Source of the DNA: Burkholderiales bacterium 39-55-53
GTDB lineage: Bacteria > Pseudomonadota > Gammaproteobacteria > Burkholderiales > Burkholderiaceae_C
Assembly (NCBI GenBank): GCA_002282445.1
Contig: NCJK01000002.1
Location: forward strand, 310,001-374,000
Reading direction: 5' to 3'
DNA length: 64,000 bases
A model generated the notes under the pieces. It saw only the letters and a list, made by a program, of their open reading frames with translations. It did not search any database and had not been told where the DNA came from. Each line of letters opens with the position of its first letter. The first letter of the stretch is position 1. The position numbers and the translations under genes are program-made. Shown piece by piece: positions 1-64,000 of this stretch.

Positions 1-302
1 AGATTGACGCCCATGACACGCAGCGTGTTGTCGCCTCCTTCTTTGATGTCTGCCTCGGATTTTTTGGTACCTTGCAAGACGGTGAGCTTGCCAGTGATGC
101 CTTTGGTGGCCATCGGTTTGTCATGGTCCATCATGTAGATCGTGGCGCCATCCGCCTGAACGACCAGTTCAAAGCTCAGGTCATTGGCCTTCTGCACGAT
201 GCCGCCATGCTGGGGCTTGGCGTTGCCATGAGCCTGGACCGGGTTCATGCCCAGGCAGTAAATGGCCAAACCAGCGACTGTAATCAAATGCTTCATCTTC
301 AT
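1..302 (-). CDS. Small periplasmic protein of RND metal-efflux operon (3' end cut by window edge)
   Basis: The reading frame opens at the ATG at 302 and runs off the left edge without a stop; about 100 residues are visible. It begins with a signal peptide (MKMKHLITVAGLAI followed by a hydrophobic run ending near VQAHG). The mature part is rich in His, Lys and Met (KPQHGGIVQKAND, MMDHDKPMATKG). It lies 67 bases downstream of the RND permease on the same strand, so it is probably the last or next-to-last gene of that operon. A periplasmic metal-binding or accessory role is inferred from context. I do not recognise a named family with confidence. Confidence 0.7.
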   Translation of the reverse strand, partial: MKMKHLITVAGLAIYCLGMNPVQAHGNAKPQHGGIVQKANDLSFELVVQADGATIYMMDHDKPMATKGITGKLTVLQGTKKSEADIKEGGDNTLRVMGVN

Positions 303-369
303 GTTTCTAAACTCCATGTATGGCGTGGTGCGCTTGAAGGCGGCACCACCAAACCTGTCGATCACCTCG

Positions 370-3300
370 TCAAAACGCATCGTGCTCGGGTCGCTGCGGC
401 TCATGGTCGGTGCTGCTGGGCTTCAACAGCCGTTCCGTTGCGTCGGCTCCAAAGCGCCAGAACAGCAGAGGTGTTAGCAGAGTGTCTAAAAGCGTGGAAC
501 TAACCAAGCCGCCAAAGATAACAACCGCGACGGGGTGCAGAATCTCCTTGCCCGGCGCATCGCCGGCCATCAGCAGCGGCGTTAACGCGAAGGCCGCCAC
601 CAGAGCAGTCATCAGCACCGGTGTCAGCCGCTCAATCGAGCCGCGCACGATCATGGGCTGGCTGAAGGTCTCGCCCTCAAATTTGCACAAATTGATGTAA
701 TGGCTGATCTTCAAGATGCCGTTGCGCGTGGCAATACCCGCTAAAGTAATGAAGCCCACCATTGTGGCCACCGATAGCGTCACGCCCGCCAGCCACATCG
801 CGACCACACTGCCGATCAGGGCCAGCGGAATGTTGGCCATGATGATGCCCGCCAGCACCGCCGAACGATAGCGTGAGTAAAGCACCAAGAACATAAGCGC
901 CAGCGACACCAGCGACAAGCCCATGATCTGTCCGGTGGCCTGCTCTTGCGCCTGGAATTGACCCTCCAGATTTATAAAGCTGCCACTGGGAAGCGCTGTA
1001 GCAGCAATAGCTTGGCGAATGTCTGCCACGATGCGGCCCATGTCGGAGCCATCGCTGTTGGCATAAACGACGATACGCCGGCGGCCATTTTCTCGCCCTA
1101 TTTGGTTGGGGCCGTCGGATTCCGTCACCGTGGCGAAGCTCGACACCGGTAAGCGTCCAGCCGGCGCATCTACCAGCATGCGTGCCAGATCCTGCGGGCT
1201 GCGCTTGTCGTCGGGCAGCCGCAGAACCAAGTCGTAGCGCTTGGCACCATCCACAATTTGCGAGCCATGAGCACCGTCCGTCAGCGCCTTCAGGATGCGC
1301 AGTGCCTCACCCGGCGCCAGGCCTGTCTGCGCCAGACGCTGCGGGTCAAGCCGGACCATGATCTGTGGGATCAGCACCTGCTTCTCAACAGTCAAGTCCA
1401 CCAGGCCGGGAATGGTGGCCAACTGGCCGCGCATCTGTTCGGCCAGCCCACGCAAGGTGTCGGTGTCGTCGCCGTAAATCTTTACCGCGATCTGGGCACG
1501 AACGCCCGAAAGCAAGTGATCCAACCTGTGCGAAATCGGCTGACCAATGGCCACTTGTCCGGGCAATACGGCCAGTTGGGCGCGAATGCGGGCCATCACT
1601 TCTTCACGGTCGACTGGCTTACCATCGCGATGCAAGTCCACGTCAATCTCGGTCGAATGCACGCCCTCGGCATGCTCGTCGAGTTCAGCTCGACCCGTAC
1701 GCCGACCCACCTGACTGACGCCAGGCACCTGGCCGATCAGTTGTTCGGCCACCGCCCCCATGCGATTGGCCTCGGCCAGCGAAGTGCCCGGGTTGAACAA
1801 CAGAGACAGCACCAGCGAGCCCTCGTTGAAAGCCGGCAGAAAAGCGCGTGGAAAAAAGGGCACACTGACGGCGGCCAAAGCAACTGCCACAACCGCGCCA
1901 CTAATCAGGACCCGCGCACGCGGAAAGGACCAGTCCAGCAACCTTCGGTCCCAAGCCTTCAGGCGCGTCACAAGGGGGCTGTCACCGTGTCCCAATTGTT
2001 TCATTTTGGGAAGCAGGTAACTGCACAAGACCGGGGTCACTGTCATGGACACCGCCATCGACGCCAAGATGGAGACGATGTAAGCAATGCCCAACGGCGC
2101 AAACAAACGGCCTTCGATACCCGGCAAGGCAAACAGAGGCACGAACACCAGCACCACGATCACCGTGGCGTACACAATGCCCGAGCGCACCTCAACACTG
2201 GCCTGCTGCACGACCGCCATCACCGAGCGCGGCTTGTCAAGGGCTCGGTTCTCTTTGAGTCGACGCAAAATGTTTTCAACGTCAACCACAGCATCGTCCA
2301 CCAACTCACCAATCGCAATCGCCAAGCCCCCCAGCGTCATGACGTTGATCGACTGGTCCAGCCCGCGAAACACCAAAGCCGTGACCGCCAAAGACAGTGG
2401 AATGGCAATCAAAGAGATCAGCGTGGTGCGTACAGACAGTAAGAACGCGAAAAGCACGATGGCCACAATCACCGCGCCGTCCCGCAGTGCTTCCGTCACA
2501 TTGCCAACGGAGGCCTTGATGAAATCGGCCTGCCTAAATAGCACTTGAGGTTTGGCAAGACCCTGTGGCAGGCCTGCCTCAAGATCACTCAAGGCTTGCT
2601 CAATCTGCCGACTGAGCTTCACCGTATCAGCAGCCGGCTGTTTTTGCACACTCAAGATCACAGCTGGTTGCCCTTGGTAACCCGCATCGCCGCGCTTAAG
2701 GCCAGCGGCAAAGCGCACTTGAGCCACCTGCTCAAGCAATACGGGCCGACCATCCTTCCAAGCCACCGCCATGCCTTGCAAATCCTCCAGCCGCTGGGTA
2801 CGACCCATATGACGAATGAGGTATTCGCGGCTGTTGAGATCAATAAAGCCGCCCCCAACATTGCCGGCATATCCGCGCAGGGCCTGTTCAACTTGGCTGA
2901 GTGTTATGCCCAGTTGGGCCATGCGCGCCGGATCGGGCTCCACACGCAGCTGACGTACCTCACCGCCAATGGGGATCACCTGAGAGACGCCAGCAATGCC
3001 AAGCAAGCGAGGTCGCAAAACAAAGTCGGCGTATTCACGCGCCTGCATAGGGGTGGCCGCGCCCTCGCCGCCCTGCAGTGGCAATGCAATCAGCATGATC
3101 TCGCCCATGATGGACGAGACGGGTCCCATCACCGGCGTGATGCTGGCAGGCAGTTGACTGCGCAGTTGCGCCAATCGCTCCGCAACCAACTGGCGATTGC
3201 GGTAAATGTCAGTGCCCCAGTCGAATTCGGCATACACGACCGACAGGCCAATGCCCGAGGTGGAGCGCACCCGAGTGACACCGGACATGCCGTTGAGGGC

Positions 3301-3513
3301 TGTCTCGATGGGAAAACTCACAAGTTGTTCGACCTCTTCCGGTGCCATGCCACCTGCCTCAGTCATCACCGTCACGAGCGGTTTGTTAAGGTCGGGAAAC
3401 ACGTCGACCGGTGTGCGCCAGGCGGTCAATGCCCCATAGACCATGAGCAAAGCTGCAAAGGTCAGGACGAATAGCCTATTGCGCAAGCTGTATTGAACGA
3501 TCCAATTGAACAT
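370..3513 (-). CDS. Heavy-metal efflux RND permease (CzcA/CusA family)
   Basis: The 1047-residue inner-membrane permease is the pump of a tripartite heavy-metal efflux complex, exporting divalent or monovalent metal ions with proton antiport. It has an N-terminal membrane helix (residues about 10-30), a first periplasmic porter domain, a helix bundle from about 340, a second porter domain and a C-terminal bundle. The helix-4 motif at 401-414 ([14 protein letters not shown]) carries the acidic residues typical of the HME-RND family. It does not match the textbook CzcA or CusA signature exactly, so the substrate is left open. Length is normal. It is followed by a periplasmic protein and preceded at 17 bases by its adaptor. 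The four genes upstream are transcribed in the same direction. Confidence 0.93.
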
Positions 3514-3529
3514 GATGCTTAATCTCCGT

Positions 3530-4657
3530 TCAGCGAATCTGCGCGACCAGCGCCGCGCCTTGCACTAACACACGGTTGTCAGAGGCCAGTCCTTGTGTGA
3601 CCAACACCGTCACAGCGTCAAGAGGTTGAAACTGAACCGGCTGGGACATAAAGCGCTCAGCGCCAGTTTTGATCCATACGATAGGTTCGTTAGAAGGGCT
3701 GCGGACGACTGCAGACGCTGGCAGAACAATGCCCTTACGCTGCTCCTTGAGTGCCGCGATCACTGTCACAGGTTGACCGACTGCGAGAGGTGACGCGCCA
3801 GCAGCAACCGAAAGTCGGAAGTTCAGCGGCAACACGCCGTCACGCAAGTAGCGTGCAGCGCCTACCAGTTGCAACTTAACGCCCTCGACCCCAGACAGAT
3901 AGGCCACGCCCAAGCGACCGCCAAGCGACACGTCGGGGGTGCTAGCTTCCACCATCAAACGAGAAGGATCAACGACCTCGATCAACACCTCGCGTGTGTC
4001 CACGATCTGGCCCGCCTTCACGTCGACACGTGCAATGACACCCGAGACCGGCGCGCGCAAAGGCTCACGCGCATCCAAACTCGCTGCGATGCGCTGTTCA
4101 CGCTCAGTCAGTGACTGGACATCAATGCGTGCGACGTCAATGTCCTTTCGCGGCACCGTGCCTTCGAGCGACTCCAACCGGCGCAGGCGCTGCTCCGCTA
4201 AATCACGCGCAGCTCTTAGCTCAGCACGCTGCGATTGTTGTGCTGCCAAGGCAAACGGATCAGCATGGTGGCGCACCCAAACCAGCACCTCGCCTTGCTT
4301 GACGGCTTGTCCCGCCATTGGCAAGCCACGCGGTCCAGGCTCAACACGTCCGCCATGTGTCGCTTGCACTTGGCCGCTGGCATTGGGGTCAACCACGACC
4401 CGACCCGGCAACTGAATGGTTGCGGCGGCCTCGGACTCGGGGGCGAGCTGGGTACGCAGTCCCATGCGCCTTTGTGCCAGCTTGGGCACATTCACGCTGC
4501 CATCCGGCAGACGGGCAAGCCCCCCGGCAGTGGACGAAGTTGCTTGATCCAAATGTTCACCATTCGGGCCGTGAGCGCCAGGGCCAGCCCAGACAGAAAC
4601 GGCACTGACCATCGACAAAATCGTTACTAGAGCACCTAAATAAGACAGACGTTTCAT
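3530..4657 (-). CDS. RND efflux periplasmic adaptor (CzcB/CusB-like membrane fusion protein)
   Basis: The 375-residue adaptor joins the inner-membrane RND pump to the outer-membrane channel. The ATG at 4657 was chosen because it starts a signal peptide ([16 protein letters not shown]...VWAG) and overlaps the upstream stop by the ATGA tetranucleotide; the longer frame upstream has no signal sequence. A lipoyl-like segment ([13 protein letters not shown]), an alpha-helical hairpin ([20 protein letters not shown]) and the returning lipoyl half ([20 protein letters not shown]) are visible. The mature N-terminus has [13 protein letters not shown], which is also found in the next protein upstream. 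This shared His-containing motif may bind metal. Confidence 0.92.
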
Positions 4658-5253
4658 GCTTGACCTCCTTCGGAGAACTGACGCTGAAATTTTTTGCGCA
4701 GTAGCGCGGCTGCAATGCCCAGCAGCGCAAAAATAACCAAAGCCCCAAGAGTCCACCACGCCCAATGAATGCCGTGCTCATGATCGGCCGAGGACGCAGA
4801 CACCCGCAACACGCCATCAAGCAAGTCGCTGTCCTCGCCCGCAAGCACAGTGATCACCAGAGGGTGCTCGCCCGGTGTAGAAAGCTTCTTCAGCATGGCC
4901 GGGTCATCGATCGCGTAATCACCGATGTCGGCGTGAAATTTAGCCTGCGCCTTTAGACCGCCTGACTCAACCTCAACTTGCGCTTTAAGCACGGGCTCAT
5001 TGGTCGCAAATCGGTCAATCAAAATAGACAACTCGCCGCCGGTCAGCGTTGCGACAAGCTCGAAAAGATCTGACTTGGCTTCAATTTGAAGGTTGGCCCG
5101 CATGCCGTTGGCGATACCCATTGTTGGCGCATCCAAGTGCTCGCCATTGGGGCCATGTGCGCCGGGGCCAGCCCAGGTGGTTGCAGGCATTAGTGCCAGC
5201 AGGCTGGCCATCAAGCCTGCCCAAACGAATCTGGAAATCAATGGATAAATCAT
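4654..5253 (-). CDS. Small membrane-anchored periplasmic protein of the RND operon
   Basis: The 199-residue protein has an N-terminal signal peptide (MIYPLISRFVWAGLMASLLALM...TWAG) and a C-terminal membrane helix (WTLGALVIFALLGIAAALL) followed by a basic tail. Between them is a beta-rich periplasmic domain (residues about 50-150). The mature N-terminus [16 protein letters not shown] nearly duplicates that of the adaptor encoded next. Both junctions are 4 bp ATGA overlaps, so translation is coupled with the channel upstream and the adaptor downstream. Such proteins occur in beta-proteobacterial metal-efflux operons. The exact function is unknown to me; a metal-binding or adaptor-like role is inferred. 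Confidence 0.75.
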   Translation of the reverse strand: MIYPLISRFVWAGLMASLLALMPATTWAGPGAHGPNGEHLDAPTMGIANGMRANLQIEAKSDLFELVATLTGGELSILIDRFATNEPVLKAQVEVESGGLKAQAKFHADIGDYAIDDPAMLKKLSTPGEHPLVITVLAGEDSDLLDGVLRVSASSADHEHGIHWAWWTLGALVIFALLGIAAALLRKKFQRQFSEGGQA

Positions 5254-6530
5254 GGCAGTAATCCCAAAGCTTGTTCAAGGCGAGCCATCGCCATGAGATG
5301 GTTAATCTGCTGCCGCGCGAAGGCACTCTCGGCACTGGCGGCTGCGGCCACGGCACGCAGCATTTCAGGCAGCGCCGTTTCACCGGCACGGAAGGACTTG
5401 TCGATCAAACGAGCCCGTTCTGCCAGCAATTGCGCGCGCTCTTGCTGCGCTTGCAGTTGAGCCTGACTAGAACCCAGTTGGCTCTGCGCCAGCTCTAGTT
5501 CGGCAGTTAAACGCTCGCGTGTCCGCTGCGCTTGGGTTTGTGCCATATCAAGTTCACCAAGCGCCGCAGCGATGCGCGGTTGCTGGTAGATCTGTCCACC
5601 CACAGGCACCCGAAGCGCCACCACCACACTGCTTTGCGAACTTGACCCTTGTCCCGGGTACTCTTGCCGCATGCCCAATGTCAGTTGTGGCGAATCAGGG
5701 CGCTGAACACGCGCCAGATCTGCTCGACGCTGGCCCAAGTCCAAGGTTGCGCTTGCGAGAACGAGTTCGGGGTGGTTGTCCGGCAATTGCGCCAAAGCGG
5801 GCGCGACACTCGCCTGCAATTTCACAGGAGCAAGGCCCGTGAGCAAGTGCCATTGGGATTTCTGCACACCCAAGGCTTGACGCGCTGCGCTTGCTTGCGC
5901 CTGAGCCGCGAGCCACTCAGCCCGCGCTGCAAGCGCATCGGAAGGGGCGAGATCACCCGCACGCACGCGCCTTTCCACGTCCTGTGTCAATTGCTCCAGG
6001 ACTTGGGCCTGCCGTTCCACTTGCTGCAATTCGACCTCGGCCAGATTCAAGGCGCCAATTGCATCGCGCAGCCGCCCTGCCAAGCGCAAGCGCTCAACCT
6101 GTTCAGTGACTTGAACCCAACCCGACTGAGATTGGGCCGCCTGCTCTCCAGCGGTGCGCTGTCCGAGCCGCCAAAGGGGAAACGCCATCCCAAGCTCGGT
6201 CTCACGGCTTCCGGCAGGCGCACCAGCACGCCCCTCGCGTTGTCCCATGCTCACGGCAGGTGCTGCAGCCAACCAGCTTTGACTGACGGCCAAGTCAGCC
6301 TGAGCGCGGGCAAAACGACCGCGTGATTCGGATACCTCCAATGAACGCAGCCAAGCAGCCTCGAGCGCTTGGTTGAGCGTAAGAGCGCCCGCCGCAGCAT
6401 TGGACGAGGCTTGCGTACTTTGTTGCGCCCGCACTGGCATTGAAGCAGCGAGAGCTATGCATAGCAGCACGCAAGGCATTAAAGCTAGCGACGGCTGCCA
6501 TGGCTCACGCCATGTCATTTTTTTCATCAT
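5250..6530 (-). CDS. Outer-membrane efflux channel (TolC/CzcC family)
   Basis: The 426-residue TolC-like channel is the outer-membrane component of the RND complex. It has a signal peptide (residues 1-35, ending PVRAQQ), then the two-repeat alpha-helical pattern of the family. Typical segments are LTLNQALEAAWLRSLEV and a mid-protein VVVALRVPVGGQIYQQPRI. Length agrees with CzcC-type channels. It overlaps the next gene by ATGA and follows the CzcI-like gene by about 100 bases. Start codons at 6530 and 6527 are both possible. Composition is GC-rich compared with the region from 7 kb onward. Confidence 0.92.
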   Translation of the reverse strand: MMKKMTWREPWQPSLALMPCVLLCIALAASMPVRAQQSTQASSNAAAGALTLNQALEAAWLRSLEVSESRGRFARAQADLAVSQSWLAAAPAVSMGQREGRAGAPAGSRETELGMAFPLWRLGQRTAGEQAAQSQSGWVQVTEQVERLRLAGRLRDAIGALNLAEVELQQVERQAQVLEQLTQDVERRVRAGDLAPSDALAARAEWLAAQAQASAARQALGVQKSQWHLLTGLAPVKLQASVAPALAQLPDNHPELVLASATLDLGQRRADLARVQRPDSPQLTLGMRQEYPGQGSSSQSSVVVALRVPVGGQIYQQPRIAAALGELDMAQTQAQRTRERLTAELELAQSQLGSSQAQLQAQQERAQLLAERARLIDKSFRAGETALPEMLRAVAAAASAESAFARQQINHLMAMARLEQALGLLP

Positions 6531-6637
6531 ATTGATCGACTATTTGCGCCCGGTCACATTGCGCCAAATACAGGCGCAGCGAAAGGGGCGGAACCAAAAA
6601 AGCACTGCGCAAGTTCAAGCGCAGGCACGGCCGAGAG

Positions 6638-6994
6638 TCAGGCCTTTGGTTTCGGGGGTCGTTCGAGTCCGTCGGGCAACAGCTGGCCCCTGGAGAAGAA
6701 ACGCTCTAAAGAGAGGTAATAAGTGCCCGCCAGCAAAGGTAAAGAGCATTGCGGGGTAGGCAAGACCGAAGAAAACTGACAGGCGTCGGACAGGCAATGC
6801 GCAGTTGATGCCGAGGAGTTGTCCTGATGAAAGTCTTCGGCGTGGTCGTCATGATGATGGGCAACACCTTGGAAGTGAAGCAACTCGTGCTGCTCTTGTT
6901 CTTCGTGGGCCACAAGCGCACCAGCTCCCGCAAAGGCCAGCGACTGCCAGCCCATGCAAAAGATTAAGAAAACTTTGACCATGATCTTGAACAT
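6638..6994 (-). CDS. CzcI-like small periplasmic protein at the head of the RND operon
   Basis: The 118-residue product has a signal peptide (MFKIMVKVFLIFCMGWQSLAFAGAG). A His/Asp/Glu-rich stretch follows (AHEEQEQHELLHFQG, AHHHDDHAEDFHQD), then two cysteines (HCLSDACQF) and the terminal motif LERPPKPKA. The LERPP tail and position as first gene before a TolC-like channel match the CzcI family of beta-proteobacterial cobalt-zinc-cadmium operons, whose members are thought to modulate metal resistance. The protein encoded at 19573-19971 ends similarly (NLERPPRSFLA). Zinc, cobalt or copper binding in the periplasm is inferred from the His-rich segment. Confidence 0.7.
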   Translation of the reverse strand: MFKIMVKVFLIFCMGWQSLAFAGAGALVAHEEQEQHELLHFQGVAHHHDDHAEDFHQDNSSASTAHCLSDACQFSSVLPTPQCSLPLLAGTYYLSLERFFSRGQLLPDGLERPPKPKA

Positions 6995-7046
6995 TAGACG
7001 ATTTTATCAGAAATCATGTGGAAGCACCTACACGAAATCGATTATG

Positions 7047-7403
7047 TCAATACTCGCTAGGCAGCATGATCACCCAGTGCTCGCCATCCCAGCAGGCATA
7101 AAGTGAAATGGCATGCATTGGAAAGTCCGTATATGGGATCTCTTGACGGGCATGTTCACTGCCACTGCCGTCTTCGTAGATCATCGTTGCCCTGTTGCCA
7201 TTGACAGTTACGCGCACTTGGACAAACCAGTCCTCAGTGCCAATCTCGCTTAGGTGGCTGGCAATTGCATCCATCATCCAAAAACACTCAGCCTCTTCAG
7301 CCAGGTACTTGGTACCGTCAGTAAGCAGGTGCCTGCGGCTGATACGGAAATAGCCAGTTGTTCCAATAAATTGTGTCAGTTGGGTTTCATCAAAGTTTTT
7401 CAT
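7047..7403 (-). CDS. DUF6876-type small protein, copy 1
   Basis: The 118-residue soluble protein starts at the ATG at 7403 (MKNFDETQL); the frame extends upstream but with unlikely sequence. It is nearly identical to the product of 30358-30714, with 11 substitutions over 118 positions. Conserved features are the TTGYFRISRRHLLTDGTKYLAEEAECFWMMD core and the C-terminus CWDGEHWVIMLPSEY. I assign it to the DUF6876 family from memory of this pattern. The function is unknown; such proteins are common on plasmids and genomic islands. It belongs to a duplicated block with the recombinase at 7985. Confidence 0.75.
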   Translation of the reverse strand: MKNFDETQLTQFIGTTGYFRISRRHLLTDGTKYLAEEAECFWMMDAIASHLSEIGTEDWFVQVRVTVNGNRATMIYEDGSGSEHARQEIPYTDFPMHAISLYACWDGEHWVIMLPSEY

Positions 7404-7743
7404 CTGTAGTTCACTTCTGTTTGTGTAACTACAGTTTGTTTTCAGACACGCAGATGGACAACCGATATTTGGTAACCCGACAACTTGGACGGGTACCGAG
7501 TAAAAATCACCATGGTGATTTGATAAGTACTCCACCTTAAAAATCCGCAGCGCAGAAATTTAGACCTGCAGGACCCATTCGGGCTGCAGATACAAATCGC
7601 ACTACTCGCACAAATTTCAGCCGTTACTCGCAAAATGCGACGCGTTTAAAAGCCCTATAGCGCGTCGATTTGCCTGACCGAATACTTTGAGTGCTGAGAA
7701 CCCAGATCAGCGCTTGCAGGGCTTGCTCGCCAATCTGCGCTGG

Positions 7744-7861
7744 TTATCCACAGCTCACGCGAGTTATCCAAGAAAAATCACGAAAAATGTAGCTTTTAGT
7801 AGATTTCAAAGTTTGAGCGTTGAAATCATTGAAGAAAAAAACCGCTCAAAAGTTATCCACA
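7744..7861 (+). promoter_or_regulatory. DnaA-box-like cluster, left copy
   Basis: TTATCCACA occurs at 7744-7752 and 7853-7861, and a degenerate TTATCCAAG at 7764-7772. TTATCCACA is the consensus DnaA box. The cluster lies between the divergent DUF6876 and recombinase genes in a 580-base non-coding stretch (7404-7984). An equivalent cluster is at 31033-31150. It could be part of a replication origin or a DnaA-regulated promoter. I see no clear AT-rich 13-mers or iterons beside it. Confidence 0.5.
7802..7827 (+). repeat. Inverted repeat, candidate recombinase core site (left)
   Basis: Arms GATTTCAAAG (7802-7811) and CGTTGAAATC (7818-7827) with one mismatch flank the 6-base spacer TTTGAG. The right copy at 31091-31116 has perfect 10-base arms and the same spacer. 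Two roughly 10-base arms around a 6-8 base spacer is the layout of a tyrosine-recombinase crossover site. The sequence lies about 160 bases upstream of the recombinase gene. The assignment is inference. Confidence 0.4.
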
Positions 7862-7984
7862 GTCAGTTCATTTCACCCTGCTCCAACCCAAGAAACCCGC
7901 CACTTTGAACGGACTCAGGTTGTCCAGATAAATATATGAAAACACAATGCAATTAACGCAAACATATGATTTAGGAGAGAAGAA

Positions 7985-8557
7985 ATGGCACAAGCAAAAA
8001 CACTCACAGCAACTGATATCGAACAGCTGCTCAACTACATCAATACACGCAAGTACGCTGCGCGTAACCGTTCAATGATGCTACTCACGCACTGGGCAGG
8101 CTTGCGCATTGGTGAAGTTGCTTGCTTACGCTGGAGCGATGTAACAAACAGCGACGGGCAAGTGAAAGATGAGATTCGCTTACTGCCCGACATGACTAAA
8201 GGCCGTCATGCACGTACTGTGTTCGTAAGCGCAAAGTTAAAAGCTGAGCTACAAGCCTACGCTGATCAAGCCAAGTACATTGAGCGCAGCTACCCATTCT
8301 TTGCAAGCCAAAAAAGTATCAAAGCTGGGTTTAGCGCAAATAGCTTGTCACAAACGTTTGCCCTGCTTTACGAAGGCGCTGGACTTGAAGGAGCTAGCAG
8401 TCACAGCGGACGCAGAACGTTTCTAACAAATCTTGCAAACAAGGGAACAGCAATTCACTTACTAAAAACGCTGGCTGGACATCGCAGCATTCAAACCACT
8501 GCTACTTACCTTTACAGCAGCCCCAGTCAATTGCGAGCTGTTGTTGAACTTGCGTAA
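7985..8557 (+). CDS. Short tyrosine recombinase, copy 1
   Basis: The 190-residue site-specific recombinase contains only the catalytic domain. The catalytic residues can be read as R41 (WAGLRIGEV), H140-x-x-R143 (SHSGRRTFL), H166 (LAGHRSIQTT) and nucleophile Y175 (TATYLYSS). The usual N-terminal core-binding domain is missing, as in FimB/FimE-size recombinases. A good ribosome site (TTTAGGAGA) precedes the ATG. It is 8 residues different from the product of 31274-31846. It may recombine the conserved inverted repeats upstream of each copy and so resolve or excise the segment between them; this role is inferred. Confidence 0.9.
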   Translation: MAQAKTLTATDIEQLLNYINTRKYAARNRSMMLLTHWAGLRIGEVACLRWSDVTNSDGQVKDEIRLLPDMTKGRHARTVFVSAKLKAELQAYADQAKYIERSYPFFASQKSIKAGFSANSLSQTFALLYEGAGLEGASSHSGRRTFLTNLANKGTAIHLLKTLAGHRSIQTTATYLYSSPSQLRAVVELA

Positions 8558-8720
8558 CTTTTGGAGCTAAGAGCTGACAAAAAAGATCTGTGAAGCAGTG
8601 GTGAAACTGTTTCATAAATGCTTTCTATCTCCATAGCTGCAATTAACTTTTGTATAGATCACTCAGATTTTAAAAATGAGTTGCTGATGACGTTAATTGC
8701 AGATAATTTAGTTTTCTTAA

Positions 8721-11099
8721 CTACTTACCACGCAGGCGAAGTGCATTACCAATCACTGATGCAGAACTAAAACTCATGGCAAGTGCCGCAATCATTGGGG
8801 ATAGTAGCCAACCTGTTAATGGATACAACACTCCCGCAGCAACTGGAATCCCCAGGGCGTTATAAAGAAAAGCAAACATCAAGTTTTGTTTCATATTGCG
8901 CACAGTGTCTTGTGACAGTTGTCTTGCCACGGCAATGCCTCGCAGGTCGCCTTTGACAAGAGTCACTTGCGCGCTGTTCATCGCCACGTCAGTGCCAGTT
9001 CCCATGGCAATACCCACATCAGCCTTGGCGAGAGCTGGTGCATCATTGATGCCATCCCCCGCCATTGCAACAATACAACCTTGTTTTTGTAACTTGTCCA
9101 CAAGCGCAAGCTTGTCAGCAGGCTTGACTTCGCCGTGTACCTCATCAATCCCAAGTCTTGCGCCAACGGAGCGGGCTGTGGTCAGACCATCACCCGTTGC
9201 CATGACGATGCGTAGACCTGCCGCTCTGAGCGTTGCCAATGCCTCAGGGGTGCTTGCCTTAATCGGATCAGACACAGCTAACAACCCCATCAACTGTCCG
9301 TCGATGGCCAGATGCATCACGCTAGCACCCTCTGAGCGAAGCGTCTCTGCCTGTGCAAATAAAGCCTGAACAGACACACCAAGCTGGTCCATCAATGCTG
9401 TATTTCCCAATGCCAATTGGCGACCGCCTACTTGGCCACGTACACCAATGCCAGAACTAGATTCGAAGCTCTGTGGTTTTTCTAAAGAGAAATTACGTTC
9501 GCGCGCAGCGCGAACGATGGCATCAGCCAAGGGGTGTTCGCTACCTTGGTCTAGGCTAGCAGCAAGGCGAAGAACCTCGTCTTCATGGAAACCTGATGCT
9601 GCAACTGCACGGTCAAATGCTGGTCTCCCCTCCGTGAGTGTTCCGGTCTTATCGATGATTAGTGTGTCTATTTTTCTCAAGTTTTCTATGGCTGCTGCAT
9701 CACGGAATAGCACACCGTGTGTTGCACCACGGCCAGTGGCGACCATGATAGACATCGGTGTGGCCAGCCCTAACGCACAAGGACAAGCAATGATGAGCAC
9801 AGCTACTGCATTGATCAGTGCGTAGACCCAACTGGGTTCAGGCCCAAACATGCCCCATCCCAAAAAAGTGATCAGGGCCACGGCAACAACACTCATCACG
9901 AACCAGCCTGCAACGACATCGGCCATACGTTGCATTGGAGCCCGAGAACGTTGGGCCTGGGCTACCATCTGGACGATCTGAGACAGCATAGTCGCCGAGC
10001 CGACCTTTTCAGAGCGCATCACAAGAGCGCCATTGGTATTCAACGTCGCTCCGATAACTTTATCGCCTACATGCTTTGACACAGGCACGGGCTCACCAGT
10101 GAGCATAGATTCATCCACAGCACTACCACCCTCCGTCACCACACCATCTACCGGCACCTTTTCGCCTGGACGAATGCGCAGCAAATCACCCACATGCACA
10201 TGGGTCAATGGCACGTCCTCTTCTGAGCCGTCTGGATGGATGCGACGAGCAGTCTTTGGGGCGAGTCCAAGTAGAGACTTAATAGCAGCCGAAGTCTGCG
10301 AGCGTGCTTTCAACTCCAGAAGTTGTCCGAGCAAGGTGAGCGAAATGATGACTGCTGAAGCCTCAAAATACACGGCTACACGGCCCATCGAGATGAATGA
10401 GTCTGGAAATAAATGAGGCGCCAAGGTGGCTACTAAGCTGTAAATAAAAGCTGCCCCCGTGCCCAAACCAATCAAAGTCCACATATTAGGACTGCGGTTC
10501 ACAATGGATTGAAATCCGCGAAAGAAAAATGGCCATCCTGCCCACAACACGATTGGCAGCGAGAGGGCCATTTCGATCCAACTTTGCACGGACATGTCGA
10601 ACCAATTCAACCGATGTCCTGCCATCGCCAAAAAAGTTACGATGACTGTCAGAGGGAGAGTCCACCAGAAGCGTCGTTGAAAGTCACGAAGTTCTGGGTT
10701 TTCATCTTCTTCCAGTTCGGGGATCAACGGCTCTAGCGTCATTCCACACTTGGGGCAAGTGCCAGGATGGTCCTGTCGAATTTCAGGATGCATTGGACAG
10801 GTATATACGGCACCAGCTACCGGTGGCAATGCAACTGACTCTTCTGTGTGATGCGCCATGTACTGCATAGGATTCGCATCAAATTTCGTTTTACATTTGG
10901 AACTACAGAAGAAAAATGCTCGTCCCATGTGCGCAGACTGGTAAGCGGACTGGCTAGTCACTGTCATTCCACATATTGGATCTTTCAAGGCAGCAGGCGT
11001 TTTCTCACCGTGATTAACGGCCAGGGGGTCCTGTGTAGTTCTATGACAGTGTGAGTGATCGTGCGAATGTACGTGGTCATCGTGTTGATATGTGTTCAT
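8721..11099 (-). CDS. copA: Copper-translocating P1B-type ATPase
   Basis: The 792-residue pump exports Cu(I) from the cytoplasm. The N-terminus has a His-rich leader ([14 protein letters not shown]), a YHS-type domain (DPICGMTV with a later [11 protein letters not shown]) and a heavy-metal-binding segment (YTCPMHPEI ... CPKCGM). The transporter core shows the actuator motif LTGEPVPV, the membrane metal site [12 protein letters not shown], the phosphorylation motif [10 protein letters not shown] and the hinge [16 protein letters not shown]. The CPC motif and neighbouring copper genes argue for Cu(I) or Ag(I). No classic GMTCxxC HMA domain is present; separate HMA proteins are encoded at 13146 and 20439. 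It is the last gene of the copper run. Confidence 0.95.
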
Positions 11100-11118
11100 G
11101 ATGTTTCTGTCGCGAGTG

Positions 11119-11619
11119 TTAAGTCAACATGACGGGGGTATCTGAAAGATCGTTAACAAATGTCTCATTTGAAGGGAAGTGATTGCTGATCGCGATTGCG
11201 AGTGCTGCAATTCCAGTCAACGCGCCTTTTTCAAACTGTGACTTAGAAAAATTACTCTGCATTTCCTGACAAATCGAATGCCAAGATTCATCACCAACCT
11301 TAGTATGGATACCCCTGTCAGCCACGATCTCAACAGCGTGGTCTGCGAGCAAGACATAAATTAAGACGCCGTTGTTGCGTTCTGTGTCCCATACCCGCAG
11401 TTGGGAGAACACTTCAATAGCGCGCTCGCGGGAAGATTGACCTTTTAGTAGACGAAAGCCATCCAAGCTGCCCTCAATGGCGAACCGAATCTCGCCGCCA
11501 TGGAGCTGCTCACTTTCATGAATGGCTTTCTCTATTGCGCGAAGACTTTCTTTGCTAAAAGCACGATGTGTCTGCCAATCCGTGAAAAACAAATGCTCAA
11601 TGATGCGTTTGATATCCAT
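11119..11619 (-). CDS. TPM-domain protein (soluble)
   Basis: The 166-residue product starts at the ATG at 11619 ([11 protein letters not shown]), two bases after the stop of the previous TPM gene; the frame upstream of this codon lies inside that gene. Family features include [40 protein letters not shown] and a C-terminal helix. TPM domains occur in the YgcG and Psb32 families. No signal peptide or membrane helix is visible, so it may act in the cytoplasm or bind the membrane through its neighbours. It forms a three-gene unit with the next TPM gene and lemA. Confidence 0.8.
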
Positions 11620-11621
11620 TG

Positions 11622-12482
11622 TTACCACCGTCCCGAGGCACCGCCGCCGCCAAATCCACCACCGCCCCCCCGAAATCCTCCTCCGCCCGATCCATATCGG
11701 CCTCCTCCTGACATTGAACCTAAACCATGCAACACCGGAGCTGCACCTATCAATGTGACGAACATGGCTGTGAAACCAGCGATAACGGAGAGAAACAATG
11801 AGCCAATCACCAACCACGCCAGTCCTGTGACGACTGCGCCAGTCAGCAGAGATCCAGCCACTTTGCCAAAAATATTGCGCAATACTCCACCAACGCTTAA
11901 CGACAAAATAAACAGAAACGGCAAGAACTGTCGGATGTTCGGATCGGTATTCCTAGAATGACTTTGAGCTTGCGGTAATGAATCCCCGTCCACAACCCGA
12001 ATAATTTGTTCAACACCTAATTGAAGTCCACCATAGAAATCTCCCTGTTTGAACCGGGGCACGATGATCTCGCTGATGATGCGCTTACTGACAATGTCTG
12101 AGAGAGCGCCTTCTAGGCCATAACCGACCTCAATACGCAAAGTACGGTCATCCTTGGCTACGACCAAAATTACCCCGTCGTCCACCTTTTGTCGCCCAAG
12201 TTTCCATTGCTCAGCAACTCGCAGAGCATATTGCTCAATTCCTTCTGGCTGGGTTGTTGGAATTATCAGAACAGCCAGCTGAGTGCCATTTCGTGCTTCA
12301 AAAGCCGTCAGTGACTGTTCGAGGGTTGATCTTTGCTCTGTCGTGAGCGTGCCTGTTTGATCCGTGACGTGGCCGACCAACTGCGGGACTGCCACCTGTG
12401 CGCTTGAAATGTACGGAGCGAGCAGCGCAAGCGTGAGTCCGATGGCAGCGCACCAGCGCTCGATTGCGCCCTTCAAAATCAT
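11622..12482 (-). CDS. TPM-domain membrane protein, YgcG family
   Basis: The 286-residue protein has a signal sequence (residues 1-29, ending SSAQVAVPQL), a TPM domain (about 35-170; DQTGTLTTEQRSTLEQSL and DRTLRIEVGYGLEGALSD), hydrophobic segments (about 185-250) and a glycine-rich tail (GGGGFRGGGGGFGGGG). This is the classic YgcG arrangement. It overlaps lemA upstream by 4 bp, and the LemA-YgcG pair is widely conserved as a membrane-associated unit of unsettled function. Its presence within a copper cluster is unusual. Confidence 0.88.
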   Translation of the reverse strand: MILKGAIERWCAAIGLTLALLAPYISSAQVAVPQLVGHVTDQTGTLTTEQRSTLEQSLTAFEARNGTQLAVLIIPTTQPEGIEQYALRVAEQWKLGRQKVDDGVILVVAKDDRTLRIEVGYGLEGALSDIVSKRIISEIIVPRFKQGDFYGGLQLGVEQIIRVVDGDSLPQAQSHSRNTDPNIRQFLPFLFILSLSVGGVLRNIFGKVAGSLLTGAVVTGLAWLVIGSLFLSVIAGFTAMFVTLIGAAPVLHGLGSMSGGGRYGSGGGGFRGGGGGFGGGGASGRW

Positions 12483-13111
12483 TTACTGTTACCAGATGCT
12501 GCGTTCGTAGTTGACGCAGGCGCACTGTCGAAATTTACGGTAGGCGGTTTGGAGATTTCCTTCTCGTTCTCGACGGTGAAATTGGACTTTTCTTTGTACC
12601 CAAACATCATCGCCGTCAGGTTAGACGGGAAGGAACGAACCGTCACGTTGTATTCCTGAACCGCTTTGATATAACGATTACGCGCGACCGTGATTCGGTT
12701 TTCCGTGCCTTCTAACTGCGCTTGTAAATCTCTGAATGCCTGATTGGCTTTTAAATTTGGGTAGTTCTCTGACACGACCAATAAACGTGACAAAGCCCCA
12801 GTCAATTGGCCTTGAGCCTGCTGAAACTTCTGAAAGGCTGCGGGGTCATTGATGAGCTCAGGAGAAGCCTGAATTGAAGTGGCTTTAGACCGCGCCTCAA
12901 CCACCTTGGTGAGTGTGTCCTGTTCAAACTTGGTTTCACCTTTGATCGTGCTGACCAAATTAGGAACCAGGTCCGATCGACGTTGGTACTGATTCAGCAC
13001 CTCTGCCCAACTCGCTTTGATTTGCTCGTCTGTACTCTGGAAAGTGTTGTAGCCACACCCCGTCAAGCTTAGGAGCGTGAAAGAGATGATGAGGATGAGA
13101 AGTTTGCGCAT
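12479..13111 (-). CDS. lemA: LemA family lipoprotein
   Basis: The 210-residue product starts at the ATG at 13111 (MRKLLILIISFTLLSLTGCGYN), which gives a lipobox (LTGC). The longer upstream frame overlaps the HMA gene and looks unnatural. The family hallmarks are IKASWAEVLNQYQRRSDLVPNLVS, EARSKATSI and the NYPNLKANQAFRDLQAQLEGTENRI segment followed by RNRYIKAVQEYN. LemA proteins are helical, membrane-anchored and often co-transcribed with YgcG-type TPM proteins, as here (ATGA overlap). Confidence 0.92.
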   Translation of the reverse strand: MRKLLILIISFTLLSLTGCGYNTFQSTDEQIKASWAEVLNQYQRRSDLVPNLVSTIKGETKFEQDTLTKVVEARSKATSIQASPELINDPAAFQKFQQAQGQLTGALSRLLVVSENYPNLKANQAFRDLQAQLEGTENRITVARNRYIKAVQEYNVTVRSFPSNLTAMMFGYKEKSNFTVENEKEISKPPTVNFDSAPASTTNAASGNSK

Positions 13112-13145
13112 TTTGTAACCTTCAAATAAAAGAGAAAGACCAGAC

Positions 13146-13436
13146 TTACCCGCAACAACAACCGCCTTTGTTTGACTGGCCACTATGGCACCCACCACTC
13201 GACACTGGCTGTATGGATCCAGCATCTGTTGCAATAGTTGCTATGTAGTCCTCTTTGGCCAAGGCTTCAATGAGTAATTCAGTGCCAGCTTGCAGTTCGC
13301 CACTCACACGAGCACGTCCACTTGCAAGATCGACCTCCACATGTGCAACACCAGGAACAGCTTCCAAAGCTTGCTTGACATGTTTGACGCATGATCCACA
13401 CGTCATACCTTCTACTTTTAATTCAAGGGAGTTCAT
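13146..13436 (-). CDS. HMA-domain copper chaperone with Cys-rich tail
   Basis: The 96-residue protein starts at the ATG at 13436 (MNSLELKVEGMTCGSC), preceded by an AAAGGAC ribosome site. It is a single heavy-metal-associated domain with the GMTCGSC metal site, followed by a tail rich in Cys and His (GGCHSGQSNKGGCCCG). The fold binds Cu(I) and passes it to P1B ATPases such as the CopA encoded downstream. The extra C-terminal cysteines are not part of the standard CopZ fold and may provide additional metal capacity. Confidence 0.92.
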   Translation of the reverse strand: MNSLELKVEGMTCGSCVKHVKQALEAVPGVAHVEVDLASGRARVSGELQAGTELLIEALAKEDYIATIATDAGSIQPVSSGGCHSGQSNKGGCCCG

Positions 13437-13492
13437 TTGTATGTCCTTTAGATTTGGGTCAATGCTGCTCAACGAAATAGCGCTATCAGAGA

Positions 13493-14149
13493 CTAGTCGC
13501 TTGATGAAGAAGATGACTGGTTGAACTGCGGAATAAATCGAGGGGTTTGGTTGGCATATTGCTCATAGGTCTCACCGAATTGCGAACGCATCTCAGTCTC
13601 CTCAGTAACAGCTAAACGACCGTACATAAGCAGCAGTATCGGGAACATGGCAAGGGTCAGCAATGTAGGCCATTGCAAAAGGAACCCAAGCAAGATCATT
13701 ACAAACGCGACATATTGTGGGTGTCGTATGCGTGCGTAAGGCCCCGCAGTTGCAAGTGAGTGTCGACGCTGGGCGTGATAAAGCACATTCCATGCGGTTG
13801 ATAACAAGTAAAAACCATAGCCAAGGAAGATGTAGCTTGCAATATGCAAGAACCCAAAGTGGGGATCACCTTTTTCACCAAGCAGCGTAGACCAGAGATG
13901 GCCCGAGTTGTGGGACAAAAGATCAAGGCCAGGAAAGCGCGTTTGCAGCCAGCCCGATAACAAATAGATCGTCAGCGGAAATCCATACATCTCTACAAAC
14001 AAGGCGACAACAAATGCCGCAAACGCACTAAATGTTCGCCAGTCACGCGCAGTGTTTGGCTTGAAAAAGCTAAAGGCGAACATGATGAAGATCGCCGAAT
14101 TTAGGATCACCAATGACCAAAGACCGTAAGCTGATTCTGTATGGTTCAT
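13493..14149 (-). CDS. Isoprenylcysteine carboxyl methyltransferase (ICMT)-family membrane protein
   Basis: The 218-residue polytopic membrane protein has at least four hydrophobic segments and the C-terminal ICMT/PEMT-like signature ARIRHPQYVAFVMILLGFLLQW followed by EETEMRSQFGETYEQY. Members methylate lipids or cysteines using S-adenosylmethionine, but the substrates of bacterial metal-island members are unknown. The start overlaps the DUF2933 gene upstream by 4 bp. Such genes are recurrent partners of DUF2933 and copper ATPases in proteobacterial metal islands. Confidence 0.85.
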   Translation of the reverse strand: MNHTESAYGLWSLVILNSAIFIMFAFSFFKPNTARDWRTFSAFAAFVVALFVEMYGFPLTIYLLSGWLQTRFPGLDLLSHNSGHLWSTLLGEKGDPHFGFLHIASYIFLGYGFYLLSTAWNVLYHAQRRHSLATAGPYARIRHPQYVAFVMILLGFLLQWPTLLTLAMFPILLLMYGRLAVTEETEMRSQFGETYEQYANQTPRFIPQFNQSSSSSSD

Positions 14150-14415
14150 GATGACTCTCCGGGTTTACGGACTTCAGAATTGCTCGACGATTCGGAATGA
14201 ATGTGTCCATGGTGATGACCATGACCACCATGCATGAAAACATGCATCAATGGACAAGCCAGAAGCAGTAGAAAGGGCAAAGCGCCAACGACATGAGCCA
14301 AGTGTTCCGTTAGTAAAAAGTAGGCTGCTACCCCACCGATGACCAACAGCCCGATGGCGTAGCGGGAAGACCAAAAACTCGGTGGGGCATCTTGCCCCTC
14401 GTGTTGGTGTGTCAT
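14146..14415 (-). CDS. DUF2933 small membrane protein
   Basis: The 89-residue protein has two hydrophobic segments (YAIGLLVIGGVAAYFLL and VVGALPFLLLLACPLMHVFMH) and a His-rich loop (HGGHGHHHGHIH). The CPLMHVFMHGGHGHHH region is characteristic of DUF2933 proteins, which co-occur with metal-resistance genes. The Cys, Met and His residues at the membrane surface suggest metal handling; the function is not established. It overlaps the ICMT-family gene by ATGA. Confidence 0.85.
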   Translation of the reverse strand: MTHQHEGQDAPPSFWSSRYAIGLLVIGGVAAYFLLTEHLAHVVGALPFLLLLACPLMHVFMHGGHGHHHGHIHSESSSNSEVRKPGESS

Positions 14416-14441
14416 GACAAATTCCCCTATGTTGAGATTTA

Positions 14442-14903
14442 TTATTTCGCTGGCGAGGCTGGCGTACGGTCAATCATCATTTGCATCATGGACTCCATCA
14501 TGTCCATTCGCTTTTCCATCATCTGCTGACGGTCAGCCATGTTTCCGCTCATGCCTTTGCCAGCTTGCATGCCGCTCATACTAGACATACTCCCCATCTG
14601 CTTCATCATGCCCATGCCCTCTTGCATCATCTTCATGTGCTCAGCCATCAATGCCTGACGCTCTTCTGGAGATTTGGCAGATGCCATCTTTTCATGCATA
14701 GCTTGCATGTCTTTCATGTGTTTATCCATCGAAGCCATGTTGTCTGCATTCACAGATTTACCCGGCGCTTTCTTGACATTCGCCGCAGGTGAAACAGCAC
14801 CAGCTGGATGGTGATCTTTATGTTCATCGGCGTTTTGCGCCAAAGCTCCCATCGAAACTGCCGCTACACAAAGTCCAATGAGAGAGTTACGGATATTGGT
14901 CAT
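14442..14903 (-). CDS. Periplasmic Met-rich copper-binding protein
   Basis: The 153-residue protein has a signal peptide (MTNIRNSLIGLCVAAVSMGALAQ) and a helical, methionine-rich mature part (MDKHMKDMQAMHEKM, MMQEGMGMMKQMGS). Methionine and histidine clusters of this kind bind Cu(I)/Ag(I) in periplasmic proteins such as PcoE-like proteins. It shares the segment EERQALMAEH with the protein encoded at 20048-20407, so the two are related. It probably buffers periplasmic copper within this operon. Confidence 0.8.
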   Translation of the reverse strand: MTNIRNSLIGLCVAAVSMGALAQNADEHKDHHPAGAVSPAANVKKAPGKSVNADNMASMDKHMKDMQAMHEKMASAKSPEERQALMAEHMKMMQEGMGMMKQMGSMSSMSGMQAGKGMSGNMADRQQMMEKRMDMMESMMQMMIDRTPASPAK

Positions 14904-14989
14904 GATTTCTTCCTTACTAGTTTGAAAACAGCTACTTTCTCAAGCCTGATGGTTTGATAGATAGCGGAGCACGTTGATAAAACGCGTTT

Positions 14990-15289
14990 TTATTGAGCCG
15001 GTTGGATGTCTGTCACGATCATCCTGCCACCCTCATTGACCACCATAAACTTAATCTTTTCTCCAGCCTTGATGTCAGTCAATAAGTTCTTGTTTTTAGC
15101 TGTAAAAACCATGGTCATGCTTGGCATATCCAAATGTTTGATTTCGCCGTGCTTTATCGTGACCTTTCCTGTTTCAAGGTCAACCTTCTTAACTTCACCG
15201 TCAGTTAGTGATTGAGCGAAGCCACTTATTGGCAAAGTCATACCCAAAGCGATCATGGATATAGCGAGAATTTTTTTAATAGTGTTCAT
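14990..15289 (-). CDS. cusF: CusF-like periplasmic copper-binding protein
   Basis: The 99-residue protein has a signal peptide (to about residue 25, GFAQS) and a small beta-barrel domain. Its sequence DLETGKVTIKHGEIKHLDMPSMTMVFTAKN contains the CusF Cu(I)/Ag(I) ligands (His36, Met47 and Met49 of E. coli CusF; here H in IKHLDMPSMTM with the two Met). It is a periplasmic metallochaperone. A close paralogue is encoded at 50600-50944 in the same relative position of the second copper operon. Confidence 0.93.
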   Translation of the reverse strand: MNTIKKILAISMIALGMTLPISGFAQSLTDGEVKKVDLETGKVTIKHGEIKHLDMPSMTMVFTAKNKNLLTDIKAGEKIKFMVVNEGGRMIVTDIQPAQ

Positions 15290-15296
15290 GTTGTCC

Positions 15297-15773
15297 TCAT
15301 GTGTAAGAGTGAAATACTTTTGATGTGCCGTCTTTTTGAATCAATAAAACTTGATAGGCGTCACGCTTTCCGCCGTAAACGGATCCATCCATTCCTGGTG
15401 ATCCGATAGGCATACCTGGCACAGCTAGACCCAAAGCTTGTGGCTTTTCTTGGAGCAACCTTTGGATATCTGATGCAGGAACATGACCTTCAATCACGTA
15501 CCCTTCGACTAATGCGGTGTGACAGGAAGCAAATTTCTGAGGCATGCCCAACCTTGATCTGGCAGCGTTATTGCCTTGTTCAAAAACCTTTGCAACAAAA
15601 TTATTTTTTTCTATGTGAGCTATCCAGTCTTTGCAGCAACCGCAGTTTGGATCTTTCCAAACTTGAATTGAAAAAGGGTTTGCAGCAACTGCAAATGAGG
15701 ATGAACTCAAAGCAAATAGACTAATAAACAGTGAACGTCTTCTTAGATTTTTCTCATTAAATGTGTAGGTCAT
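15297..15773 (-). CDS. DUF411 periplasmic metal-binding protein
   Basis: The 158-residue product starts at the ATG at 15773, with a GGAAGGAG ribosome site; the longer frame would overlap the cupredoxin gene. A signal region (residues 10-32) precedes the DUF411 domain with the motif VWKDPNCGCCKDWI. Further family motifs are LGMPQKFASCHTALVEGYVIEGHVPA and VPGMPIGSPGMDG. The CGCC cysteines and the Cys/His pair in SCHT are probable metal ligands. DUF411 proteins are common in copper operons. The paralogue is at 50952-51434. Confidence 0.9.
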   Translation of the reverse strand: MTYTFNEKNLRRRSLFISLFALSSSSFAVAANPFSIQVWKDPNCGCCKDWIAHIEKNNFVAKVFEQGNNAARSRLGMPQKFASCHTALVEGYVIEGHVPASDIQRLLQEKPQALGLAVPGMPIGSPGMDGSVYGGKRDAYQVLLIQKDGTSKVFHSYT

Positions 15774-15801
15774 AACGTGTGCTCCTTCCCGTTCGTTTAA
15801 T

Positions 15802-16290
15802 TTACTTTTTACCAACTTTGATCAAGCCCTTCATTCCTGCCTCGTAGTGGCCAGGCATCAAGCAAGCGAAATTCACACCTCCTGCATTTGTAAACTGCCA
15901 AATAATTTCACCCTGCTGTCCCGGACTTAGGGTGACTTTGTTTGGTTCGTCATGCTCCATGTCAGGAAATTTTTTCATAAGTTCTAAATGTTCAAGCAAT
16001 TCCTTTTGAGTACCCAAGCTCAATTCGTGTTTGACTTGACCATTGTTTTTAATAACAAAACGTACGGTTTCACCCCTTCGCACCGAAATATTTGAAGGAG
16101 TAAATAGCATGTTGTCAGTCATGACGACCGAGATGGTGCGATTTACGTTGACACTTTCGCCCGGTTTACCGATTGCGGTTTCGTTCTCTCCATGCTGGTG
16201 ACCACCAGCATGGTCACCGCCTGCATACACCACACCGGTAAATGCAATGGCTACTAACAGGATCAGCGTTTGTGCTTTTGTCTGTTTCAT
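15802..16290 (-). CDS. Periplasmic cupredoxin (plastocyanin/azurin-like)
   Basis: The 162-residue protein has a signal peptide (to VYAGG), a short His-rich segment (GGDHAGGHQHGE) and a cupredoxin domain. The type-1 copper ligands are readable: a His in KHELSLG and the C-terminal loop FACLMPGHYEAGM with Cys, His and Met. The insert after the first His (KELLEHLELMKKFPDMEHDEP) is typical of this copper-operon subgroup. It may donate or accept electrons or copper with the multicopper oxidase encoded just upstream. Paralogue at 51461-51955. Confidence 0.92.
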   Translation of the reverse strand: MKQTKAQTLILLVAIAFTGVVYAGGDHAGGHQHGENETAIGKPGESVNVNRTISVVMTDNMLFTPSNISVRRGETVRFVIKNNGQVKHELSLGTQKELLEHLELMKKFPDMEHDEPNKVTLSPGQQGEIIWQFTNAGGVNFACLMPGHYEAGMKGLIKVGKK

Positions 16291-16318
16291 TTAACTTCTC
16301 CGTTTTTGGAATTTCTTG

Positions 16319-17731
16319 TTAATGCTCACCATGAGCGTTGGGCTTGCGAATCTGAACTTCAAAATCTTTGGAGGGTTTTTGAGTCCTGGGCATGGATTGC
16401 CCACCTGCTGAACTGTTGCGAGCGGGTTTCGCCACAGCACCTTTGTACGGCTGTGCCACAGTTCCTGCCGGATGCTTGTACCAACCTGGGTTTTTGTAGT
16501 CACCCGGCTTTTGGTCTTTTCGAACCTTGAGCACACTGAACATACCCCCCATTTCGACGGAACCAAATGGCCCCTCACCCGTCATCATGGGTGCCGTGTT
16601 ATCAGGAATTGGCATCTCCATCTCAGACATGTCTGCCATTCCGCGCTCGCCCATCACCATGTAATCAGGAATCAAGCTGTTGATCTTTTTGCCAATGTCG
16701 CGATGGTCCACTCCAATCATGGTGGGCACGCTGTGCCCCATGGCGTTCATGGTGTGATGGCTCTTGTGACAATGGAATGACCAGTCGCCTTCCTCATCAG
16801 CTACAAATTCAATCTGGCGCATTTGCCCCACTGCCACATCGGTCGTAACTTCTGGCCAACGTGCTGTTTGTGGGATTGGACCGCCATCTGTGCCGGTCAC
16901 TGTGAACTCATGGCCATGCAAGTGGATGGGGTGATTGGTCATCGTCAAATTGCCCACCCTAATACGTACCTTGTCATTGAGCCTGACGTTCAACGAGTCG
17001 ATACCAGGAAAGATACGACTGTTCCAACTCCAGAGATTGAAGTCCAGCATCGTCATAGTTTTTGGTGTGTAACTGCCTGGGTCAATGTCAAATGCGTTCA
17101 ACAGGAAACAGAAGTCTCGATTCACCTCATCGATAAGTGGATGTTTTTCCTTGGGGTGCGTGATCCACAAGCCCATCATGCCCATAGCCATTTGTGTCAT
17201 CTCATCGGCATGGGGGTGGTACATGAAACTGCCTGGTCGTCTGGCTACGAATTCGTAAACAAACGTTTGTCCTGGCTTGATGGACTTTTGCGTCAAGCCT
17301 GATACACCATCCATGCCATTTGGTAAGCGTTGCCCATGCCAATGCACGCTTGTGTGCTCTGGAAGTTTGTTAGTCACAAAAATACGCACGCGATCACCCT
17401 CGACCACTTCGATGGTCGGGCCGGGACTTTGTCCGTTGTAGCCCCAGAGATGTGCTTTGAAGCCAGGGGCCATCTCTCTCACCACGGGCTCGGCAACCAG
17501 ATGAAACTCTTTCACACCTTGGTTCATACGCCAAGGCAGTGTCCAGCCGTTGAGTGTGACCACGGGGTTGTAGGGACGTCCGGTGTTGGGGACCAGAGGT
17601 GGCATGGTGTCGGGCTTGGACTGAATCACAGGCTCCGGCAACCCAGCCAATGCGAATTTACCCACAGTAGCTGCTGTAACAGCTCCTCCGGCAATACCTG
17701 CTGCTTTAAAAAAATCTCGTCTTGAAGTCAT
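16319..17731 (-). CDS. Tat-exported multicopper oxidase
   Basis: The 470-residue enzyme starts at the ATG at 17731 (MTSRRDFFKAAG), preceded by a GGAAA-type site. The SRRDFF motif marks a Tat signal for folded export. Copper-centre motifs are HWHGQR, YHPHADEM, HPIHLHGHEF and the C-terminal FHCHKSHHTMNAMGH, which include the HCH cluster of the type-1/trinuclear centre. The enzyme probably oxidises Cu(I) to the less toxic Cu(II) in the periplasm. It is shorter than PcoA/CopA (about 600 residues). The upstream lipoprotein channel gene ends 12 bases before this start. Paralogue at 51978-53405. Confidence 0.93.
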   Translation of the reverse strand: MTSRRDFFKAAGIAGGAVTAATVGKFALAGLPEPVIQSKPDTMPPLVPNTGRPYNPVVTLNGWTLPWRMNQGVKEFHLVAEPVVREMAPGFKAHLWGYNGQSPGPTIEVVEGDRVRIFVTNKLPEHTSVHWHGQRLPNGMDGVSGLTQKSIKPGQTFVYEFVARRPGSFMYHPHADEMTQMAMGMMGLWITHPKEKHPLIDEVNRDFCFLLNAFDIDPGSYTPKTMTMLDFNLWSWNSRIFPGIDSLNVRLNDKVRIRVGNLTMTNHPIHLHGHEFTVTGTDGGPIPQTARWPEVTTDVAVGQMRQIEFVADEEGDWSFHCHKSHHTMNAMGHSVPTMIGVDHRDIGKKINSLIPDYMVMGERGMADMSEMEMPIPDNTAPMMTGEGPFGSVEMGGMFSVLKVRKDQKPGDYKNPGWYKHPAGTVAQPYKGAVAKPARNSSAGGQSMPRTQKPSKDFEVQIRKPNAHGEH

Positions 17732-17743
17732 GCTTATTTCCAA

Positions 17744-19171
17744 TCAATGGCCAGCAGCCGTATTGCTTTGGGTAGTGCTGATCGCTGCCACTCCAATAGA
17801 AGTTGGACGACCAATTAAGGTTGCTTGCAAGGCTGCATCAGCTAACCAAAACTGTTGCTCTGCTGCGATCGCGGAGATCACTGCGCCAATCTGGTCGCGC
17901 GAATCAGCCAGTAACTCAAAAACGCCGATGATCATCCCGTTGTATCTAAGTACGTTCTCTTCTGAAATCACCTTACGCAGTGGGATGACCTCATCTTTGT
18001 AGTGCCTAGAGATGTCATATGCGGTTCTATAAGCGGCGTAGTTCTCACGCAAAGAAGAGCCTGCCGAACGGATCGTTGCTTCTAGTTGGTTGGCTGCGCT
18101 CAAGGTTTGAGCGTTCATGGCATCACGCTGGAGATCACCCCAATCAAAAATTGGCAATTTCACACCAACCTCATAGCCACGCCTTGCACTGAAAGACGAT
18201 GTACTACTGTCCGAGACGGTGCCACGCCTAACAGACAGTTCGATGTCCGTAAAGCTCGTCACCATATTCAACCCTTGTGCTTTGGCCGCAGCATTCAAAG
18301 CTGCTTTTGCCTGCTGAATGTCCAACCGCTCTTGGCTCACTTGTTTGGCCACATCTTCAGGAGACATCGGTTGCTTTGGACGGTTTGGTAATCGCTCTGG
18401 AAGAACGAGTTGTTTTGCTTGAGCTTCATCTAAACCTAAAAGTCGCACCAACTCCTCTTTGCGTGACAAAGAAACTTGCTTGGCGTTTGCTAGTTGGGTG
18501 GCAGCATCTGCATAAAAGGCCTGATGCCGCGCCCGAGTCAGTTTGTTGAAGTTACCAACCGATTCCATGCGCCTTGCCAACTCGGCACTCGCTTCGGCAC
18601 TTGCTAGCACTTGACCTGCGTATTTAAGTGATTGCTCTGCCGCAACTGCACGCACCCATGCCTGACGCACACGCGTGACTTGATCCACTACCTCGGCTGT
18701 CATTCGGATCTGTGCCTGTTCAACACGGTAATTCGCTATCGCCGAGCGTTGCGGCAATGTGATCACGTCCAACAAACCAAAAGACAAGAAACGATTCAAC
18801 TCGGTCTCGCTGCCCGTCACCACACTTTCAAATGCGAAGGTGGGATTCGAGATACGACCTGACTGAGCTGCGCTTGCAGACTCGGCCCAGTTTTGAGCTA
18901 GCAAGGCTTGGAAGGCAGGACTGTTTGCGAGCAGTAACTGAACAGCTTCTTTTTGCCCGACCGGTTTTGCTAAAAGTTGAGTCGTAGCAACAAGTCGCTT
19001 GTCACGCTCCTCCTTGTTTTGTGCAAGATTTAGCTCGCCTTGGGTAAAGGAATTAGCGTCCCGATTCACCCTGTCTACGCCTTTACCAATGTTAAAGCTG
19101 GCACAACCTGTCAATCCAAGGACAGCTGTCACCAGGACTATCGATTGGGTTCGTTTAATTCTGAATTTCAT
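17744..19171 (-). CDS. TolC-family outer-membrane lipoprotein of the copper operon
   Basis: The 475-residue protein has a lipoprotein signal (VTAVLGLTGCASF) and the helical-barrel pattern of outer-membrane efflux proteins (EAVQLLLANSPAFQALLAQNWAESASA, VTRVRQAWVRAVAAEQSL, VGVKLPIFDWGDL). No RND pump or adaptor is encoded in this operon; its neighbours are the multicopper oxidase and a small periplasmic protein. This suggests either work with another pump or a non-tripartite role. Its start overlaps the preceding gene by 4 bp. Paralogue at 53406-54839. Confidence 0.9.
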   Translation of the reverse strand: MKFRIKRTQSIVLVTAVLGLTGCASFNIGKGVDRVNRDANSFTQGELNLAQNKEERDKRLVATTQLLAKPVGQKEAVQLLLANSPAFQALLAQNWAESASAAQSGRISNPTFAFESVVTGSETELNRFLSFGLLDVITLPQRSAIANYRVEQAQIRMTAEVVDQVTRVRQAWVRAVAAEQSLKYAGQVLASAEASAELARRMESVGNFNKLTRARHQAFYADAATQLANAKQVSLSRKEELVRLLGLDEAQAKQLVLPERLPNRPKQPMSPEDVAKQVSQERLDIQQAKAALNAAAKAQGLNMVTSFTDIELSVRRGTVSDSSTSSFSARRGYEVGVKLPIFDWGDLQRDAMNAQTLSAANQLEATIRSAGSSLRENYAAYRTAYDISRHYKDEVIPLRKVISEENVLRYNGMIIGVFELLADSRDQIGAVISAIAAEQQFWLADAALQATLIGRPTSIGVAAISTTQSNTAAGH

Positions 19172-19479
19172 TGATGCACTCCATGAGAGTGATTGGCTGT
19201 AGATGGCACAGCGTTTGGTTCTTGCGTAATCTCCTTTGCATAAGCTCGCCAGCCGCCAATGTCTTTCACGGTGTCATTTGATTGCTTCCAAGACTGGATA
19301 GCGGAAGCTGAGTAGCGCTGGTAATTCTGAAAAGACGACTGATAGACCAACTCGACAGGCTTTTCAGCTTTCGAGACTTCTGGTCGAGCTTCAGTCTGCG
19401 CCCAAGCACTGCTCAGATGAAGGCTGACAAGCAATACAGCTGCAGCTAGTTGTAAAGACTTTGGAAATTTGAGATGCAT
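19168..19479 (-). CDS. Small periplasmic protein of the copper operon
   Basis: The 103-residue product starts at the ATG at 19479 (MHLKFPKSLQLAAA). It has a signal peptide cleaved near SAWAQ and a short helical mature domain. Its paralogue at 54836-55159 shares the pattern LVYQSSFQNYQRYSASAIQSW with VEYKSALSDFRPYNDQAIQSW, then IGGWRAYAKE and a His-containing C-terminus. The gene overlaps the TolC-like gene by ATGA in both operons. Its function is unknown; the invariant coupling suggests a partner of the channel. Confidence 0.8.
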   Translation of the reverse strand: MHLKFPKSLQLAAAVLLVSLHLSSAWAQTEARPEVSKAEKPVELVYQSSFQNYQRYSASAIQSWKQSNDTVKDIGGWRAYAKEITQEPNAVPSTANHSHGVHQ

Positions 19480-19572
19480 ACATTCCTCGTTGACCATGGA
19501 TCAAGCGTCTTGTGATGATTTGCCATCACAAGGACGAATGCAATTCACGCAACCGTTAGGCTGCTAAATTGC

Positions 19573-19971
19573 TCAGGCGAGGAAGGAACGCGGAGGTCGC
19601 TCTAAATTGAGAGGAGAAAACTCCCCCAACAGCACAGTGCTAGTTTCAACAAGAGTGCTAACTTCTTGATTAAAAACCAAGTTAATAGGAGCTGGCAGCA
19701 TGGCCGTCCCGAAGCAGCATTGAGCGCAAGTGCTGCATTTGTGATTCAAGCTTTTAGAAACTTGAGATTTGGATACTTGATGATCCGAAGATTTGGCTTG
19801 ATCGTGGTGATGATCAGCTGCTTGATGATGGTGCGCGCGCTCGAACGTTTTTTGGGTAACCGACGAAACAGAACCGCTACCGTGACAGAACATTTGAGTG
19901 ACCGTAGCCATCCCCTGCAATGGGATTGCAAGAGTAAGCAGGCACATCACTAAATATCTGAGGGTTTTCAC
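19573..19971 (-). CDS. CzcI/CopL-like His- and Cys-containing periplasmic protein
   Basis: The 132-residue protein has a signal peptide (MKTLRYLVMCLLTLAIPLQGMA), a His-rich stretch (AHHHQAADHHHDQ), a cysteine cluster (KCSTCAQCCFG) and the C-terminal motif NLERPPRSFLA. The last motif recalls CzcI-type proteins and the product of 6638-6994. It probably binds copper or a related ion in the periplasm and may help control the operon. The family assignment is tentative. Confidence 0.6.
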   Translation of the reverse strand: MKTLRYLVMCLLTLAIPLQGMATVTQMFCHGSGSVSSVTQKTFERAHHHQAADHHHDQAKSSDHQVSKSQVSKSLNHKCSTCAQCCFGTAMLPAPINLVFNQEVSTLVETSTVLLGEFSPLNLERPPRSFLA

Positions 19972-20047
19972 GATTTTATCATAGCAGGATTTCTATGGCT
20001 AGGCAAAGACCCCCCGAGGCTAAACACCACAGGGGATCTCCCAGGCC

Positions 20048-20407
20048 TTAATTTGACATTGCGCCCATTGGCATCTGACCATTCATCAACCCCATGTGCT
20101 TTTGCATCATTTGATGACGCTCCGTCATGTGGCTTGACATATCGTGGCCATCTGAATGCATTGTCATCATTTGCTCATGCTTACCCTGCATCAACTTCTG
20201 TTGCTCGGCCATCAGCGCCTGACGTTCTTCATTAGTTTTGGCCGCACTCATCTTCTTCTGCATATCCTGACGCATAGTTTGCATTTCAGTCGAATTCATG
20301 CCATTGGGTTGCCCGTGTGAACCATGGGAAGAATGGTCATCGGCAAAGCTAGCGATTGAGGAACCGATCAAGGCAAAAGCTAATGCGGAAGTAAGAAACT
20401 TTTTCAT
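20048..20407 (-). CDS. Periplasmic Met/His-rich copper-binding protein
   Basis: The 119-residue protein has a signal peptide (MKKFLTSALAFALIGSSIASFA) followed by HSSHGSHGQ and a helical methionine-rich region (MQTMRQDMQKKM, MMTMHSDGHDMSSHM, MMQKHMGLMNGQM). It shares NEERQALMAE with the protein encoded at 14442-14903. Binding of Cu(I) or Ag(I) in the periplasm is inferred from composition. It lies second in the operon after the HMA gene. Confidence 0.78.
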   Translation of the reverse strand: MKKFLTSALAFALIGSSIASFADDHSSHGSHGQPNGMNSTEMQTMRQDMQKKMSAAKTNEERQALMAEQQKLMQGKHEQMMTMHSDGHDMSSHMTERHQMMQKHMGLMNGQMPMGAMSN

Positions 20408-20438
20408 ATAAAACTCCAGATTGAATTACAAAATTAAA

Positions 20439-20717
20439 TTAAGACACCCGACCAATCGCGCAACTGACGAACGATTTAGCGTTTGCCAAACCCGCATCGA
20501 GTCCACTCAATGAGTCTTTTTCGGGGTAGCCCATTGAACGCAATTTGTTCACAACGTTGCCCCGGACAGACTGGTCTCCACTAAATCTGACCAGTTTGTG
20601 TTCGCGATCAACCACTACATCAGAGATTTCCTCCATGGTGGCTAGCCCTTTTAGGATGGACTTTTCACATCCACCACATTTGAGGTTTTCAATCTCAATT
20701 TGCATTGTTGTTGTCAT
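20439..20717 (-). CDS. HMA-domain metal chaperone, first gene of the copper run
   Basis: The 92-residue protein folds as a heavy-metal-associated domain (MQIEIENLKCGGCEKSILKGL) with the CGGC metal site (CxxC) but without the usual GMT before it. The end carries one more cysteine (FVSCAIGRV). The ATG at 20717 has an AAAGGG site at good spacing; the ATG at 20723 is an alternative. It begins the minus-strand copper run, and its promoter must lie in the 97-base gap shared with the divergent Crp/Fnr-type regulator. Confidence 0.88.
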   Translation of the reverse strand: MTTTMQIEIENLKCGGCEKSILKGLATMEEISDVVVDREHKLVRFSGDQSVRGNVVNKLRSMGYPEKDSLSGLDAGLANAKSFVSCAIGRVS

Positions 20718-20814
20718 TTCCATGCCCTTTCTTGTTGCACCGCCCGGATGAATTCACGACCGGCATGAATGAAGTATGTGTCCCATTAGGATTTCTGCGT
20801 ATGATCTTGGTCAT

Positions 20815-21426
20815 ATGAAAAGCATAGTTTTACCGCCTTCTTTAAAGGCACTACTGCCCCTCCAAATGCATGAGCTTTGCCAAGGTGCGTTTTACAAGAA
20901 GAACGAGCGTTTGTTCCTCACAGGGAAAAAACCTGATTGGATGTTCTACGTCATCGCAGGTGAAGTTACCCTTGAAAGGACTGGACTTCAGGGTGAGTCT
21001 GTGGTTCTGCAAAGGACTCGGCTAGGCTTTGTCAGCGAGGCAAGTCTCAAGACTGCGAAATATCACTGTGACGGGTTGGCCATCACAGATACCAATGTCA
21101 TCAAAGTACCAATAACGGAACTATCTGGTGCACTAGACCGTGATCCAGACTTTGCGAGCAGATGGATCAGCATGCTCAACACTGAAGTCAAACGCCTTCG
21201 ACTTCACTGCGAAAGACTAAGCATGAAGTCCATCAAAGATAGGGTTCTACACCTCATCAACACTGAGGGAAAGAATGGTGAATATCAAGTTAACACTGGG
21301 CTCAAATCTCTAGCAGGTGAACTTGGAGTCACGCATGAAGCTCTTTATCGAACACTTGCAGCCTTAGAAAAGACTAGAACGATAAGACGTGGCGAAGGAA
21401 TGCTGACCCTAACCGATAAGCCATAG
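20815..21426 (+). CDS. Crp/Fnr-family transcription regulator
   Basis: The 203-residue regulator starts at the ATG at 20815 (MKSIVLPPSLKALL). A cyclic-nucleotide-binding-like beta-roll (FYKKNERLFLTGKKPDWMFYVIAGEVTLER) is followed by a dimerisation helix and a winged-helix domain (SLAGELGVTHEALYRTLAALEKTRTIRRGEG). The Fnr iron-sulfur cysteines are absent near the N-terminus, so the signal is probably not oxygen through a 4Fe-4S cluster. It is divergent from the 17-gene copper run, so it is a natural candidate for its control. Similar regulators sit next to copper operons in related bacteria. Confidence 0.88.
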   Translation: MKSIVLPPSLKALLPLQMHELCQGAFYKKNERLFLTGKKPDWMFYVIAGEVTLERTGLQGESVVLQRTRLGFVSEASLKTAKYHCDGLAITDTNVIKVPITELSGALDRDPDFASRWISMLNTEVKRLRLHCERLSMKSIKDRVLHLINTEGKNGEYQVNTGLKSLAGELGVTHEALYRTLAALEKTRTIRRGEGMLTLTDKP

Positions 21427-21443
21427 TTCACCTCGCTATTGAA

Positions 21444-22484
21444 TCAGTGTGTGTGACGATGATGAATGTCTGGGTAATGTGGATGCTTGTGCGTAACTTT
21501 AGCGTGCACATGCCTGTGATTGTGAGGCTCTGCTCCATCCCAGTCAAAATCATGAATGTGCTGATGGTGCTCATCATGTGTATGTCTGTGCGAATGGTCA
21601 AGCGCCTCATGTTCATGTTCATGTTCATGGCGCTCAGTTAAATGCAGCCAAACACCGATAGCCATTAGTGATGCTGCAACCCAAAATAATCCACCAGTTG
21701 ATTCGCCTAGCATTACTACAGATATCGCTGCACCAATAAACGGTGCTGTGGAAAAGTAGGCTCCAGTTCTAGCAGTACCAAGCCCGCGTAATGCCAAAAC
21801 AAACAACACAAGACTAAAGCCATACCCCATTAAACCCAGCGACATTGTCGAAATGACAACTAGGAAATCAGGCATAGATAGACCCAAAAATAATGCCAGT
21901 GAACAGTTCACTGCACCTGCGATCAATCCTTTTACTCCAGCAATAAACAAGGCATCTGAGGCAGACACTTTGCGTGTTAGGTTGTTGTCGATAGCCCAGC
22001 AAAGACAAGCCAAAGAAATCAAAACGGGGCCCAGCCAATTCAAGCTAGCATCAACATTTGTTTGCCAAGACAAAGCGATGCCACCTAAAACGATCGCCAC
22101 CATACCCAGCACAATTCGCTTGTCCGCACTCTCTCTAAACACCGTCCAAGCAATCACCGCTGTCAGCACCGCTTCTAAATTTAGCAAAAGCGAGGCTGTT
22201 GCACCTGTTGTTTGGGTTAGACCGAAGAGTAAAGTAACTGGCCCAAGAACTCCACCAAAAAGAATTGCACCCAAGAGCCAAGGCCATTCTGAAATTGCGA
22301 GTTGGGGGAAGTTCCAGCCTCGGTCGCGAATCAATCGAATTAACGTAAGTCCGACGCCACTGCCCAAGTAAAGCAACCCAGCAAGCATGACAGGCTCCAC
22401 ATCACCTAGAAGCAGCTTTGCAAATGGAGTGCTGGCACCAAATAACAGCGCAGCTAAAAGCGCGTAAACGACATCTCGGTTCAT
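21444..22484 (-). CDS. EamA/DMT-family transporter with His-rich cytoplasmic tail
   Basis: The 346-residue product starts at the ATG at 22484 (MNRDVVYALLAALLFG). It has ten predicted hydrophobic segments in two EamA repeats (ASTPFAKLLLGDVEP; LSWQTNVDASLNWLGPVLISLACLCWAIDNNL). After residue about 282 there is a long tail of His-Asp-Glu repeats (HEHEHEHEALDHSH, HTHDEHHQHIHDFDWDG, HKHPHYPDIHHRHTH). Such tails bind Ni, Co, Zn or Cu in NreB- and CzcD-like transporters. Export of a metal or metal-chelate is inferred. It converges on the Crp/Fnr-type gene, with 17 bases between the stops. Confidence 0.85.
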   Translation of the reverse strand: MNRDVVYALLAALLFGASTPFAKLLLGDVEPVMLAGLLYLGSGVGLTLIRLIRDRGWNFPQLAISEWPWLLGAILFGGVLGPVTLLFGLTQTTGATASLLLNLEAVLTAVIAWTVFRESADKRIVLGMVAIVLGGIALSWQTNVDASLNWLGPVLISLACLCWAIDNNLTRKVSASDALFIAGVKGLIAGAVNCSLALFLGLSMPDFLVVISTMSLGLMGYGFSLVLFVLALRGLGTARTGAYFSTAPFIGAAISVVMLGESTGGLFWVAASLMAIGVWLHLTERHEHEHEHEALDHSHRHTHDEHHQHIHDFDWDGAEPHNHRHVHAKVTHKHPHYPDIHHRHTH

Positions 22485-22824
22485 TTTTTCATTGTAAGTT
22501 GGAGATCCGTAATTGGTGTCATTTCCAGAATCATGAAAACTCCAGAAGTAAATCAGCGTAAATTGACTATCTGTCAAACAGCGGCCTGCGAACTACAAAC
22601 TAATCGCACAGTCAATTCCACGGTTTTCACTTGGTAGGCTGCTCAAATCACCAAGTTCGACTCCTCCGTGTAGCCTCGAACTTCCATGGGCTTGAGTTCG
22701 ATGACTGTTCATACGCCTAATATTTGCTAAGTAAAATGGTGGTTAACCAATGAAAATTTGGCTCTTTTGCCGGAAAAGTTGCATTATGCAACTTTTGAGT
22801 CAATTACACGAAATATTACACGGT

Positions 22825-22869
22825 CGTCAAAAATACATATAAACCATTGATTTATAAGCATTTTTGACG
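22825..22869 (+). repeat. Inverted repeat beside the tRNA-Asn fragment
   Basis: CGTCAAAAAT (22825-22834) and ATTTTTGACG (22860-22869) are perfect inverted arms. Inner TATAAA and TTTATA add a second paired segment. It ends 11 bases before the tRNA fragment. It may be an integrase arm-binding region or the end of the element. Confidence 0.5.
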
Positions 22870-22880
22870 GGCCTGGCTTT

Positions 22881-22925
22881 CTGTTAATCCGTAGGTCCCT
22901 GGTTCGAGCCCAGGTCGAGGAGCCA
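22881..22925 (+). other. 3' fragment of a tRNA-Asn gene (attachment site)
   Basis: The sequence from the anticodon (GTT at 22883-22885) to CCA (22923-22925) matches the 3' half of tRNA-Asn. The T-arm is CCTGG, loop TTCGAGC, stem CCAGG, and the acceptor strand ends GAGGAGCCA. No D-arm or 5' acceptor strand lies upstream, so this is not a complete tRNA. With an integrase starting 116 bases downstream, it is best read as an att site for integration into a tRNA-Asn gene. Confidence 0.78.
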
Positions 22926-22935
22926 AAAGACTAAT

Positions 22936-22966
22936 AAAAACAACGACTTACCTCGTTGTTTTTATT
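22936..22966 (+). terminator. Rho-independent terminator after the tRNA fragment
   Basis: AAAAACAACGA (22936-22946) pairs with TCGTTGTTTTT (22953-22963) around a CTTACC loop, followed by ATTTTAT. It follows the tRNA 3' end, as a native tRNA terminator would, and may have been carried along with the attachment site. Confidence 0.65.
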
Positions 22967-23040
22967 TTATGTGTCAATTGCACATATATTGCACATAAAT
23001 TCCATAGACACACCACTCTGGACGCTTGTAAAATATTCTT

Positions 23041-24426
23041 ATGCGTGTACCGTCCAGTGAAACTGTCGTTGTAAGGCCTGAGCTAATCCGCTTGGTTCGT
23101 CGTGAGAACAGCAAGAAGTGGCAAGTCCATTACAAGATAGAAGGCCTAAAAACATGGTTTCGCAAGAGCGTCCAGACCACTGACGTGGACAAGGCTGCTC
23201 AGCTTGCAGAGCGCATGTGGATGAAAGCCACCTTTGAACACGAAGAAGGTCGCCCCGTCATCAGCAAGAAGTTCAAGCCAGTTGCAGAGGTCGTTCTGCG
23301 CCGCTTAGAAGAAGAAATCAACGCTGGAACAGCCAAACCCATCGCCAAGGACTATGTTTCTGCGATCAATCTCTACCTGATCCCCTACTACGGCAACTTC
23401 AACGTAGACAGCATCAAACCCGCAACTGTTTCCCAGTTCCACGTGTGGCGCAAACAAAAGGTTGGGCGTGAACTTTCTGGAAGCGCGCAAAACAACCATA
23501 ACGCTGCATTCAATCTTGTAATGGACGAAGCCGTCCAGCGCGGCTATCTAACGGAATACCACCGCCCCAGTACTAAGAACACTGGTGCTGAAAGTGATCG
23601 TCGAGCTGAGTTCAGCCATGAAGAGCTGGAAGCACTGATCAAGTTCGGCCCTGCATTTATCAAGGCAGGTCGCACTGATCGCACTCAGATGATCCGTCAA
23701 GTGCTGGCGCAGGCATACATGCCTTTCTTGGCTGCGACGGGCATACGAGCAGGTACTGAGTCAGAAAACCTTGAGTGGCGACACATAGATGTGGAAGTAA
23801 TCAATGGGCAGCCAGTACTTCACATCCGCTTGCAGCAAGGCAAGTTGGGACCTCGTAACTTTGTGGCTCACAACAGCTGTTGGCGCATTTTGGAGGTGAT
23901 GCGACAGATAAGCCCTGACCTCAAAGACATCCCACTCGAGGAAGTGCTCAAGCAACGAATTGCAAAGAAAGTGTTCAGACTTTCAGATGGCACAGTGCCA
24001 GACAACTGGAACAAACCATTCCGCCAAATGCTGGAAGACAGCAACTTGCTCAAGTGTCCAGTCACAGACAAAGAACGCAGCTTGTATAGCTTGCGCCACT
24101 ACTACGCCACTCAACGATTGCTCGAGAACATTCCAGTTCACGACTTGGCTCAACAAATGGGCACCTCTGTACTGATGATCCAGAAGCACTACAGCCACTT
24201 GACCCCACTCATGAAGGCCAAGCAGTTTGCTGGATCGCTATCCACGGATGGCAGCGCTGAATCTGCGGAAATCAAAGCCATCATGGCTGCACAAATGGTC
24301 AACAACAACATTCTCAGCCTTGTACAACTGGGCACTGAAATGACCATTCCTTTGGTGCTGCAAAGCGAGCCACTGACCACAGACTTTGAGCAACGCCTCA
24401 AAGCCAAGGTCAAGAAATCAACTTAA
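23041..24426 (+). CDS. Phage-type tyrosine integrase
   Basis: The 461-residue site-specific integrase has an N-terminal arm-binding part (residues 1-70), a core-binding domain (about 80-180) and a catalytic domain. Catalytic motifs are ATGIRAGTESENLEW (first Arg), YSLRHYYAT (box II Arg, with Tyr in place of the first His) and MIQKHYSHL (nucleophile Tyr). It lies next to the tRNA-Asn fragment, so it is the probable enzyme for integration there. A TCTGGACGC half-site at 23017-23025, 15 bases before the start codon, resembles the palindromes at 28048 and 30893. Confidence 0.92.
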   Translation: MRVPSSETVVVRPELIRLVRRENSKKWQVHYKIEGLKTWFRKSVQTTDVDKAAQLAERMWMKATFEHEEGRPVISKKFKPVAEVVLRRLEEEINAGTAKPIAKDYVSAINLYLIPYYGNFNVDSIKPATVSQFHVWRKQKVGRELSGSAQNNHNAAFNLVMDEAVQRGYLTEYHRPSTKNTGAESDRRAEFSHEELEALIKFGPAFIKAGRTDRTQMIRQVLAQAYMPFLAATGIRAGTESENLEWRHIDVEVINGQPVLHIRLQQGKLGPRNFVAHNSCWRILEVMRQISPDLKDIPLEEVLKQRIAKKVFRLSDGTVPDNWNKPFRQMLEDSNLLKCPVTDKERSLYSLRHYYATQRLLENIPVHDLAQQMGTSVLMIQKHYSHLTPLMKAKQFAGSLSTDGSAESAEIKAIMAAQMVNNNILSLVQLGTEMTIPLVLQSEPLTTDFEQRLKAKVKKST

Positions 24427-24467
24427 TCACTGCCCCACCCTAGCCTCGCCACGACTGGAAATTCAGC

Positions 24468-24950
24468 ATGACGCAATACCTCCACGACTACTTTTCTGGC
24501 CATGCTACTCAGGCCATTGAGGGCATGAAGGCTGCACTGCAAGCGCAGAGCTTTTACAAGCGCTTGGAAATGCGTCTAGCCAAAGGCGAAGACCTAAGTG
24601 GCGAATTGCCTGTTATTGCCAAGGTTGGCAATGCTGGCGCTTTGGAAGTGGTCGAGGAAGCTATTGCTGAAAACAAAGCCTTGGAGACCTCTGTATGGGA
24701 TTTCTCACCCAAGGTACAAAAGATTGGCAAGGTAACGCTGGACTTGCACAAAGAGCCCTTTGAGCATCTTCCTAGAGTGACACAGACGCTTGCGTACAAG
24801 TGCCCTGCTGGCGTTGTTAAGGTCACCATTCAAACTTCTGGTGAGAATTTCAAGGTTGAATTCACTACAGAGAAAACCAAAATGGCTGCAGAAATGGCCA
24901 TGCGTGAGTTGGAAAAAGAAATCAGCTTCGCCCTGCTCTCTGCTCAATAA
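24468..24950 (+). CDS. Hypothetical protein downstream of integrase
   Basis: The 160-residue soluble protein has no signal peptide or membrane helix. It begins MTQYLHDYFSGHATQAIEGM. A mixed region (LHKEPFEHLPRVTQTLAYKCPAGVVKVTIQTSGENFKVEF) looks like a small beta-sheet domain and the ends are helical. It follows the integrase by 41 bases on the same strand and may share its transcript. Its last bases overlap the convergent gene at 24944. I do not recognise a family. Confidence 0.65.
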   Translation: MTQYLHDYFSGHATQAIEGMKAALQAQSFYKRLEMRLAKGEDLSGELPVIAKVGNAGALEVVEEAIAENKALETSVWDFSPKVQKIGKVTLDLHKEPFEHLPRVTQTLAYKCPAGVVKVTIQTSGENFKVEFTTEKTKMAAEMAMRELEKEISFALLSAQ

Positions 24951-25312
24951 CTCGAGACCATGAATGGCAATGCGCCGTAATGTGCAGCTGGATCATTTCG
25001 TGCGAATTGAAATGAACCAGACTGATCGATGCCAGTCTTTTCGTGAAAACGAGCAATCAATTCATCAGTAATTAGTGTCCTGACTTCATCAATTCTTTTC
25101 TTTTTTACAGCATAAGGATCAGTCCTACCGTCTAGGAACTCCAAAGCGTCAAGAAGCTGGACGAGCGCAGGATTTGGAACAGCCATTTTTTGTGCATTTA
25201 CGCTGCTCCAGTACCCATCGCTCTTGCCCATCATGCGACTTAAAGATCGCACTGTCATTTCAGGAAAAAGATCTGCCAGCGCCCAGTAAAGATCGTTATT
25301 GAATTGCATCAT
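24944..25312 (-). CDS. Small HTH-like DNA-binding protein (hypothetical)
   Basis: The 122-residue protein has a probable helix-turn-helix at residues 20-60 (TVRSLSRMMGKSDGYWSSV followed by PNPALVQLLDALEFL). A charged helical segment follows (KKKRIDEVRTLITDELIARFHEKTG). A GGAG ribosome site precedes the ATG pair at 25312/25309. A perfect palindrome (25323-25343) lies immediately upstream, in the gap with the divergent gene at 25356, and is a natural operator for this protein. The regulator role is inferred. Confidence 0.6.
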   Translation of the reverse strand: MMQFNNDLYWALADLFPEMTVRSLSRMMGKSDGYWSSVNAQKMAVPNPALVQLLDALEFLDGRTDPYAVKKKRIDEVRTLITDELIARFHEKTGIDQSGSFQFARNDPAAHYGALPFMVSSY

Positions 25313-25322
25313 TTATCTCCAT

Positions 25323-25343
25323 TTGCATAAAGTATTTATGCAA
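25323..25343 (+). promoter_or_regulatory. Perfect palindrome, candidate operator
   Basis: TTGCATAAA (25323-25331) and TTTATGCAA (25335-25343) are perfect inverted 9-mers separated by GTA. The site lies in the 43-base divergent gap between the HTH-like gene and the gene at 25356. Confidence 0.6.
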
Positions 25344-25355
25344 GATAAATAAGTG

Positions 25356-25688
25356 ATGAACACATACACCGCACTTGTCGCCGCCCAAGTTGGCAACTCT
25401 AAAAAGCTTGTTAAAACTGAAGTTAAAGCTGCGTCAGCTGCTGAGGCCAAATGGTTGCTGCAGGCCATTTACGGCTTTCACGCTGTAACAGCAATGCCCA
25501 GTGAAAAACGAGAGGTAATCACAAGCGAGGACTTGTCAAAACCACCAACCCCTGAGCAGCAGAGAATAACCAGCCTTAAAACTGCAAAGGATCGTGCAAG
25601 CGACGCGCTAACAGCTGAGCGGGACAGGCAGAAAAAACAAAGTGCTATGAAAACTTTGAGTTCTTTGTCTAACCCCGCATCTAGCTAG
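25356..25688 (+). CDS. Hypothetical protein
   Basis: The 110-residue product begins MNTYTALVAAQVGNSKK; a GTG three bases upstream is an alternative start. The N-terminal half (to about residue 50) looks folded (ASAAEAKWLLQAIYGFHAVTAMPSEKREVI). The C-terminal half is charged and helical (QQRITSLKTAKDRASDALTAERDRQKK). The gene is divergent from the HTH-like gene and shares the palindromic operator. No family is recognised. Confidence 0.55.
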   Translation: MNTYTALVAAQVGNSKKLVKTEVKAASAAEAKWLLQAIYGFHAVTAMPSEKREVITSEDLSKPPTPEQQRITSLKTAKDRASDALTAERDRQKKQSAMKTLSSLSNPASS

Positions 25689-25707
25689 CTTCATCCAGGG
25701 CTACTAA

Positions 25708-26355
25708 CTAAACAGATTTATCACTCACAACTTCGCTGCTTGAGTAAACATCTTTCCAGAAATGCATTTCATACCAAGCATCAACTTTATCCTTTGCCAG
25801 TGAAATGATTGGATATGTCATGTCTTCTAATTCTTGAACAGACTTAGATAGCAACTTTTTGAATTTAGATGAAGTTATGTGATGCGAATCAGTAATCATT
25901 TCAGTCTGTTGATGCAAACTATTCAATGAATTTTTTCCACGAATACAGAATGATGCGACAGCTCTGTAAGCCTCCAAGACCTTTTGCACATCCTCCATTT
26001 CAGACTTTACAACATCAAATCCACCAAGTAGCTCAGCACCATATTTAAGTATTGCAAAATCCTGAATGCACGACCCTTGATCCACGACGTATATGTGCGA
26101 TACAGAGTTCTTGCTCTCGTAGTTGAAAAACAACCCATCGGCTGGTCTAGACGCCCTAACAGCGAAAAGCATGTCAAAGACATCAATCTCGATATCGTGT
26201 CGATTTCGAGCTTTATACAACTTACCTTTTTTGACAGCAAAAGTCTTTTTTAATTCCGTACGAGTCAGATTTCGATTTGTGCCAAAAAGAATTATTGTTA
26301 TTGGTCTTTGCGCTGGATTGGAAATCTCTGTAGGGTCAGCTGTAAGTGAACTCAT
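25708..26355 (-). CDS. Hypothetical protein co-translated with the polymerase-like gene
   Basis: The 215-residue product has no signal peptide or clear membrane helix. Its start overlaps the polymerase-like gene by ATGA, so the two are probably made together. The middle (DIEIDVFDMLFAVRASRPADGLFF) and the C-terminal helices (KKLLSKSVQELEDMTYPIISLAKDKVDAWYE) look genuinely protein-like. The segment LTRTELKK near residue 30 also occurs at the C-terminus of the polymerase-like protein, encoded by different codons. I do not recognise the family. A role in replication is only suggested by position. Confidence 0.65.
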   Translation of the reverse strand: MSSLTADPTEISNPAQRPITIILFGTNRNLTRTELKKTFAVKKGKLYKARNRHDIEIDVFDMLFAVRASRPADGLFFNYESKNSVSHIYVVDQGSCIQDFAILKYGAELLGGFDVVKSEMEDVQKVLEAYRAVASFCIRGKNSLNSLHQQTEMITDSHHITSSKFKKLLSKSVQELEDMTYPIISLAKDKVDAWYEMHFWKDVYSSSEVVSDKSV

Positions 26356-27851
26356 TTTTCACCCCCAAATTTATCGTGATTAAAGATATATTTTTTTAGT
26401 TCTGTTCTTGTGAGTTTCCAATGATCATTGCTCGTTTGATCTTTCATTTCTTCAATGATCTCGCTGCGCAAATCAATGGTGAGTTTTTGTCTAACAACAA
26501 ATGCGTCATGAATGCGTGCAATTGGTTTGATCTTGTGCTTGGCCAGCACTGCATATGCAACATTCATCACCCGTGTTTCTGATTTTTGGTAAGCGTAGGC
26601 CACAGCTTTTGACTTGCTGGGCTTGATGTTGCGAGTGATCAAAGGACCAAAGTAGATCTCTGGCATCTCAGCTTCAAGTCCATTAGCAATGTATGTATCC
26701 AGCAGCGCCTGCTCTTTGATAAAGGCTTGGACTGCTCCGCTGTTTAAAAATGCATTGCGCTGAGAGGAGTTCTTGAAAATTTCCCCCAACGCAGTGTTGA
26801 CCCACGCGCCACTGGCCTCTCGCCACCCATTAACAGTTGCACGAGCCCCAAAACTTATTGCGGTAATTGCTTCCTTAATGAGCTTTTCTTCGAATTCGAC
26901 TGAAAGTCCACTGGACTTTCCAAACACATCCTTGCGCACGTCACGCATGAAGTCTCCACGATCCTCCAAATACAACCATGACGCCCAGAAGAGCTTGCGG
27001 CACTCTTTGAACGGATACAACTGATCAGTGAGCTCTTGTGCAAACGTCATCTTCCATGTGACTACGCTGGATCGAATGTCGTACTCCCAGCAATTGCCCA
27101 ACATTGCACGACGCAGCTCCTTGTTGACGTTTTGAACGCTGACACCCGTGTAATAGATACGCCCAAAAGGACTTTCTTTACGACGTTGAGGGTAAAAACC
27201 TCCTGTGTGCTTAGCGATAGACAAGATCAAGAGAGCTTGCTCTGTATAAGTTCGAACACGACCAGGAGACATTTTTGTGGCTTTAGTGTTGAGCCACGCA
27301 ACATAGGCTTCCAGTGAAGGAACATCAATTGGCACAACATCAAACACCTCCTCGCGCTGCGCGGGACTCAGGTAGCTGAAGTAGTCTGGATACATCACAG
27401 AAAAAAGCTCCTGATTCTTTTTTGAATCTCCGCGGAGAACTTGGCTTAGCTCAGTAGGTGTCTTCACATTCTGAATGGCAGTAGAAATTTCGCTTGCTAT
27501 GTCATCAAGCACAACAAGCTCAGTGAGTTTTACCAACGAAACAAGCCCAGTGAGGTTGCTGCCTTCCTCTACCTTTTGAACCAACTGAAGCTGGTTATCG
27601 TTCAACCACTTGTGAAGTCTTACCTTGCTTGAACCGATGTGGGGTCCGTCATGAGTTAGTTGCGAAACTGGCAATGAGTAACAGTTCAGCAAGGTCTCAT
27701 AGTTTGATCGTCCCCGCTGCATGACTTTGAACAGCAAGTGTTCTAGAAGTTCTTTGTATTTCTTCAGCGCTTTGGCTGCACTAGTTTTTGGTTGTGGGAA
27801 CGCCTGTTGCAGTCGTTCTAAAACAATGGGATCGATGGTTAGTGTCAACAT
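26352..27851 (-). CDS. Short family-A DNA-polymerase-like protein, candidate replicase
   Basis: The 499-residue product starts at the ATG at 27851 (MLTLTIDPIV), with an AGAGG ribosome site. The C-terminal half carries the palm and finger motifs of family-A polymerases in order. First is GRIYYTGVSVQNV (229-241), like the GRLSS..PNLQNI segment of DNA polymerase I. Motif A follows as EYDIRSS with D258. Motif B has K326, F334 and G335 with the K-x7-[YF]-G spacing of Klenow and T7 RNA polymerase. Motif C is RIHDAFVV with H448-D449. The distance from K326 to D449 (123) is close to Klenow (124). No exonuclease domain fits in the N-terminal half, which is unidentified. A template-directed polymerase acting in replication of this element is inferred. 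Alternatives are a primase-polymerase or an RNA polymerase. Confidence 0.65.
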   Translation of the reverse strand: MLTLTIDPIVLERLQQAFPQPKTSAAKALKKYKELLEHLLFKVMQRGRSNYETLLNCYSLPVSQLTHDGPHIGSSKVRLHKWLNDNQLQLVQKVEEGSNLTGLVSLVKLTELVVLDDIASEISTAIQNVKTPTELSQVLRGDSKKNQELFSVMYPDYFSYLSPAQREEVFDVVPIDVPSLEAYVAWLNTKATKMSPGRVRTYTEQALLILSIAKHTGGFYPQRRKESPFGRIYYTGVSVQNVNKELRRAMLGNCWEYDIRSSVVTWKMTFAQELTDQLYPFKECRKLFWASWLYLEDRGDFMRDVRKDVFGKSSGLSVEFEEKLIKEAITAISFGARATVNGWREASGAWVNTALGEIFKNSSQRNAFLNSGAVQAFIKEQALLDTYIANGLEAEMPEIYFGPLITRNIKPSKSKAVAYAYQKSETRVMNVAYAVLAKHKIKPIARIHDAFVVRQKLTIDLRSEIIEEMKDQTSNDHWKLTRTELKKYIFNHDKFGGEK

Positions 27852-28047
27852 GTTGGGCCTCTTTTTTGTATTTACTGGGCTTGGATTGATGACGCTGTAA
27901 AAAGTTACACACTTATAGTATTGAAGCTCCGCTTCAGGAAACCCCGCAATGACCAAGGAGATGGGGAGGCGAAGCAGGTCACCCCTTCTGTTCCTTTTTT
28001 TGCAGGAATTTCCCTCGCGAAAACACAGTCGAGTGCGAACTTTTCAA

Positions 28048-28066
28048 GCGTCAAGAATCTGGACGC
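28048..28066 (+). promoter_or_regulatory. Near-perfect palindrome upstream of the polymerase-like gene
   Basis: GCGTCAAGA-A-TCTGGACGC has one mismatch between the arms. It lies in the 242-base gap between the polymerase-like gene and the gene at 28094. The perfect version is at 30893-30911 and a half-site is at 23017-23025. It is probably an operator or initiator-binding site. Confidence 0.5.
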
Positions 28067-28093
28067 TGCGCGGTGGCAGCGCCCAGTTCCAAG

Positions 28094-29098
28094 TTACGCA
28101 GCTACTGCCTCCTGTTCTGCTGTGACCATGTCACCAAAACCGATTGACTGCTCCAAGCCTTGCACAACTGTTGACAACTGATCTGTGGTCGCTTCCATAC
28201 GCTCTGCAATTGAAGCCAGCAGTTGTTGCTCATAGGCTTTGTCAAAAACATTACCTTGCACCACGCGGAACTTGCCTGTTTCTGGGTTCTTGACCGTGAC
28301 AAAGAACACAAAATTTCCCTTCTCAAACTTGGGGTCAACTTTTTCAGTGCCATCAGTTTTTGCTTTGGTCTTGGGCTTTTCAGGAACCCAGTTGCTGACC
28401 TCACCTGAGTAGCTGATTTGACTTTCCACGGTGTGAGCCATTGCTGAATACAAGCGCCCCACTAATTCAGTGCGAGCTGTTTTTTCGGCCTTGAGCGCGT
28501 CAGCCAGTTCCTGTGCAACTGCTTGCTCATCCTCCTCGTAGTCAAAGATTTTTTCCACAACCTTGCCCACCCCGCCATGCTCAGTCAAAAAGTCTGCAAA
28601 CTTATCAACAGGAATGCCCAGTGAGCGGGCTTTTTCCATGGCAATCGTGTAGTTGTTACGGCTTTGGCGGCTTTGATCCGTAAATACATATCGCACGACC
28701 ACGGCTTCTGTACTTGAATTGCTGGCCATGGTTTGTTGGTCGCGTTGTTGGATTTTTTTAATCAACTCTGTGCGTGCTTCACGTTTTGTTGTGCTGCTGT
28801 CAATCTGGCTAGAAAAGCCATAAGTCTTTTCCAACATTTCCCAAAGCGCACGATCTGATCGATCCAAAACCTCAACTTTGAGCTTGGTGTAGTCAGCTAG
28901 CAAAGCATCAGCGGCTTCCAACGCTGCTTTGACGCTTTTTGATGTGATCACCACTGGTTTAGCCTCCGCTGCCTTGGCAGCTGCTGTTTTGGGACGGAAC
29001 ACGTGGAATGGGCTACCTGCACCTCCCGCGGCCATGATGGCGGCTGTGGATGAAGCGGCGTTTGCGCTGTTAACGCTGTTTACTGTCATTGTTTCCAT
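28094..29098 (-). CDS. Unknown protein, paralogue of the gene at 63422
   Basis: The 334-residue product starts at the ATG at 29098 (METMTVNSVN) with an AAGGAG site. The N-terminus is low-complexity and Ala-rich. Residues about 84-181 (LWEMLEKTYGF ... RYVFTDQSRQSRNNYTIAMEKARSLG ... KFADFLTEHGGVGKV) align with residues 79-175 of the protein starting at 63422 (RFILPTDRQTAYSYSKVLQVAHDE ... LPNYIKERGGIGKI). An acidic helical stretch follows. No known domain is recognised. It is head-to-head with the gene at 29303 and upstream of the polymerase-like gene, so a replication or partition role is possible. Confidence 0.7.
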   Translation of the reverse strand: METMTVNSVNSANAASSTAAIMAAGGAGSPFHVFRPKTAAAKAAEAKPVVITSKSVKAALEAADALLADYTKLKVEVLDRSDRALWEMLEKTYGFSSQIDSSTTKREARTELIKKIQQRDQQTMASNSSTEAVVVRYVFTDQSRQSRNNYTIAMEKARSLGIPVDKFADFLTEHGGVGKVVEKIFDYEEDEQAVAQELADALKAEKTARTELVGRLYSAMAHTVESQISYSGEVSNWVPEKPKTKAKTDGTEKVDPKFEKGNFVFFVTVKNPETGKFRVVQGNVFDKAYEQQLLASIAERMEATTDQLSTVVQGLEQSIGFGDMVTAEQEAVAA

Positions 29099-29302
29099 TT
29101 GAAACTCCTTGATACCGGTTGATAAAGACCGCATCTCTGCAGCCAATGCTGAAACGTTGTTTGTGTTTGTTTCAACATTGGGTGTGATTCAATCGCAGGT
29201 GTCGTGTCTCGTCCTTGCATAAAATGGCCACGTGCCGATTTCATGCAAGAAGTTTGCAAAGGCACGGGGGCATTTCATGCAATCTTTTTTTCAAGAGCTC
29301 AG

Positions 29303-30118
29303 ATGAAAAACTATCAATCATTTGGAGATCGATACCGCTTGGAACACGGACATCCCTATGACGAGCATGAAACGTTTCACGAATTTCTGCTGATCAGTCC
29401 CAGCTATCGATTAGCGCACCTAGCAGCAAACGGTCAAGCGACTGATCAATCTGTGATTGCCGGTATTGAAGGTTGGGACTCTGCAGTAAAGACCCACGAG
29501 CTTTTTGGTGATATTTACTCGATTCCCTTTCTCGAATGGTGGGATGCCATCGGGCGTGGTCTGTTTTACACGCTACAAGCTGATGGCACCTACACGCATC
29601 AAGGTCCAGTAAAGCTTCTAAATAACAAAATTAATGAAGCCACGCTAAGAGAGGCCTTGTGCCTTGTTAACGATAAAGCACGGCTTCAGCGAAGAGAAGG
29701 CAAACGGATTGAAAACTGGCGTCTTGGAGTGGAAGTGCGCTTAAATAGCAAATGGGTTGAACTACTTCAAGGCGATGTCAAAAAGACAGTTTCAAATGAC
29801 GAAGCTAGAAGAGCTTTGGGTGCCCTAGTTAGTAGAAAACTGAATCAGGCACTATTGATTGCTGAAAACGCAGCGAGAGGAAAGTTCCCTTGTGACGAAC
29901 CTCTAAATTCAAGACTTGAATTTGATTACACAAATCAATTTGAAATAACTGATCAAGCGTTATCACTTGAACAAAGATCTCTTCGGAAACGTTACGCAAG
30001 TGGGATGTATGTTCAAAAGAGGCATCTAGCCTACCTTAAGCCGGAATCCAAAGCGAAAAAGCAAGCACGACTCGATCGATGGGCAGCTAAAGGTAAAAGC
30101 GATCAGAAGTCAGACTAA
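29303..30118 (+). CDS. Unknown protein, paralogue of the gene at 62578
   Basis: The 271-residue product is started at the ATG at 29303 (MKNYQSFGDRYR) after an AAGAG site. An in-frame GTG at 29204 would add 33 residues of less convincing sequence. Shared features with the product of 62578-63321 are LLISPSYRLAHL versus LKLSPHYVQMC, KTHELFG versus KTYELFG, LEWWDAIG versus FEQWWSLTG, WRLGVEVRLNSKW versus WKIGEQLNLKKS, and ARGKFP versus ASQGIFP. The C-terminus is strongly basic (KPESKAKKQARLDRWAAKGK), suggesting nucleic-acid binding. No known family is recognised. Confidence 0.7.
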   Translation: MKNYQSFGDRYRLEHGHPYDEHETFHEFLLISPSYRLAHLAANGQATDQSVIAGIEGWDSAVKTHELFGDIYSIPFLEWWDAIGRGLFYTLQADGTYTHQGPVKLLNNKINEATLREALCLVNDKARLQRREGKRIENWRLGVEVRLNSKWVELLQGDVKKTVSNDEARRALGALVSRKLNQALLIAENAARGKFPCDEPLNSRLEFDYTNQFEITDQALSLEQRSLRKRYASGMYVQKRHLAYLKPESKAKKQARLDRWAAKGKSDQKSD

Positions 30119-30321
30119 TATGTTTTAGGTGTCCAGTGGGTGCACACATGCTCTGGTGTCACTACAGGATAGTTATCTAACTTAACTGGACGACGATCTG
30201 CAGCAGGCAGTTGGTAGTAGGACAAACCACAGTGAAGACGTCCATGCGCGGGATCTGCACCAAGAACAAAGCTACAAGTTCTGCAGCAATCACGTTCAAG
30301 CAAGTGATTGTGTTCAAGCAT
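30115..30321 (-). CDS. Small zinc-ribbon-like protein
   Basis: The 68-residue product starts at the ATG at 30321, with a GGGAG site about 9 bases upstream. It has the pattern CCRTCSFVLG ... HCGLSYYQLP ... PEHVCTHW, with cysteines spaced as in a zinc ribbon. The same pattern forms the N-terminus of the hydrolase encoded at 44534-45322 (CSNCGFHI ... RCGFDYFQVPASQR ... SHSCPRW). It may be a stand-alone zinc-binding adaptor. Its stop overlaps the end of the convergent gene at 29303. Confidence 0.6.
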   Translation of the reverse strand: MLEHNHLLERDCCRTCSFVLGADPAHGRLHCGLSYYQLPAADRRPVKLDNYPVVTPEHVCTHWTPKTY

Positions 30322-30357
30322 TATTCTCAACTCCCTTTTTTAGGAGTATTTTATCTG

Positions 30358-30714
30358 TCAGTACTCACTAGGCAGCATGATCACCCAGTGTTCTCCATCC
30401 CAACAAGCGAACAGTGAGATTGAGTGCAGCGGAAAGTCTGTGTATGGGATCTCTTGACGAGCGTGCTCTTTGCCACTGCCATCCTCATAGATCATCGTTG
30501 CCCTGTAGCCGTTAACTGTTACGCGCACTTGGACAAACCAATCAGCTGTTCCAATTTCAGCAAGGTGACTGGCAATCGCGTCCATCATCCAAAAGCACTC
30601 GGCCTCCTCCGCCAAGTACCTTGTGCCATCTGTCAGCAGGTGTCTGCGGCTGATGCGGTAATAGCCAGTGGTCCCGATGAATTGGGCGAGTTGGGTGGCG
30701 TCGAAATTCTTCAT
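30358..30714 (-). CDS. DUF6876-type small protein, copy 2
   Basis: The 118-residue product starts at the ATG at 30714 (MKNFDATQLAQF). It differs from copy 1 (7047-7403) at 11 positions and shares the invariant core and C-terminus. Its location opposite the second recombinase matches copy 1, so the gene pair was duplicated as a block. Function unknown. Confidence 0.75.
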   Translation of the reverse strand: MKNFDATQLAQFIGTTGYYRISRRHLLTDGTRYLAEEAECFWMMDAIASHLAEIGTADWFVQVRVTVNGYRATMIYEDGSGKEHARQEIPYTDFPLHSISLFACWDGEHWVIMLPSEY

Positions 30715-30832
30715 CTGTAGTCCTAGTTGTTTGACCACAGTTTGTTTTCAGATCAAGTTTTGGGCGACCTGAAACCCGCAGCTTTGGCGGGTTACCAAGA
30801 ACTGCGGCGAAAAAGCCACGCCTGATGCTGCC

Positions 30833-30850
30833 TTACATGACCTCATGTAA
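30833..30850 (+). promoter_or_regulatory. Palindrome TTACATGA-CC-TCATGTAA
   Basis: Perfect 8-base arms with a 2-base centre lie in the divergent gap of the right repeat block. The likely role is a regulator-binding site. Confidence 0.4.
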
Positions 30851-30892
30851 AGCCTGAGGATTTCGTGGCAGAAATCCCACGATCTATGAGCA

Positions 30893-30911
30893 GCGTCCAG
30901 ACTCTGGACGC
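30893..30911 (+). promoter_or_regulatory. Perfect palindrome GCGTCCAGA-C-TCTGGACGC
   Basis: This 19-base palindrome has perfect 9-base arms. A one-mismatch copy precedes the polymerase-like gene (28048-28066) and a half-site precedes the integrase (23017-23025). The shared sequence suggests one DNA-binding protein acting at several element genes. Confidence 0.55.
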
Positions 30912-31032
30912 CCCTACCCCGTCAATTGCAAGCTTAAAACACGCAGCAAGCAGTCCAATTTGACCGTCCGAATACTCTGGGTGCTGGAACTCATGATCGC
31001 GCTTGTAGGGCTGGATTTACCTCGCAGCTCCG

Positions 31033-31150
31033 TTATCCACAGCCCTGCTCCGTTATCCACAAAAAATCTATGAAAACATAGCTTTTAGTAGATTTCAATG
31101 TTTGAGCATTGAAATCATTGAAGAAAAAAACCGCTCAAAAGTTATCCACA
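31033..31150 (+). promoter_or_regulatory. DnaA-box-like cluster, right copy
   Basis: Three exact TTATCCACA nonamers lie at 31033-31041, 31053-31061 and 31142-31150, all in the same orientation. The left copy has two exact nonamers and one degraded. Clustered consensus DnaA boxes outside a coding region suggest an origin or DnaA-controlled promoter. Confidence 0.55.
31091..31116 (+). repeat. Inverted repeat, candidate recombinase core site (right)
   Basis: Arms GATTTCAATG (31091-31100) and CATTGAAATC (31107-31116) are perfectly complementary, with spacer TTTGAG. The left copy keeps the spacer and all but one pairing. It lies about 160 bases before the recombinase start in both blocks. Confidence 0.45.
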
Positions 31151-31273
31151 GTCAGTTCATTTCGCCCTGTTCCCACTCCAGAAACCCGCCACTTTGGACG
31201 GACTCAGGTTGTCCAGATAAATATATGAAAACACAATGCAATTAACGCAAAAACATGATTTAGGAGAAACGTA

Positions 31274-31846
31274 ATGGCACAAGCAAAAACACTCACAGCA
31301 ACTGATATTGAACAGCTGCTCAACTACATCAATACACGCAAGTACGCTGCGCGTAACCGCACAATGATGTTGCTCACGCACTGGGCAGGTTTACGCATTG
31401 GCGAAGTTGCTTGTTTACGCTGGAGCGATGTAACAAACAGCGACGGTAAAGTGAAAGATGAGATTCGTTTGCTGCCCGACATGACTAAGGGCCGTCATGC
31501 ACGTACTGTGTTCGTAAGCTCAAAGCTCAAAACAGAGTTGCAAGCCTACGCTGATCAGGCAAAGTGCGTTGAGCGCAGCTATCCATTCTTTGCAAGCCAA
31601 AAAAGTGTTAAAGCTGGGTTTAGCGCAAACAGCTTGTCACAAACGTTTGCCCTGCTTTACGAAGGTGCGGGGCTTGAAGGCGCTAGTAGCCACAGCGGAC
31701 GCAGAACATTCCTCACAAACCTTGCCAACAAAGGTACAGCTATTCACTTGCTCAAAACGCTTGCAGGGCACCGCAGCATCCAAACTACTGCCACTTACCT
31801 GTACAGCAGCCCCAGCCAATTACGCGAAGTTGTCGAACTTGCATAA
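31274..31846 (+). CDS. Short tyrosine recombinase, copy 2
   Basis: The 190-residue recombinase contains R41, H140-x-x-R143, H166 and Y175, as in copy 1, and differs at eight positions (for example Y98C and A185E). A TAGGAGA ribosome site precedes the ATG. Both copies appear intact. Its gene follows the right candidate core site. Confidence 0.9.
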   Translation: MAQAKTLTATDIEQLLNYINTRKYAARNRTMMLLTHWAGLRIGEVACLRWSDVTNSDGKVKDEIRLLPDMTKGRHARTVFVSSKLKTELQAYADQAKCVERSYPFFASQKSVKAGFSANSLSQTFALLYEGAGLEGASSHSGRRTFLTNLANKGTAIHLLKTLAGHRSIQTTATYLYSSPSQLREVVELA

Positions 31847-31864
31847 TTTTTGAAAGTACTAAAG

Positions 31865-32044
31865 ATGAAGCAACACAAAGTCACAGCCTGTTACAAAGTT
31901 TATTGCTATGCCACGGTTGAAGCTTAAAACGAGGACGACGTCTAGGCTTTAGCGCAATAAATGGACGGCGGCGATTTCGAAATGGAAGCAGACTATGAGC
32001 TAAGTGATTGACACTTAGAGAGCGCCAAGGAAATTGCTTCCTAA
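31865..32044 (+). pseudogene. Degenerate small gene with four in-frame stop codons (DpnD/PcfM-like)
   Basis: From the ATG at 31865 a single 60-codon frame runs to TAA at 32042 and reads as a coherent small protein (MKQHKVTACYKVYCYATVEA, then NEDDV, MDGGDFEMEADYELSD, HLESAKEIAS). It is interrupted by TAA at codon 21, TAG, TAA and TGA. All four fit single transitions from CAA, CAG, CAA and TGG. The VEA-NEDDV-ALAQ pattern resembles the DpnD/PcfM group of small proteins. It is probably a decayed gene; the family link is tentative. Confidence 0.55.
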
Positions 32045-32116
32045 TCACTCAAACTGCAAGAAGCTAGGACAAGTCCTAGTACTGTCAGCGGGATTTCGCC
32101 TTACCTTGGTGTCTGA

Positions 32117-33157
32117 CTATTTTTCAAGAGTCAACTCAGGATGATCTTCTAAAACTCTTTGCGCAATCGCATCCGGGTCTTCAGCCACTTCACTGTACGA
32201 GCCCAATTCATCTCTCATAGCATTGACAGTAGCCATCACGACCGCACGAGGAACTTTTTGAATTTCGTAATACTCTCGTTGGCTCTCATCATCAAATACA
32301 TCAAGAAGATTTTGATAGATGGTGTACTCTTCCCATGCTCTGGCGTCTAGACGAGCCTTGCTTGAGTGTTCAGAAATTTCCTGCTCTGCATCGCCAACGG
32401 TTAAATCATCATCAAACGGGATTGACCAGTATTTAAGATACTCTTTATGCGAATCCTGTGCTGGCAGTTTTTTCGCAAATGCATCAAACTCAGATTTCTT
32501 TGCCTTCAATCCGACAATTTGAAGTTGAATCTCAAGGTAGTCATTAGTTCCGCGATAGGCCCGTACTAGACGGCCGTAGACAGCTTCTAAACACTTTGTC
32601 TTGACAATCTGTAGCGCAGCATCCTTTGGCAAATACCCCAAGAAATACTCTCCAGAATCCCCTAAGCCAATAACTTTTATGGCATTCGCATCTTGAGGGT
32701 TGTCCAGCTCATGTTCTAGGTGCAATGTCTGATTTAGATCATCAATAAACGCTATTGCTGCCTCACGCCGATGACCCAAACCTTTCACCCCCATGTTTTG
32801 AAGAAATATTTGGTATCCCTTTCTGATCGGAGGAAGAAACATGCTGGACTTATATGCGCCACGACGATCACCCTTTTCACGCAACTTAGTTGCTTCATTT
32901 TTCTTATGATTTTCAGCTGCCTGTCTTTGATGCGGAACTTCTGCTGCTTCTGTCTGAGGTGAAAGATTTTTCTCAGAAACAATTTTTTCAGGCGGCTCTG
33001 TACATTTTGCTGAAACCTTGAACTCTGGATTCGGCGTGTTCAATCTGTCTTTTTCTAAGTCTGAATGCTTAGCAGCTTCTACCTGGTGACTCTTCTTTCT
33101 ACCGAAAAAGACCAGTAAGGCCAATCCAACTGCAGCAATAGCAAGAAAGTACATCAT
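32117..33157 (-). CDS. HIRAN-domain protein with N-terminal membrane anchor
   Basis: The 346-residue protein has a membrane helix at residues 2-19 (MYFLAIAAVGLALLVFFG) followed by a charged linker (about 20-105). A HIRAN domain follows, approximately 117-215: MGVKGLGHRREAAIAFI, LHLEHELDNPQDANAIKVIGLGDSGEYFLGYLPKDAALQI. HIRAN domains recognise DNA ends or lesions, or occur in DNA-repair and mobile-element proteins. A membrane-tethered version is unusual. The C-terminal helical part has no recognised domain. A TAGGAA site precedes the ATG. It lies just outside the defence-like locus, together with the small gene at 33199. Confidence 0.75.
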   Translation of the reverse strand: MMYFLAIAAVGLALLVFFGRKKSHQVEAAKHSDLEKDRLNTPNPEFKVSAKCTEPPEKIVSEKNLSPQTEAAEVPHQRQAAENHKKNEATKLREKGDRRGAYKSSMFLPPIRKGYQIFLQNMGVKGLGHRREAAIAFIDDLNQTLHLEHELDNPQDANAIKVIGLGDSGEYFLGYLPKDAALQIVKTKCLEAVYGRLVRAYRGTNDYLEIQLQIVGLKAKKSEFDAFAKKLPAQDSHKEYLKYWSIPFDDDLTVGDAEQEISEHSSKARLDARAWEEYTIYQNLLDVFDDESQREYYEIQKVPRAVVMATVNAMRDELGSYSEVAEDPDAIAQRVLEDHPELTLEK

Positions 33158-33198
33158 TAGAAATTCCTAATTTCAACAATCATCTGGACGAAAAACGA

Positions 33199-33498
33199 TC
33201 ACCAGTCTGAATCATCATTGAATAATGCTCCTCTACCTGTGGCGATATCACCAGTTCTGATGCTGCCGTCTGAACTCATCGAATCCCCCAGGCTGGTAAA
33301 AAGACTCCCATCACTTCCAACCACGGTGTTGTCACTAACCCGGGTGTAAACAGTTCCCTTAGTTGAAACGCTCACATCATCGCTGACTTGATTGATGACA
33401 TCTCCGTTGGTCGAAACCCACGTCTTAACGCTAACCTTAGTCAAAATCTCGCCATGGTTGCTGTCAGAAATTCCAAATAATTGCTTAATGAAGGTCAC
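33199..33498 (-). CDS. Small repeat-containing hypothetical protein
   Basis: The 99-residue protein has no signal peptide. It contains tandem beta-like units of roughly 17 residues: TWVSTNGDVINQVSDDVSV, STKGTVYTRVSDNTVV, GSDGSLFTSLGDSM, SSDGSIRTGDIATG. The pattern of a turn (NGD, KGT, DGS) followed by a strand suggests a small beta-sheet. A start at 33498 with an AAAGGAGT site upstream is good. Function unknown. Confidence 0.6.
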   Translation of the reverse strand: MTFIKQLFGISDSNHGEILTKVSVKTWVSTNGDVINQVSDDVSVSTKGTVYTRVSDNTVVGSDGSLFTSLGDSMSSDGSIRTGDIATGRGALFNDDSDW

Positions 33499-33597
33499 GT
33501 TCGACTCCTTTGCAATCTAATTTTCAATAATGATGCCAAGCCCGCAGTATCAATGCCGTTGCCGAAGACTGAAGCAGCTGTAACAGAATAGCCCCTC

Positions 33598-33687
33598 AAG
33601 CGACAAATTATGTCGTTTTTAGAATATTTCTAGTAAACTGATCTTTACGATCAACCCAACCTCCACAAGCGACGCAAATTGTCGCTT
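33598..33687 (+). promoter_or_regulatory. Two inverted-repeat operators before the WYL regulator
   Basis: Site 2 is AAGCGAC (33667-33673) and GTCGCTT (33681-33687), perfect arms with a 7-base spacer. Site 1 is AAGCGACA (33598-33605) with TGTCGTTT (33611-33618), one mismatch. They lie upstream of the WYL gene start at 33710, with an AT-rich possible promoter between them. WYL-type defence regulators (BrxR, CapW) bind such repeats and repress their own operons; the same is inferred here. Confidence 0.6.
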
Positions 33688-33709
33688 AGATACTTACATT
33701 AGAGGGTAA

Positions 33710-34786
33710 ATGAACGACACCCTTATGCGCCAGTGGGCAATGATGCGTCTAATCCCAAGATACCCTCGCCGCATTGATACCCCTACCATACACAGCCATT
33801 TAATTGGTCAGGGGATGGCTGTGTCGCTCCGCACGGTACAACGTGACTTGAACAGCTTAGCCACATCATTTCCGCTGGACTTTGATGAGTCAAAGCCTCA
33901 AGGATGGTGTTGGCAGGAAGGTGCTAGCCAGCTCGAGATACCAAGCATGGATGCTCATGCAGCACTGACTTTCAATTTGGTGGAGCAGTACATGCAAAAT
34001 ATGCTGCCACGATCCACTTTGAACCAAATGGCCCCCTGGTTCAACGCCGCCGAGGGCGTAGCGAACTCACAGGTATCTTCCGTCAGCAAATGGCGCGACA
34101 AGCTCCGCGTGATTCCACACACCCTAAATAAGGTTCCTGCACCAATTGACCCCGTGATTCAGGCAACCATTTACAGTGGTTTGTTGAATGAGATGCAAAT
34201 CCAGGTGACTTATCGAGCTATCAGCTCAGGCGCAGAACCCAAAACCTACCCAGTCCATCCACTAGGGTTGGTCGTAATGGAGCAAGTTGTCTATTTAGTT
34301 TGCACCGTCAAGGAATACCAAGATGCAAGGTTCTTGGCACTGCACAGAATTGACAAAGCTGATCTGATCCAAGTGCCAGTTGTTCGACCAACTGCATTTG
34401 ATATTGACGAGTTCATCCTGAGCGAGTTTGGAATACGCTTAGGCAATGAACTCCTCAGCCTAGTTCTTCGCGTACGTGGCTTACTGACGAAATATTTAGC
34501 TGAAACTCCGCTTTCAACCTGTCAACTCATGACCCCGATTAACGATGAATGGACAAGAGTTGAAGTGTCTATTCAGGACACCGTTCAGCTGCGAAATTGG
34601 ATTCGATCTCTTGGTCCTGATGCGATCATCGAACAACCTAAATTCCTCCAAGAAGAGTTCCAGCGGGAATATGAAATATTGCTATCACAATACAACAATC
34701 TCAATGTTTTAATTAATGTAGGGGAACGACCATCGAACTCCTCCAGCAACATCTTGTTTTCCTCTATTCCGAGTAAGCGTCAATGA
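33710..34786 (+). CDS. WYL-domain transcription regulator of the defence-like operon
   Basis: The 358-residue regulator has an N-terminal winged helix-turn-helix (residues about 10-60; TIHSHLIGQGMAVSLRTVQRDLNSLATSFPL) and a WYL-type domain (about 150-230; QVTYRAISSGAEPKTYPVHPLGLVVMEQVVYLVCTVKEYQDARFLALHRIDKADL). The C-terminal extension follows the WCX pattern. Homologues called BrxR or CapW repress phage-defence operons and respond to a nucleic-acid ligand. The gene overlaps the helicase gene by 4 bp, and operator-like repeats precede it. Confidence 0.88.
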   Translation: MNDTLMRQWAMMRLIPRYPRRIDTPTIHSHLIGQGMAVSLRTVQRDLNSLATSFPLDFDESKPQGWCWQEGASQLEIPSMDAHAALTFNLVEQYMQNMLPRSTLNQMAPWFNAAEGVANSQVSSVSKWRDKLRVIPHTLNKVPAPIDPVIQATIYSGLLNEMQIQVTYRAISSGAEPKTYPVHPLGLVVMEQVVYLVCTVKEYQDARFLALHRIDKADLIQVPVVRPTAFDIDEFILSEFGIRLGNELLSLVLRVRGLLTKYLAETPLSTCQLMTPINDEWTRVEVSIQDTVQLRNWIRSLGPDAIIEQPKFLQEEFQREYEILLSQYNNLNVLINVGERPSNSSSNILFSSIPSKRQ

Positions 34787-36393
34787 AATTCGTAGATCTA
34801 CTGTCTAGGGCGGATACCGCACTCTCCGATTTGATGCCTGAAGGAACGCTGAGCATTGTTACGGCCATCGATTCGAAACTCGCCTATCCGAAGAATTTAA
34901 TAAAAGTTCTGCTGCAACTAAGGCCTGCAGATGTTCTACTAGACGATGCAGCAACTAGAAATCAACTGCTGCTTATGCTCTCTCCCAAGGAGGCTAAAGA
35001 CTTGGCGTCTGTTTTAAATTGGGACCAAAAAGGCGATGTCTACGCCTTTTTGGAAAAAAACAAATTCAAACGAGCCCCAGATAGAAAAGCCCTTTTCGAT
35101 TTCTTCAATGTCGAAGTTCCGGTGGCAGAAGTTAAGGAATTGGCTCCAACGACTGTAGACGTTTCCCCTGTTTTTCCACTTTTCCCACATCAAGCAAGAG
35201 CGCTCAGAAAAGTAGAAAGCTACCTAACACAAGAGCCCAGGCGAGCGCTGCTGCATATGCCTACGGGATCAGGTAAAACAAGAACAGCTATGAATGTGGT
35301 AGCTAACTATCTGCGAGAGAGAGACTCGGGTGTTGTTGTTTGGCTTGCTCACTCAGAAGAGCTATGTGAACAAGCATGGGATGAATTTAGAAAAGCTTGG
35401 GGCGCACTTGGGATTCGCAATGTTCCCCTCATTCGATACTGGGGTCCTTACGAGGAAGACCTTCGCAACGTAAAAGACGGAGTGATCATTGCAGGTTTGA
35501 AGAAAGCCTACTCCAGACTACTCAATGACGATGGACAATTCAGAGCGCTTAGTACAAGAGATCCACTCGTAGTGATGGATGAAGCACATCAAGCAATCGC
35601 ACCTACGTACCAACTAATCATTGATCAATTGTTGCGCCCTTTGTCTAAGGCTCAACTGTTGGGTTTGTCAGCCACACCTGGAAGGACTTGGAATGATCCA
35701 GACGCAGACAAAAAATTATCGACTTTTTTTGCCACTCGTAAAGTAACGCTAAAGGTCGATGGTTACGACAACCCAGTTTCGTATTTAATTAGCAACGGAT
35801 ATTTGGCTGAGCCGAAATTTGAGCAGATTGAGGTTGCTTCTAGTTTTGCACTTACCCAAGATGAGCAAGATCGAATTCGGGAAACATTTGAGCTGCCCTC
35901 CTCCGTTTTAGATCGATTGGGTGATGATGATCAGCGCAACTTGTTAATCGTTCATCATGCTGAACAGCTTCTGAAGCGACACAAGCGAGTAATCTTGTTT
36001 GCTGCCTCTGTTAAACAAAGTGATTTGTTGTCGGCTGTTTTGTCGGCGCGGGGCTATTGGGCGGCAAGCATTACATCAAAGTCGCCCAACGGGCGTTCTG
36101 AATCAATCGCTGCTTTTAAGGATGATGAAGATCGTCCGAAAATATTGTGCAATTTTGGTGTGCTGACGACTGGCTTTGATGCGCCACGTACTAGCGCCGC
36201 CCTTATTGCGCGCCCAACTCTTTCGCTTGTGCTTTACAGCCAGATGGTTGGTCGTGCTATGAGAGGTAAGGTTGCAGGTGGCAATGAAACGTGTGAAATT
36301 CTGACGGTGGTTGATACATCGCTGCCAGGTTTTGATTCTGTGGTTGATGCCTTCTCGAATTGGGAAGATGTTTGGAGTAATAACGATGAGTAA
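34783..36393 (+). CDS. DEAD/DEAH-box superfamily-2 helicase
   Basis: The 536-residue helicase shows motif I MPTGSGKTRTAM, motif II VVMDEAHQ, motif III LGLSATPGR, then LCNFGVLTTGFDAPRTSAALIARP (motif V region) and YSQMVGRAMRG (motif VI). Residues 1-125 are a separate N-terminal region of unknown fold, and the RecA-like domains run from about 140 to 520. It resembles the UvrB/RecG-like COG1061 helicases found in restriction and defence systems. It is translationally coupled to the WYL gene and overlaps the GHKL gene by 8 bp. DNA unwinding or translocation during target processing is inferred. Confidence 0.9.
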   Translation: MKFVDLLSRADTALSDLMPEGTLSIVTAIDSKLAYPKNLIKVLLQLRPADVLLDDAATRNQLLLMLSPKEAKDLASVLNWDQKGDVYAFLEKNKFKRAPDRKALFDFFNVEVPVAEVKELAPTTVDVSPVFPLFPHQARALRKVESYLTQEPRRALLHMPTGSGKTRTAMNVVANYLRERDSGVVVWLAHSEELCEQAWDEFRKAWGALGIRNVPLIRYWGPYEEDLRNVKDGVIIAGLKKAYSRLLNDDGQFRALSTRDPLVVMDEAHQAIAPTYQLIIDQLLRPLSKAQLLGLSATPGRTWNDPDADKKLSTFFATRKVTLKVDGYDNPVSYLISNGYLAEPKFEQIEVASSFALTQDEQDRIRETFELPSSVLDRLGDDDQRNLLIVHHAEQLLKRHKRVILFAASVKQSDLLSAVLSARGYWAASITSKSPNGRSESIAAFKDDEDRPKILCNFGVLTTGFDAPRTSAALIARPTLSLVLYSQMVGRAMRGKVAGGNETCEILTVVDTSLPGFDSVVDAFSNWEDVWSNNDE

Positions 36394-38197
36394 GGTAGAG
36401 ATCGTTCCTGCGCGGTTGGCTGTTAAGGCCATGAGGGACAACGGTTATAAAAACGCAGCATACGCAATTGCTGAACTGATGGATAACTCCATTCAAGCAG
36501 GTGCGAATAAGGTTGAGTTGCTGTGTGTTCAAAAAACAGATTTTGTTGAGCAGCGCTCTCGCCAGCGCATTGATCGAATTGCTGTTTTGGATAACGGGCG
36601 TGGTATGACCAAAGATGTCCTCCGCATGGCGCTCCAATTTGGAAATGGCACCAACTTAGATCCTGAAAATCAAACCCATATGGGCAAGTTTGGTATGGGT
36701 TTGCCTGCATCGTCGGTTTCCCAGGCTAGAAGGGTTGATGTTTGGTCTTGGCAGAAGGGCTTGAAGTCTGCCATGCATACATACCTAGATATCCAAGAAA
36801 TCGAGCAGGGTTCTTTGGATCAGGTTCCAGAGCCTGTACTCACCGAGATTCCAAAAGAATGGTTGGGTTGGAGTAAAGAGTTTGGCGATTCGGGAACGCT
36901 GGTGGTTTGGTCTCAGATCGACCGCTGTATTTGGCGAACTGGTCGAGCAATTATTGAAAACTCCGAGCAGCTTATCGGTCGTATGTATCGCAAGTTCTTG
37001 GAGAACGACAACGTCAAAATTCGACTTGCATGTATCGAAAGCGAGAGCCTCACATATTCAATCGACCAATTTGCTCGACCAAACGATCCTTTGTATTTAA
37101 TGGTTGGCACGTCTACCCCTTCGCCATACGACAAGGAGGCAATGTTTGAGCCTTATCCAGATGCTGGCTCATATGACGCGAAGCTTCCAATTAAGCTGGG
37201 TGATCAAACGCACTACGTACACGTTCGATGCAGTATGGCAAAGAAATCTGCGCGTGAGGGGGGTACGGCAGGTAATCGAGATTACGGTCTTCACGCTAAG
37301 AAGAACGTTGGCGTTTCTGTGGTGCGTGCTGGGCGTGAATTGGAATTGGACCCTTCATGGGCGTCAACTACTGATGCGAGAAATCGTTGGTGGGGTGTGG
37401 AGGTTGAGTTCCCTCCAGCATTAGACGAAGTGTTCGGCGTTACAAACAATAAACAAAGCGCTCGAAACTTCGCTGAGATTGCGAATCTGAGTTATGACGA
37501 TTTGTTGACCGAGGGCAAAACAATTTCAGCCCTCAAGGATGAAATGATTCGGGACGGCGATCCACACGCGTATTTGTTGGATGTTGCCGACTACGTGAGA
37601 AAACAAATCAAACGCATGTTCGATCTTGTCGACCAGCAGCTAAAAAATCAAAGAAGTCGTGAAACAAGGCATGACACGACTGCTCACGATGCTGAAAAAG
37701 AGGCCACAGAAAAAACGCGTGAGCGGCAGGCCGCTGGCAAGCGTGGCGAGAGTGATGCGGGTGAAAGCAAGCCTGTTGAAGAACGAAAAACTGATATTGC
37801 TACCAGTCTGACAGAGCAAGGTCTGAGTGAGGATGATGCAAAAGAAATTGCTGAGTCGGCTGTCAATGATTCATTGAAATATGTCTTCGCCGAAGCAAGC
37901 ATCGATAGTCCCGCATTCTTCTCTGTCCAGCCACGCGGCGGGGCACTGATCATCACTTTGAATACCCGCCACCCTGCATATTCGCGCCTTGTTGACGTTC
38001 TTGAGCGCGACAAGAAAGATCAGAGCACACAAAGCCTGGAAGAGCGATTGAATAACGCACTTAACGGCTTGAAGTTGTTGCTGATGGCGTGGGCTCGTTA
38101 TGAAGATGAGCAAGATTCGGCTCGTCGGGAAGACGCGCAGGATGCGCGCGTTGATTGGGGTCGAATTGCTCGGCGCTTCTTGGACCGTAACGAATAA
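36386..38197 (+). CDS. GHKL (Hsp90/MutL/MORC-type) ATPase
   Basis: The 603-residue product starts at the ATG at 36386 (MSKVEIVPARLAVKAM). It has an N-terminal GHKL ATP-binding domain with the N-box AELMDNSIQAGA (E30, D33, N34), G1 box VLDNGRGM (D69-G73) and G2 box MGKFGMGLP (99-107). The rest (about 190-450) may be a transducer-like region. A highly charged linker (ATEKTRERQAAGKRGE) and a helical C-terminus follow. No histidine-kinase phosphoacceptor domain is present, so it is not a sensor kinase. MORC/MutL-like clamping or ATP-dependent dimerisation on DNA is inferred. It sits between the helicase and PLD genes in one operon. Confidence 0.85.
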   Translation: MSKVEIVPARLAVKAMRDNGYKNAAYAIAELMDNSIQAGANKVELLCVQKTDFVEQRSRQRIDRIAVLDNGRGMTKDVLRMALQFGNGTNLDPENQTHMGKFGMGLPASSVSQARRVDVWSWQKGLKSAMHTYLDIQEIEQGSLDQVPEPVLTEIPKEWLGWSKEFGDSGTLVVWSQIDRCIWRTGRAIIENSEQLIGRMYRKFLENDNVKIRLACIESESLTYSIDQFARPNDPLYLMVGTSTPSPYDKEAMFEPYPDAGSYDAKLPIKLGDQTHYVHVRCSMAKKSAREGGTAGNRDYGLHAKKNVGVSVVRAGRELELDPSWASTTDARNRWWGVEVEFPPALDEVFGVTNNKQSARNFAEIANLSYDDLLTEGKTISALKDEMIRDGDPHAYLLDVADYVRKQIKRMFDLVDQQLKNQRSRETRHDTTAHDAEKEATEKTRERQAAGKRGESDAGESKPVEERKTDIATSLTEQGLSEDDAKEIAESAVNDSLKYVFAEASIDSPAFFSVQPRGGALIITLNTRHPAYSRLVDVLERDKKDQSTQSLEERLNNALNGLKLLLMAWARYEDEQDSARREDAQDARVDWGRIARRFLDRNE

Positions 38198-38203
38198 GCA
38201 GAC

Positions 38204-39178
38204 ATGGCCCGATACGACGAAGGCGAGCGACCTTCAGACTTCCCTTTCTCTGGCCAATTGATAGATGGCAGGGCAGCGGCTGACTGGTTGCTTTCTAAGG
38301 CTAGTGCGGCTCCTTCGGGGGTCTCACTTTGCTCCGCTTTTTTGAGATCTGAGGCAATGCGCGCGTTGTACTCTGGCGACCAAGTGGTTTACCAAGGGCG
38401 AATACTTGCGCGTTGGCGATTGGGAGATTTGCTAAGCGGCGCCTCAGACTTGGATGCGTATCCAATGGCTAAGCGGTTGGGCTTTTCATTTTTCGTGAGG
38501 CAAGATTTTCACGGCAAGGTGTTTTCTGTTCCTGGTAGCGGCATCGTTGTTGGCAGTGCAAACGCAACACTTTCTGGTTTTGGCCTGAAGGATTCTGCAA
38601 ATTCTGAGGTCTGCACCTTGGTTCCAGACTCTCGCGAAAATCAGTCTCTTTTGAACGAAATATTCGAGGGTTCAATTGAAATGACCGATGCCATTTTTGA
38701 GGAGATGTCGGCGGTAGTTCGAGAGGCTGAGATGAGTCAAGACTTAAAGCAGGAGTGGCCAAGCGAATTGATGGACAAACTGCAAGCCCCTGAATTTTCT
38801 GGCCGACTTCTCTTTTCAGAGTGTCTGGTTTCAATTCCTGAGATTGATGCGAGCGGAAATGTTGTCTGTCTGGACGACCGCGACTTGCATCTGCTTGGCG
38901 TCTCTGCGCGTGGTTTAGATTCCAGCACTTTAGAGCGAGCCTTCAAGGGAACACGGATATTCCGATGGTTGGTCCATGCACTCAAGGCGTCTGAAGGGGA
39001 AATGTACTTTGGCGCATTGACTGAGCGCCTGCATAACACGTTGCTAGATGATCCTGTTGTGTACCGTCGAGATGTGAAGACCGTTCTTCAGACGCTGCTC
39101 CAGTGGTGTCAATTGCTTGAGGCAGCGGGGGTGATCGTAGATCGCCCCAATCACTCGCAGCGCGTCAGACTGTCTTGA
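38204..39178 (+). CDS. Phospholipase-D-like protein, candidate nuclease
   Basis: The 324-residue protein carries one PLD-type active-site segment: H103-G-K105 (FHGKVFSVP) followed by GSAN at 117-120 (VVGSANATLSGFG). This matches the HxK...GSxN pattern, without a readable second copy. Single-motif members act as homodimeric nucleases (Nuc, BfiI type). The acidic residue usually following HxK is not evident, so activity may be altered. It starts 6 bases after the GHKL stop, and its stop abuts the convergent PAPS-reductase-like gene. A DNA-cleaving effector of the operon is inferred. Confidence 0.78.
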   Translation: MARYDEGERPSDFPFSGQLIDGRAAADWLLSKASAAPSGVSLCSAFLRSEAMRALYSGDQVVYQGRILARWRLGDLLSGASDLDAYPMAKRLGFSFFVRQDFHGKVFSVPGSGIVVGSANATLSGFGLKDSANSEVCTLVPDSRENQSLLNEIFEGSIEMTDAIFEEMSAVVREAEMSQDLKQEWPSELMDKLQAPEFSGRLLFSECLVSIPEIDASGNVVCLDDRDLHLLGVSARGLDSSTLERAFKGTRIFRWLVHALKASEGEMYFGALTERLHNTLLDDPVVYRRDVKTVLQTLLQWCQLLEAAGVIVDRPNHSQRVRLS

Positions 39179-40021
39179 TTACTTGTGACAGACTAGGCAA
39201 GCTCCGCCGCCTTCGTCTTCAAGATACAAGTCATCAAGATCAAGGTTCTCGGATGAGCAAACCCGTAGTGGATTGATTCTTCTGTTGGCAAGCTCGCGCT
39301 GCTTTCTGGCCTCAAAGTCTCGCTTGATTTGTTCCATACGCTCGGGTTTTTCCAGCTCGGCCAGTGGTTCGTTTTGCGACCATGTGAATCTTGTCCCGTT
39401 GTCTATGGCGGTCTTCTCCATATTTTTTGCATTCTCAAATGCTTCGGGGTGGCGCTCTTTGAGGCGAACCCACTCGATCTTTTGTTGAAAGAAGCAGAAG
39501 GTGCATCCGCTGCGAGATCGCCAGTCGTAGTATTTTGGTAGGCCAAGCCCTGAGGCTTCCAGGATGTCCAAAACGTCTTCTTTATTCAGTCCGTTCTCGC
39601 GGAATGGCAACTTAACCTTCAGGTTTTTGTGGTGCGACTGCATGCCATCGCGGTGCTCTTCGTCTGCTCTGATGGCGACGTAGGACACAACTTCGTCACC
39701 CTTGTTGAGCCACTCGTTTACCCACGCCTTAAATGGTTGCAGCTTCAGTTTGATCGTGCACCAGCGTGTCTGGGGGGACGGCAAGAAATTCCCGTTGTGC
39801 CTTAGCCAAAACTTGAAATCACGGTCGGGGTTGAGATAGTTAATTTTTCGGCCAAGCAGCCCTTCAAGCTTGCCCAGAAATTCATAGACCTCTGGCAGCT
39901 CTTCGCCAGTGTCGGTGAAGAAATACTGAATGTCTAATTCGGGAAAGTTTTCCCGCATGTAAATTGCCAAGGCGGCGCTGTCTTTGCCGCCAGAAAGGCC
40001 AAGGACGTGATGTGTAGTCAT
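39179..40021 (-). CDS. PAPS-reductase-family / DndC-like sulfurtransferase
   Basis: The 280-residue protein has the PP-loop ATP-pyrophosphatase motif LSGGKDSAAL (9-18) and FTDTGEELPEVYEF. Cysteines occur in SGCTFCFF, in a single Cys in RVCSSENLD, and in the terminal CLVCHK. Members adenylate or sulfurate substrates; DndC and SspD are the DNA-phosphorothioation members with an iron-sulfur cluster. The length is shorter than DndC. It overlaps the ATPase gene by 4 bp and is the last gene of the minus-strand operon. A role in DNA modification is inferred from family and partners. A plain PAPS reductase is less likely without sulfate-assimilation genes nearby. Confidence 0.8.
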   Translation of the reverse strand: MTTHHVLGLSGGKDSAALAIYMRENFPELDIQYFFTDTGEELPEVYEFLGKLEGLLGRKINYLNPDRDFKFWLRHNGNFLPSPQTRWCTIKLKLQPFKAWVNEWLNKGDEVVSYVAIRADEEHRDGMQSHHKNLKVKLPFRENGLNKEDVLDILEASGLGLPKYYDWRSRSGCTFCFFQQKIEWVRLKERHPEAFENAKNMEKTAIDNGTRFTWSQNEPLAELEKPERMEQIKRDFEARKQRELANRRINPLRVCSSENLDLDDLYLEDEGGGACLVCHK

Positions 40022-43000
40022 GAATTCACCTCGTCTTTTTGGGCTACTTTGATCCCGATATCTGCGAGGGTCGCGTAGATAAGTCGGGGGTCAATTTTTT
40101 CAAGGATTGGGAGAATTTGAATAACCGTGGCGTCAATCTTCGACTGGTCTGTCTTCGAGACTTCGATGGTTCTGCTCAAGTCGTTTCCTTGACCAGCAGA
40201 CAGCACAAGGTTGAACACCTTGCGGGCCGAATCACGACCGCGAAGTCCCGCAAGCGCTTCGGCTTTGCGGAAGTCCATCGACAGTGTGCCAAGTTGAATG
40301 ATGGCTGCATCAAGGTCTCTATCAACCCAGCTGTGAGATGGTTTGTTTATCGCATTGCTGATCAACGATTCAATAGAGGCGTCTGAGCCGTCAAACTCTT
40401 CTAACCTCGTAGCGAAGGATTCGAGCTGGAAGTTTCCAGTGATGCCTTTGACTGACTTTGCACGTTCGCGCAGATCGTCAACCGACCCGCCGCCATGCTG
40501 AAGGGAGTCAAGAACAATCTTTCTGATCTCATTCAACTTTGTTGGGTATGCGCCTTGCAGTTCATCAATTACAGAGCTGAGCTTGTTAACAAGTTCCGAT
40601 TCCGAAGTGGAGCCGAGAATTGTTGGGAGGTCGGCAAAGAGAACTTTATTTGGGTCGCTTGCCTTGAGAAGCATTGCGCGAACTTCTTGGGCAGAATCGG
40701 AAACCGCGTTGGTTCGCTTCGTCCAGTTGGGGAGATTCACAACAGTAGAAACAAGGCCGCGAGCAGTGTCGAGAGGTGAAATCGATGAGATGTCGGTGCC
40801 AACAAGATGCTGAGCGAGTACCTTTTGTGCAATGGCTTTGGCTAGGCTGCTCTTGTTTTCACCAGCTGAGACATATTTGAACTTGATCAGCTTGGGATCG
40901 TTCAACAACTCGTCAATGATTACTTCATTGATGTTGGGCGTGAATACATTGTCGAAATAAATGGCGATGTGTGCCTTGTTTGCCAGGAAAAAAGCAAGGG
41001 CAAGGATGGGCATCACTCCTCGTTTCAAACCATAGGGCGCGCTTTGCCAAAGGGCATAAATTTCGTCTAAGCCAAGTTTGTCCTCGGCATTTTTGAAGAT
41101 TTCATCGGTGTGATACCACAGCTCCAAATAAGTTGAGCCTGTTTCTCCGTCATCCTTCGGTTTTCCAAATCCCCAGCCTAGGCGTCCACGATTCATGTGT
41201 AAGCCAGGGGTGTTGAGAACTGTGTAGTAGAGGCCTGCGTCTGCGGGGTAGCCTTCATACCCCAGCTTCGACAGTCCTCCTTCTTTGAGCATCCGATACA
41301 TCAGCTCTCGTCGTGCTTTGACGATATTGCTGGAGAGTTCATCGCGGTTGATCAGCTCGCTGTTAATGATCGGTGTGCTGTGATAAATTTTTTCGGCAAC
41401 AGAAGAAGCAATTCCAGATACGGTGACGTTCTTCTCGTCGTTCAGCGTCTGCCCGTGACGGAACCAAGTCGCGGAACGAAAAGCGTCTGTCAATTCGTCT
41501 TGTAGTGCGCCACGCAGACTGGAGATTCTTGAGGTGAGTTCACGGCGAGCAACTGAATCACCTTCGAGTTCTGTTCGAGTTGTGAATACGCGCTCTGCGG
41601 CTGAGAGTTCGTGAGAAAGATCGGCAACTCGCTTGCCGTTTTTCGCTACGCCCAAAATGATTGGGGTATCGGTGTTTTCTTGGGAGATTTGCTGGATCGT
41701 TGAGAAAAACTGTTTGTCGGCAATTGGGGAGTCGGGCGCGCAAAGGACAAATGTGCCCACACTTCCAGTGGTGGGTTTGTAGTTTGCAATGAATGATGGC
41801 AGCTCAGCCAAGGGGACGATGGTTTTGCCAAACCAGCGCATTGTTCCCGTCTCGTGATAGAGACGTTTTGCGATCACAGGGTTGAGGTCTGTGAGTTCCG
41901 AGATCAGTTTGCCATTGAAAGCTGAAATTTCATTTCTGGTGCTGCTGATTGCTCCCTCGATGTCGAAGTCGCTACCTGCGAATACACCATACGCATTCAG
42001 GTGTTTGCGTTCAATCAGTATCTTCCATTCAACTAGCTCGGCGAGCGCTCGCTTGATGGCCTTTTTGTCTGAACCTTGTACGCAGGAAAGAATCGTTTCT
42101 TCATCGGGTGCCAACGCGGCACCGCTACGAAACATTTCGATTAACGCAACGGTTTTAGCGATCTCTCCATAAATGGACTGGCCCTTTGCTTCGGCGCGTT
42201 CGACTGAGTCAACGGCTTGTGCCCAACGATGGCCGTCAGGTGAAGCCAAGATGGCGGGCTCCGAGTTTGCGCGCAAATAGTCCCAATAGTGGGCTGGGCG
42301 ATACATTGAATCACCAGCAGCTTTGTGCGTTTGCAGGAATTCTGCAAAGCCGAGTGGCTCACGCGAGGCGAGAAATCCGAAGATGCTGCGCTCGTTTTGT
42401 CCAAACTTTCGTCTTGAGATTGGGCCGAGGAGTGAGGTGATTGCTGGGTGAAGCGGCCAGCACGCTAAAAGGCTTTCTGCTAAGTTTTTGGGGGCGGCTG
42501 GTCGACGTGTTTTGATATTGTTTGCAATGACGGAGCAGTCGTTGCGTGCATCAGAAATGTCTACGCTCTTGGCTCTACTGATCGATTGGCCAATGAGTTC
42601 GATGACTTCGTCGGATGCTGCAACAAGTGGGATGTCGATATAGCGCCCTTGAATCTTTGCCCAATCGTCGCGCGTTTGTCTTCCTAGCGAGGTGGCGTAG
42701 GCTTCGAAGGGTTGATGCAGGATTCCGACGACGACAAATTTGCCATTCGTTCGGCTGGCGGCTTCTGCGAGTTGTTGAAAGAAGTAGATATCTTCGGTGT
42801 TGTCGATTGCAGCGTGTTCTAAAAACTTGCCAAGTTCATCAATGATCAGCAGAAGTCCTTGTTTGTTGCTTTCGGCAAGCGTGACCAATTCGGCGATAAC
42901 GTCAGTGTTCTTCTTTTTGCCGAGTACAACGCCAGTTCTTTTTTCGATGGCGGCAATCAGCTGATCGCGCACGCTTGTGCGTTTCCCCACAACTGGCAAG

Positions 43001-43353
43001 ACTGTCCAGCCAGAACCCTTTGCTTCGAAGGCTTTGTAAATTGTTGAGTCACTAGGCAGGGCAAGAATCTGTTTAGCACGTTCGCGCAATTTTGGGTTGG
43101 GGCCGACGAGTGAACACAACATCAACGCGAGTGACGATTTGCCTCCGCCGTAGGGGCCTGTCCAGGTGAATGCTCGTTGCTTCGTTTCTTGAAGTTGCTG
43201 TCCCATGCTTTCCAGAAGGGAGCGAGCTGTTCCTTGACATACGTATCCAGAGAGGGCGTCTTCTCTGCCAAAGTCGTCGTCGATTTGAATTGAGCGTAGA
43301 AATTGCCGTGAAATTTCTACGACCGTGTTTAGGGTTTTTTCTTGCTGAGCCAT
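40018..43353 (-). CDS. Large P-loop ATPase of the defence-like operon
   Basis: The 1111-residue protein has Walker A GPYGGGKSSL (66-75), and Walker B with adjacent acidic residues in GLLLIIDELGKFLEHAAI (about 155-172). A sensor-like segment (FVVVGILHQPF) follows. The long C-terminal part (about 350-1111) is unidentified and mostly helical. This layout resembles the large ATPases of BREX (BrxC) and related systems. It follows the DUF4007 gene by two bases and overlaps the PAPS-reductase-like gene by ATGA. It probably acts as an ATP-driven switch or scaffold that couples recognition to modification or restriction. Confidence 0.82.
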   Translation of the reverse strand: MAQQEKTLNTVVEISRQFLRSIQIDDDFGREDALSGYVCQGTARSLLESMGQQLQETKQRAFTWTGPYGGGKSSLALMLCSLVGPNPKLRERAKQILALPSDSTIYKAFEAKGSGWTVLPVVGKRTSVRDQLIAAIEKRTGVVLGKKKNTDVIAELVTLAESNKQGLLLIIDELGKFLEHAAIDNTEDIYFFQQLAEAASRTNGKFVVVGILHQPFEAYATSLGRQTRDDWAKIQGRYIDIPLVAASDEVIELIGQSISRAKSVDISDARNDCSVIANNIKTRRPAAPKNLAESLLACWPLHPAITSLLGPISRRKFGQNERSIFGFLASREPLGFAEFLQTHKAAGDSMYRPAHYWDYLRANSEPAILASPDGHRWAQAVDSVERAEAKGQSIYGEIAKTVALIEMFRSGAALAPDEETILSCVQGSDKKAIKRALAELVEWKILIERKHLNAYGVFAGSDFDIEGAISSTRNEISAFNGKLISELTDLNPVIAKRLYHETGTMRWFGKTIVPLAELPSFIANYKPTTGSVGTFVLCAPDSPIADKQFFSTIQQISQENTDTPIILGVAKNGKRVADLSHELSAAERVFTTRTELEGDSVARRELTSRISSLRGALQDELTDAFRSATWFRHGQTLNDEKNVTVSGIASSVAEKIYHSTPIINSELINRDELSSNIVKARRELMYRMLKEGGLSKLGYEGYPADAGLYYTVLNTPGLHMNRGRLGWGFGKPKDDGETGSTYLELWYHTDEIFKNAEDKLGLDEIYALWQSAPYGLKRGVMPILALAFFLANKAHIAIYFDNVFTPNINEVIIDELLNDPKLIKFKYVSAGENKSSLAKAIAQKVLAQHLVGTDISSISPLDTARGLVSTVVNLPNWTKRTNAVSDSAQEVRAMLLKASDPNKVLFADLPTILGSTSESELVNKLSSVIDELQGAYPTKLNEIRKIVLDSLQHGGGSVDDLRERAKSVKGITGNFQLESFATRLEEFDGSDASIESLISNAINKPSHSWVDRDLDAAIIQLGTLSMDFRKAEALAGLRGRDSARKVFNLVLSAGQGNDLSRTIEVSKTDQSKIDATVIQILPILEKIDPRLIYATLADIGIKVAQKDEVNS

Positions 43354-43355
43354 TT

Positions 43356-44291
43356 TTAGTCTTTGCTGTATGCGATCTTGAGCAGCTTTTCTTTCAGCGC
43401 TTTAATGCTTTTTTCGGTGTTGTTCTTCAGCGTTACTTGTCGAAGGCCTGCCTGTTCGGTCCATTGAATCTGCCCGTTCGTGATTTGCTCTAATGAAACA
43501 AGTCGTTCAGCAATGCCGTTCTCATCGATCTTGAATACGCGACCAGGTGATCCGTAGTCATGTGCCACGCGATCAAAGGCCATCACAGAACCAGAGGCTT
43601 CTAGACGTTCCCAGTAGTCAAGCAAGGCATAGCCAAAGATTCCGTCATGTAGTGACCGCTTAGCTCCACGACGGAACTCGAAGGAGTCTTTTGAGTTGTG
43701 AACAATCAAGCCCAGCTCTCCCAAAAGAGGCTCACTTAAATCTTCAGGAGAGTCGCTATTTGCGCGAGGGACGTAGCTTCGAATGCAGCATTCGACATCT
43801 CTTTTCAGGGTTGCTTGAGAGATCTTCGCCTTGATGTTCTCTAGTTCGCCTGCGAGCGACTTTGCGATGAATTCGCGGTCGAAAACCTGCTGAACAACAT
43901 GATTGAAGAGGTAGTACCACGTTGTCGTTTTATCGGGGGTGCTCGCCAAAAACCAATGCATCAACCACACGGTCGAGATGTTTTCGCAATAAGGGTCAAG
44001 CCCATGAAACTCGTTGAATAAAGTGTCTGCGACTGATGTTGCCTTGTATGAGTCATTGCTCTCTTCGAGTACGTTGCAAGCAAAGGCCCAAAAACGGATA
44101 GAGCTAACCATGTTTTTGCCAACCCCGAAATCGACAATCGCTTCTTCATCGGCAAATATGTGCTTAGGTGCTTCACCGAAGTAAGGGCGGTTTTCTACGG
44201 CATCGAAAGCCTTTTTAAGCCATAGTTGTCGCAGGGGAAAAGTCTCATGACCTGAGAATTGAGGTTTCTTGCCGAGGATCGAATCGTTCAT
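43356..44291 (-). CDS. DUF4007-family protein
   Basis: The 311-residue product starts at the ATG at 44291 (MNDSILGKKPQFSGHETFPLRQLWLKKAF). Hallmarks of DUF4007 are the FSGHETFPLRQLWLKKA opening, the segment AIVDFGVGKNMVSSIRFWA and the later LGELGLIV. DUF4007 genes are frequently found in defence islands with PAPS-reductase-family and ATPase genes, which is the arrangement here. It is the first gene of the minus-strand operon. A DNA-binding or specificity role is inferred; its biochemical function is unknown to me. Confidence 0.83.
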   Translation of the reverse strand: MNDSILGKKPQFSGHETFPLRQLWLKKAFDAVENRPYFGEAPKHIFADEEAIVDFGVGKNMVSSIRFWAFACNVLEESNDSYKATSVADTLFNEFHGLDPYCENISTVWLMHWFLASTPDKTTTWYYLFNHVVQQVFDREFIAKSLAGELENIKAKISQATLKRDVECCIRSYVPRANSDSPEDLSEPLLGELGLIVHNSKDSFEFRRGAKRSLHDGIFGYALLDYWERLEASGSVMAFDRVAHDYGSPGRVFKIDENGIAERLVSLEQITNGQIQWTEQAGLRQVTLKNNTEKSIKALKEKLLKIAYSKD

Positions 44292-44533
44292 TCGACAATG
44301 ATACCGCCTCAAACTGGAGAGGTTCACCAGTTCGTTATCTTTTCAAAAATACTGTTGTTTTATACATACTTAATAAGCTAAACAATGACTTCATAAAACT
44401 TAATTAACTATTAAATAAAATCAATATGCGATAAAGTTATATCGATTAAATTTATGAAGCCTAAATTGATCTTCAAATGCAGCAAAGATGTACCAGCTTT
44501 CATAAACCCCTACTTCAGCACTTCCACTGAAAG

Positions 44534-45322
44534 TCAGGAGCTTTTCCTCTTTGACCATTCGTTTAAGAGCCTACTGACATAGTCCTTTGGAAGGTTGTGC
44601 CCTGCACCTTTAACAACATTGACGTTCATACAGACCAACTTACCGAACGCAACCGCATTCGGACAGCTTTGCCAATCTTCCGATCCCACATGAATCTCGC
44701 AGTTGAGTGGGCGAGGAAACCTATTCGACTTAGCTAACTCAAACAGCTTTTCTGGCTGAGGTGGGATGAAGTTCATAGGCCGAAGCTCATCATCGTCTGC
44801 AAACTCTCCAACAATCGGAGCTAAGAGGATCACATTACCGATATAGGGCTTACCAATTAAAGCCTGAGCATGGAGGAACAGATATCCACCAAATGAGTTG
44901 CATATGACATGAGCATCCTCTCGCCAGAAGTACTCCCTCAGGTCGTTGGCAACGATTTCGACTTGATGAGTAAAACCAGCCGACTTGAACTCCCCTACCG
45001 TCTCCCGTCCAGTGACGTCATAGCCTATATCGAGCAAAGCCTGCCCTAGTCCCTTACTTATCAAGCCACCCCAACCAGGCAGGTAGTAAACAGTTTCTGG
45101 CCTTTGTGGGGCACCTGACTCTACTGACTGTTTCAAAACGCTCGCACCATTGGGATCCCAACGAGGGCAACTGTGACTTGAAGCAACTTCAGGAAAACTA
45201 GTTAGCTTGGGCGTAAGACGTTGAGAAGCAGGAACTTGGAAGTAGTCAAAACCACAGCGAATAGCCTTTCCATCTTTGATATGGAATCCACAGTTAGAGC
45301 AGGTTGAATCTGTCTTTTTCAT
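44534..45322 (-). CDS. Zinc-ribbon / alpha-beta-hydrolase fusion
   Basis: The 262-residue protein has an N-terminal zinc-ribbon-like module (residues about 8-50; CSNCGFHIKDGKAIRCGFDYFQVPASQR and SHSCPRW), linked to an alpha/beta-hydrolase domain (about 75-260). The hydrolase shows a nucleophile elbow VICNSFGGYLF and a probable catalytic His in GAGHNLP. The layout is similar to RBBP9/YdeN-type serine hydrolases. The zinc-ribbon module also exists alone at 30115-30321. The substrate is unknown. The 206 bases between this gene and the DUF4007 operon are AT-rich, with no further gene seen. Confidence 0.72.
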   Translation of the reverse strand: MKKTDSTCSNCGFHIKDGKAIRCGFDYFQVPASQRLTPKLTSFPEVASSHSCPRWDPNGASVLKQSVESGAPQRPETVYYLPGWGGLISKGLGQALLDIGYDVTGRETVGEFKSAGFTHQVEIVANDLREYFWREDAHVICNSFGGYLFLHAQALIGKPYIGNVILLAPIVGEFADDDELRPMNFIPPQPEKLFELAKSNRFPRPLNCEIHVGSEDWQSCPNAVAFGKLVCMNVNVVKGAGHNLPKDYVSRLLNEWSKRKSS

Positions 45323-45414
45323 TTCAAGTAAGTTTAGTGAACTAGTGATTGCTATTTTGGGTACTAATCACGATCATGAATCACTCTGATCGGACGTTAA
45401 TTTCTCCCCTCTTC

Positions 45415-46119
45415 TTACACAACAGGGACTTCTGACCAATCTGTCGTGTAGTTGGGTGACTTACGCTCCTGACGCATACCCCACTCTTTTCGCATTCCGC
45501 CTGTGCTGACCTTAACTGTCCCGCGCCCGAAGCGAGAGTTCAACCCATCTATTGCCTTCATTAACCGGTTGCCTCCGTTTGCTTGCGGCTCAAGCAAATC
45601 ACCTTGGACCATTGAAATCGGTGAGATATCGCCCAGCATGATTCCTGCTTTTTTGTAGTTGTAGCCATCGCGCCATAGCAGCCCAGCTACATGCTGCACC
45701 CATCGGTTGATAACCAGGCTGTCATTTGTGGGTTGAGGCAATGGAACCGCCATGCATGGGTTGTACTGGGGTTGTTCCGGCTTGAATCGATTAGTCTGGA
45801 GAAACACCTGTAATAACGCTGCTTGGCCATTTTGCGCTCTCAGTTTCGCCGTTCCGTTGGCCACGAATACGCTAAGTGCATCCTGAATTACCGCAAGCTC
45901 CGTGACCGGCTTACCAAACGAGCGACTATTTACGATTTGCTGCTTATCAGGCACATGCTCTTCAAGAGCGATACATGAGATCTCCTGCAACTCTCTTTGC
46001 GTCTTCTCCATCACTACGCCGAATTCAGAGCGCAAAGTTGGTGCGTGCGCTGTACGCAGTTCTTGAACGGTTTGAATCCCATGCAACGCTAATCGCTTAG
46101 TTATTTTTCTGCCAACGCC
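45415..46119 (-). pseudogene. umuC: umuC 3' fragment (C-terminal part of Y-family DNA polymerase)
   Basis: The reading frame up to 46176 encodes the UmuC C-terminal region (GVGRKITKRLALHGIQTVQEL, then the little-finger domain to TTDWSEVPVV). Its first native residues correspond to W-GVGRK at 46120-46122. The rest of the frame upstream belongs to the inserted transposon. Joining it to the 5' fragment (58117-58674) across one copy of the CCAAA duplication restores one frame of about 420 residues, the normal UmuC size. The polymerase is therefore inactivated by insertion. Confidence 0.9.
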
Positions 46120-46124
46120 CCAAA
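46120..46124 (+). repeat. Target-site duplication, left (CCAAA)
   Basis: CCAAA here and at 58117-58121 directly flank the inverted termini of the inserted element. The pentamer corresponds to GTT-TGG codons of umuC. Confidence 0.85.
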
Positions 46125-46143
46125 TGCGTATTCCAGAACCTAT

Positions 46144-46241
46144 TGACCATCCGCTCCAATCCCTCGTGACCATCACTTCCAGTCAAAGCTGACCACTCAG
46201 TCCAGCAAGTTGACCAAAGAAAAAGTATGGCGATTTGACCA
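46144..46241 (+). repeat. Left-end IS21-type subterminal repeats
   Basis: TGACCA recurs at 46144, 46167, 46190, 46211 and 46236, spaced 21-25 bases. Most are preceded about 8 bases earlier by TCCAG or TCCAA. These look like repeated transposase-binding sites. Confidence 0.6.
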
Positions 46242-46285
46242 GGATAGTAGTCAGACTGACATGGTCAATCTGACTACTCAGACTA

Positions 46286-47038
46286 TCAGCTGGATTGCAT
46301 TTTTTTTCGAGCCATTGTTTTTCGCATGGACTCCCCCTTCAGGGATAACCGATGCGATTGATGCACCACGCGATCCAATATCGCATCAGCCAGCGTGGGA
46401 TCAGGAAAAAACCCATGCCATTGATCGGTTGGGTACTGCGTTGTGATGAGCAATGAGCCTGTGCGCATTCGACGATCAATCACATCTAACAAGAACTGCG
46501 ACGCATGTTGATTCATCTCACCCAAACCCAGATCGTCAAGTATCAACAAACTTGGTTTGCTCAATGACAGCTTCAGAGCGGGCAATGAGCCATCAAGCAA
46601 TGACTCTGTGATTGATCCGTAAAGATCACTGGCGCGATAGAAAAGGACTGGCATTTTCAGCCTGCACGCCTGCTGGCCAAATGCACACGCAAGCCACGTC
46701 TTACCAACACCCGTAGCGCCTTGGATGATCAAATTTTGCTGACGCCTTATCCAATCACAGCTTGCCAAAGATGCCAACTGTGCCTTGTCTAGTCCACGGT
46801 TTACCTTGTATTCAACATCCTCAAATGAAGCCAATTCAGGCATCCCTGCGCCTCGGATCAAACGCTTCAACTTTCGGGCCTCACGCTCGGATGCCTCGTG
46901 ATCAACAAGCATTGCAAAGCGATCATCAAAACTGACATCATGCAATTTGGGTTGCTGAAGCTGCATGTCGTAAGCATCGGCCATTGGAACGAGCTTGAGC
47001 TCTCGAAGGCGAGTGATGGTTTGTTGCGTGCTGCTCAT
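46286..47038 (-). CDS. istB: IS21-family helper ATPase IstB
   Basis: The 250-residue AAA+ protein aids transposition by stimulating IstA. It has Walker A GATGVGKTWLACAF, Walker B LLILDDLG and sensor LITTQYPTDQWHGFFPDPTLADAILDRVVHQ. Length is typical. Its start overlaps istA by 4 bp, as in all IS21-family elements. It lies about 160 bases from the left end of the transposon. Confidence 0.96.
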   Translation of the reverse strand: MSSTQQTITRLRELKLVPMADAYDMQLQQPKLHDVSFDDRFAMLVDHEASEREARKLKRLIRGAGMPELASFEDVEYKVNRGLDKAQLASLASCDWIRRQQNLIIQGATGVGKTWLACAFGQQACRLKMPVLFYRASDLYGSITESLLDGSLPALKLSLSKPSLLILDDLGLGEMNQHASQFLLDVIDRRMRTGSLLITTQYPTDQWHGFFPDPTLADAILDRVVHQSHRLSLKGESMRKTMARKKMQSS

Positions 47039-48573
47039 GCTGATTCTCCAAAATAACTAGGACCACGCAATTCACCAATGACTTTGACTTTGAGTGCTTG
47101 AGTGATAGAAAAACGTTTGTCTGCATCCTCTTTGAGGATGGATGTGATGCTGCGAAGTGAGGTGATATTCAATGGCATCGCGTAGGCGCAGACCTCTTCA
47201 AATCGGGCCTCACCGTAGTCCCTTGCGAGGTCACGCATTCGTCGTGCAGCTTTGACGCCGTTTGTGATGTCGCTTCGGTTTTCAAGTTGATGGCGAATCA
47301 TCAACTCCACATTGCCACCGACATTCATCGCCCATGCCAACAATGCCCGAGGTTCGGCATCAAGCACTCGGCTGTGAATGACGGGCCGATGCTCTGGTAT
47401 CGTGCTGGCATCTCCTTGTGTCTCAATTAAAGGGTGAAGGGCAACCCTTCGACCTCGGTGGAAGATTTCAATCACAGTGGATGTAAACCTGAGGTCCACG
47501 CTTTCTCGTGCTAGCGTGTGAGGCACTGAATAGAAGCGTCTTTGATGTTCGACGTGATAGTCATCTTGTACCCTGACGCTATATCGCCAATCACTCAATT
47601 CAAATGCCGTTCCAGGCAATGGCTTGAGGCTCGCTTTTTCTGTTTCCAGAAAGCGATCCAATCGACAGCCTGGTAGCCGTTTAAATGGATGGCGATTCAT
47701 TTCTTCGGCCTTGATACGGAGTTCTGCATTCAACTCGGCAAGGCTGAAGAAAATGCGATCACGAAGTGAAAACAAAGCCCATCGTTGAGCGATTTGCACG
47801 CCCACTTCAGCCTTGGCTTTGTGTTTGGGCTTTCGTGCTCCCGTTGGTAGAGGTGCCGTGTCGTAATGGCTGAGGCAATCTCTGTAGGCTGGGTTGATCA
47901 CCGTTCGATCCCGTTCACGCCGCCAAACGGCCGCTTTAAGGTTGTCGCTGACGACCCACTCTGGCACACCACCCAGAGCCTCGAAACAATTGGCGTGACA
48001 TTTCAGCCAGTCTTTGGTGGTCTGACTTGCCGTGGCTTCGATGTACGTGTAGTTTGAGTACCCAAGCACAGCCACAAAGATTTGAGCAAAGGTCGATGGG
48101 CCACCGTTTTGATCTCGGATTTCAACGGTCCGGCCCGCAAAATCCACAAACAGCTTTTCACCTGGTCGGTGCGTGCGTCGCATCACCACATGCTGATTTT
48201 TTGTCCAAGCTCTATAGAGCATGGCAAATTGTGAGTAGCCCACCCCGTCAGGGGTGGTCTCGCGCCACTCTCGCCAAAGACGCTCTAGAGTTGCGTCGGG
48301 TCGCCGCATTTCGGTATGAATCCATTCACAATCTGGATGCGTCTTGAGTTGCGCAACAGACCGATCTTGGGTTCCAAGTGCTGCCCGCCAGGCATCATCA
48401 TCTAACGGCGAAAGCTCTTGCCAACTCAAGCCAGAGGCATCCACTTGCTGTCGAAATTTTCGGATCGTGTCGTGGTGCGTCCCAGTTGTTCTTGAAATTG
48501 CTCGGTGAGCCAACGTCGGGTCATAAAAGTGCTGGCGTGCAATGTCACGCTGCAAATGAACGGGTAGCCTCAT
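47035..48573 (-). CDS. istA: IS21-family transposase IstA
   Basis: The 512-residue DDE transposase has an N-terminal helix-turn-helix (residues 1-45; FYDPTLAHRAISRTTGTHHDTIRKF). An integrase catalytic core follows, with the first Asp in RPGEKLFVDFAGRTVEI, the second in WVVSDNLKAAV and the Glu in KAKAEVGVQIAQRW. A C-terminal Mu-like beta-barrel is followed by a basic end. It forms the istAB operon. Confidence 0.96.
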   Translation of the reverse strand: MRLPVHLQRDIARQHFYDPTLAHRAISRTTGTHHDTIRKFRQQVDASGLSWQELSPLDDDAWRAALGTQDRSVAQLKTHPDCEWIHTEMRRPDATLERLWREWRETTPDGVGYSQFAMLYRAWTKNQHVVMRRTHRPGEKLFVDFAGRTVEIRDQNGGPSTFAQIFVAVLGYSNYTYIEATASQTTKDWLKCHANCFEALGGVPEWVVSDNLKAAVWRRERDRTVINPAYRDCLSHYDTAPLPTGARKPKHKAKAEVGVQIAQRWALFSLRDRIFFSLAELNAELRIKAEEMNRHPFKRLPGCRLDRFLETEKASLKPLPGTAFELSDWRYSVRVQDDYHVEHQRRFYSVPHTLARESVDLRFTSTVIEIFHRGRRVALHPLIETQGDASTIPEHRPVIHSRVLDAEPRALLAWAMNVGGNVELMIRHQLENRSDITNGVKAARRMRDLARDYGEARFEEVCAYAMPLNITSLRSITSILKEDADKRFSITQALKVKVIGELRGPSYFGESA

Positions 48574-48716
48574 GGACTGCTCCTTTGGTCAAACGAGTGC
48601 AGGAGGCATGCACTCGGGGTGAGTTAACCCACTCCCGCCCACTTGACATGAGGGGATGCTCGACCGATACTCCAACCCACAAGGTACTACTTGATTCGGC
48701 TTCGGTCGGACGCTAG

Positions 48717-48742
48717 GCCCGAGGTGTCCGCCTCGGGCTTTT
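48717..48742 (+). terminator. Strong hairpin with T-tract
   Basis: GCCCGAGG (48717-48724) pairs perfectly with CCTCGGGC (48731-48738) around TGTCCG, followed by TTTT. It lies upstream of istA within a 220-base stretch (48574-48793) that contains no gene. It could insulate istAB from the cargo. Confidence 0.6.
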
Positions 48743-48793
48743 GCGTTTCTGGGTGGCTAGATTTAGCGTCGTTCTGGTTTTTCCCTCCTTGTT

Positions 48794-49057
48794 TTATTCA
48801 GCGCTAGACGTGATTCGTGCCTGCGCAAGCCAGTGGGCGACATCTCTGGTGAGTGCATAAAAACCTCGTCGATGTGGCAACGTGAACAGCGTTACGGCGA
48901 CTTGACCACGGTATCTGGCTTGTCGTAGCCCCGCCACACTGGCGTGTCCCAGAGCGTTGGCCAACCGCAGGCCTCCCAGCAGTGGGCCATGGGTTTGCTC
49001 CATTTCTGTTTTCAACTTTTCAGCCAAGGTGCCTGGCTCGCATGAACTCGTGGTCAT
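48794..49057 (-). CDS. Hypothetical protein in transposon cargo
   Basis: The 87-residue product starts at the ATG at 49057 (MTTSSCEPGTLAEKLKTEM), preceded by a GAGAGA site; a longer frame up to 49177 exists but overlaps the divergent gene. The protein is soluble with a helical N-terminus and a basic core (LRQARYRGQVAVTLFTLPHRRGFYALTRDVAHWLAQ). It may bind DNA. No family recognised. It is divergent from the gene at 49147. Confidence 0.5.
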   Translation of the reverse strand: MTTSSCEPGTLAEKLKTEMEQTHGPLLGGLRLANALGHASVAGLRQARYRGQVAVTLFTLPHRRGFYALTRDVAHWLAQARITSSAE

Positions 49058-49146
49058 TTGTTCGGGTCTCTCTACGGTTGTCACGCAGTGTTTCCGAAAG
49101 TTAGCAATTGTGGAACCCGAACGGATAATCGGAGTTTCTGTACACC

Positions 49147-49890
49147 ATGACCATGCCCACCTTTTTGCAACCGCCAAAGCCGGGTCGCCCCAAGCGAAAT
49201 CCGATTGATGTCTTGCGCACGAAGGTCTGGTTTTATGCCGTCAAAGCCAGGTCGGGTTTGCCAAGTGCCTACGCCATTGAGTTGGCAATAGAGCCGTCCA
49301 TCGTTAAACACAAAGAGGCAGGGGTGGTACGCCCGCGTAAATGGGATGGCTATCAAACGGGTTTGCGTGTCCCGCGAAGAATGGTCGGCAAGCCATATTC
49401 AGTTGATATTGCCGATCAAAACTATCCCGGTACTGCGTCCTACTTTGATTCGCCTATTTGGGCTGTGTTGCGTGGGGATCAGCTCAATCAGAGATGGATT
49501 GACGATCAGCTGAAAGCATTAGCCCCTGCTATCACGGATCTCCTGATGGTTTCAGCACCTCCAATGCTTCAGGCCATCCCGCAACCAGATCGTTTCCAGA
49601 AATTTGATGAAAAAACGGCCTATCGGTTGGCAGAAATCGGAACATTTGAAGCGTTGGTTGCGCTCATCTTGCTCGTCAAAAAATCAGAATTGATTTCCTC
49701 TCAAGAGTTACGAGAGTTGGCGCTTAACGCTTATCACCATTGCCAGTCTTGGGTGAAGGTGTTGCCAGAGATTGCGCCTATCGCACTCGATCTATTCCAT
49801 GAAATTGATCTCAAGTGCAAACACTGGATCTACCCATCCCCTGAATGGCGAATGGAAGTGGTCATCTTCTCCCGTGAGATCAATCGATGA
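49147..49890 (+). CDS. Hypothetical protein in transposon cargo
   Basis: The 247-residue soluble protein starts MTMPTFLQPPKPGRPKRNPIDVLRTKVWFYAVKARSG, a Pro/Lys-rich leader of a type often seen in DNA-binding proteins. The rest is helical (ALAPAITDLLMVSAPPMLQ, TAYRLAEIGTFEALVALILLV). It is divergent from the gene at 48794. The ORF-like sequence after its stop in another frame (to 50152) may be unrelated or a frameshifted continuation. I do not recognise the family. Confidence 0.6.
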   Translation: MTMPTFLQPPKPGRPKRNPIDVLRTKVWFYAVKARSGLPSAYAIELAIEPSIVKHKEAGVVRPRKWDGYQTGLRVPRRMVGKPYSVDIADQNYPGTASYFDSPIWAVLRGDQLNQRWIDDQLKALAPAITDLLMVSAPPMLQAIPQPDRFQKFDEKTAYRLAEIGTFEALVALILLVKKSELISSQELRELALNAYHHCQSWVKVLPEIAPIALDLFHEIDLKCKHWIYPSPEWRMEVVIFSREINR

Positions 49891-50599
49891 CCCCTTGGTC
49901 GCACATCAAATCAAACCGACATCTGAAACTTGGGCATCTGGTCAATGGTTTTTCTCTGGACCGACCTTGGTCAACCTGGTTTTCAACCAGCAAGGCCCCC
50001 ATTACCGCCGTCTTTCTTCAAGGGCCGTTGCTCCCACCCCAGCCAAAAGCAGTCTGACCATAGTCGGCTCGTTTCAAGAGCTTGACAGGCCCAGCCCGGT
50101 CAACCCACGTCTCCCAGATTGGTTTGCCGCGTTGTGCCTCAGCCATTCTTAAACGTGTTTCTGCGTGTGTGGGTTCCAAAATTAGTGTCAGTGGACAGTC
50201 AATGAGATCAATGGCTTTAACACTAACTCTTCCATGGGTTGGACGGTAGCCCCCCCCCCCGCATTTAATGTCAAATTCCTATTTCGCAACACAAATTTTG
50301 TCAGTCAGCTTCCGACCCATTGCAGCCGGTCACATCTTTTAAGACGTTGACTTGTTTGTAGCGGTTGCTGCCGGTCGTGTCCCGCAGTCATTTGTGGGCT
50401 TTCTGCCAGTAGCGGTCGGTCGATCTTTAACCATCAGGCTCGGCAGCCGGTCAGTTCGGTCATAGGCCAATGACCGCTACCACACATCCTATCCAGTGCT
50501 GACGGATAGGATCCATTGATGCATGGGCCAATTTGCACAACAGGCTATGACGCCCAATGAACAGGGAGCCCTGCACATTTTCGATGCAGCGACGTTTTC
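49891..50599. other. Non-coding gap in transposon cargo with GGTC repeats and a C tract
   Basis: No gene is convincing here. In the first 260 bases the +2 frame reads as protein-like sequence to 50152, without a start of its own. There is an 11-base C run at 50250-50260. From 50330 to 50490 short motifs recur: GCCGGTC (three times), AGCGGTC and TGACCGCTAC. They resemble IS21-type end repeats and may be remnants of an older insertion. Confidence 0.5.
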
Positions 50600-50944
50600 T
50601 TACTGAACTAGCTGGATGTCAGTGACGATCATCTTGCCACCTTCATTGATCACCATAAACTTAATTTTTTCGCCTGGCTTGATGCTGGTCAATAAACTCT
50701 TATCTTTAGCAGTAAATACCATTGTCATTCCCGGCATATCCATATGTTTGATTTCGCCGTGTTTGATCGTGACCTTGCCAGTTTCGAGATCAATTTTCTT
50801 GACCTCTCCGTCGGTTAAAGACGGCGTCATTTGAGACATGTTCATCTTGCTGTGATCCATGACAGCTTGGGAAAAACTGCTTAAGGGAAGAGCCGCACCA
50901 ATGGTCAATAGTAAAGTTGCAATTTTGGTTTGAATATTTTTCAT
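50600..50944 (-). CDS. cusF: CusF-like periplasmic copper-binding protein, second operon
   Basis: The 114-residue protein has a signal peptide (MKNIQTKIATLLLTIGAALPLSSFSQ), a short HSKMNMSQM insert and the CusF domain. Its Cu(I)/Ag(I) site is in IKHMDMPGMTMVFTAKD. It is the last gene of the second copper operon, and about 85 residues align closely with the protein encoded at 14990-15289. An AGGAAAAT site precedes the ATG. Confidence 0.93.
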   Translation of the reverse strand: MKNIQTKIATLLLTIGAALPLSSFSQAVMDHSKMNMSQMTPSLTDGEVKKIDLETGKVTIKHGEIKHMDMPGMTMVFTAKDKSLLTSIKPGEKIKFMVINEGGKMIVTDIQLVQ

Positions 50945-50951
50945 ATTTTCC

Positions 50952-51434
50952 TCATGAGTAAGAGTTAAAAACTTTTGATGATCCGTCTTTTTGGATTAGC
51001 AAGACTTGATACGCGTCACGCCTTGCGCCGTAGACAGGACCGTCCATTCCAGGAGATCCGATAGGCATCCCCGGAACGGCAAGACCTAACGCTTGTGGTT
51101 TTTCTTTGAGTAAACGTTGAATGTCTTCGGCTGGCACATGCCCCTCAATCACATATCCACCGACCAGAGCTGTATGACATGAAGCGAACTTTTGAGGCAT
51201 ACCCAGTCGAGCCCGCGCTGCGTTATTACCTTGATCGTTTACTTTCAAAGAAAAATTATTCTTTTCTAAATGAATAATCCAGTCTTTGCAACAGCCACAG
51301 TTAGGGTCTTTCCAGACTTGTATAGCTATAGCGTTTGGGCTGGCTGCAATAGCAATTGAGGACGAGCACATTGAAGCTATTCCCAACAATAGCAACCGCC
51401 TCGTTGAATTTTTTGAACTGTTTTTGTCAGTCAT
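50952..51434 (-). CDS. DUF411 periplasmic metal-binding protein, second operon
   Basis: The 160-residue product starts at the ATG at 51434 (MTDKNSSKNSTRRLLLLG); the longer frame overlaps the cupredoxin gene. It has a signal region followed by the DUF411 motif VWKDPNCGCCKDWI, then LGMPQKFASCHTALVGGYVIEGHVPAEDIQ and the MPIGSPGMDG loop. It is highly similar to the product of 15297-15773. It probably binds copper or silver in the periplasm. Confidence 0.9.
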   Translation of the reverse strand: MTDKNSSKNSTRRLLLLGIASMCSSSIAIAASPNAIAIQVWKDPNCGCCKDWIIHLEKNNFSLKVNDQGNNAARARLGMPQKFASCHTALVGGYVIEGHVPAEDIQRLLKEKPQALGLAVPGMPIGSPGMDGPVYGARRDAYQVLLIQKDGSSKVFNSYS

Positions 51435-51460
51435 TTCAGCAGCCCTTTCCTGTAATGAAA

Positions 51461-51955
51461 TTACTTCTTGCCAACCTTGATCGCGCCCTTCATCCCAGCT
51501 TCGTAGTGGCCTGGCATCAAGCAGGCAAAATTTACGGTTCCAGTCTTCGTGAATTGCCAAACAATTTCGCCTTGCTGTCCTGGAGATAGTGTCACTTTGC
51601 CAGGTTCGTCATGTTCCATATCTGGGAATTTTTTCATCTGCTCCAGATGCTCGAGCAATTCCTTCTGGGTGCCCAGACTCAATTCGTGCTTGACCTTTCC
51701 TTGATTCTTGACAACAAAGCGGACCGTCTCTCCTTGCTTGACCTGAATAGATGAGGGTGTGTAACGCATGTTATCCGTCATATCGACATTGATGGTCTGC
51801 GTTACCTTGGAGGCAACACCTGGTTTGCCAATTGCGGTTTCCTCGTCAGCATGGCCATGCCCACCGGCGTGCTTTCCAGCCGCAAAAGCCGACGCTGACA
51901 GGGTCAGAGCAACCAAAACAAAGATTTGGCGAGAAGTGATGTACTTGGGTTTCAT
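51461..51955 (-). CDS. Periplasmic cupredoxin, second operon
   Basis: The 164-residue protein has a signal peptide (to ASAFAAGK), HAGGHGHADEE and a cupredoxin domain with type-1 copper ligands in KHELSLG and FACLMPGHYEAGM. It is close to the product of 15802-16290. It is encoded directly downstream of the multicopper oxidase and may act with it as a copper or electron carrier. Confidence 0.92.
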   Translation of the reverse strand: MKPKYITSRQIFVLVALTLSASAFAAGKHAGGHGHADEETAIGKPGVASKVTQTINVDMTDNMRYTPSSIQVKQGETVRFVVKNQGKVKHELSLGTQKELLEHLEQMKKFPDMEHDEPGKVTLSPGQQGEIVWQFTKTGTVNFACLMPGHYEAGMKGAIKVGKK

Positions 51956-51977
51956 TCGTTAACTCCGGAAAAAAAAT

Positions 51978-53405
51978 TCAGTGATTGCTATGTGATGAGG
52001 GCTTGCGCACCTTGACTTCGGTCGTTTTGGCGGGCATCTGGGCGCGAGGCATGGACTGCCCACCCTCCGCCTTGAAGCGCGCTGGTTCAGTCAACGGCCC
52101 GGTGTACTCATGGGCTACCGTGCCTTCGGGATGCTTGTACCAACCCGGGTCCTTGTAGTCCCCCGGCTTTTGATTACGGCGGACCTTCAGAACGCTGAAC
52201 ATGCCACCCATTTCGACCGATCCGAAGGGGCCTTGGCCAGTCATCATCGCAGCGGTGTTGTCAGGGATGGGCATTTCCATCTCAGTCATGTCGGCCATAC
52301 CACGCTCACCCATGACCATGTAGTCTGGAATCAGGTTATTGATCTTCTTGGCGATGCCACGGTGATCCACACCAATCAATGTCGGAACGTTATGACCCAT
52401 GGCGTTCATGGTGTGATGGCTTTTGTGACAGTGGAAGGCCCAGTCCCCTTCCTCATCTGCCAGAAACTCGATCTGTCGCATCTGACCGACGGCCACATCG
52501 GTCGTCACTTCATGCCAGCGGGTGCTCTTGGGTGTCGGGCCACCGTCCGTACCAGTGACGAGGAACTCATGGCCGTGCAAATGTATGGGGTGGTTCGTCA
52601 TCGTCAGATTGCCAATGCGAATACGCACCTTGTCGTTCAGGCGAACATTGAGGCTGTCAATGCCTGGAAATATCCGGCTATTCCAGCTCCACAGGTTGAA
52701 GTCCAGCATTGTCATGATCTTGGGGGTGTAGCTGCCCGGATCGATGTCATAGGCGTTGAGTAGGAAGCAGAAGTCTCGCTGGACCTCATCAATCAGATCA
52801 TTCTTGACCTTAGGATGGGTCACCCAAAAGCCCATCATGCCCATGGCCATCTGTGTCATCTCATCAGCATGCGGGTGGTACATGAAGGTGCCAGGCCGGC
52901 GCGCGACGAACTCGTAAACAAACGTCTTGCCGGAGGGAATAGCCGGCTGGTTCAGTCCGGCCACACCGTCCATGCCGTTGGGCAGGCGCTGCCCGTGCCA
53001 GTGAATGGAGGTATGCTCTGGCAGCTTGTTGGTCACGAAGATCCGTACGCGATCGCCCTCGACCACTTCAATCGTGGGCCCCGGGCTCTGGCCGTTGTAG
53101 CCCCAGAGATGGGCTTTAAAGCCAGGGGCCATTTCCCGCACTACTGGTTCGGCGACCAGGTGAAATTCCTTGACGCCTTGATTCATGCGCCATGGCAAAG
53201 TCCATCCATTCAGCGTCACCACCGGGTTGTAGGCGCGTCCGCTGTTGGGGACAAGCGGCGCCATGGTGTTAGGGCTGGTCTGTATTACAGGCTCAGGCAG
53301 AGCGGTCATCGCCACGCGGCTGACCGCGCTGGCGGCCACGGCACCACCAGCAATCCCGGCGTACTTAAAAAAGTCTCTTCTGGAAGTCATCGTTGTATCT
53401 TTCAT
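51978..53405 (-). CDS. Tat-exported multicopper oxidase, second operon
   Basis: The 475-residue enzyme has a Tat signal (MTSRRDFFKYAGIAGG, with an alternative ATG at 53390). Copper ligand motifs are HWHGQR, YHPHADEM, HPIHLHGHEF and FHCHKSHHTMNAMGH. It is very similar along its full length to the enzyme at 16319-17731, differing mainly in the signal region and in surface positions. Periplasmic Cu(I) oxidation is inferred. The TolC-like gene ends directly before its start. Confidence 0.93.
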   Translation of the reverse strand: MKDTTMTSRRDFFKYAGIAGGAVAASAVSRVAMTALPEPVIQTSPNTMAPLVPNSGRAYNPVVTLNGWTLPWRMNQGVKEFHLVAEPVVREMAPGFKAHLWGYNGQSPGPTIEVVEGDRVRIFVTNKLPEHTSIHWHGQRLPNGMDGVAGLNQPAIPSGKTFVYEFVARRPGTFMYHPHADEMTQMAMGMMGFWVTHPKVKNDLIDEVQRDFCFLLNAYDIDPGSYTPKIMTMLDFNLWSWNSRIFPGIDSLNVRLNDKVRIRIGNLTMTNHPIHLHGHEFLVTGTDGGPTPKSTRWHEVTTDVAVGQMRQIEFLADEEGDWAFHCHKSHHTMNAMGHNVPTLIGVDHRGIAKKINNLIPDYMVMGERGMADMTEMEMPIPDNTAAMMTGQGPFGSVEMGGMFSVLKVRRNQKPGDYKDPGWYKHPEGTVAHEYTGPLTEPARFKAEGGQSMPRAQMPAKTTEVKVRKPSSHSNH

Positions 53406-54839
53406 TCAATGAGGCGCAGCGCCACCGGCTGGCGCACTGGGCATGGCTGCCAGCGGAGTGTTCATCGGTCGCCCGACCAGTGAGGCTTGTAGCGCGGCAT
53501 CCGCTAGCCAAAACTGCTGCTCGGCTCCGATCGCAGCCATGACCGTAGAGACCTGATCACGTGAGTCCGCCAGCAACTCGAAGATGCCGATGATCATTCC
53601 GTTGTAGCGCAGTTGGTTCTCTTCTGAGATCACCTTACGAAGCGGTATCACCTCGTCCCGGTTGTGCCGTGCAATGTCATAAGCCGTGCGATAGGAGGAG
53701 TAGCTTTCTCGCAAGCTTGAACCCGCCGAGCGGACGGTCGCCTCAAGCTGATTGGCTGCGGCCAAGGTGCGTGCGTTCATGGCATCGCGCTGCATGCCCC
53801 CCCAATCAAAGATGGGCAGGCGTACCGCGATTTCATACCCTCGCGCTACGCTGCGCTCACCCGCCACACTGTTCGTGCTGGTGTTGCGCATGGCGGTCAG
53901 TTCGATGTCGGTGATGCTGGTGACCATGTTCAAACCCTGGGCTCTGGCGGAAGCATCCAGTGTGCTTTGGGCAAGACGGATGTCGAGGCGGTTACGCGTA
54001 GCAAACGTCGCAACGCCCTGCGGATCGAGCGCCTGTTTGGGTAGTTCAGGCAAGCGGTCCGGTAGTTTGAGCATCTGTGCCTGTTGGGCATCCAGACCGA
54101 GTACGCGTACGAGCTCTTCGCGGGCAGCCGTTACTTGGTGAGTTGCTGTTGCCAATCGGGTCCCTGCGTCCGCAGAGAAGGCCTGCTCACGAGCCCGTGT
54201 GAGGCGGTTGAAGTTGCCTATGGCCTGCATCCTGCGAGCCAGTTCGGCACTCGCTGCAGCGCTTTCATACACCTGCTTGGCATACTGAAGCGTCTGTTGC
54301 GCAGCCACGGCGCGGACCCATGCCTGGCGCACGCGGGTGACCTGGTCGACCACATCACTCGACAGTCGCAGATGGGCCACTTCGATGCGACGGTTGGCGA
54401 TTCCCTGGCGACTAGGCAGTGTCAGGATATCGAGCAGGCCGAAGGAAAGCGTACGGTTTAACTCCAGCGCATCACCGGCCACCATGCGTTCCAGGGAGAA
54501 GACCGGGTTTGCAATTCTGCCCACCTGTGCCGCATCTGCGGACTCCGCCCAACCTTGAGCCAGCAGCGCCTGGAGCGATGGGCTGTTGACGAGCGCCAGC
54601 TGGACCGCCTCGCGCTGACCCAGAATGTTTTGAAGCAGCTTCTGGGCCGCCTGCGCACGCTGTTCGCGCTCATCGGCAGTCCGCGCGAGAGAAATCTGCC
54701 CTTCGGCAAAACTCTTGGCCTCCTCGTTCACCCGGGCAACGTTTTGTTCGAGGCTAACAGTGGCGCAACCGGCAAGCGTGGCCAAGGCGATCGCGGATAG
54801 CGCCAGTTTCCCTAGCGAGGTGCTTGGGATGCGCTTCAT
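53406..54839 (-). CDS. TolC-family outer-membrane lipoprotein, second operon
   Basis: The 477-residue protein has a lipobox signal (LATLAGCATVSLEQN) and TolC-type helical repeats (REAVQLALVNSPSLQALLAQGWAES, VTRVRQAWVRAVAAQQTL, VRLPIFDWGGMQRDAM). It has no RND or ABC pump encoded with it, matching its paralogue at 17744-19171. The start overlaps the small periplasmic gene by 4 bp. Function with the multicopper oxidase or a pump encoded elsewhere is inferred. Confidence 0.9.
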   Translation of the reverse strand: MKRIPSTSLGKLALSAIALATLAGCATVSLEQNVARVNEEAKSFAEGQISLARTADEREQRAQAAQKLLQNILGQREAVQLALVNSPSLQALLAQGWAESADAAQVGRIANPVFSLERMVAGDALELNRTLSFGLLDILTLPSRQGIANRRIEVAHLRLSSDVVDQVTRVRQAWVRAVAAQQTLQYAKQVYESAAASAELARRMQAIGNFNRLTRAREQAFSADAGTRLATATHQVTAAREELVRVLGLDAQQAQMLKLPDRLPELPKQALDPQGVATFATRNRLDIRLAQSTLDASARAQGLNMVTSITDIELTAMRNTSTNSVAGERSVARGYEIAVRLPIFDWGGMQRDAMNARTLAAANQLEATVRSAGSSLRESYSSYRTAYDIARHNRDEVIPLRKVISEENQLRYNGMIIGIFELLADSRDQVSTVMAAIGAEQQFWLADAALQASLVGRPMNTPLAAMPSAPAGGAAPH

Positions 54840-55159
54840 GGCTTGACTCCCCCATGATGACTAGATTGCGTATCAGGCACTTCAGAGGCATCCTTTAGGG
54901 CCTCACCTGTCGCGACCTCCTTGGCATAGCTGCGCCAGCCTCCAATACGACCTACCAAGTCGTTGGCTTTGACCCAGGACTGAATGGCCTGGTCGTTGTA
55001 GGGGCGGAAGTCACTAAGTGCAGACTTGTACTCAACTTCCACCACCGAAAGATTTTTCACGGGCTCTTTGTTGGCTTGGGCCGCGGCTACACCAGCTAAC
55101 ATGGCACAACTCAGGGCGAGACATGTCTGTGCGAATAATAGTGAACGTCTGACGAGCAT
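54836..55159 (-). CDS. Small periplasmic protein, first gene of second copper operon
   Basis: The 107-residue protein has a signal peptide (LLFAQTCLALSCAMLAGVAAAQ) and a mature domain with VEVEYKSALSDFRPYNDQAIQSW, IGGWRSYAKEV and a terminal SSHHGGVKP. It is paralogous to the product of 19168-19479. Its gene is divergent from copR, so this is where the operon promoter should lie (55160-55312). Confidence 0.82.
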   Translation of the reverse strand: MLVRRSLLFAQTCLALSCAMLAGVAAAQANKEPVKNLSVVEVEYKSALSDFRPYNDQAIQSWVKANDLVGRIGGWRSYAKEVATGEALKDASEVPDTQSSHHGGVKP

Positions 55160-55234
55160 GGTTTCCTCAATGTGATCGGTAACATAGACAGGGGGAATTA
55201 TTAAAATACCAAGTCGTCAGCACGATGTCGAAAA

Positions 55235-55252
55235 GATTACATATTTGTCATC
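55235..55252 (+). promoter_or_regulatory. Candidate CopR/CusR box
   Basis: GATTACAT-AT-TTGTCATC is an imperfect dyad with 6 of 8 arm positions complementary. It resembles the CusR/CopR-type box with TTGTCAT arms. It lies in the divergent gap between the copper operon and the regulator gene. Confidence 0.5.
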
Positions 55253-55312
55253 TCGCCATCGCAATAAATGGAAGTCGTCATACTCAGGTCTGCCAAAGAG
55301 GGTCAGTTGCCA

Positions 55313-55996
55313 ATGAAAATTTTGATTGTGGAAGATGAGCCTAAGACCGGGGCATATCTGCGCCAGGGACTGATCGAGGCCGGTTTCGTTGTGGACTTGG
55401 CCAGAAATGGGCCCGACGGCCTTCACCTAGCTCTTGGCGGTAACTACGATCTCGCGATCCTGGATGTGATGATGCCGGGCATGAGCGGTTGGGAGGTCCT
55501 GCAGGCGATACGTCATGAAGGCCTACAAGTGCCAGCCATGTTTCTCACCGCCCGCGATCAGGTGGAAGATCGCGTGAAGGGGCTTGAATTAGGCGCCGAC
55601 GATTACCTCGTCAAGCCGTTTTCCTTTGCCGAGCTCTTGGCCCGAGTTCGCACCATTGTGCGCCGCGGTCGTAGTGGCACCGAATCCACGATCTTGCAGG
55701 TGGCAGACCTCCAACTTGATCTGCTACGCCGCCGCGTCACCCGAGACGGCAAGCGCCTTAATCTCACCGCCAAGGAGTTTGGATTGCTAGAACTGCTGAT
55801 GCGTAGGCAGGGAGAAGTCCTGCCCAGGTCGCTGATCGCCTCTCAGGTTTGGGACATGAACTTCGACAGCGACACTAACGTCATCGAGGTGGCCATGAGG
55901 CGTCTGCGCGTCAAGATCGATGATGATCACCAGTTCAAGCTGATCCAAACTGTACGCGGCATGGGCTACGTGCTCGAAGCGCCGGAGGGTCGCTAG
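55313..55996 (+). CDS. copR: Copper-responsive OmpR-family response regulator (CopR/CusR)
   Basis: The 227-residue regulator starts at the ATG at 55313 ([18 protein letters not shown]). The receiver domain has the phospho-acceptor in [17 protein letters not shown] and Lys in [10 protein letters not shown]. The C-terminal winged helix ([31 protein letters not shown]) is of OmpR type. Heavy-metal regulators of this group activate divergent copper genes after phosphorylation by the cognate kinase, which follows immediately at 55997. Confidence 0.94.
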
Positions 55997-57418
55997 ATGT
56001 TTCGCAGGCTGTCACTGACATCCCGCCTCACCATCTTTTTTATAGCGCTGGCCAGTTCGGTCATCCTGGGCTTTGCGCTTCTTTTCATGGTAGAGGCTGA
56101 TAGGCACTTCGTCGACCTCGATAGCGCCGCCTTGGATGATAAAAAGCACCTGATCGAGGGCATTCTGGCCAGTTCTCGATCCCATGAAGAAGCTCGCAGT
56201 CGCCTGAACGAAGCATTGAGCCATCACCACGGCCTTTACGCTCTGGTCAAAGGACCGCAGGGTGAAAAGTTGTACCAGACCAACGGATACAGCGGCCCGA
56301 CTACGCAAGCATCATTCATCACGAATGACGACGGCCACGGGCTTCAGTCTTGGAGGAGTGGCGGTCGCGAGTTCCATGAGATGAGCTTTACTGCTGGCAT
56401 GGTTCAGGGAATGGCCGGGCCGCTCCAAATATCACTCGCCGTCGATACGCAGCACCACCAAGAATTCATGAGGGAGCTCCGGCGCAGCATTGCGATCTAT
56501 GCTGTGCTGGCCATTCTTCTAAGCGGATTCTTGGCTTGGTTCGCGGCTCATCAAGGCATGTCTCCGCTGCGCGCAATGAAACGTCGCGCCGCTGCAGTGA
56601 CAGGCCAACAGTTGCAAGAGCGCATGCCCGAGGATGCCGTCCCGATTGAAATGGCAGATTTGGCAAGGGAACTCAATGAGATGTTGGGTCGCCTGCAGAA
56701 CGACTTCAAACAGCTTGCTGATTTTGCGGCGGATTTGGCACATGAACTTCGCACACCCATCAGCAATCTCCTCACCCAAACACAGGTGACGCTGTCCACC
56801 CAACGCGACCTTAAGACATACCAAGATACGCTGGCGTCCAACGCAGAGGAATTGCAGCGTTTGGCTCGGGTGGTATCAGACATGCTATTCCTCGCCAAGA
56901 CAGAGCGGGGGGTAGACCTGCCCCATAAGGAGTCCTTCTCGGCAGCACAAGGAGCTCGCGAACTCGTTGAATTTTATGAAGCCGTTGCGGACGAAAAACG
57001 CATCTTGATGAGCGTGGAAGGTGATGGGCGAATCTATGGCGATCGTTTGATGTTCAGACGTGCCTTGAGCAACCTCCTATCCAATGCGCTCAGGCATGCA
57101 CCAGTCGGCGGTGTCGTGGGCGTCAGAATCGAAAGTTCGTCGCGTGGAATTGAAGTCACTGTCAAAAACACGGGCAAGGAGATTCCATTGGATGTCCAGC
57201 AGAGAGTCTTCGAGCGCTTCTATCGCGCAGACTCAGCACGCAGGCACCCAGCTTCTGACGGGGCAGGCTTGGGGCTGTCGATTACCAAAGCCATCGTCGA
57301 GGCCCATGGCGGGGCGATCTCGGTTACTTCAGACCAGGAGTGGACTCGATTCAGGCTTGTTTTTCCAGGGCTTCAAGCAAGGATGAGGCAAGCGACTGAA
57401 CTACTTAGTCGGCCCTGA
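55997..57418 (+). CDS. copS: Heavy-metal sensor histidine kinase (CopS/CusS)
   Basis: The 473-residue inner-membrane kinase has two transmembrane segments (about 11-30 and 160-182) around a periplasmic sensor domain. A HAMP region and a HisKA domain with the phospho-acceptor His in DLAHELRTPISNL follow. The HATPase region has the motifs FRRALSNLLSNALRHAP and GAGLGLSI. The periplasmic domain contains SHHHG and several other His, consistent with copper or silver sensing. It follows copR directly. Confidence 0.94.
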   Translation: MFRRLSLTSRLTIFFIALASSVILGFALLFMVEADRHFVDLDSAALDDKKHLIEGILASSRSHEEARSRLNEALSHHHGLYALVKGPQGEKLYQTNGYSGPTTQASFITNDDGHGLQSWRSGGREFHEMSFTAGMVQGMAGPLQISLAVDTQHHQEFMRELRRSIAIYAVLAILLSGFLAWFAAHQGMSPLRAMKRRAAAVTGQQLQERMPEDAVPIEMADLARELNEMLGRLQNDFKQLADFAADLAHELRTPISNLLTQTQVTLSTQRDLKTYQDTLASNAEELQRLARVVSDMLFLAKTERGVDLPHKESFSAAQGARELVEFYEAVADEKRILMSVEGDGRIYGDRLMFRRALSNLLSNALRHAPVGGVVGVRIESSSRGIEVTVKNTGKEIPLDVQQRVFERFYRADSARRHPASDGAGLGLSITKAIVEAHGGAISVTSDQEWTRFRLVFPGLQARMRQATELLSRP

Positions 57419-57432
57419 ATAACGCCTTTTGC

Positions 57433-57825
57433 GTGAACAAGAGAGGGCCGGATCGCGCTGTACCGATTCATAACAACCGCCGCAGCGGGCGCAAACAAAT
57501 GAGACTGCCCAATGAGCAATCAAGGCGACCGGGGAAACTGCTGCGGCCGTGGGACGTGGCGGCCACACCGCTGGAACTGGCGCTGGCCAGGGGCCACCGG
57601 TGGTTGGCAATGCTGGAGTACGGCAAGTTGAAAAACCTGACTGAAATTGTAGCGCTGGAGGGAGTCGACAACAGCTACGTCAGCCGGATGGTGAATTTGA
57701 CTACGCTGGCACCGGACATCGTCGAGGCGATTTTGGAGGATACGCTGCCGGATCACCTGACGCTGTTTGATCTTGCGGTGGACCCGCCTGCGCTGTGGGA
57801 GGAGCAGCGGTTACGGATTTGGTGA
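57433..57825 (+). CDS. Small helix-turn-helix-like protein near the right transposon end
   Basis: The frame gives 130 residues from a GTG at 57433; an ATG at 57499 is an alternative. The core (RGHRWLAMLEYGKLKNLTEIVALEGVDNSYVSRMVNLTTLAPDIVEAILEDTLPDHLTLFDL) matches the small proteins and recombinase C-termini that carry an HTH of the form ITELAEHEGIxxSYMxRVLRL. It probably binds DNA. It follows copS by 14 bases and may be a remnant of a recombinase. Confidence 0.65.
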   Translation: MNKRGPDRAVPIHNNRRSGRKQMRLPNEQSRRPGKLLRPWDVAATPLELALARGHRWLAMLEYGKLKNLTEIVALEGVDNSYVSRMVNLTTLAPDIVEAILEDTLPDHLTLFDLAVDPPALWEEQRLRIW

Positions 57826-57946
57826 GACGGGACTGTAAAAGATAGTGATGGCGACTGACTCCAAGACAGCGGGGTGTCTGTAAAGCCAGCACCAGACCGC
57901 CCGATCATGTTCGCATAAGCACGGATCGCATACGCGGCATGTCGAG

Positions 57947-58116
57947 TGACCGGTATTTCAATTACAACGGTCCTCGTAGCTCCTCCCGCTTAAATGACCG
58001 GTAGTAATCGCCGCAACTATGACGTCCACTTACCGCGAGTGACTACAACCAGCCTAAATCACAGATTGATACAACAACAGCATCGTCCGCTTTTGGCCGA
58101 ATCACTGGAATACGCA
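57947..58116 (-). repeat. Right transposon end with TGACCGGTA repeats
   Basis: TGACCGGTA occurs at 57947-57955 and 57995-58003. The terminal inverted copy CTGGAATACGCA is at 58105-58116. The 276-base stretch 57826-58101 has no gene and consists of this end region. Confidence 0.6.
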
Positions 58117-58121
58117 CCAAA
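58117..58121 (+). repeat. Target-site duplication, right (CCAAA)
   Basis: Same pentamer as at 46120-46124, immediately outside the right inverted terminus. Confidence 0.85.
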
Positions 58122-58674
58122 CTTCATCAACTGCAATCTGACCCAGCAGCTTTGTCTTTTGAGTTTCATTTAGGTCGTTGTAGTTGAATACGCCTTTGGA
58201 TCTTGGATGTTTTTTGGCTATGTGATTAGCTAGCTTAGCAAGCGTCTTTGTGGGGCCGATACCCACGCAAACAGGAATACCTGTCCATCTGAACACCCGA
58301 TCTCGCATTTCATAGCTAAGGTCTCTAAGCTTTGGGATGCCAGTCAGATCTAGAAAACTCTCATCAATCGAATACACCTCTTGCCGAGGCGCGTAACTAG
58401 CCAAGATAGACATGACACGGTTTGATATGTCCGCATAGAGTGCATAGTTGCTACTAAGCGCCAAGATGCCGTGTTCTTCTGCAAGCTCTTTGCATTCAAA
58501 CCAAGGCTGCCCCATCTTGATACCTAGCTCTTTAGCTTCGTTGGAACGCGAAACAGCACACCCGTCGTTATTGGAAAGAACAACAACAGGAACGTTTCTC
58601 AAGTCCGGACGGAAAACCCTCTCACAACTCACATAGAAGTTGTTGCAGTCCACCAAAGCAATCTGGGCAGTCAT
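58117..58674 (-). pseudogene. umuC: umuC 5' fragment (N-terminal part of Y-family DNA polymerase)
   Basis: 186 codons from the ATG at 58674 encode the UmuC palm and fingers: [16 protein letters not shown] (catalytic Asp), [24 protein letters not shown] (catalytic Asp-Glu) and [23 protein letters not shown]. After the VDEVW codons the frame enters the transposon and stops at 58102, adding four foreign residues. The gene overlaps the upstream nuclease gene by ATGA. Both catalytic motifs are intact, but the DNA-binding little finger is separated by 12 kb. Confidence 0.93.
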
Positions 58675-59519
58675 AACGCAACTTCTTCAAACTTCACCGT
58701 CTTGAGCATGATAGGTTTGACCAAGATCTTGTAGCTGTCGAGATCAAAGTCATGGAGCTTGAATTCAATCAGTCTTCTGGGTGCTTCTGTCCTAGAGCAC
58801 TGAGTTCCAAGGTAACACCAGTTATTGACTCTATGGCGTTGCACCCAATCGCCTGACTCTTCGATCAAATCAATGGGGCCATTGAAAGGCCACACCTCAA
58901 CTTGCAAATCAATCAGAGCTGAAAAGAGTCGCTGCTCATGCACCCGTCTGTCTTCTTGGCCTACGCATGCACCTAAGCATGTTTTGATTTGAAATCCAAA
59001 ACAGCCTCGCTTGGAAGTCTGCTCTAGTCCAAGCACTGACAAGCAAAGCAAGTGCTGCTGAGCCAACTCTCTAAGCTTGGCATTCGCCGCGTGGGTTGAG
59101 GAAAATAATCCATACAGCCCTGGTGTTTCGCCAAGGCTGATTGTTTTGCTATCGACTACTTCAGGCATTACACCCTGCTCTGTTTGTTTTAGTCGTATGG
59201 AGCACAAGGTACGAACACGGCGAAGGCGTTGATTGAACAACGGGTTTTGCTCTTTGATCATTCGCGACTCAAGCAACAGAGCCCCTATCTCCCCTGCCGT
59301 TTCAATGAAGTCGATTCGACGAGTCTGAGCAATCATGCTGGCTTCATCTGGCGCTCTCAAGTGGCTCATCACACGGGCACGAATATCTACGCTTTTACCT
59401 ATATAAAGAGGAAGCGTTCCCTCACCTCTGAAAATGTAGACACCAGGTGTGCGTGGCAATGCCACCAGACTTTCTGGATCGATCCTGTGCTCTAGGGTTG
59501 CAAAATCCAAACGTGCCAT
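58671..59519 (-). CDS. cho: GIY-YIG nuclease, Cho-like excinuclease homologue
   Basis: The 282-residue product has an N-terminal GIY-YIG endonuclease domain ([33 protein letters not shown], residues about 23-55) and [19 protein letters not shown]. Length matches Cho, the SOS-induced UvrC homologue that incises damaged DNA. It lies between umuD and umuC in one transcript (overlap with umuC; 3-base gap from umuD), so it should be controlled by the LexA box upstream of umuD. The cysteines in [19 protein letters not shown] are typical of this family. Confidence 0.85.
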
Positions 59520-59522
59520 GGC

Positions 59523-59963
59523 TTAACAAAGCTTGTGCAAGTTGAATGTGACTACCCCCCAGACCAGGAAATCATCTTCTTCCTTGATCAGCCGTGCAGG
59601 ATAGATTGGATTCTCAGCGACCAACTTCACAACCCCACCTCGTCGATAGAGCCGTTTAACGGTGAACTCATTGTTCAACTGGGCAATCACGATGTTGTTG
59701 TGCTTTGGATCCATGCTGCGGTCTACTACCAGCGCATCTCCCTCATAAATCCCAGCCCCGGTCATTGAGTCTCCCTTGACCCGAAAAATGTATGTAGCTT
59801 CTTTGTTACGGATAAGCTGCTTATTGAGATCAATCCGCTCTTGAGCGTGGTCGGCAGCTGGAGATGGAAACCCTGCAGGAATGTTCCAGCCGCATACATC
59901 AAGCGTGATGCTGACGTCAGAGACAAAAACTGGCTGTGGAGTCGAATAATTTTCTACATACAT
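59523..59963 (-). CDS. umuD: UmuD-like SOS mutagenesis protease
   Basis: The 146-residue protein is the LexA/S24 family partner of polymerase V. The self-cleavage site C24-G25 (LDVCGWNIPAGF) is present. The catalytic pair is S66 (VKGDSMTGAGI) and K103 (FTVKRLY), 37 residues apart as in E. coli UmuD. RecA-dependent cleavage would give UmuD'. The gene starts 14 bases from a LexA box. Confidence 0.94.
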   Translation of the reverse strand: MYVENYSTPQPVFVSDVSITLDVCGWNIPAGFPSPAADHAQERIDLNKQLIRNKEATYIFRVKGDSMTGAGIYEGDALVVDRSMDPKHNNIVIAQLNNEFTVKRLYRRGGVVKLVAENPIYPARLIKEEDDFLVWGVVTFNLHKLC

Positions 59964-59976
59964 GCCGATGAATATA

Positions 59977-59992
59977 CTGTATATTCATCCAG
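59977..59992 (-). promoter_or_regulatory. LexA box of the umuD operon
   Basis: On the minus strand the sequence reads CTG-GATGAATATA-CAG, an exact CTG-N10-CAG SOS box. It is 14 bases upstream of the umuD start codon. Confidence 0.85.
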
Positions 59993-60012
59993 CTTATAAG
60001 TACACAAATGGA

Positions 60013-60648
60013 CTAAATTCTCGGGGATGACTCGGCTCTCAGCTCAGGCATGTGGGACCAAGTCATCATCTCCGCAGCATTGGCGGGATAAGCGCCTAAC
60101 CATGCATTGTGGAGATCTGGAGCAATGATCACAGGGGTACGCTTCTCATCACCCAGCTTGTGAAACTGACGCATTACGGGGTGCTCGTCGGCGTTGACCG
60201 TCAGCATGGAAAAACTGACCACCAGTTCGCCAGAAGCTGGATGAGTCCAGCGGTCCCAAAGGCAGGCAATTCCAAACGGATCACCAGAGGCTAGTTCAAT
60301 CTTCCAGCGCACCGCCCTACCCGACTCATAACTTGGTTCGTAAAAGTTATCGACCAAGACGAGACCGTATTGACGTTGGCGCCAAGCAGTTCGATAACTT
60401 GGCTTCTCAGCCGCTGTCTCACTTCTAGCGTTATAGGTGTGACGGGCGATCTTTTCATCTTTGGCCCAAGAAGGGATCAGACCAAACTTGGCCAGACCGC
60501 AAGCAACTCGTCTAGTTTGATGACTTTTCACAACAACGGGCGCAGCAAAACCCGGGTAAGACTCCACTGGGTAATCCGGTGGTAGCTCTACTCCCAGCTT
60601 ATCTTTGACCCACTGGCTCTTTTTGGTTGGCGTGAAATTTGTGCACAC
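60013..60648 (-). CDS. yedK: SRAP (YedK/HMCES)-family abasic-site protein
   Basis: The 211-residue protein has the catalytic Cys at position 2 (MCTNFTPTKKS), which forms a thiazolidine link to abasic sites in single-stranded DNA. Further motifs are TYNARSETAAEKPSYR, FYEPSYESGRAVRW and the active-site His in DEHPVMRQF. It protects ssDNA gaps during replication stress. It is encoded upstream of the SOS cassette on the same strand, about 20 bases from the LexA box, and probably belongs to the same damage-response block. Confidence 0.93.
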   Translation of the reverse strand: MCTNFTPTKKSQWVKDKLGVELPPDYPVESYPGFAAPVVVKSHQTRRVACGLAKFGLIPSWAKDEKIARHTYNARSETAAEKPSYRTAWRQRQYGLVLVDNFYEPSYESGRAVRWKIELASGDPFGIACLWDRWTHPASGELVVSFSMLTVNADEHPVMRQFHKLGDEKRTPVIIAPDLHNAWLGAYPANAAEMMTWSHMPELRAESSPRI

Positions 60649-60664
60649 GCGAACAGTTTATCTA

Positions 60665-62395
60665 CTAATTTTCAGTAAGTTTCGGTGCATCCAGCTGACT
60701 CGCTAATGTTGAATTCTCAAACAATCGATTAATCAACTTAGCCAACCGCAAGGAATTCTCGTCATTTGCAATGTTTCTACAAGCTTGAACAAAATGCTTT
60801 GTTGCTGATCCGAAATGTTGATCATCGTCATGATGTCGCAGACGAAGATCCATCATGCGCCGCATAAAACGAGCTAACTCATCAAGATCAGTCATGTTAC
60901 GAATAGCATCTTCAAAGTCATTAACTGATGCGCTTCTCATAGCTATTTCTTCAAACGTTCCCCAGCCACTTTTTGTGATGATTGTTGTACACGCATCTAC
61001 AACTGTCATTTTTTTCTGAGCTTCCACCTCTTTTAAGTCAATCTCTGCCTTTATTTTTTTATGCAAAGGATTATTAAAAATATTTTCGCTACTTGAAGCT
61101 CTTTGATCTGACCTCTTGAATTCTGCAATCCAGCTGTCAACAATAGCTTCCCCGACAGCGCTGCCGCCTTCTAACTCACTAATTGATTGGCAAAGCTGAC
61201 TCGCTAATACAGGTCCAAGCTTCCCACCTTTTTCTATAAAACTAGCTCCTTCACTTACTAAGTCAACATCATTTGCCCTGTGATCCCAAAAAATTCTTGA
61301 CATTAAATTTTGAGCAGATTCCCTTAGCTCTAGCAAATCTTTTTCATTCTTGTATCTGTCTACTATTTTTTGTATCTCGACAGCATCGAAAAGGCCTGAC
61401 TCTAAAAATTCAACTAATTGCTTTTCAAATTCATCACAACCAGTGATGCCAAGTTGTTGCATAAGCATGCGCCATCTATCGTTTTGCTTATCCTCCTCAG
61501 TTGGCTCTTCTTTGCGATTACGCATAAGCCCCAGCCATCTTGGATTACCGGCATCCAATGCAAACTTGAAATCTGGTCCATCTACAAGACCTCGATAGTG
61601 AATCGCTGAAAACAAAACTATTGAAGGAATTACTCTTGTAAGAACTGCATCTTCAAGAACTTGATCATTCAGAATTTGATTTGCTGCACTGATCACCTTC
61701 AAAACAATTCGAATGTTCGTCAAGTTACAAGTTCGTATTGCTGTCTCTAAAGCACTTGAGTATTTTGAAGGAGTGATCTTTATTGCTATTGAGAATGCCT
61801 CTTCAGCTGATGTAGTAAGTCTTATCTCTTGATCAATTACCTTTTCTCTAAAAATTGACCAGTGACTTCCTGGTGATGCATTCGAATCTTTGTCTAGTTC
61901 ATCATCATTCAATAAAAGCAAAAACCTAGCCTTGAATTGCTTTGAGTATTCATCAATAAACCCAAGTACCTGATCAATTTCTAGTTGTTTGTTCTTTCGC
62001 TCAATGTCATCTAAGACGATCACTTTTTCACCTAAAACGATAGGCGCCATCAACATTAAATTGACATCATTAAGAGTAGCTAATGCTTTGAAATGTTCTG
62101 TACCTGCCTTCACTCCAGCTTTGAAAAATTTCTTAACTGGGCTGAGCACTTTCTCGTAGGAATCAGATTCTGGGATCGCTGCCTCAAGCAATCTGCGTTT
62201 TACTTGATCAATGTTTGACAAGCCAAAAAGCGATACATAGAGTGCGTTCTTAACTTTTTGGTCTTTACACTCTGATTTAATTTTTTCCCAAAGATGCGTC
62301 TTTCCTGTCCCCCACTTACCAGACAACGCAATTACCTTAATATCTGATTGACCAAGTAATTTGATAAGTTGCGCTTTTGTTTTTTCGATCGGCAT
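60665..62395 (-). CDS. KAP-type P-loop NTPase
   Basis: The 576-residue product starts at the ATG at 62395 (MPIEKTKAQLIKLLG). It has Walker A ALSGKWGTGKTHLWEKI near residue 23 and Walker B KVIVLDDIERKNKQL around 125. FLLLLNDDELDKDS follows, typical of KAP NTPases. The C-terminal 350 residues are helical and unidentified. A run of hydrophobic residues in LNDVNLMLMAPIVLGEKV is not convincing as the membrane insert of classical KAP proteins. Members occur in defence islands and mobile elements. The upstream region (62396-62577) holds no other gene. Confidence 0.75.
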   Translation of the reverse strand: MPIEKTKAQLIKLLGQSDIKVIALSGKWGTGKTHLWEKIKSECKDQKVKNALYVSLFGLSNIDQVKRRLLEAAIPESDSYEKVLSPVKKFFKAGVKAGTEHFKALATLNDVNLMLMAPIVLGEKVIVLDDIERKNKQLEIDQVLGFIDEYSKQFKARFLLLLNDDELDKDSNASPGSHWSIFREKVIDQEIRLTTSAEEAFSIAIKITPSKYSSALETAIRTCNLTNIRIVLKVISAANQILNDQVLEDAVLTRVIPSIVLFSAIHYRGLVDGPDFKFALDAGNPRWLGLMRNRKEEPTEEDKQNDRWRMLMQQLGITGCDEFEKQLVEFLESGLFDAVEIQKIVDRYKNEKDLLELRESAQNLMSRIFWDHRANDVDLVSEGASFIEKGGKLGPVLASQLCQSISELEGGSAVGEAIVDSWIAEFKRSDQRASSSENIFNNPLHKKIKAEIDLKEVEAQKKMTVVDACTTIITKSGWGTFEEIAMRSASVNDFEDAIRNMTDLDELARFMRRMMDLRLRHHDDDQHFGSATKHFVQACRNIANDENSLRLAKLINRLFENSTLASQLDAPKLTEN

Positions 62396-62577
62396 ATTAA
62401 TTCGCAGGCATTTACGTTTAAAAAATTTAAGTCTATCGCCCTGCAAATCATTGAAATCGATTTGCTATGGACAAGAAAGACCAGCTTCAGGACGGTCACA
62501 AAGACTACTGGGGCATGCTGTTCATGAACAGTGCATCAGAACTCTAGCTAGATTTTCAATCTTTCGTTAATTCTCTT

Positions 62578-63321
62578 TTAAAGCACTCTATACAACTTAG
62601 AAATATCACGGGCAGAAGGAAAAATTCCTTGCGAAGCATTAAACGACAGGTTCTTACCTCGCCTGTTTTCTGCGCTTACAAGCTTCCCCATCTGGATGTG
62701 TTTATCTGCGACATCAATTCGCCAGTCTTCCTTGGTACAGGTAGCCGATTTTTTCAAGTTCAACTGCTCGCCAATTTTCCACATTTTGACTTTATCGCTC
62801 TTGCCGACGCTTTGACATGCTTTGACCACGCTAAGGGACTTATTGATTGAGTACGCTGAAATACGAGCTTTGAAAAACGGCCATGCCATCGGATTCATCG
62901 ATAACAAGTTGCAACTAGAAGCATCAATGATTGCTGCAATTTCGTGAAATGTTAGACAGGCAACATTTTTCGGCGAGTAATTTCTTACGGAAATTTTGAA
63001 CTCATCACAACCTGATTGATATCCGATTTCAAGACCTGGTTCTAACTCAAGACATCCACATCCCAATTTTCTCGCCCCAGTTAAAGACCACCACTGTTCA
63101 AAAGATAGATCTTCTAAAGCCCCAAAAAGCTCATAGGTCTTGAATGAAGCATCACTCATGAAGATTCCAGTTCGACACATTTGTACGTAATGCGGTGAGA
63201 GTTTTAAGGCTTCAAACCAAGATCCCAAGTAGCCACGGCAAGCTAGTTCACATCCCCTATCACCGGATGCAGGTCTCAATAGGCTTGGTTCGTTATCAGA
63301 AATTGAAGATAGGTTTTTCAT
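62578..63321 (-). CDS. Unknown protein, paralogue of the gene at 29303
   Basis: The 247-residue product starts at the ATG at 63321 (MKNLSSISDNEPSLL). It has the shared motifs LKLSPHYVQMC, FKTYELFG, FEQWWSLTG, KMWKIGEQLNLKK and ASQGIFPSARD found in the protein at 29303-30118. No signal peptide or membrane helix is visible. The head-to-head partner at 63422 is a paralogue of the gene at 28094, so the pair was duplicated in mirror orientation. The family is not recognised. Confidence 0.7.
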   Translation of the reverse strand: MKNLSSISDNEPSLLRPASGDRGCELACRGYLGSWFEALKLSPHYVQMCRTGIFMSDASFKTYELFGALEDLSFEQWWSLTGARKLGCGCLELEPGLEIGYQSGCDEFKISVRNYSPKNVACLTFHEIAAIIDASSCNLLSMNPMAWPFFKARISAYSINKSLSVVKACQSVGKSDKVKMWKIGEQLNLKKSATCTKEDWRIDVADKHIQMGKLVSAENRRGKNLSFNASQGIFPSARDISKLYRVL

Positions 63322-63421
63322 GTTTTGTCTTGAACAAAATGTGAAATTTCTCAGATTTATTGCTTTTAGTCTTGAACTCCGCGTCAATTCCGACCGGTTT
63401 TATCAACTTGAGGAATAAATC

Positions 63422-64000
63422 ATGGAAAACACTAATACGCCACAAACCAACGGTCATACCCCCGTCACAGCCGCCGCCCCAGTGGATGAGCTAGCTTTCG
63501 GTCTTCTGATGAATCGCACACTCGGCGGTTCTGCCAGCCGTCGTCCTAGCGACAAAAGCGCTAATGATGTCCAAGTCGACATGGTTTTGGGCCAAGCGCA
63601 AAACCTTGCCAAGATGAACGATCAGTACGTAGAAACGTACGTAGTTCGTGGAACAAAGGAGCTGTATGCCCTTTTAGGTGCGATTTATAGCTATGCCTTG
63701 CAAATTAACGAATCGCCTTTGCGTGACCACATCCTTCAGCGTATGCGCGAACGATTGGAAGAGGAGCATGAAATCAAGACTCAGGTCAACACACCATGGA
63801 TGACCACTGTTCTGCGATTCATCCTGCCAACTGATCGCCAAACGGCTTACTCATATTCAAAGGTTCTGCAGGTAGCACACGATGAAAACCTTACAGCACT
63901 TGAACTCCCCAACTACATCAAGGAGCGTGGCGGCATCGGAAAAATTACAGCTACAAAAGAAGAAGCCGAAGCCACCAAATCTGTGAAAGAGCACAAGGAA
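63422..64000 (+). CDS. Unknown protein, paralogue of the gene at 28094 (3' end cut by window edge)
   Basis: The frame opens at the ATG at 63422 (MENTNTPQTNGHTPV), preceded by TTGAGGAA, and is open to the window edge (193 residues visible). After an Ala/Pro/Thr-rich N-terminus, residues 79-175 match the region 84-181 of the protein encoded at 28094-29098: TTVLRFILPTDRQTAYSYSK, LPNYIKERGGIGKI. It is divergent from the gene at 62578. A polymerase-like gene might follow outside the window if the whole module is duplicated. Confidence 0.75.
   Translation, partial: MENTNTPQTNGHTPVTAAAPVDELAFGLLMNRTLGGSASRRPSDKSANDVQVDMVLGQAQNLAKMNDQYVETYVVRGTKELYALLGAIYSYALQINESPLRDHILQRMRERLEEEHEIKTQVNTPWMTTVLRFILPTDRQTAYSYSKVLQVAHDENLTALELPNYIKERGGIGKITATKEEAEATKSVKEHKE

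What the first reader, a model, noticed from the sequence alone, without database searches (positions are those of the whole stretch)
33598..44291. Candidate two-operon defence system: WYL, helicase, GHKL ATPase, PLD facing DUF4007, giant ATPase and DndC-like protein
Seen: two tightly coupled operons converge, with their stops abutting at 39178/39179. One has a helicase, a MORC/MutL-type ATPase and a PLD-type nuclease under a WYL regulator; the other has DUF4007, a 1111-residue P-loop ATPase and a PAPS-reductase-family protein. Known: WYL regulators control phage-defence operons, DndC/SspD-type proteins sulfur-modify DNA, and PLD and helicase proteins restrict DNA. Inference: the minus operon may be the modification or sensing arm and the plus operon the restriction arm. 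It lacks DndB/D/E, cysteine desulfurase and PglZ, so it is neither canonical Dnd, Ssp nor BREX.
Basis: partly seen in the sequence, partly recalled or inferred. Interest (0 to 1): 0.87.

Follow-up and report, generated by a model that had tools for sequence, protein, structure and literature searches.

The report
Sulfur-DNA defence with MORC-like effector
The seven genes are a probable virus-defence system in which one set of genes marks the cell's own DNA with sulfur and a second, apparently undescribed set (a helicase, a MutL/MORC-like ATPase and a nuclease) acts on DNA according to that mark; it matters because the same pairing recurs in many bacterial phyla and may be one of the unknown partners of the Ssp sulfur-marking genes.

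Summary
In detail: seven intact genes form two convergent operons (33710-44291). The reading needs one correction. The minus operon is not outside Ssp: it is SspB-SspC-SspD, the phosphorothioation (PT) module (PADLOC); IscS elsewhere in the genome is the likely sulfur donor. The plus operon shows no SspE, SspF, SspG, SspH or DndFGH hit; it is an SF2 helicase (HEL), a MORC/MutL-like GHKL ATPase and a single-HKD nuclease (PLD) under a WYL regulator. This trio follows SspBCD across phyla: 68 of 80 GHKL loci hold an Ssp gene, and 6 of 6 genomes with full-length GHKL among 398 Pseudomonadota have SspC within 8 kb. The two modules have conflicting trees, so they were re-paired repeatedly. I read it as a third effector class of Ssp, about as frequent in my small census as SspFGH (7 and 6 of 19). 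Ten paper searches did not find it described; Wang et al. 2021 left most SspBCD loci without a known partner. Whether PT blocks or activates the trio is untested; blocking is my choice. New variant of a known kind; interest 0.62.

The parts
33597..33709 (+). Upstream region of the effector operon with two inverted repeats, GCGACAAATTATGTCG (33600-33615) and AAGCGACGCAAATTGTCGCTT (33667-33687): candidate WYL operators
   Evidence: The pattern GCGACN{4,8}GTCG has three matches in the window, all here, but chance gives 1.86 per window (31 of 100 shuffles reach 3), so the count is weak. Each repeat differs by one base in L019. Function is inference.
33710..34786 (+). WYL-domain transcriptional regulator (358 aa); accessory, not core
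   Evidence: Pfam WYL 1.3e-10, WCX 7.3e-08; present in 3 of 80 related loci
34783..36393 (+). HEL: SF2 helicase/translocase with ResIII-type core (536 aa)
   Evidence: Pfam ResIII 2.6e-25; PADLOC PbeA 7.7e-22, residues 129-495 only; Walker A residues 66 of 71 and DEAH 71 of 71 sequences
36386..38197 (+). GHKL: MORC/MutL-like ATPase (603 aa)
   Evidence: HATPase_c_3 5.9e-21; profile hits MORC2 at 9.4e-08 in PDB sequences; model pLDDT 84.6, pTM 0.64; Foldseek SMCHD1 5.8e-12, Hsp90 5.8e-12, MutL 1.8e-11, MORC2 1.9e-11, TM-scores 0.36-0.39 by query length
38204..39178 (+). PLD: single-HKD phospholipase-D-fold nuclease (324 aa)
   Evidence: H103, K105, S118, N120, N133, E135 in 59 of 59 sequences; model pLDDT 89.4; Foldseek best hit Nuc of Salmonella 5.8e-05, then Zucchini and NucT; PDB profile best hit 7clg 'putative helicase' 2.9e-08
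39179..40021 (-). SspD: PAPS-reductase-like protein of PT modification
   Evidence: PADLOC SspD 2.6e-135; S10, G11, G12, S15 in 57 of 59; C88 58, C173 59, C176 59, C275 58 of 59
40018..43353 (-). SspC: BrxC-like ATPase (1111 aa)
   Evidence: PADLOC SspC E=0, 1298 bits; G69, G71, K72, S73 in 55 and D172, E173 in 56 of 59
43356..44291 (-). SspB: DUF4007 protein
   Evidence: PADLOC SspB 1.8e-111, Pfam DUF4007 1.4e-87; DNA-nicking role of SspB is from PMC8092258

Best explanation
A phosphorothioate-based restriction-modification system. IscS passes sulfur to SspD; SspB and SspC find a short motif and SspB nicks one strand; SspBCD puts a PT on one strand of host DNA (reported for other SspBCD, inferred here). 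The second operon encodes the effector: HEL travels along or opens DNA, the GHKL protein closes as an ATP-driven dimeric clamp, and the PLD nuclease, acting as a dimer, nicks or cuts. DNA bearing PT is spared and PT-free incoming DNA is attacked. The WYL regulator restrains the effector operon from operators before its own gene. Shown: gene content, catalytic motifs, linkage, repeated re-pairing of the two modules. Inferred: PT chemistry in this host, direction of the PT signal, complex formation, WYL control.
For: SspB/C/D identity. GHKL-first loci: of 48 with 8 kb on both sides, HEL 47, SspC 45, SspD 43, SspB 42, PLD 37, any Ssp 46, all six 33. Samples not chosen by linkage: Pseudomonadota, 6 of 6 genomes with full-length GHKL have SspC, while 11 of 398 have SspC at all (without the window 5 of 5, P 3e-9); phylum of G276 (a Nostoc), 9 of 9, while 31 of 156 have an SspC match (without the centre 8 of 8, P 9e-7). 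The 15 Pseudomonadota genomes with only a weaker N-terminal GHKL match have no SspC (0 of 15). Module trees conflict (19 of 30 supported effector splits contradicted, against 3 of 24 and 1 of 33 within modules), so pairings are several. Stacked with known effectors on one locus: SspFGH in L100, SspE in L179, PbeA/PbeC in L089. Cysteine-desulfurase-family gene within 2.5 kb of the module in 44 of 80. GHKL and PLD in one ORF in L053. Direction (weak): 58 of 60 PLD-bearing loci have an Ssp gene in the locus or SspC in the genome, the two others being MAGs; the complete chromosome without SspC (L036) also lacks PLD.
Against: No experiment. Direction: PLD presence against Ssp presence gives Fisher P 0.097. 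20 of 80 loci have no PLD by ORF or tblastn, a few of them at contig ends; 9 of the 20 have an HTH-HNH protein and 4 SspE in the cluster, 7 neither. In 9 Nostocales loci HEL lacks the part with Walker A. Of 15 genomes checked, 5 with the GHKL have no SspC match: L031, L036, L042, L053, L075; three are MAGs. In the class sample only 2 of 9 SspD genomes have the trio. One of four plasmid neighbourhoods opened, the most distant (Nocardiopsis, 27% identity), shows no SspBCD.
Confidence: 0.6

Rival explanations
1. PT-activated (sensing) defence, as SspE: PT on host DNA switches the effector on, and PT-free cells are unharmed by it. Same genes, opposite logic.
For: SspE and PbeABCD are reported to need PT (PMC8092258; PMC6459918 passages), and the trio shares loci with both kinds. 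Genomes with HEL-GHKL but without an SspC match exist (5 of 15 checked), which a PT-activated effector would tolerate.
Against: Three of those five lack PLD (L031, L036, L042), as expected if the nuclease is harmful without PT; translocase plus nuclease recalls PT-spared DndFGH and SspFGH; candidate WYL operators lie only on the effector side. All weak.
Confidence: 0.27
2. Two independent defence modules that merely sit side by side in a defence island.
For: Module trees disagree; order and strand vary: 33 co-directional Ssp first, 19 convergent, 7 divergent, 4 co-directional Ssp last of 63 loci; integrase and IS21 genes lie near the window locus.
Against: Chance neighbours would not give 6 of 6 and 9 of 9 co-occurrence in genome samples. 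Re-pairing with different SspBCD lineages makes each pairing separate evidence of need.
Confidence: 0.06
3. The trio assists PT modification or chromosome maintenance (for example repair of SspB nicks) and is not a restriction arm.
For: MutL-like ATPase, a helicase with RadD likeness (111 bits against a cut-off of 720) and a PLD nuclease could serve repair; SspB is reported to nick DNA (PMC8092258).
Against: 12 of 19 SspBCD loci in the census lack the trio, and 9 of these 12 hold another effector candidate; HNH or SspE nuclease genes occur where PLD is missing.
Confidence: 0.07

Closest known systems
SspABCD-SspFGH (Vibrio anguillarum FF-93; PMC8092258, parts 1-3 of 5)
   Same: SspBCD operon next to a separate three-gene effector operon; IscS may replace SspA
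   Different: SspF (Walker A), SspG and SspH (FtsK-like C-terminus) are other proteins; the window's effector proteins show no SspF/G/H hit (for HEL the best 25 of 34 hits shown), while SspFGH in L100 is found by the same library
SspABCD-SspE
   Same: Same SspBCD; SspE can sit in the same locus as the trio
   Different: SspE is one DUF262/GmrSD-type protein; no SspE hit in the window's seven proteins (same limit)
DndCDEA-PbeABCD (PMC6459918, passages)
   Same: PT-linked effector with SF2 helicase core and PLD domain; HEL's best PADLOC hit is PbeA (7.7e-22)
   Different: PbeA is one PLD-Res-helicase protein and works with SMC-like PbeC; here helicase and PLD are separate genes, the second ATPase is GHKL, and the partner is SspBCD
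MORC/paraMORC restriction-modification neighbourhoods (Iyer et al. 2008, PMC2292703, parts 1-2 of 4 and passages)
   Same: GHKL ATPase with SF2 helicase and nuclease, HKD mentioned; strongest precedent for the effector logic
   Different: The modification genes named in the parts I read are DNA methylases; a text search found no PAPS, phosphorothio or DndC
Type 4 BREX (PMC12839542, passages)
   Same: Homologues of SspB, SspC and SspD
   Different: PglZ is in all and BrxL in 96% of its taxa there; no PglZ or BrxL hit here
VcSduA, Shedu with GHKL domain (PMC12137116, passages)
   Same: Tested case of a GHKL ATPase that is needed together with a nuclease for phage defence
   Different: One protein with a PD-(D/E)XK nuclease; no PT partner mentioned in the passages seen

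Membership tests
Ssp phosphorothioation module (SspBCD) | SspB, SspC, SspD in one operon | tested here: met
   PADLOC hits over nearly the full length, adjacent co-directional genes
Ssp phosphorothioation module (SspBCD) | Cysteine desulfurase (SspA beside the operon, or IscS elsewhere) | tested here: met
   None among the seven genes; IscS in the genome (TIGR02006, 723.5 bits, cut-off 643.2) beside IscR-, IscU- and IscA-like ORFs recognised by eye. Use by this SspD not tested
Ssp phosphorothioation module (SspBCD) | PT in DNA at a short motif on one strand | not testable with these tools
   Needs LC-MS/MS or PT sequencing
SspABCD-SspFGH | SspF, SspG, SspH effector genes | tested here: not met
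   No such hit among the seven proteins at E up to 0.1 (HEL best 25 of 34 hits shown); positive control L100
SspABCD-SspE | SspE effector | tested here: not met
   No SspE hit among the seven proteins; the rest of the genome was not scanned for SspE
Dnd (DndBCDE/DndFGH) | DndD, DndE, DndF-H | tested here: not met
   Only weak DndC homology of SspD (1.5e-09)
PbeABCD | PLD-helicase fusion PbeA with SMC-like PbeC | tested here: not met
   HEL matches PbeA only in the helicase core; no PbeC hit shown
BREX type 4 | PglZ and BrxL with BrxC and BrxP | tested here: not met
   No PglZ or BrxL hit shown for the seven proteins; SspC model beats BrxC (0 against 3.9e-103)
MZA | MzaB ATPase with the other Mza proteins | tested here: not met
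   Only residues 34-240 match MzaB; 76 bits against a cut-off of 850; no other Mza hit shown
MORC/paraMORC ATPases | GHKL plus second (S5-type) domain, linked to helicase and nuclease genes | tested here: met
   Model aligns with SMCHD1, MutL and MORC2 ATPase modules over 400-445 columns; helicase in 77 of 80 loci. Subfamily not tested
DISARM | DrmA, DrmB, DrmC and a methylase | tested here: not met
   Only a weak DrmC hit of PLD (3.2e-04)
Mokosh | Its helicase and PLD components (recalled) | not tested
   No Mokosh name among the hits, but I did not check that the library holds its models

The most novel reading that the evidence does not exclude
HEL-GHKL is a portable reader of backbone sulfur built like mismatch repair: a MutL/MORC-type clamp and a helicase read the single-strand PT mark laid by SspBCD, as MutL, UvrD and MutH use hemimethylation, and hand unmarked DNA to an exchangeable nuclease (PLD, HNH or SspE). 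It would be the first MORC/MutL-type system known to me that reads a DNA backbone mark, and a main missing partner of the 'orphan' SspBCD loci.
Probability: 0.2. Interest if true: 0.82.

Novelty: new variant of a known kind. Interest (0 to 1): 0.62.

Why it matters
Wang et al. 2021 reported that 2,211 of 2,678 SspBCD loci had neither SspFGH nor SspE and named undiscovered restriction partners as one of two possible reasons (PMC8092258). In my small census of 19 SspBCD genomes the trio is in 7, SspFGH in 6 and SspE in 2, so the trio may fill part of that gap and makes the question directly testable. It would also put a MORC/MutL-type ATPase, a family of wide interest in eukaryotic chromatin, into a sulfur-marking defence, and it gives a clear case of modification and effector modules being exchanged.

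Tried and rejected
Filing it under SspFGH was my first expectation: rejected after reading PMC8092258 (parts 1-3 of 5) and by PADLOC. BREX type 4, Dnd, Pbe, MZA, DISARM: see the membership test. Searching phage records for the PLD protein gave nothing (the other proteins were not searched there). WYL as core gene: rejected (3 of 80), with the caution that the local WYL model was built from the window and three hits, so other regulators would be missed. Control of both operons by one WYL operator: the looser repeat pattern has a match at 44428-44444 upstream of SspB, but 19 matches occur in the window (chance mean 10.6; 3 of 100 shuffles reach 19) and this one is not kept in L019, so I dropped it. 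Co-inheritance of effector and modification genes: over 56 sequences the distance correlation is 0.90 for GHKL-HEL, but 0.14 for GHKL-SspC (8 of 500 permutations as high) and 0.22 for HEL-SspC (0 of 500 as high, the best reaching 0.215); a slight common signal remains, so I speak of frequent, not complete, exchange. PLD correlates poorly with HEL and GHKL (0.28-0.32, 43 sequences); its low identity may saturate distances, so I claim no PLD exchange from this. Structures of HEL, SspB or a complex were not modelled (both model jobs went to PLD and GHKL). Promoter and terminator scan: not above shuffles.

Limits of counts: the 80 GHKL loci are the best 80 of 106 confirmed, and many are Nostocales. 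One is filed as an archaeon (L091, a MAG). Rows scoring 60 bits or less, or outside 0.6-1.6 times the window length, were dropped before motif counts (left: HEL 71, GHKL 80, PLD 59, SspD 59, SspC 59, SspB 56 sequences, window included). The local models were built from blastp hits of window proteins in the same loci and are not independent of them. Loci counted as having an Ssp gene include weak or distant cases such as L059 (SspC 8e-30, about 8 kb from PLD). 'None' in the effector census means none within the 14-20 kb fetched. The class search listed 163 of 274 genomes at the loose limit for SspD; I took the 9 with E at most 1e-90. Of the 10 GHKL matches in that class sample, two weak ones (G120, G199) are in SspD genomes but on other contigs. 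Of four weaker GHKL matches in the phylum of G276, one (G691) is in a genome with a weak, C-terminal SspC match on another contig. G280 in that sample was already known to me through L051.
Full report
Anatomy. The seven ORFs are intact and arranged as reported; the stop codons of the two operons abut at 39178/39179. Genes within each operon overlap by 4-8 bases or lie 2-6 bases apart. A single 10.8-kb block, window 33597-44372, matches L019, a Burkholderiales MAG, at 79% DNA identity; a 1.4-kb block with the HIRAN-domain gene matches at 90% but lies 85 bases from the cassette in the window and 2.7 kb from it in L019. So the cassette, WYL included, behaves as a unit.

Minus operon. PADLOC names the three proteins SspD (2.6e-135), SspC (0) and SspB (1.8e-111). 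SspD keeps S10, G11, G12 and S15 of its loop in 57 of 59 sequences and C88, C173, C176 and C275 in 58-59; SspC keeps its Walker A in 55 of 59. No cysteine desulfurase is among the seven genes, but a clear IscS stands on contig C1 beside ORFs that I recognise by eye as IscR-, IscU- and IscA-like; IscS served SspBCD in V. anguillarum FF-93 (PMC8092258; I read parts 1-3 of 5). In 44 of 80 related loci a cysteine-desulfurase-family gene lies within 2.5 kb of the module; the one representative tested is SspA by PADLOC.

Plus operon. Its proteins show no SspE, SspF, SspG, SspH or Dnd effector hit (for HEL the best 25 of 34 hits are shown), while the same library finds such genes in related loci. HEL has a ResIII-type SF2 core resembling PbeA and, below the cut-off, RadD. 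The GHKL protein has a MutL/MORC-like ATPase module: MORC2 is the best solved relative by profile (9.4e-08), and the model (pLDDT 84.6) is closest to SMCHD1, Hsp90, MutL and MORC2, with modest TM-scores. PLD has one HKD motif; H103, K105, S118, N120, N133 and E135 are present in 59 of 59 sequences; the model (pLDDT 89.4) is closest to Nuc of Salmonella (5.8e-05). The D of the classical HKD motif is not kept in the window copy (HGKVFSVPGSG) but is in many relatives. One motif per chain suggests a dimer, as in Nuc (recalled).

Linkage, GHKL first. A genome-contig scan with the GHKL alignment A1 gave 80 loci whose record titles point to Pseudomonadota, Cyanobacteria, Bacteroidota, Bacillota, Actinomycetota, Chloroflexota, Acidobacteriota, Gemmatimonadota, Verrucomicrobiota and Armatimonadota (phylum names mine), and one MAG filed as an archaeon (L091). 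In all 80: HEL 77, PLD 60, SspC 64, SspD 61, SspB 57, any Ssp 68, WYL 3. In the 48 with at least 8 kb on both sides: HEL 47, SspC 45, SspD 43, SspB 42, PLD 37, any Ssp 46, all six 33. I then looked for SspC anywhere in the genomes of 15 loci, the 12 without any Ssp gene plus L037, L059 and L060: 10 of 15 have it. The five without are L031, L036, L042, L053 and L075; L031, L053 and L075 are MAGs, L042 a draft, and L036 a complete Microcoleus chromosome with HEL-GHKL but no PLD (plasmids, if any, were not in the record). The other 65 genomes were not searched as wholes.

Linkage in samples not chosen by linkage. Among 398 Pseudomonadota genomes SspC (E at most 1e-20) is in 11 and full-length GHKL (E at most 1e-100) in 6, all 6 among the 11 and within 8 kb on the same contig. 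Leaving out the window: 5 of 5, hypergeometric P 3e-9. The other 15 GHKL matches, weaker and N-terminal only, fall in 0 SspC genomes. Among 156 genomes of the phylum of G276, full-length GHKL is in 9, all with SspC; 8 lie on the same contig within about 13 kb, G280 on another contig; leaving out the centre G276, 8 of 8 against 30 of 155, P 9e-7. In the class sample of 274, 9 genomes have strong SspD and 2 of them (window, G185) the trio. On plasmids the GHKL protein matches 54 records, 20 of them over at least 80% of its length; I opened four. Mesorhizobium L099 has the window's convergent order plus a cysteine desulfurase; Agrobacterium L100 has HEL, GHKL, a 361-aa ORF in the PLD place, SspFGH and SspD at the edge; Treponema L101 has a distant full set; Nocardiopsis L102, 27% identical, has no SspBCD.

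Effector census. I fetched 17 SspBCD stretches and scanned them with local models; with the window and G185 (L017/L018) this makes 19 genomes: trio 7 (window, G185, G318, G620, G295, G339, G510; G295 also has SspE), SspFGH 6 (G657, G370, G498, G120, G242, and G199 with two weak matches at the cut end), SspE alone 1 (G121), PbeA/PbeC-type 1 (G447), another GHKL/histidine-kinase pair 1 (G141), none found 3 (G524, G249, G226). Without the window: trio 6 of 18. By sample: phylum 6 of 11, class 2 of 9. PADLOC was run on L179 (SspE), L185 and L089 (PbeA, PbeC) and L100 (SspF, SspG, SspH) and agrees; the other assignments rest on the local models. So the trio shares a locus with SspFGH (L100), with SspE (L179) and with PbeA/PbeC (L089).

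Exchange of modules. In 63 loci the Ssp operon is co-directional and first in 33, convergent in 19, divergent in 7, co-directional and last in 4. Protein distances agree within modules (HEL-GHKL 0.90; SspB, SspC, SspD 0.80-0.89) but little between them (0.10-0.21 for HEL and GHKL, 43 sequences; HEL-SspC 0.22 over 56 is just above all 500 permutations). In trees of 47 sequences, 19 of 30 supported effector splits are contradicted by supported SspBCD splits, against 3 of 24 for HEL versus GHKL and 1 of 33 for SspC versus SspB+SspD. The pairing therefore arose several times. In L053 GHKL and PLD are in one ORF. Of 20 loci without PLD, 9 have an HTH-HNH protein and 4 SspE in the cluster, 7 neither; in the 9 with HTH-HNH, HEL starts near residue 180-194 and lacks Walker A.

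Mechanism. I take PT-spared restriction as most likely: translocase, clamp ATPase and nuclease look like an active restriction complex, and 58 of 60 PLD-bearing loci have an Ssp gene in the locus or SspC in the genome, against 17 of 20 without PLD. This difference is not significant (Fisher P 0.097), and PT-activated defence remains open (0.27). Two inverted repeats in front of WYL, each with one base changed in L019, are candidate operators; none convincing lies before SspB.

Literature. Ten searches of the open library showed me no description of SspBCD with a helicase-GHKL-PLD effector. Papers seen: PMC8092258 (parts 1-3 of 5), PMC2292703 (parts 1-2 of 4 and passages), PMC10853773 (passages, outline, section 17), PMC12839542 (passages, outline, part 1 of 2 of section 35), PMC6459918, PMC12421847, PMC3506569, PMC8011034, PMC12137116 (passages only); the rest as search listings. 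Most subscription papers, bioRxiv and supplements were not searched, so it may be in print. PMC12421847 notes that in 5,518 of 5,530 A. baumannii Ssp systems sspE was not alongside, while other restriction genes lay in the region; whether these are the trio was not tested.

Noticed in passing
window 45415-48573: IS21-type istB and transposase genes (46286-48573) beside a UmuC-like ORF with only C-terminal domains (45415-46176), which looks like a fragment next to the insertion sequence.
   Followed up: no
window 8721-19171 and 51978-57418: Copper-resistance-type genes flank the island on both sides: multicopper oxidases at 16319-17743 and 51978-53405, a heavy-metal P-type ATPase, an outer-membrane efflux protein and a CusS-type sensor kinase.
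   Followed up: no
window 32117-33157: Protein with a HIRAN match just below the Pfam cut-off, also in L019 at 90% DNA identity but 2.7 kb from the cassette there; weak PDC-M03B hit.
   Followed up: partly
window 60665-62446: KAP-family P-loop NTPase with a PADLOC candidate-defence hit PDC-S49, 3.8e-28.
   Followed up: no
window 31274-31846 and 23041-24426: Phage-integrase domain protein of only 190 aa (4.8e-25) and a second protein with a weak integrase N-terminal match, upstream of the cassette.
   Followed up: no
L024, L026, L029, L030, L032, L034, L038, L040, L043 (Nostocales): HEL homology begins near residue 180-194 of the full-length protein, so Walker A is missing; an HTH-HNH protein occupies the place. 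Possibly one ancestral event.
   Followed up: partly
L022:18175-20763; cluster in 14 of 80 loci and in several census loci: A DNA phosphorothioation-associated putative methyltransferase (representative: TIGR04096, 2.2e-147) is a frequent neighbour of the trio plus SspBCD.
   Followed up: partly
L189:10608-14882 (G141): SspBCD followed by a 785-aa histidine-kinase/GHKL-like protein and a 637-aa protein: perhaps a further effector pair.
   Followed up: no
L021:8597-12540: A second GHKL and helicase pair, diverged from the first, sits between the trio and SspBCD.
   Followed up: no
L101 (Treponema saccharophilum plasmid): Distant trio (28% GHKL) with DUF4007, an SspC-like protein, a cysteine desulfurase and a 543-aa ORF with weak SspD likeness in one run: a diverged form of the same system.
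   Followed up: partly
L182:1857-7229 (G524): A second SspB-like protein (8e-06) and a 1500-aa SspC-like ATPase (7e-21) beside SspBCD.
   Followed up: no
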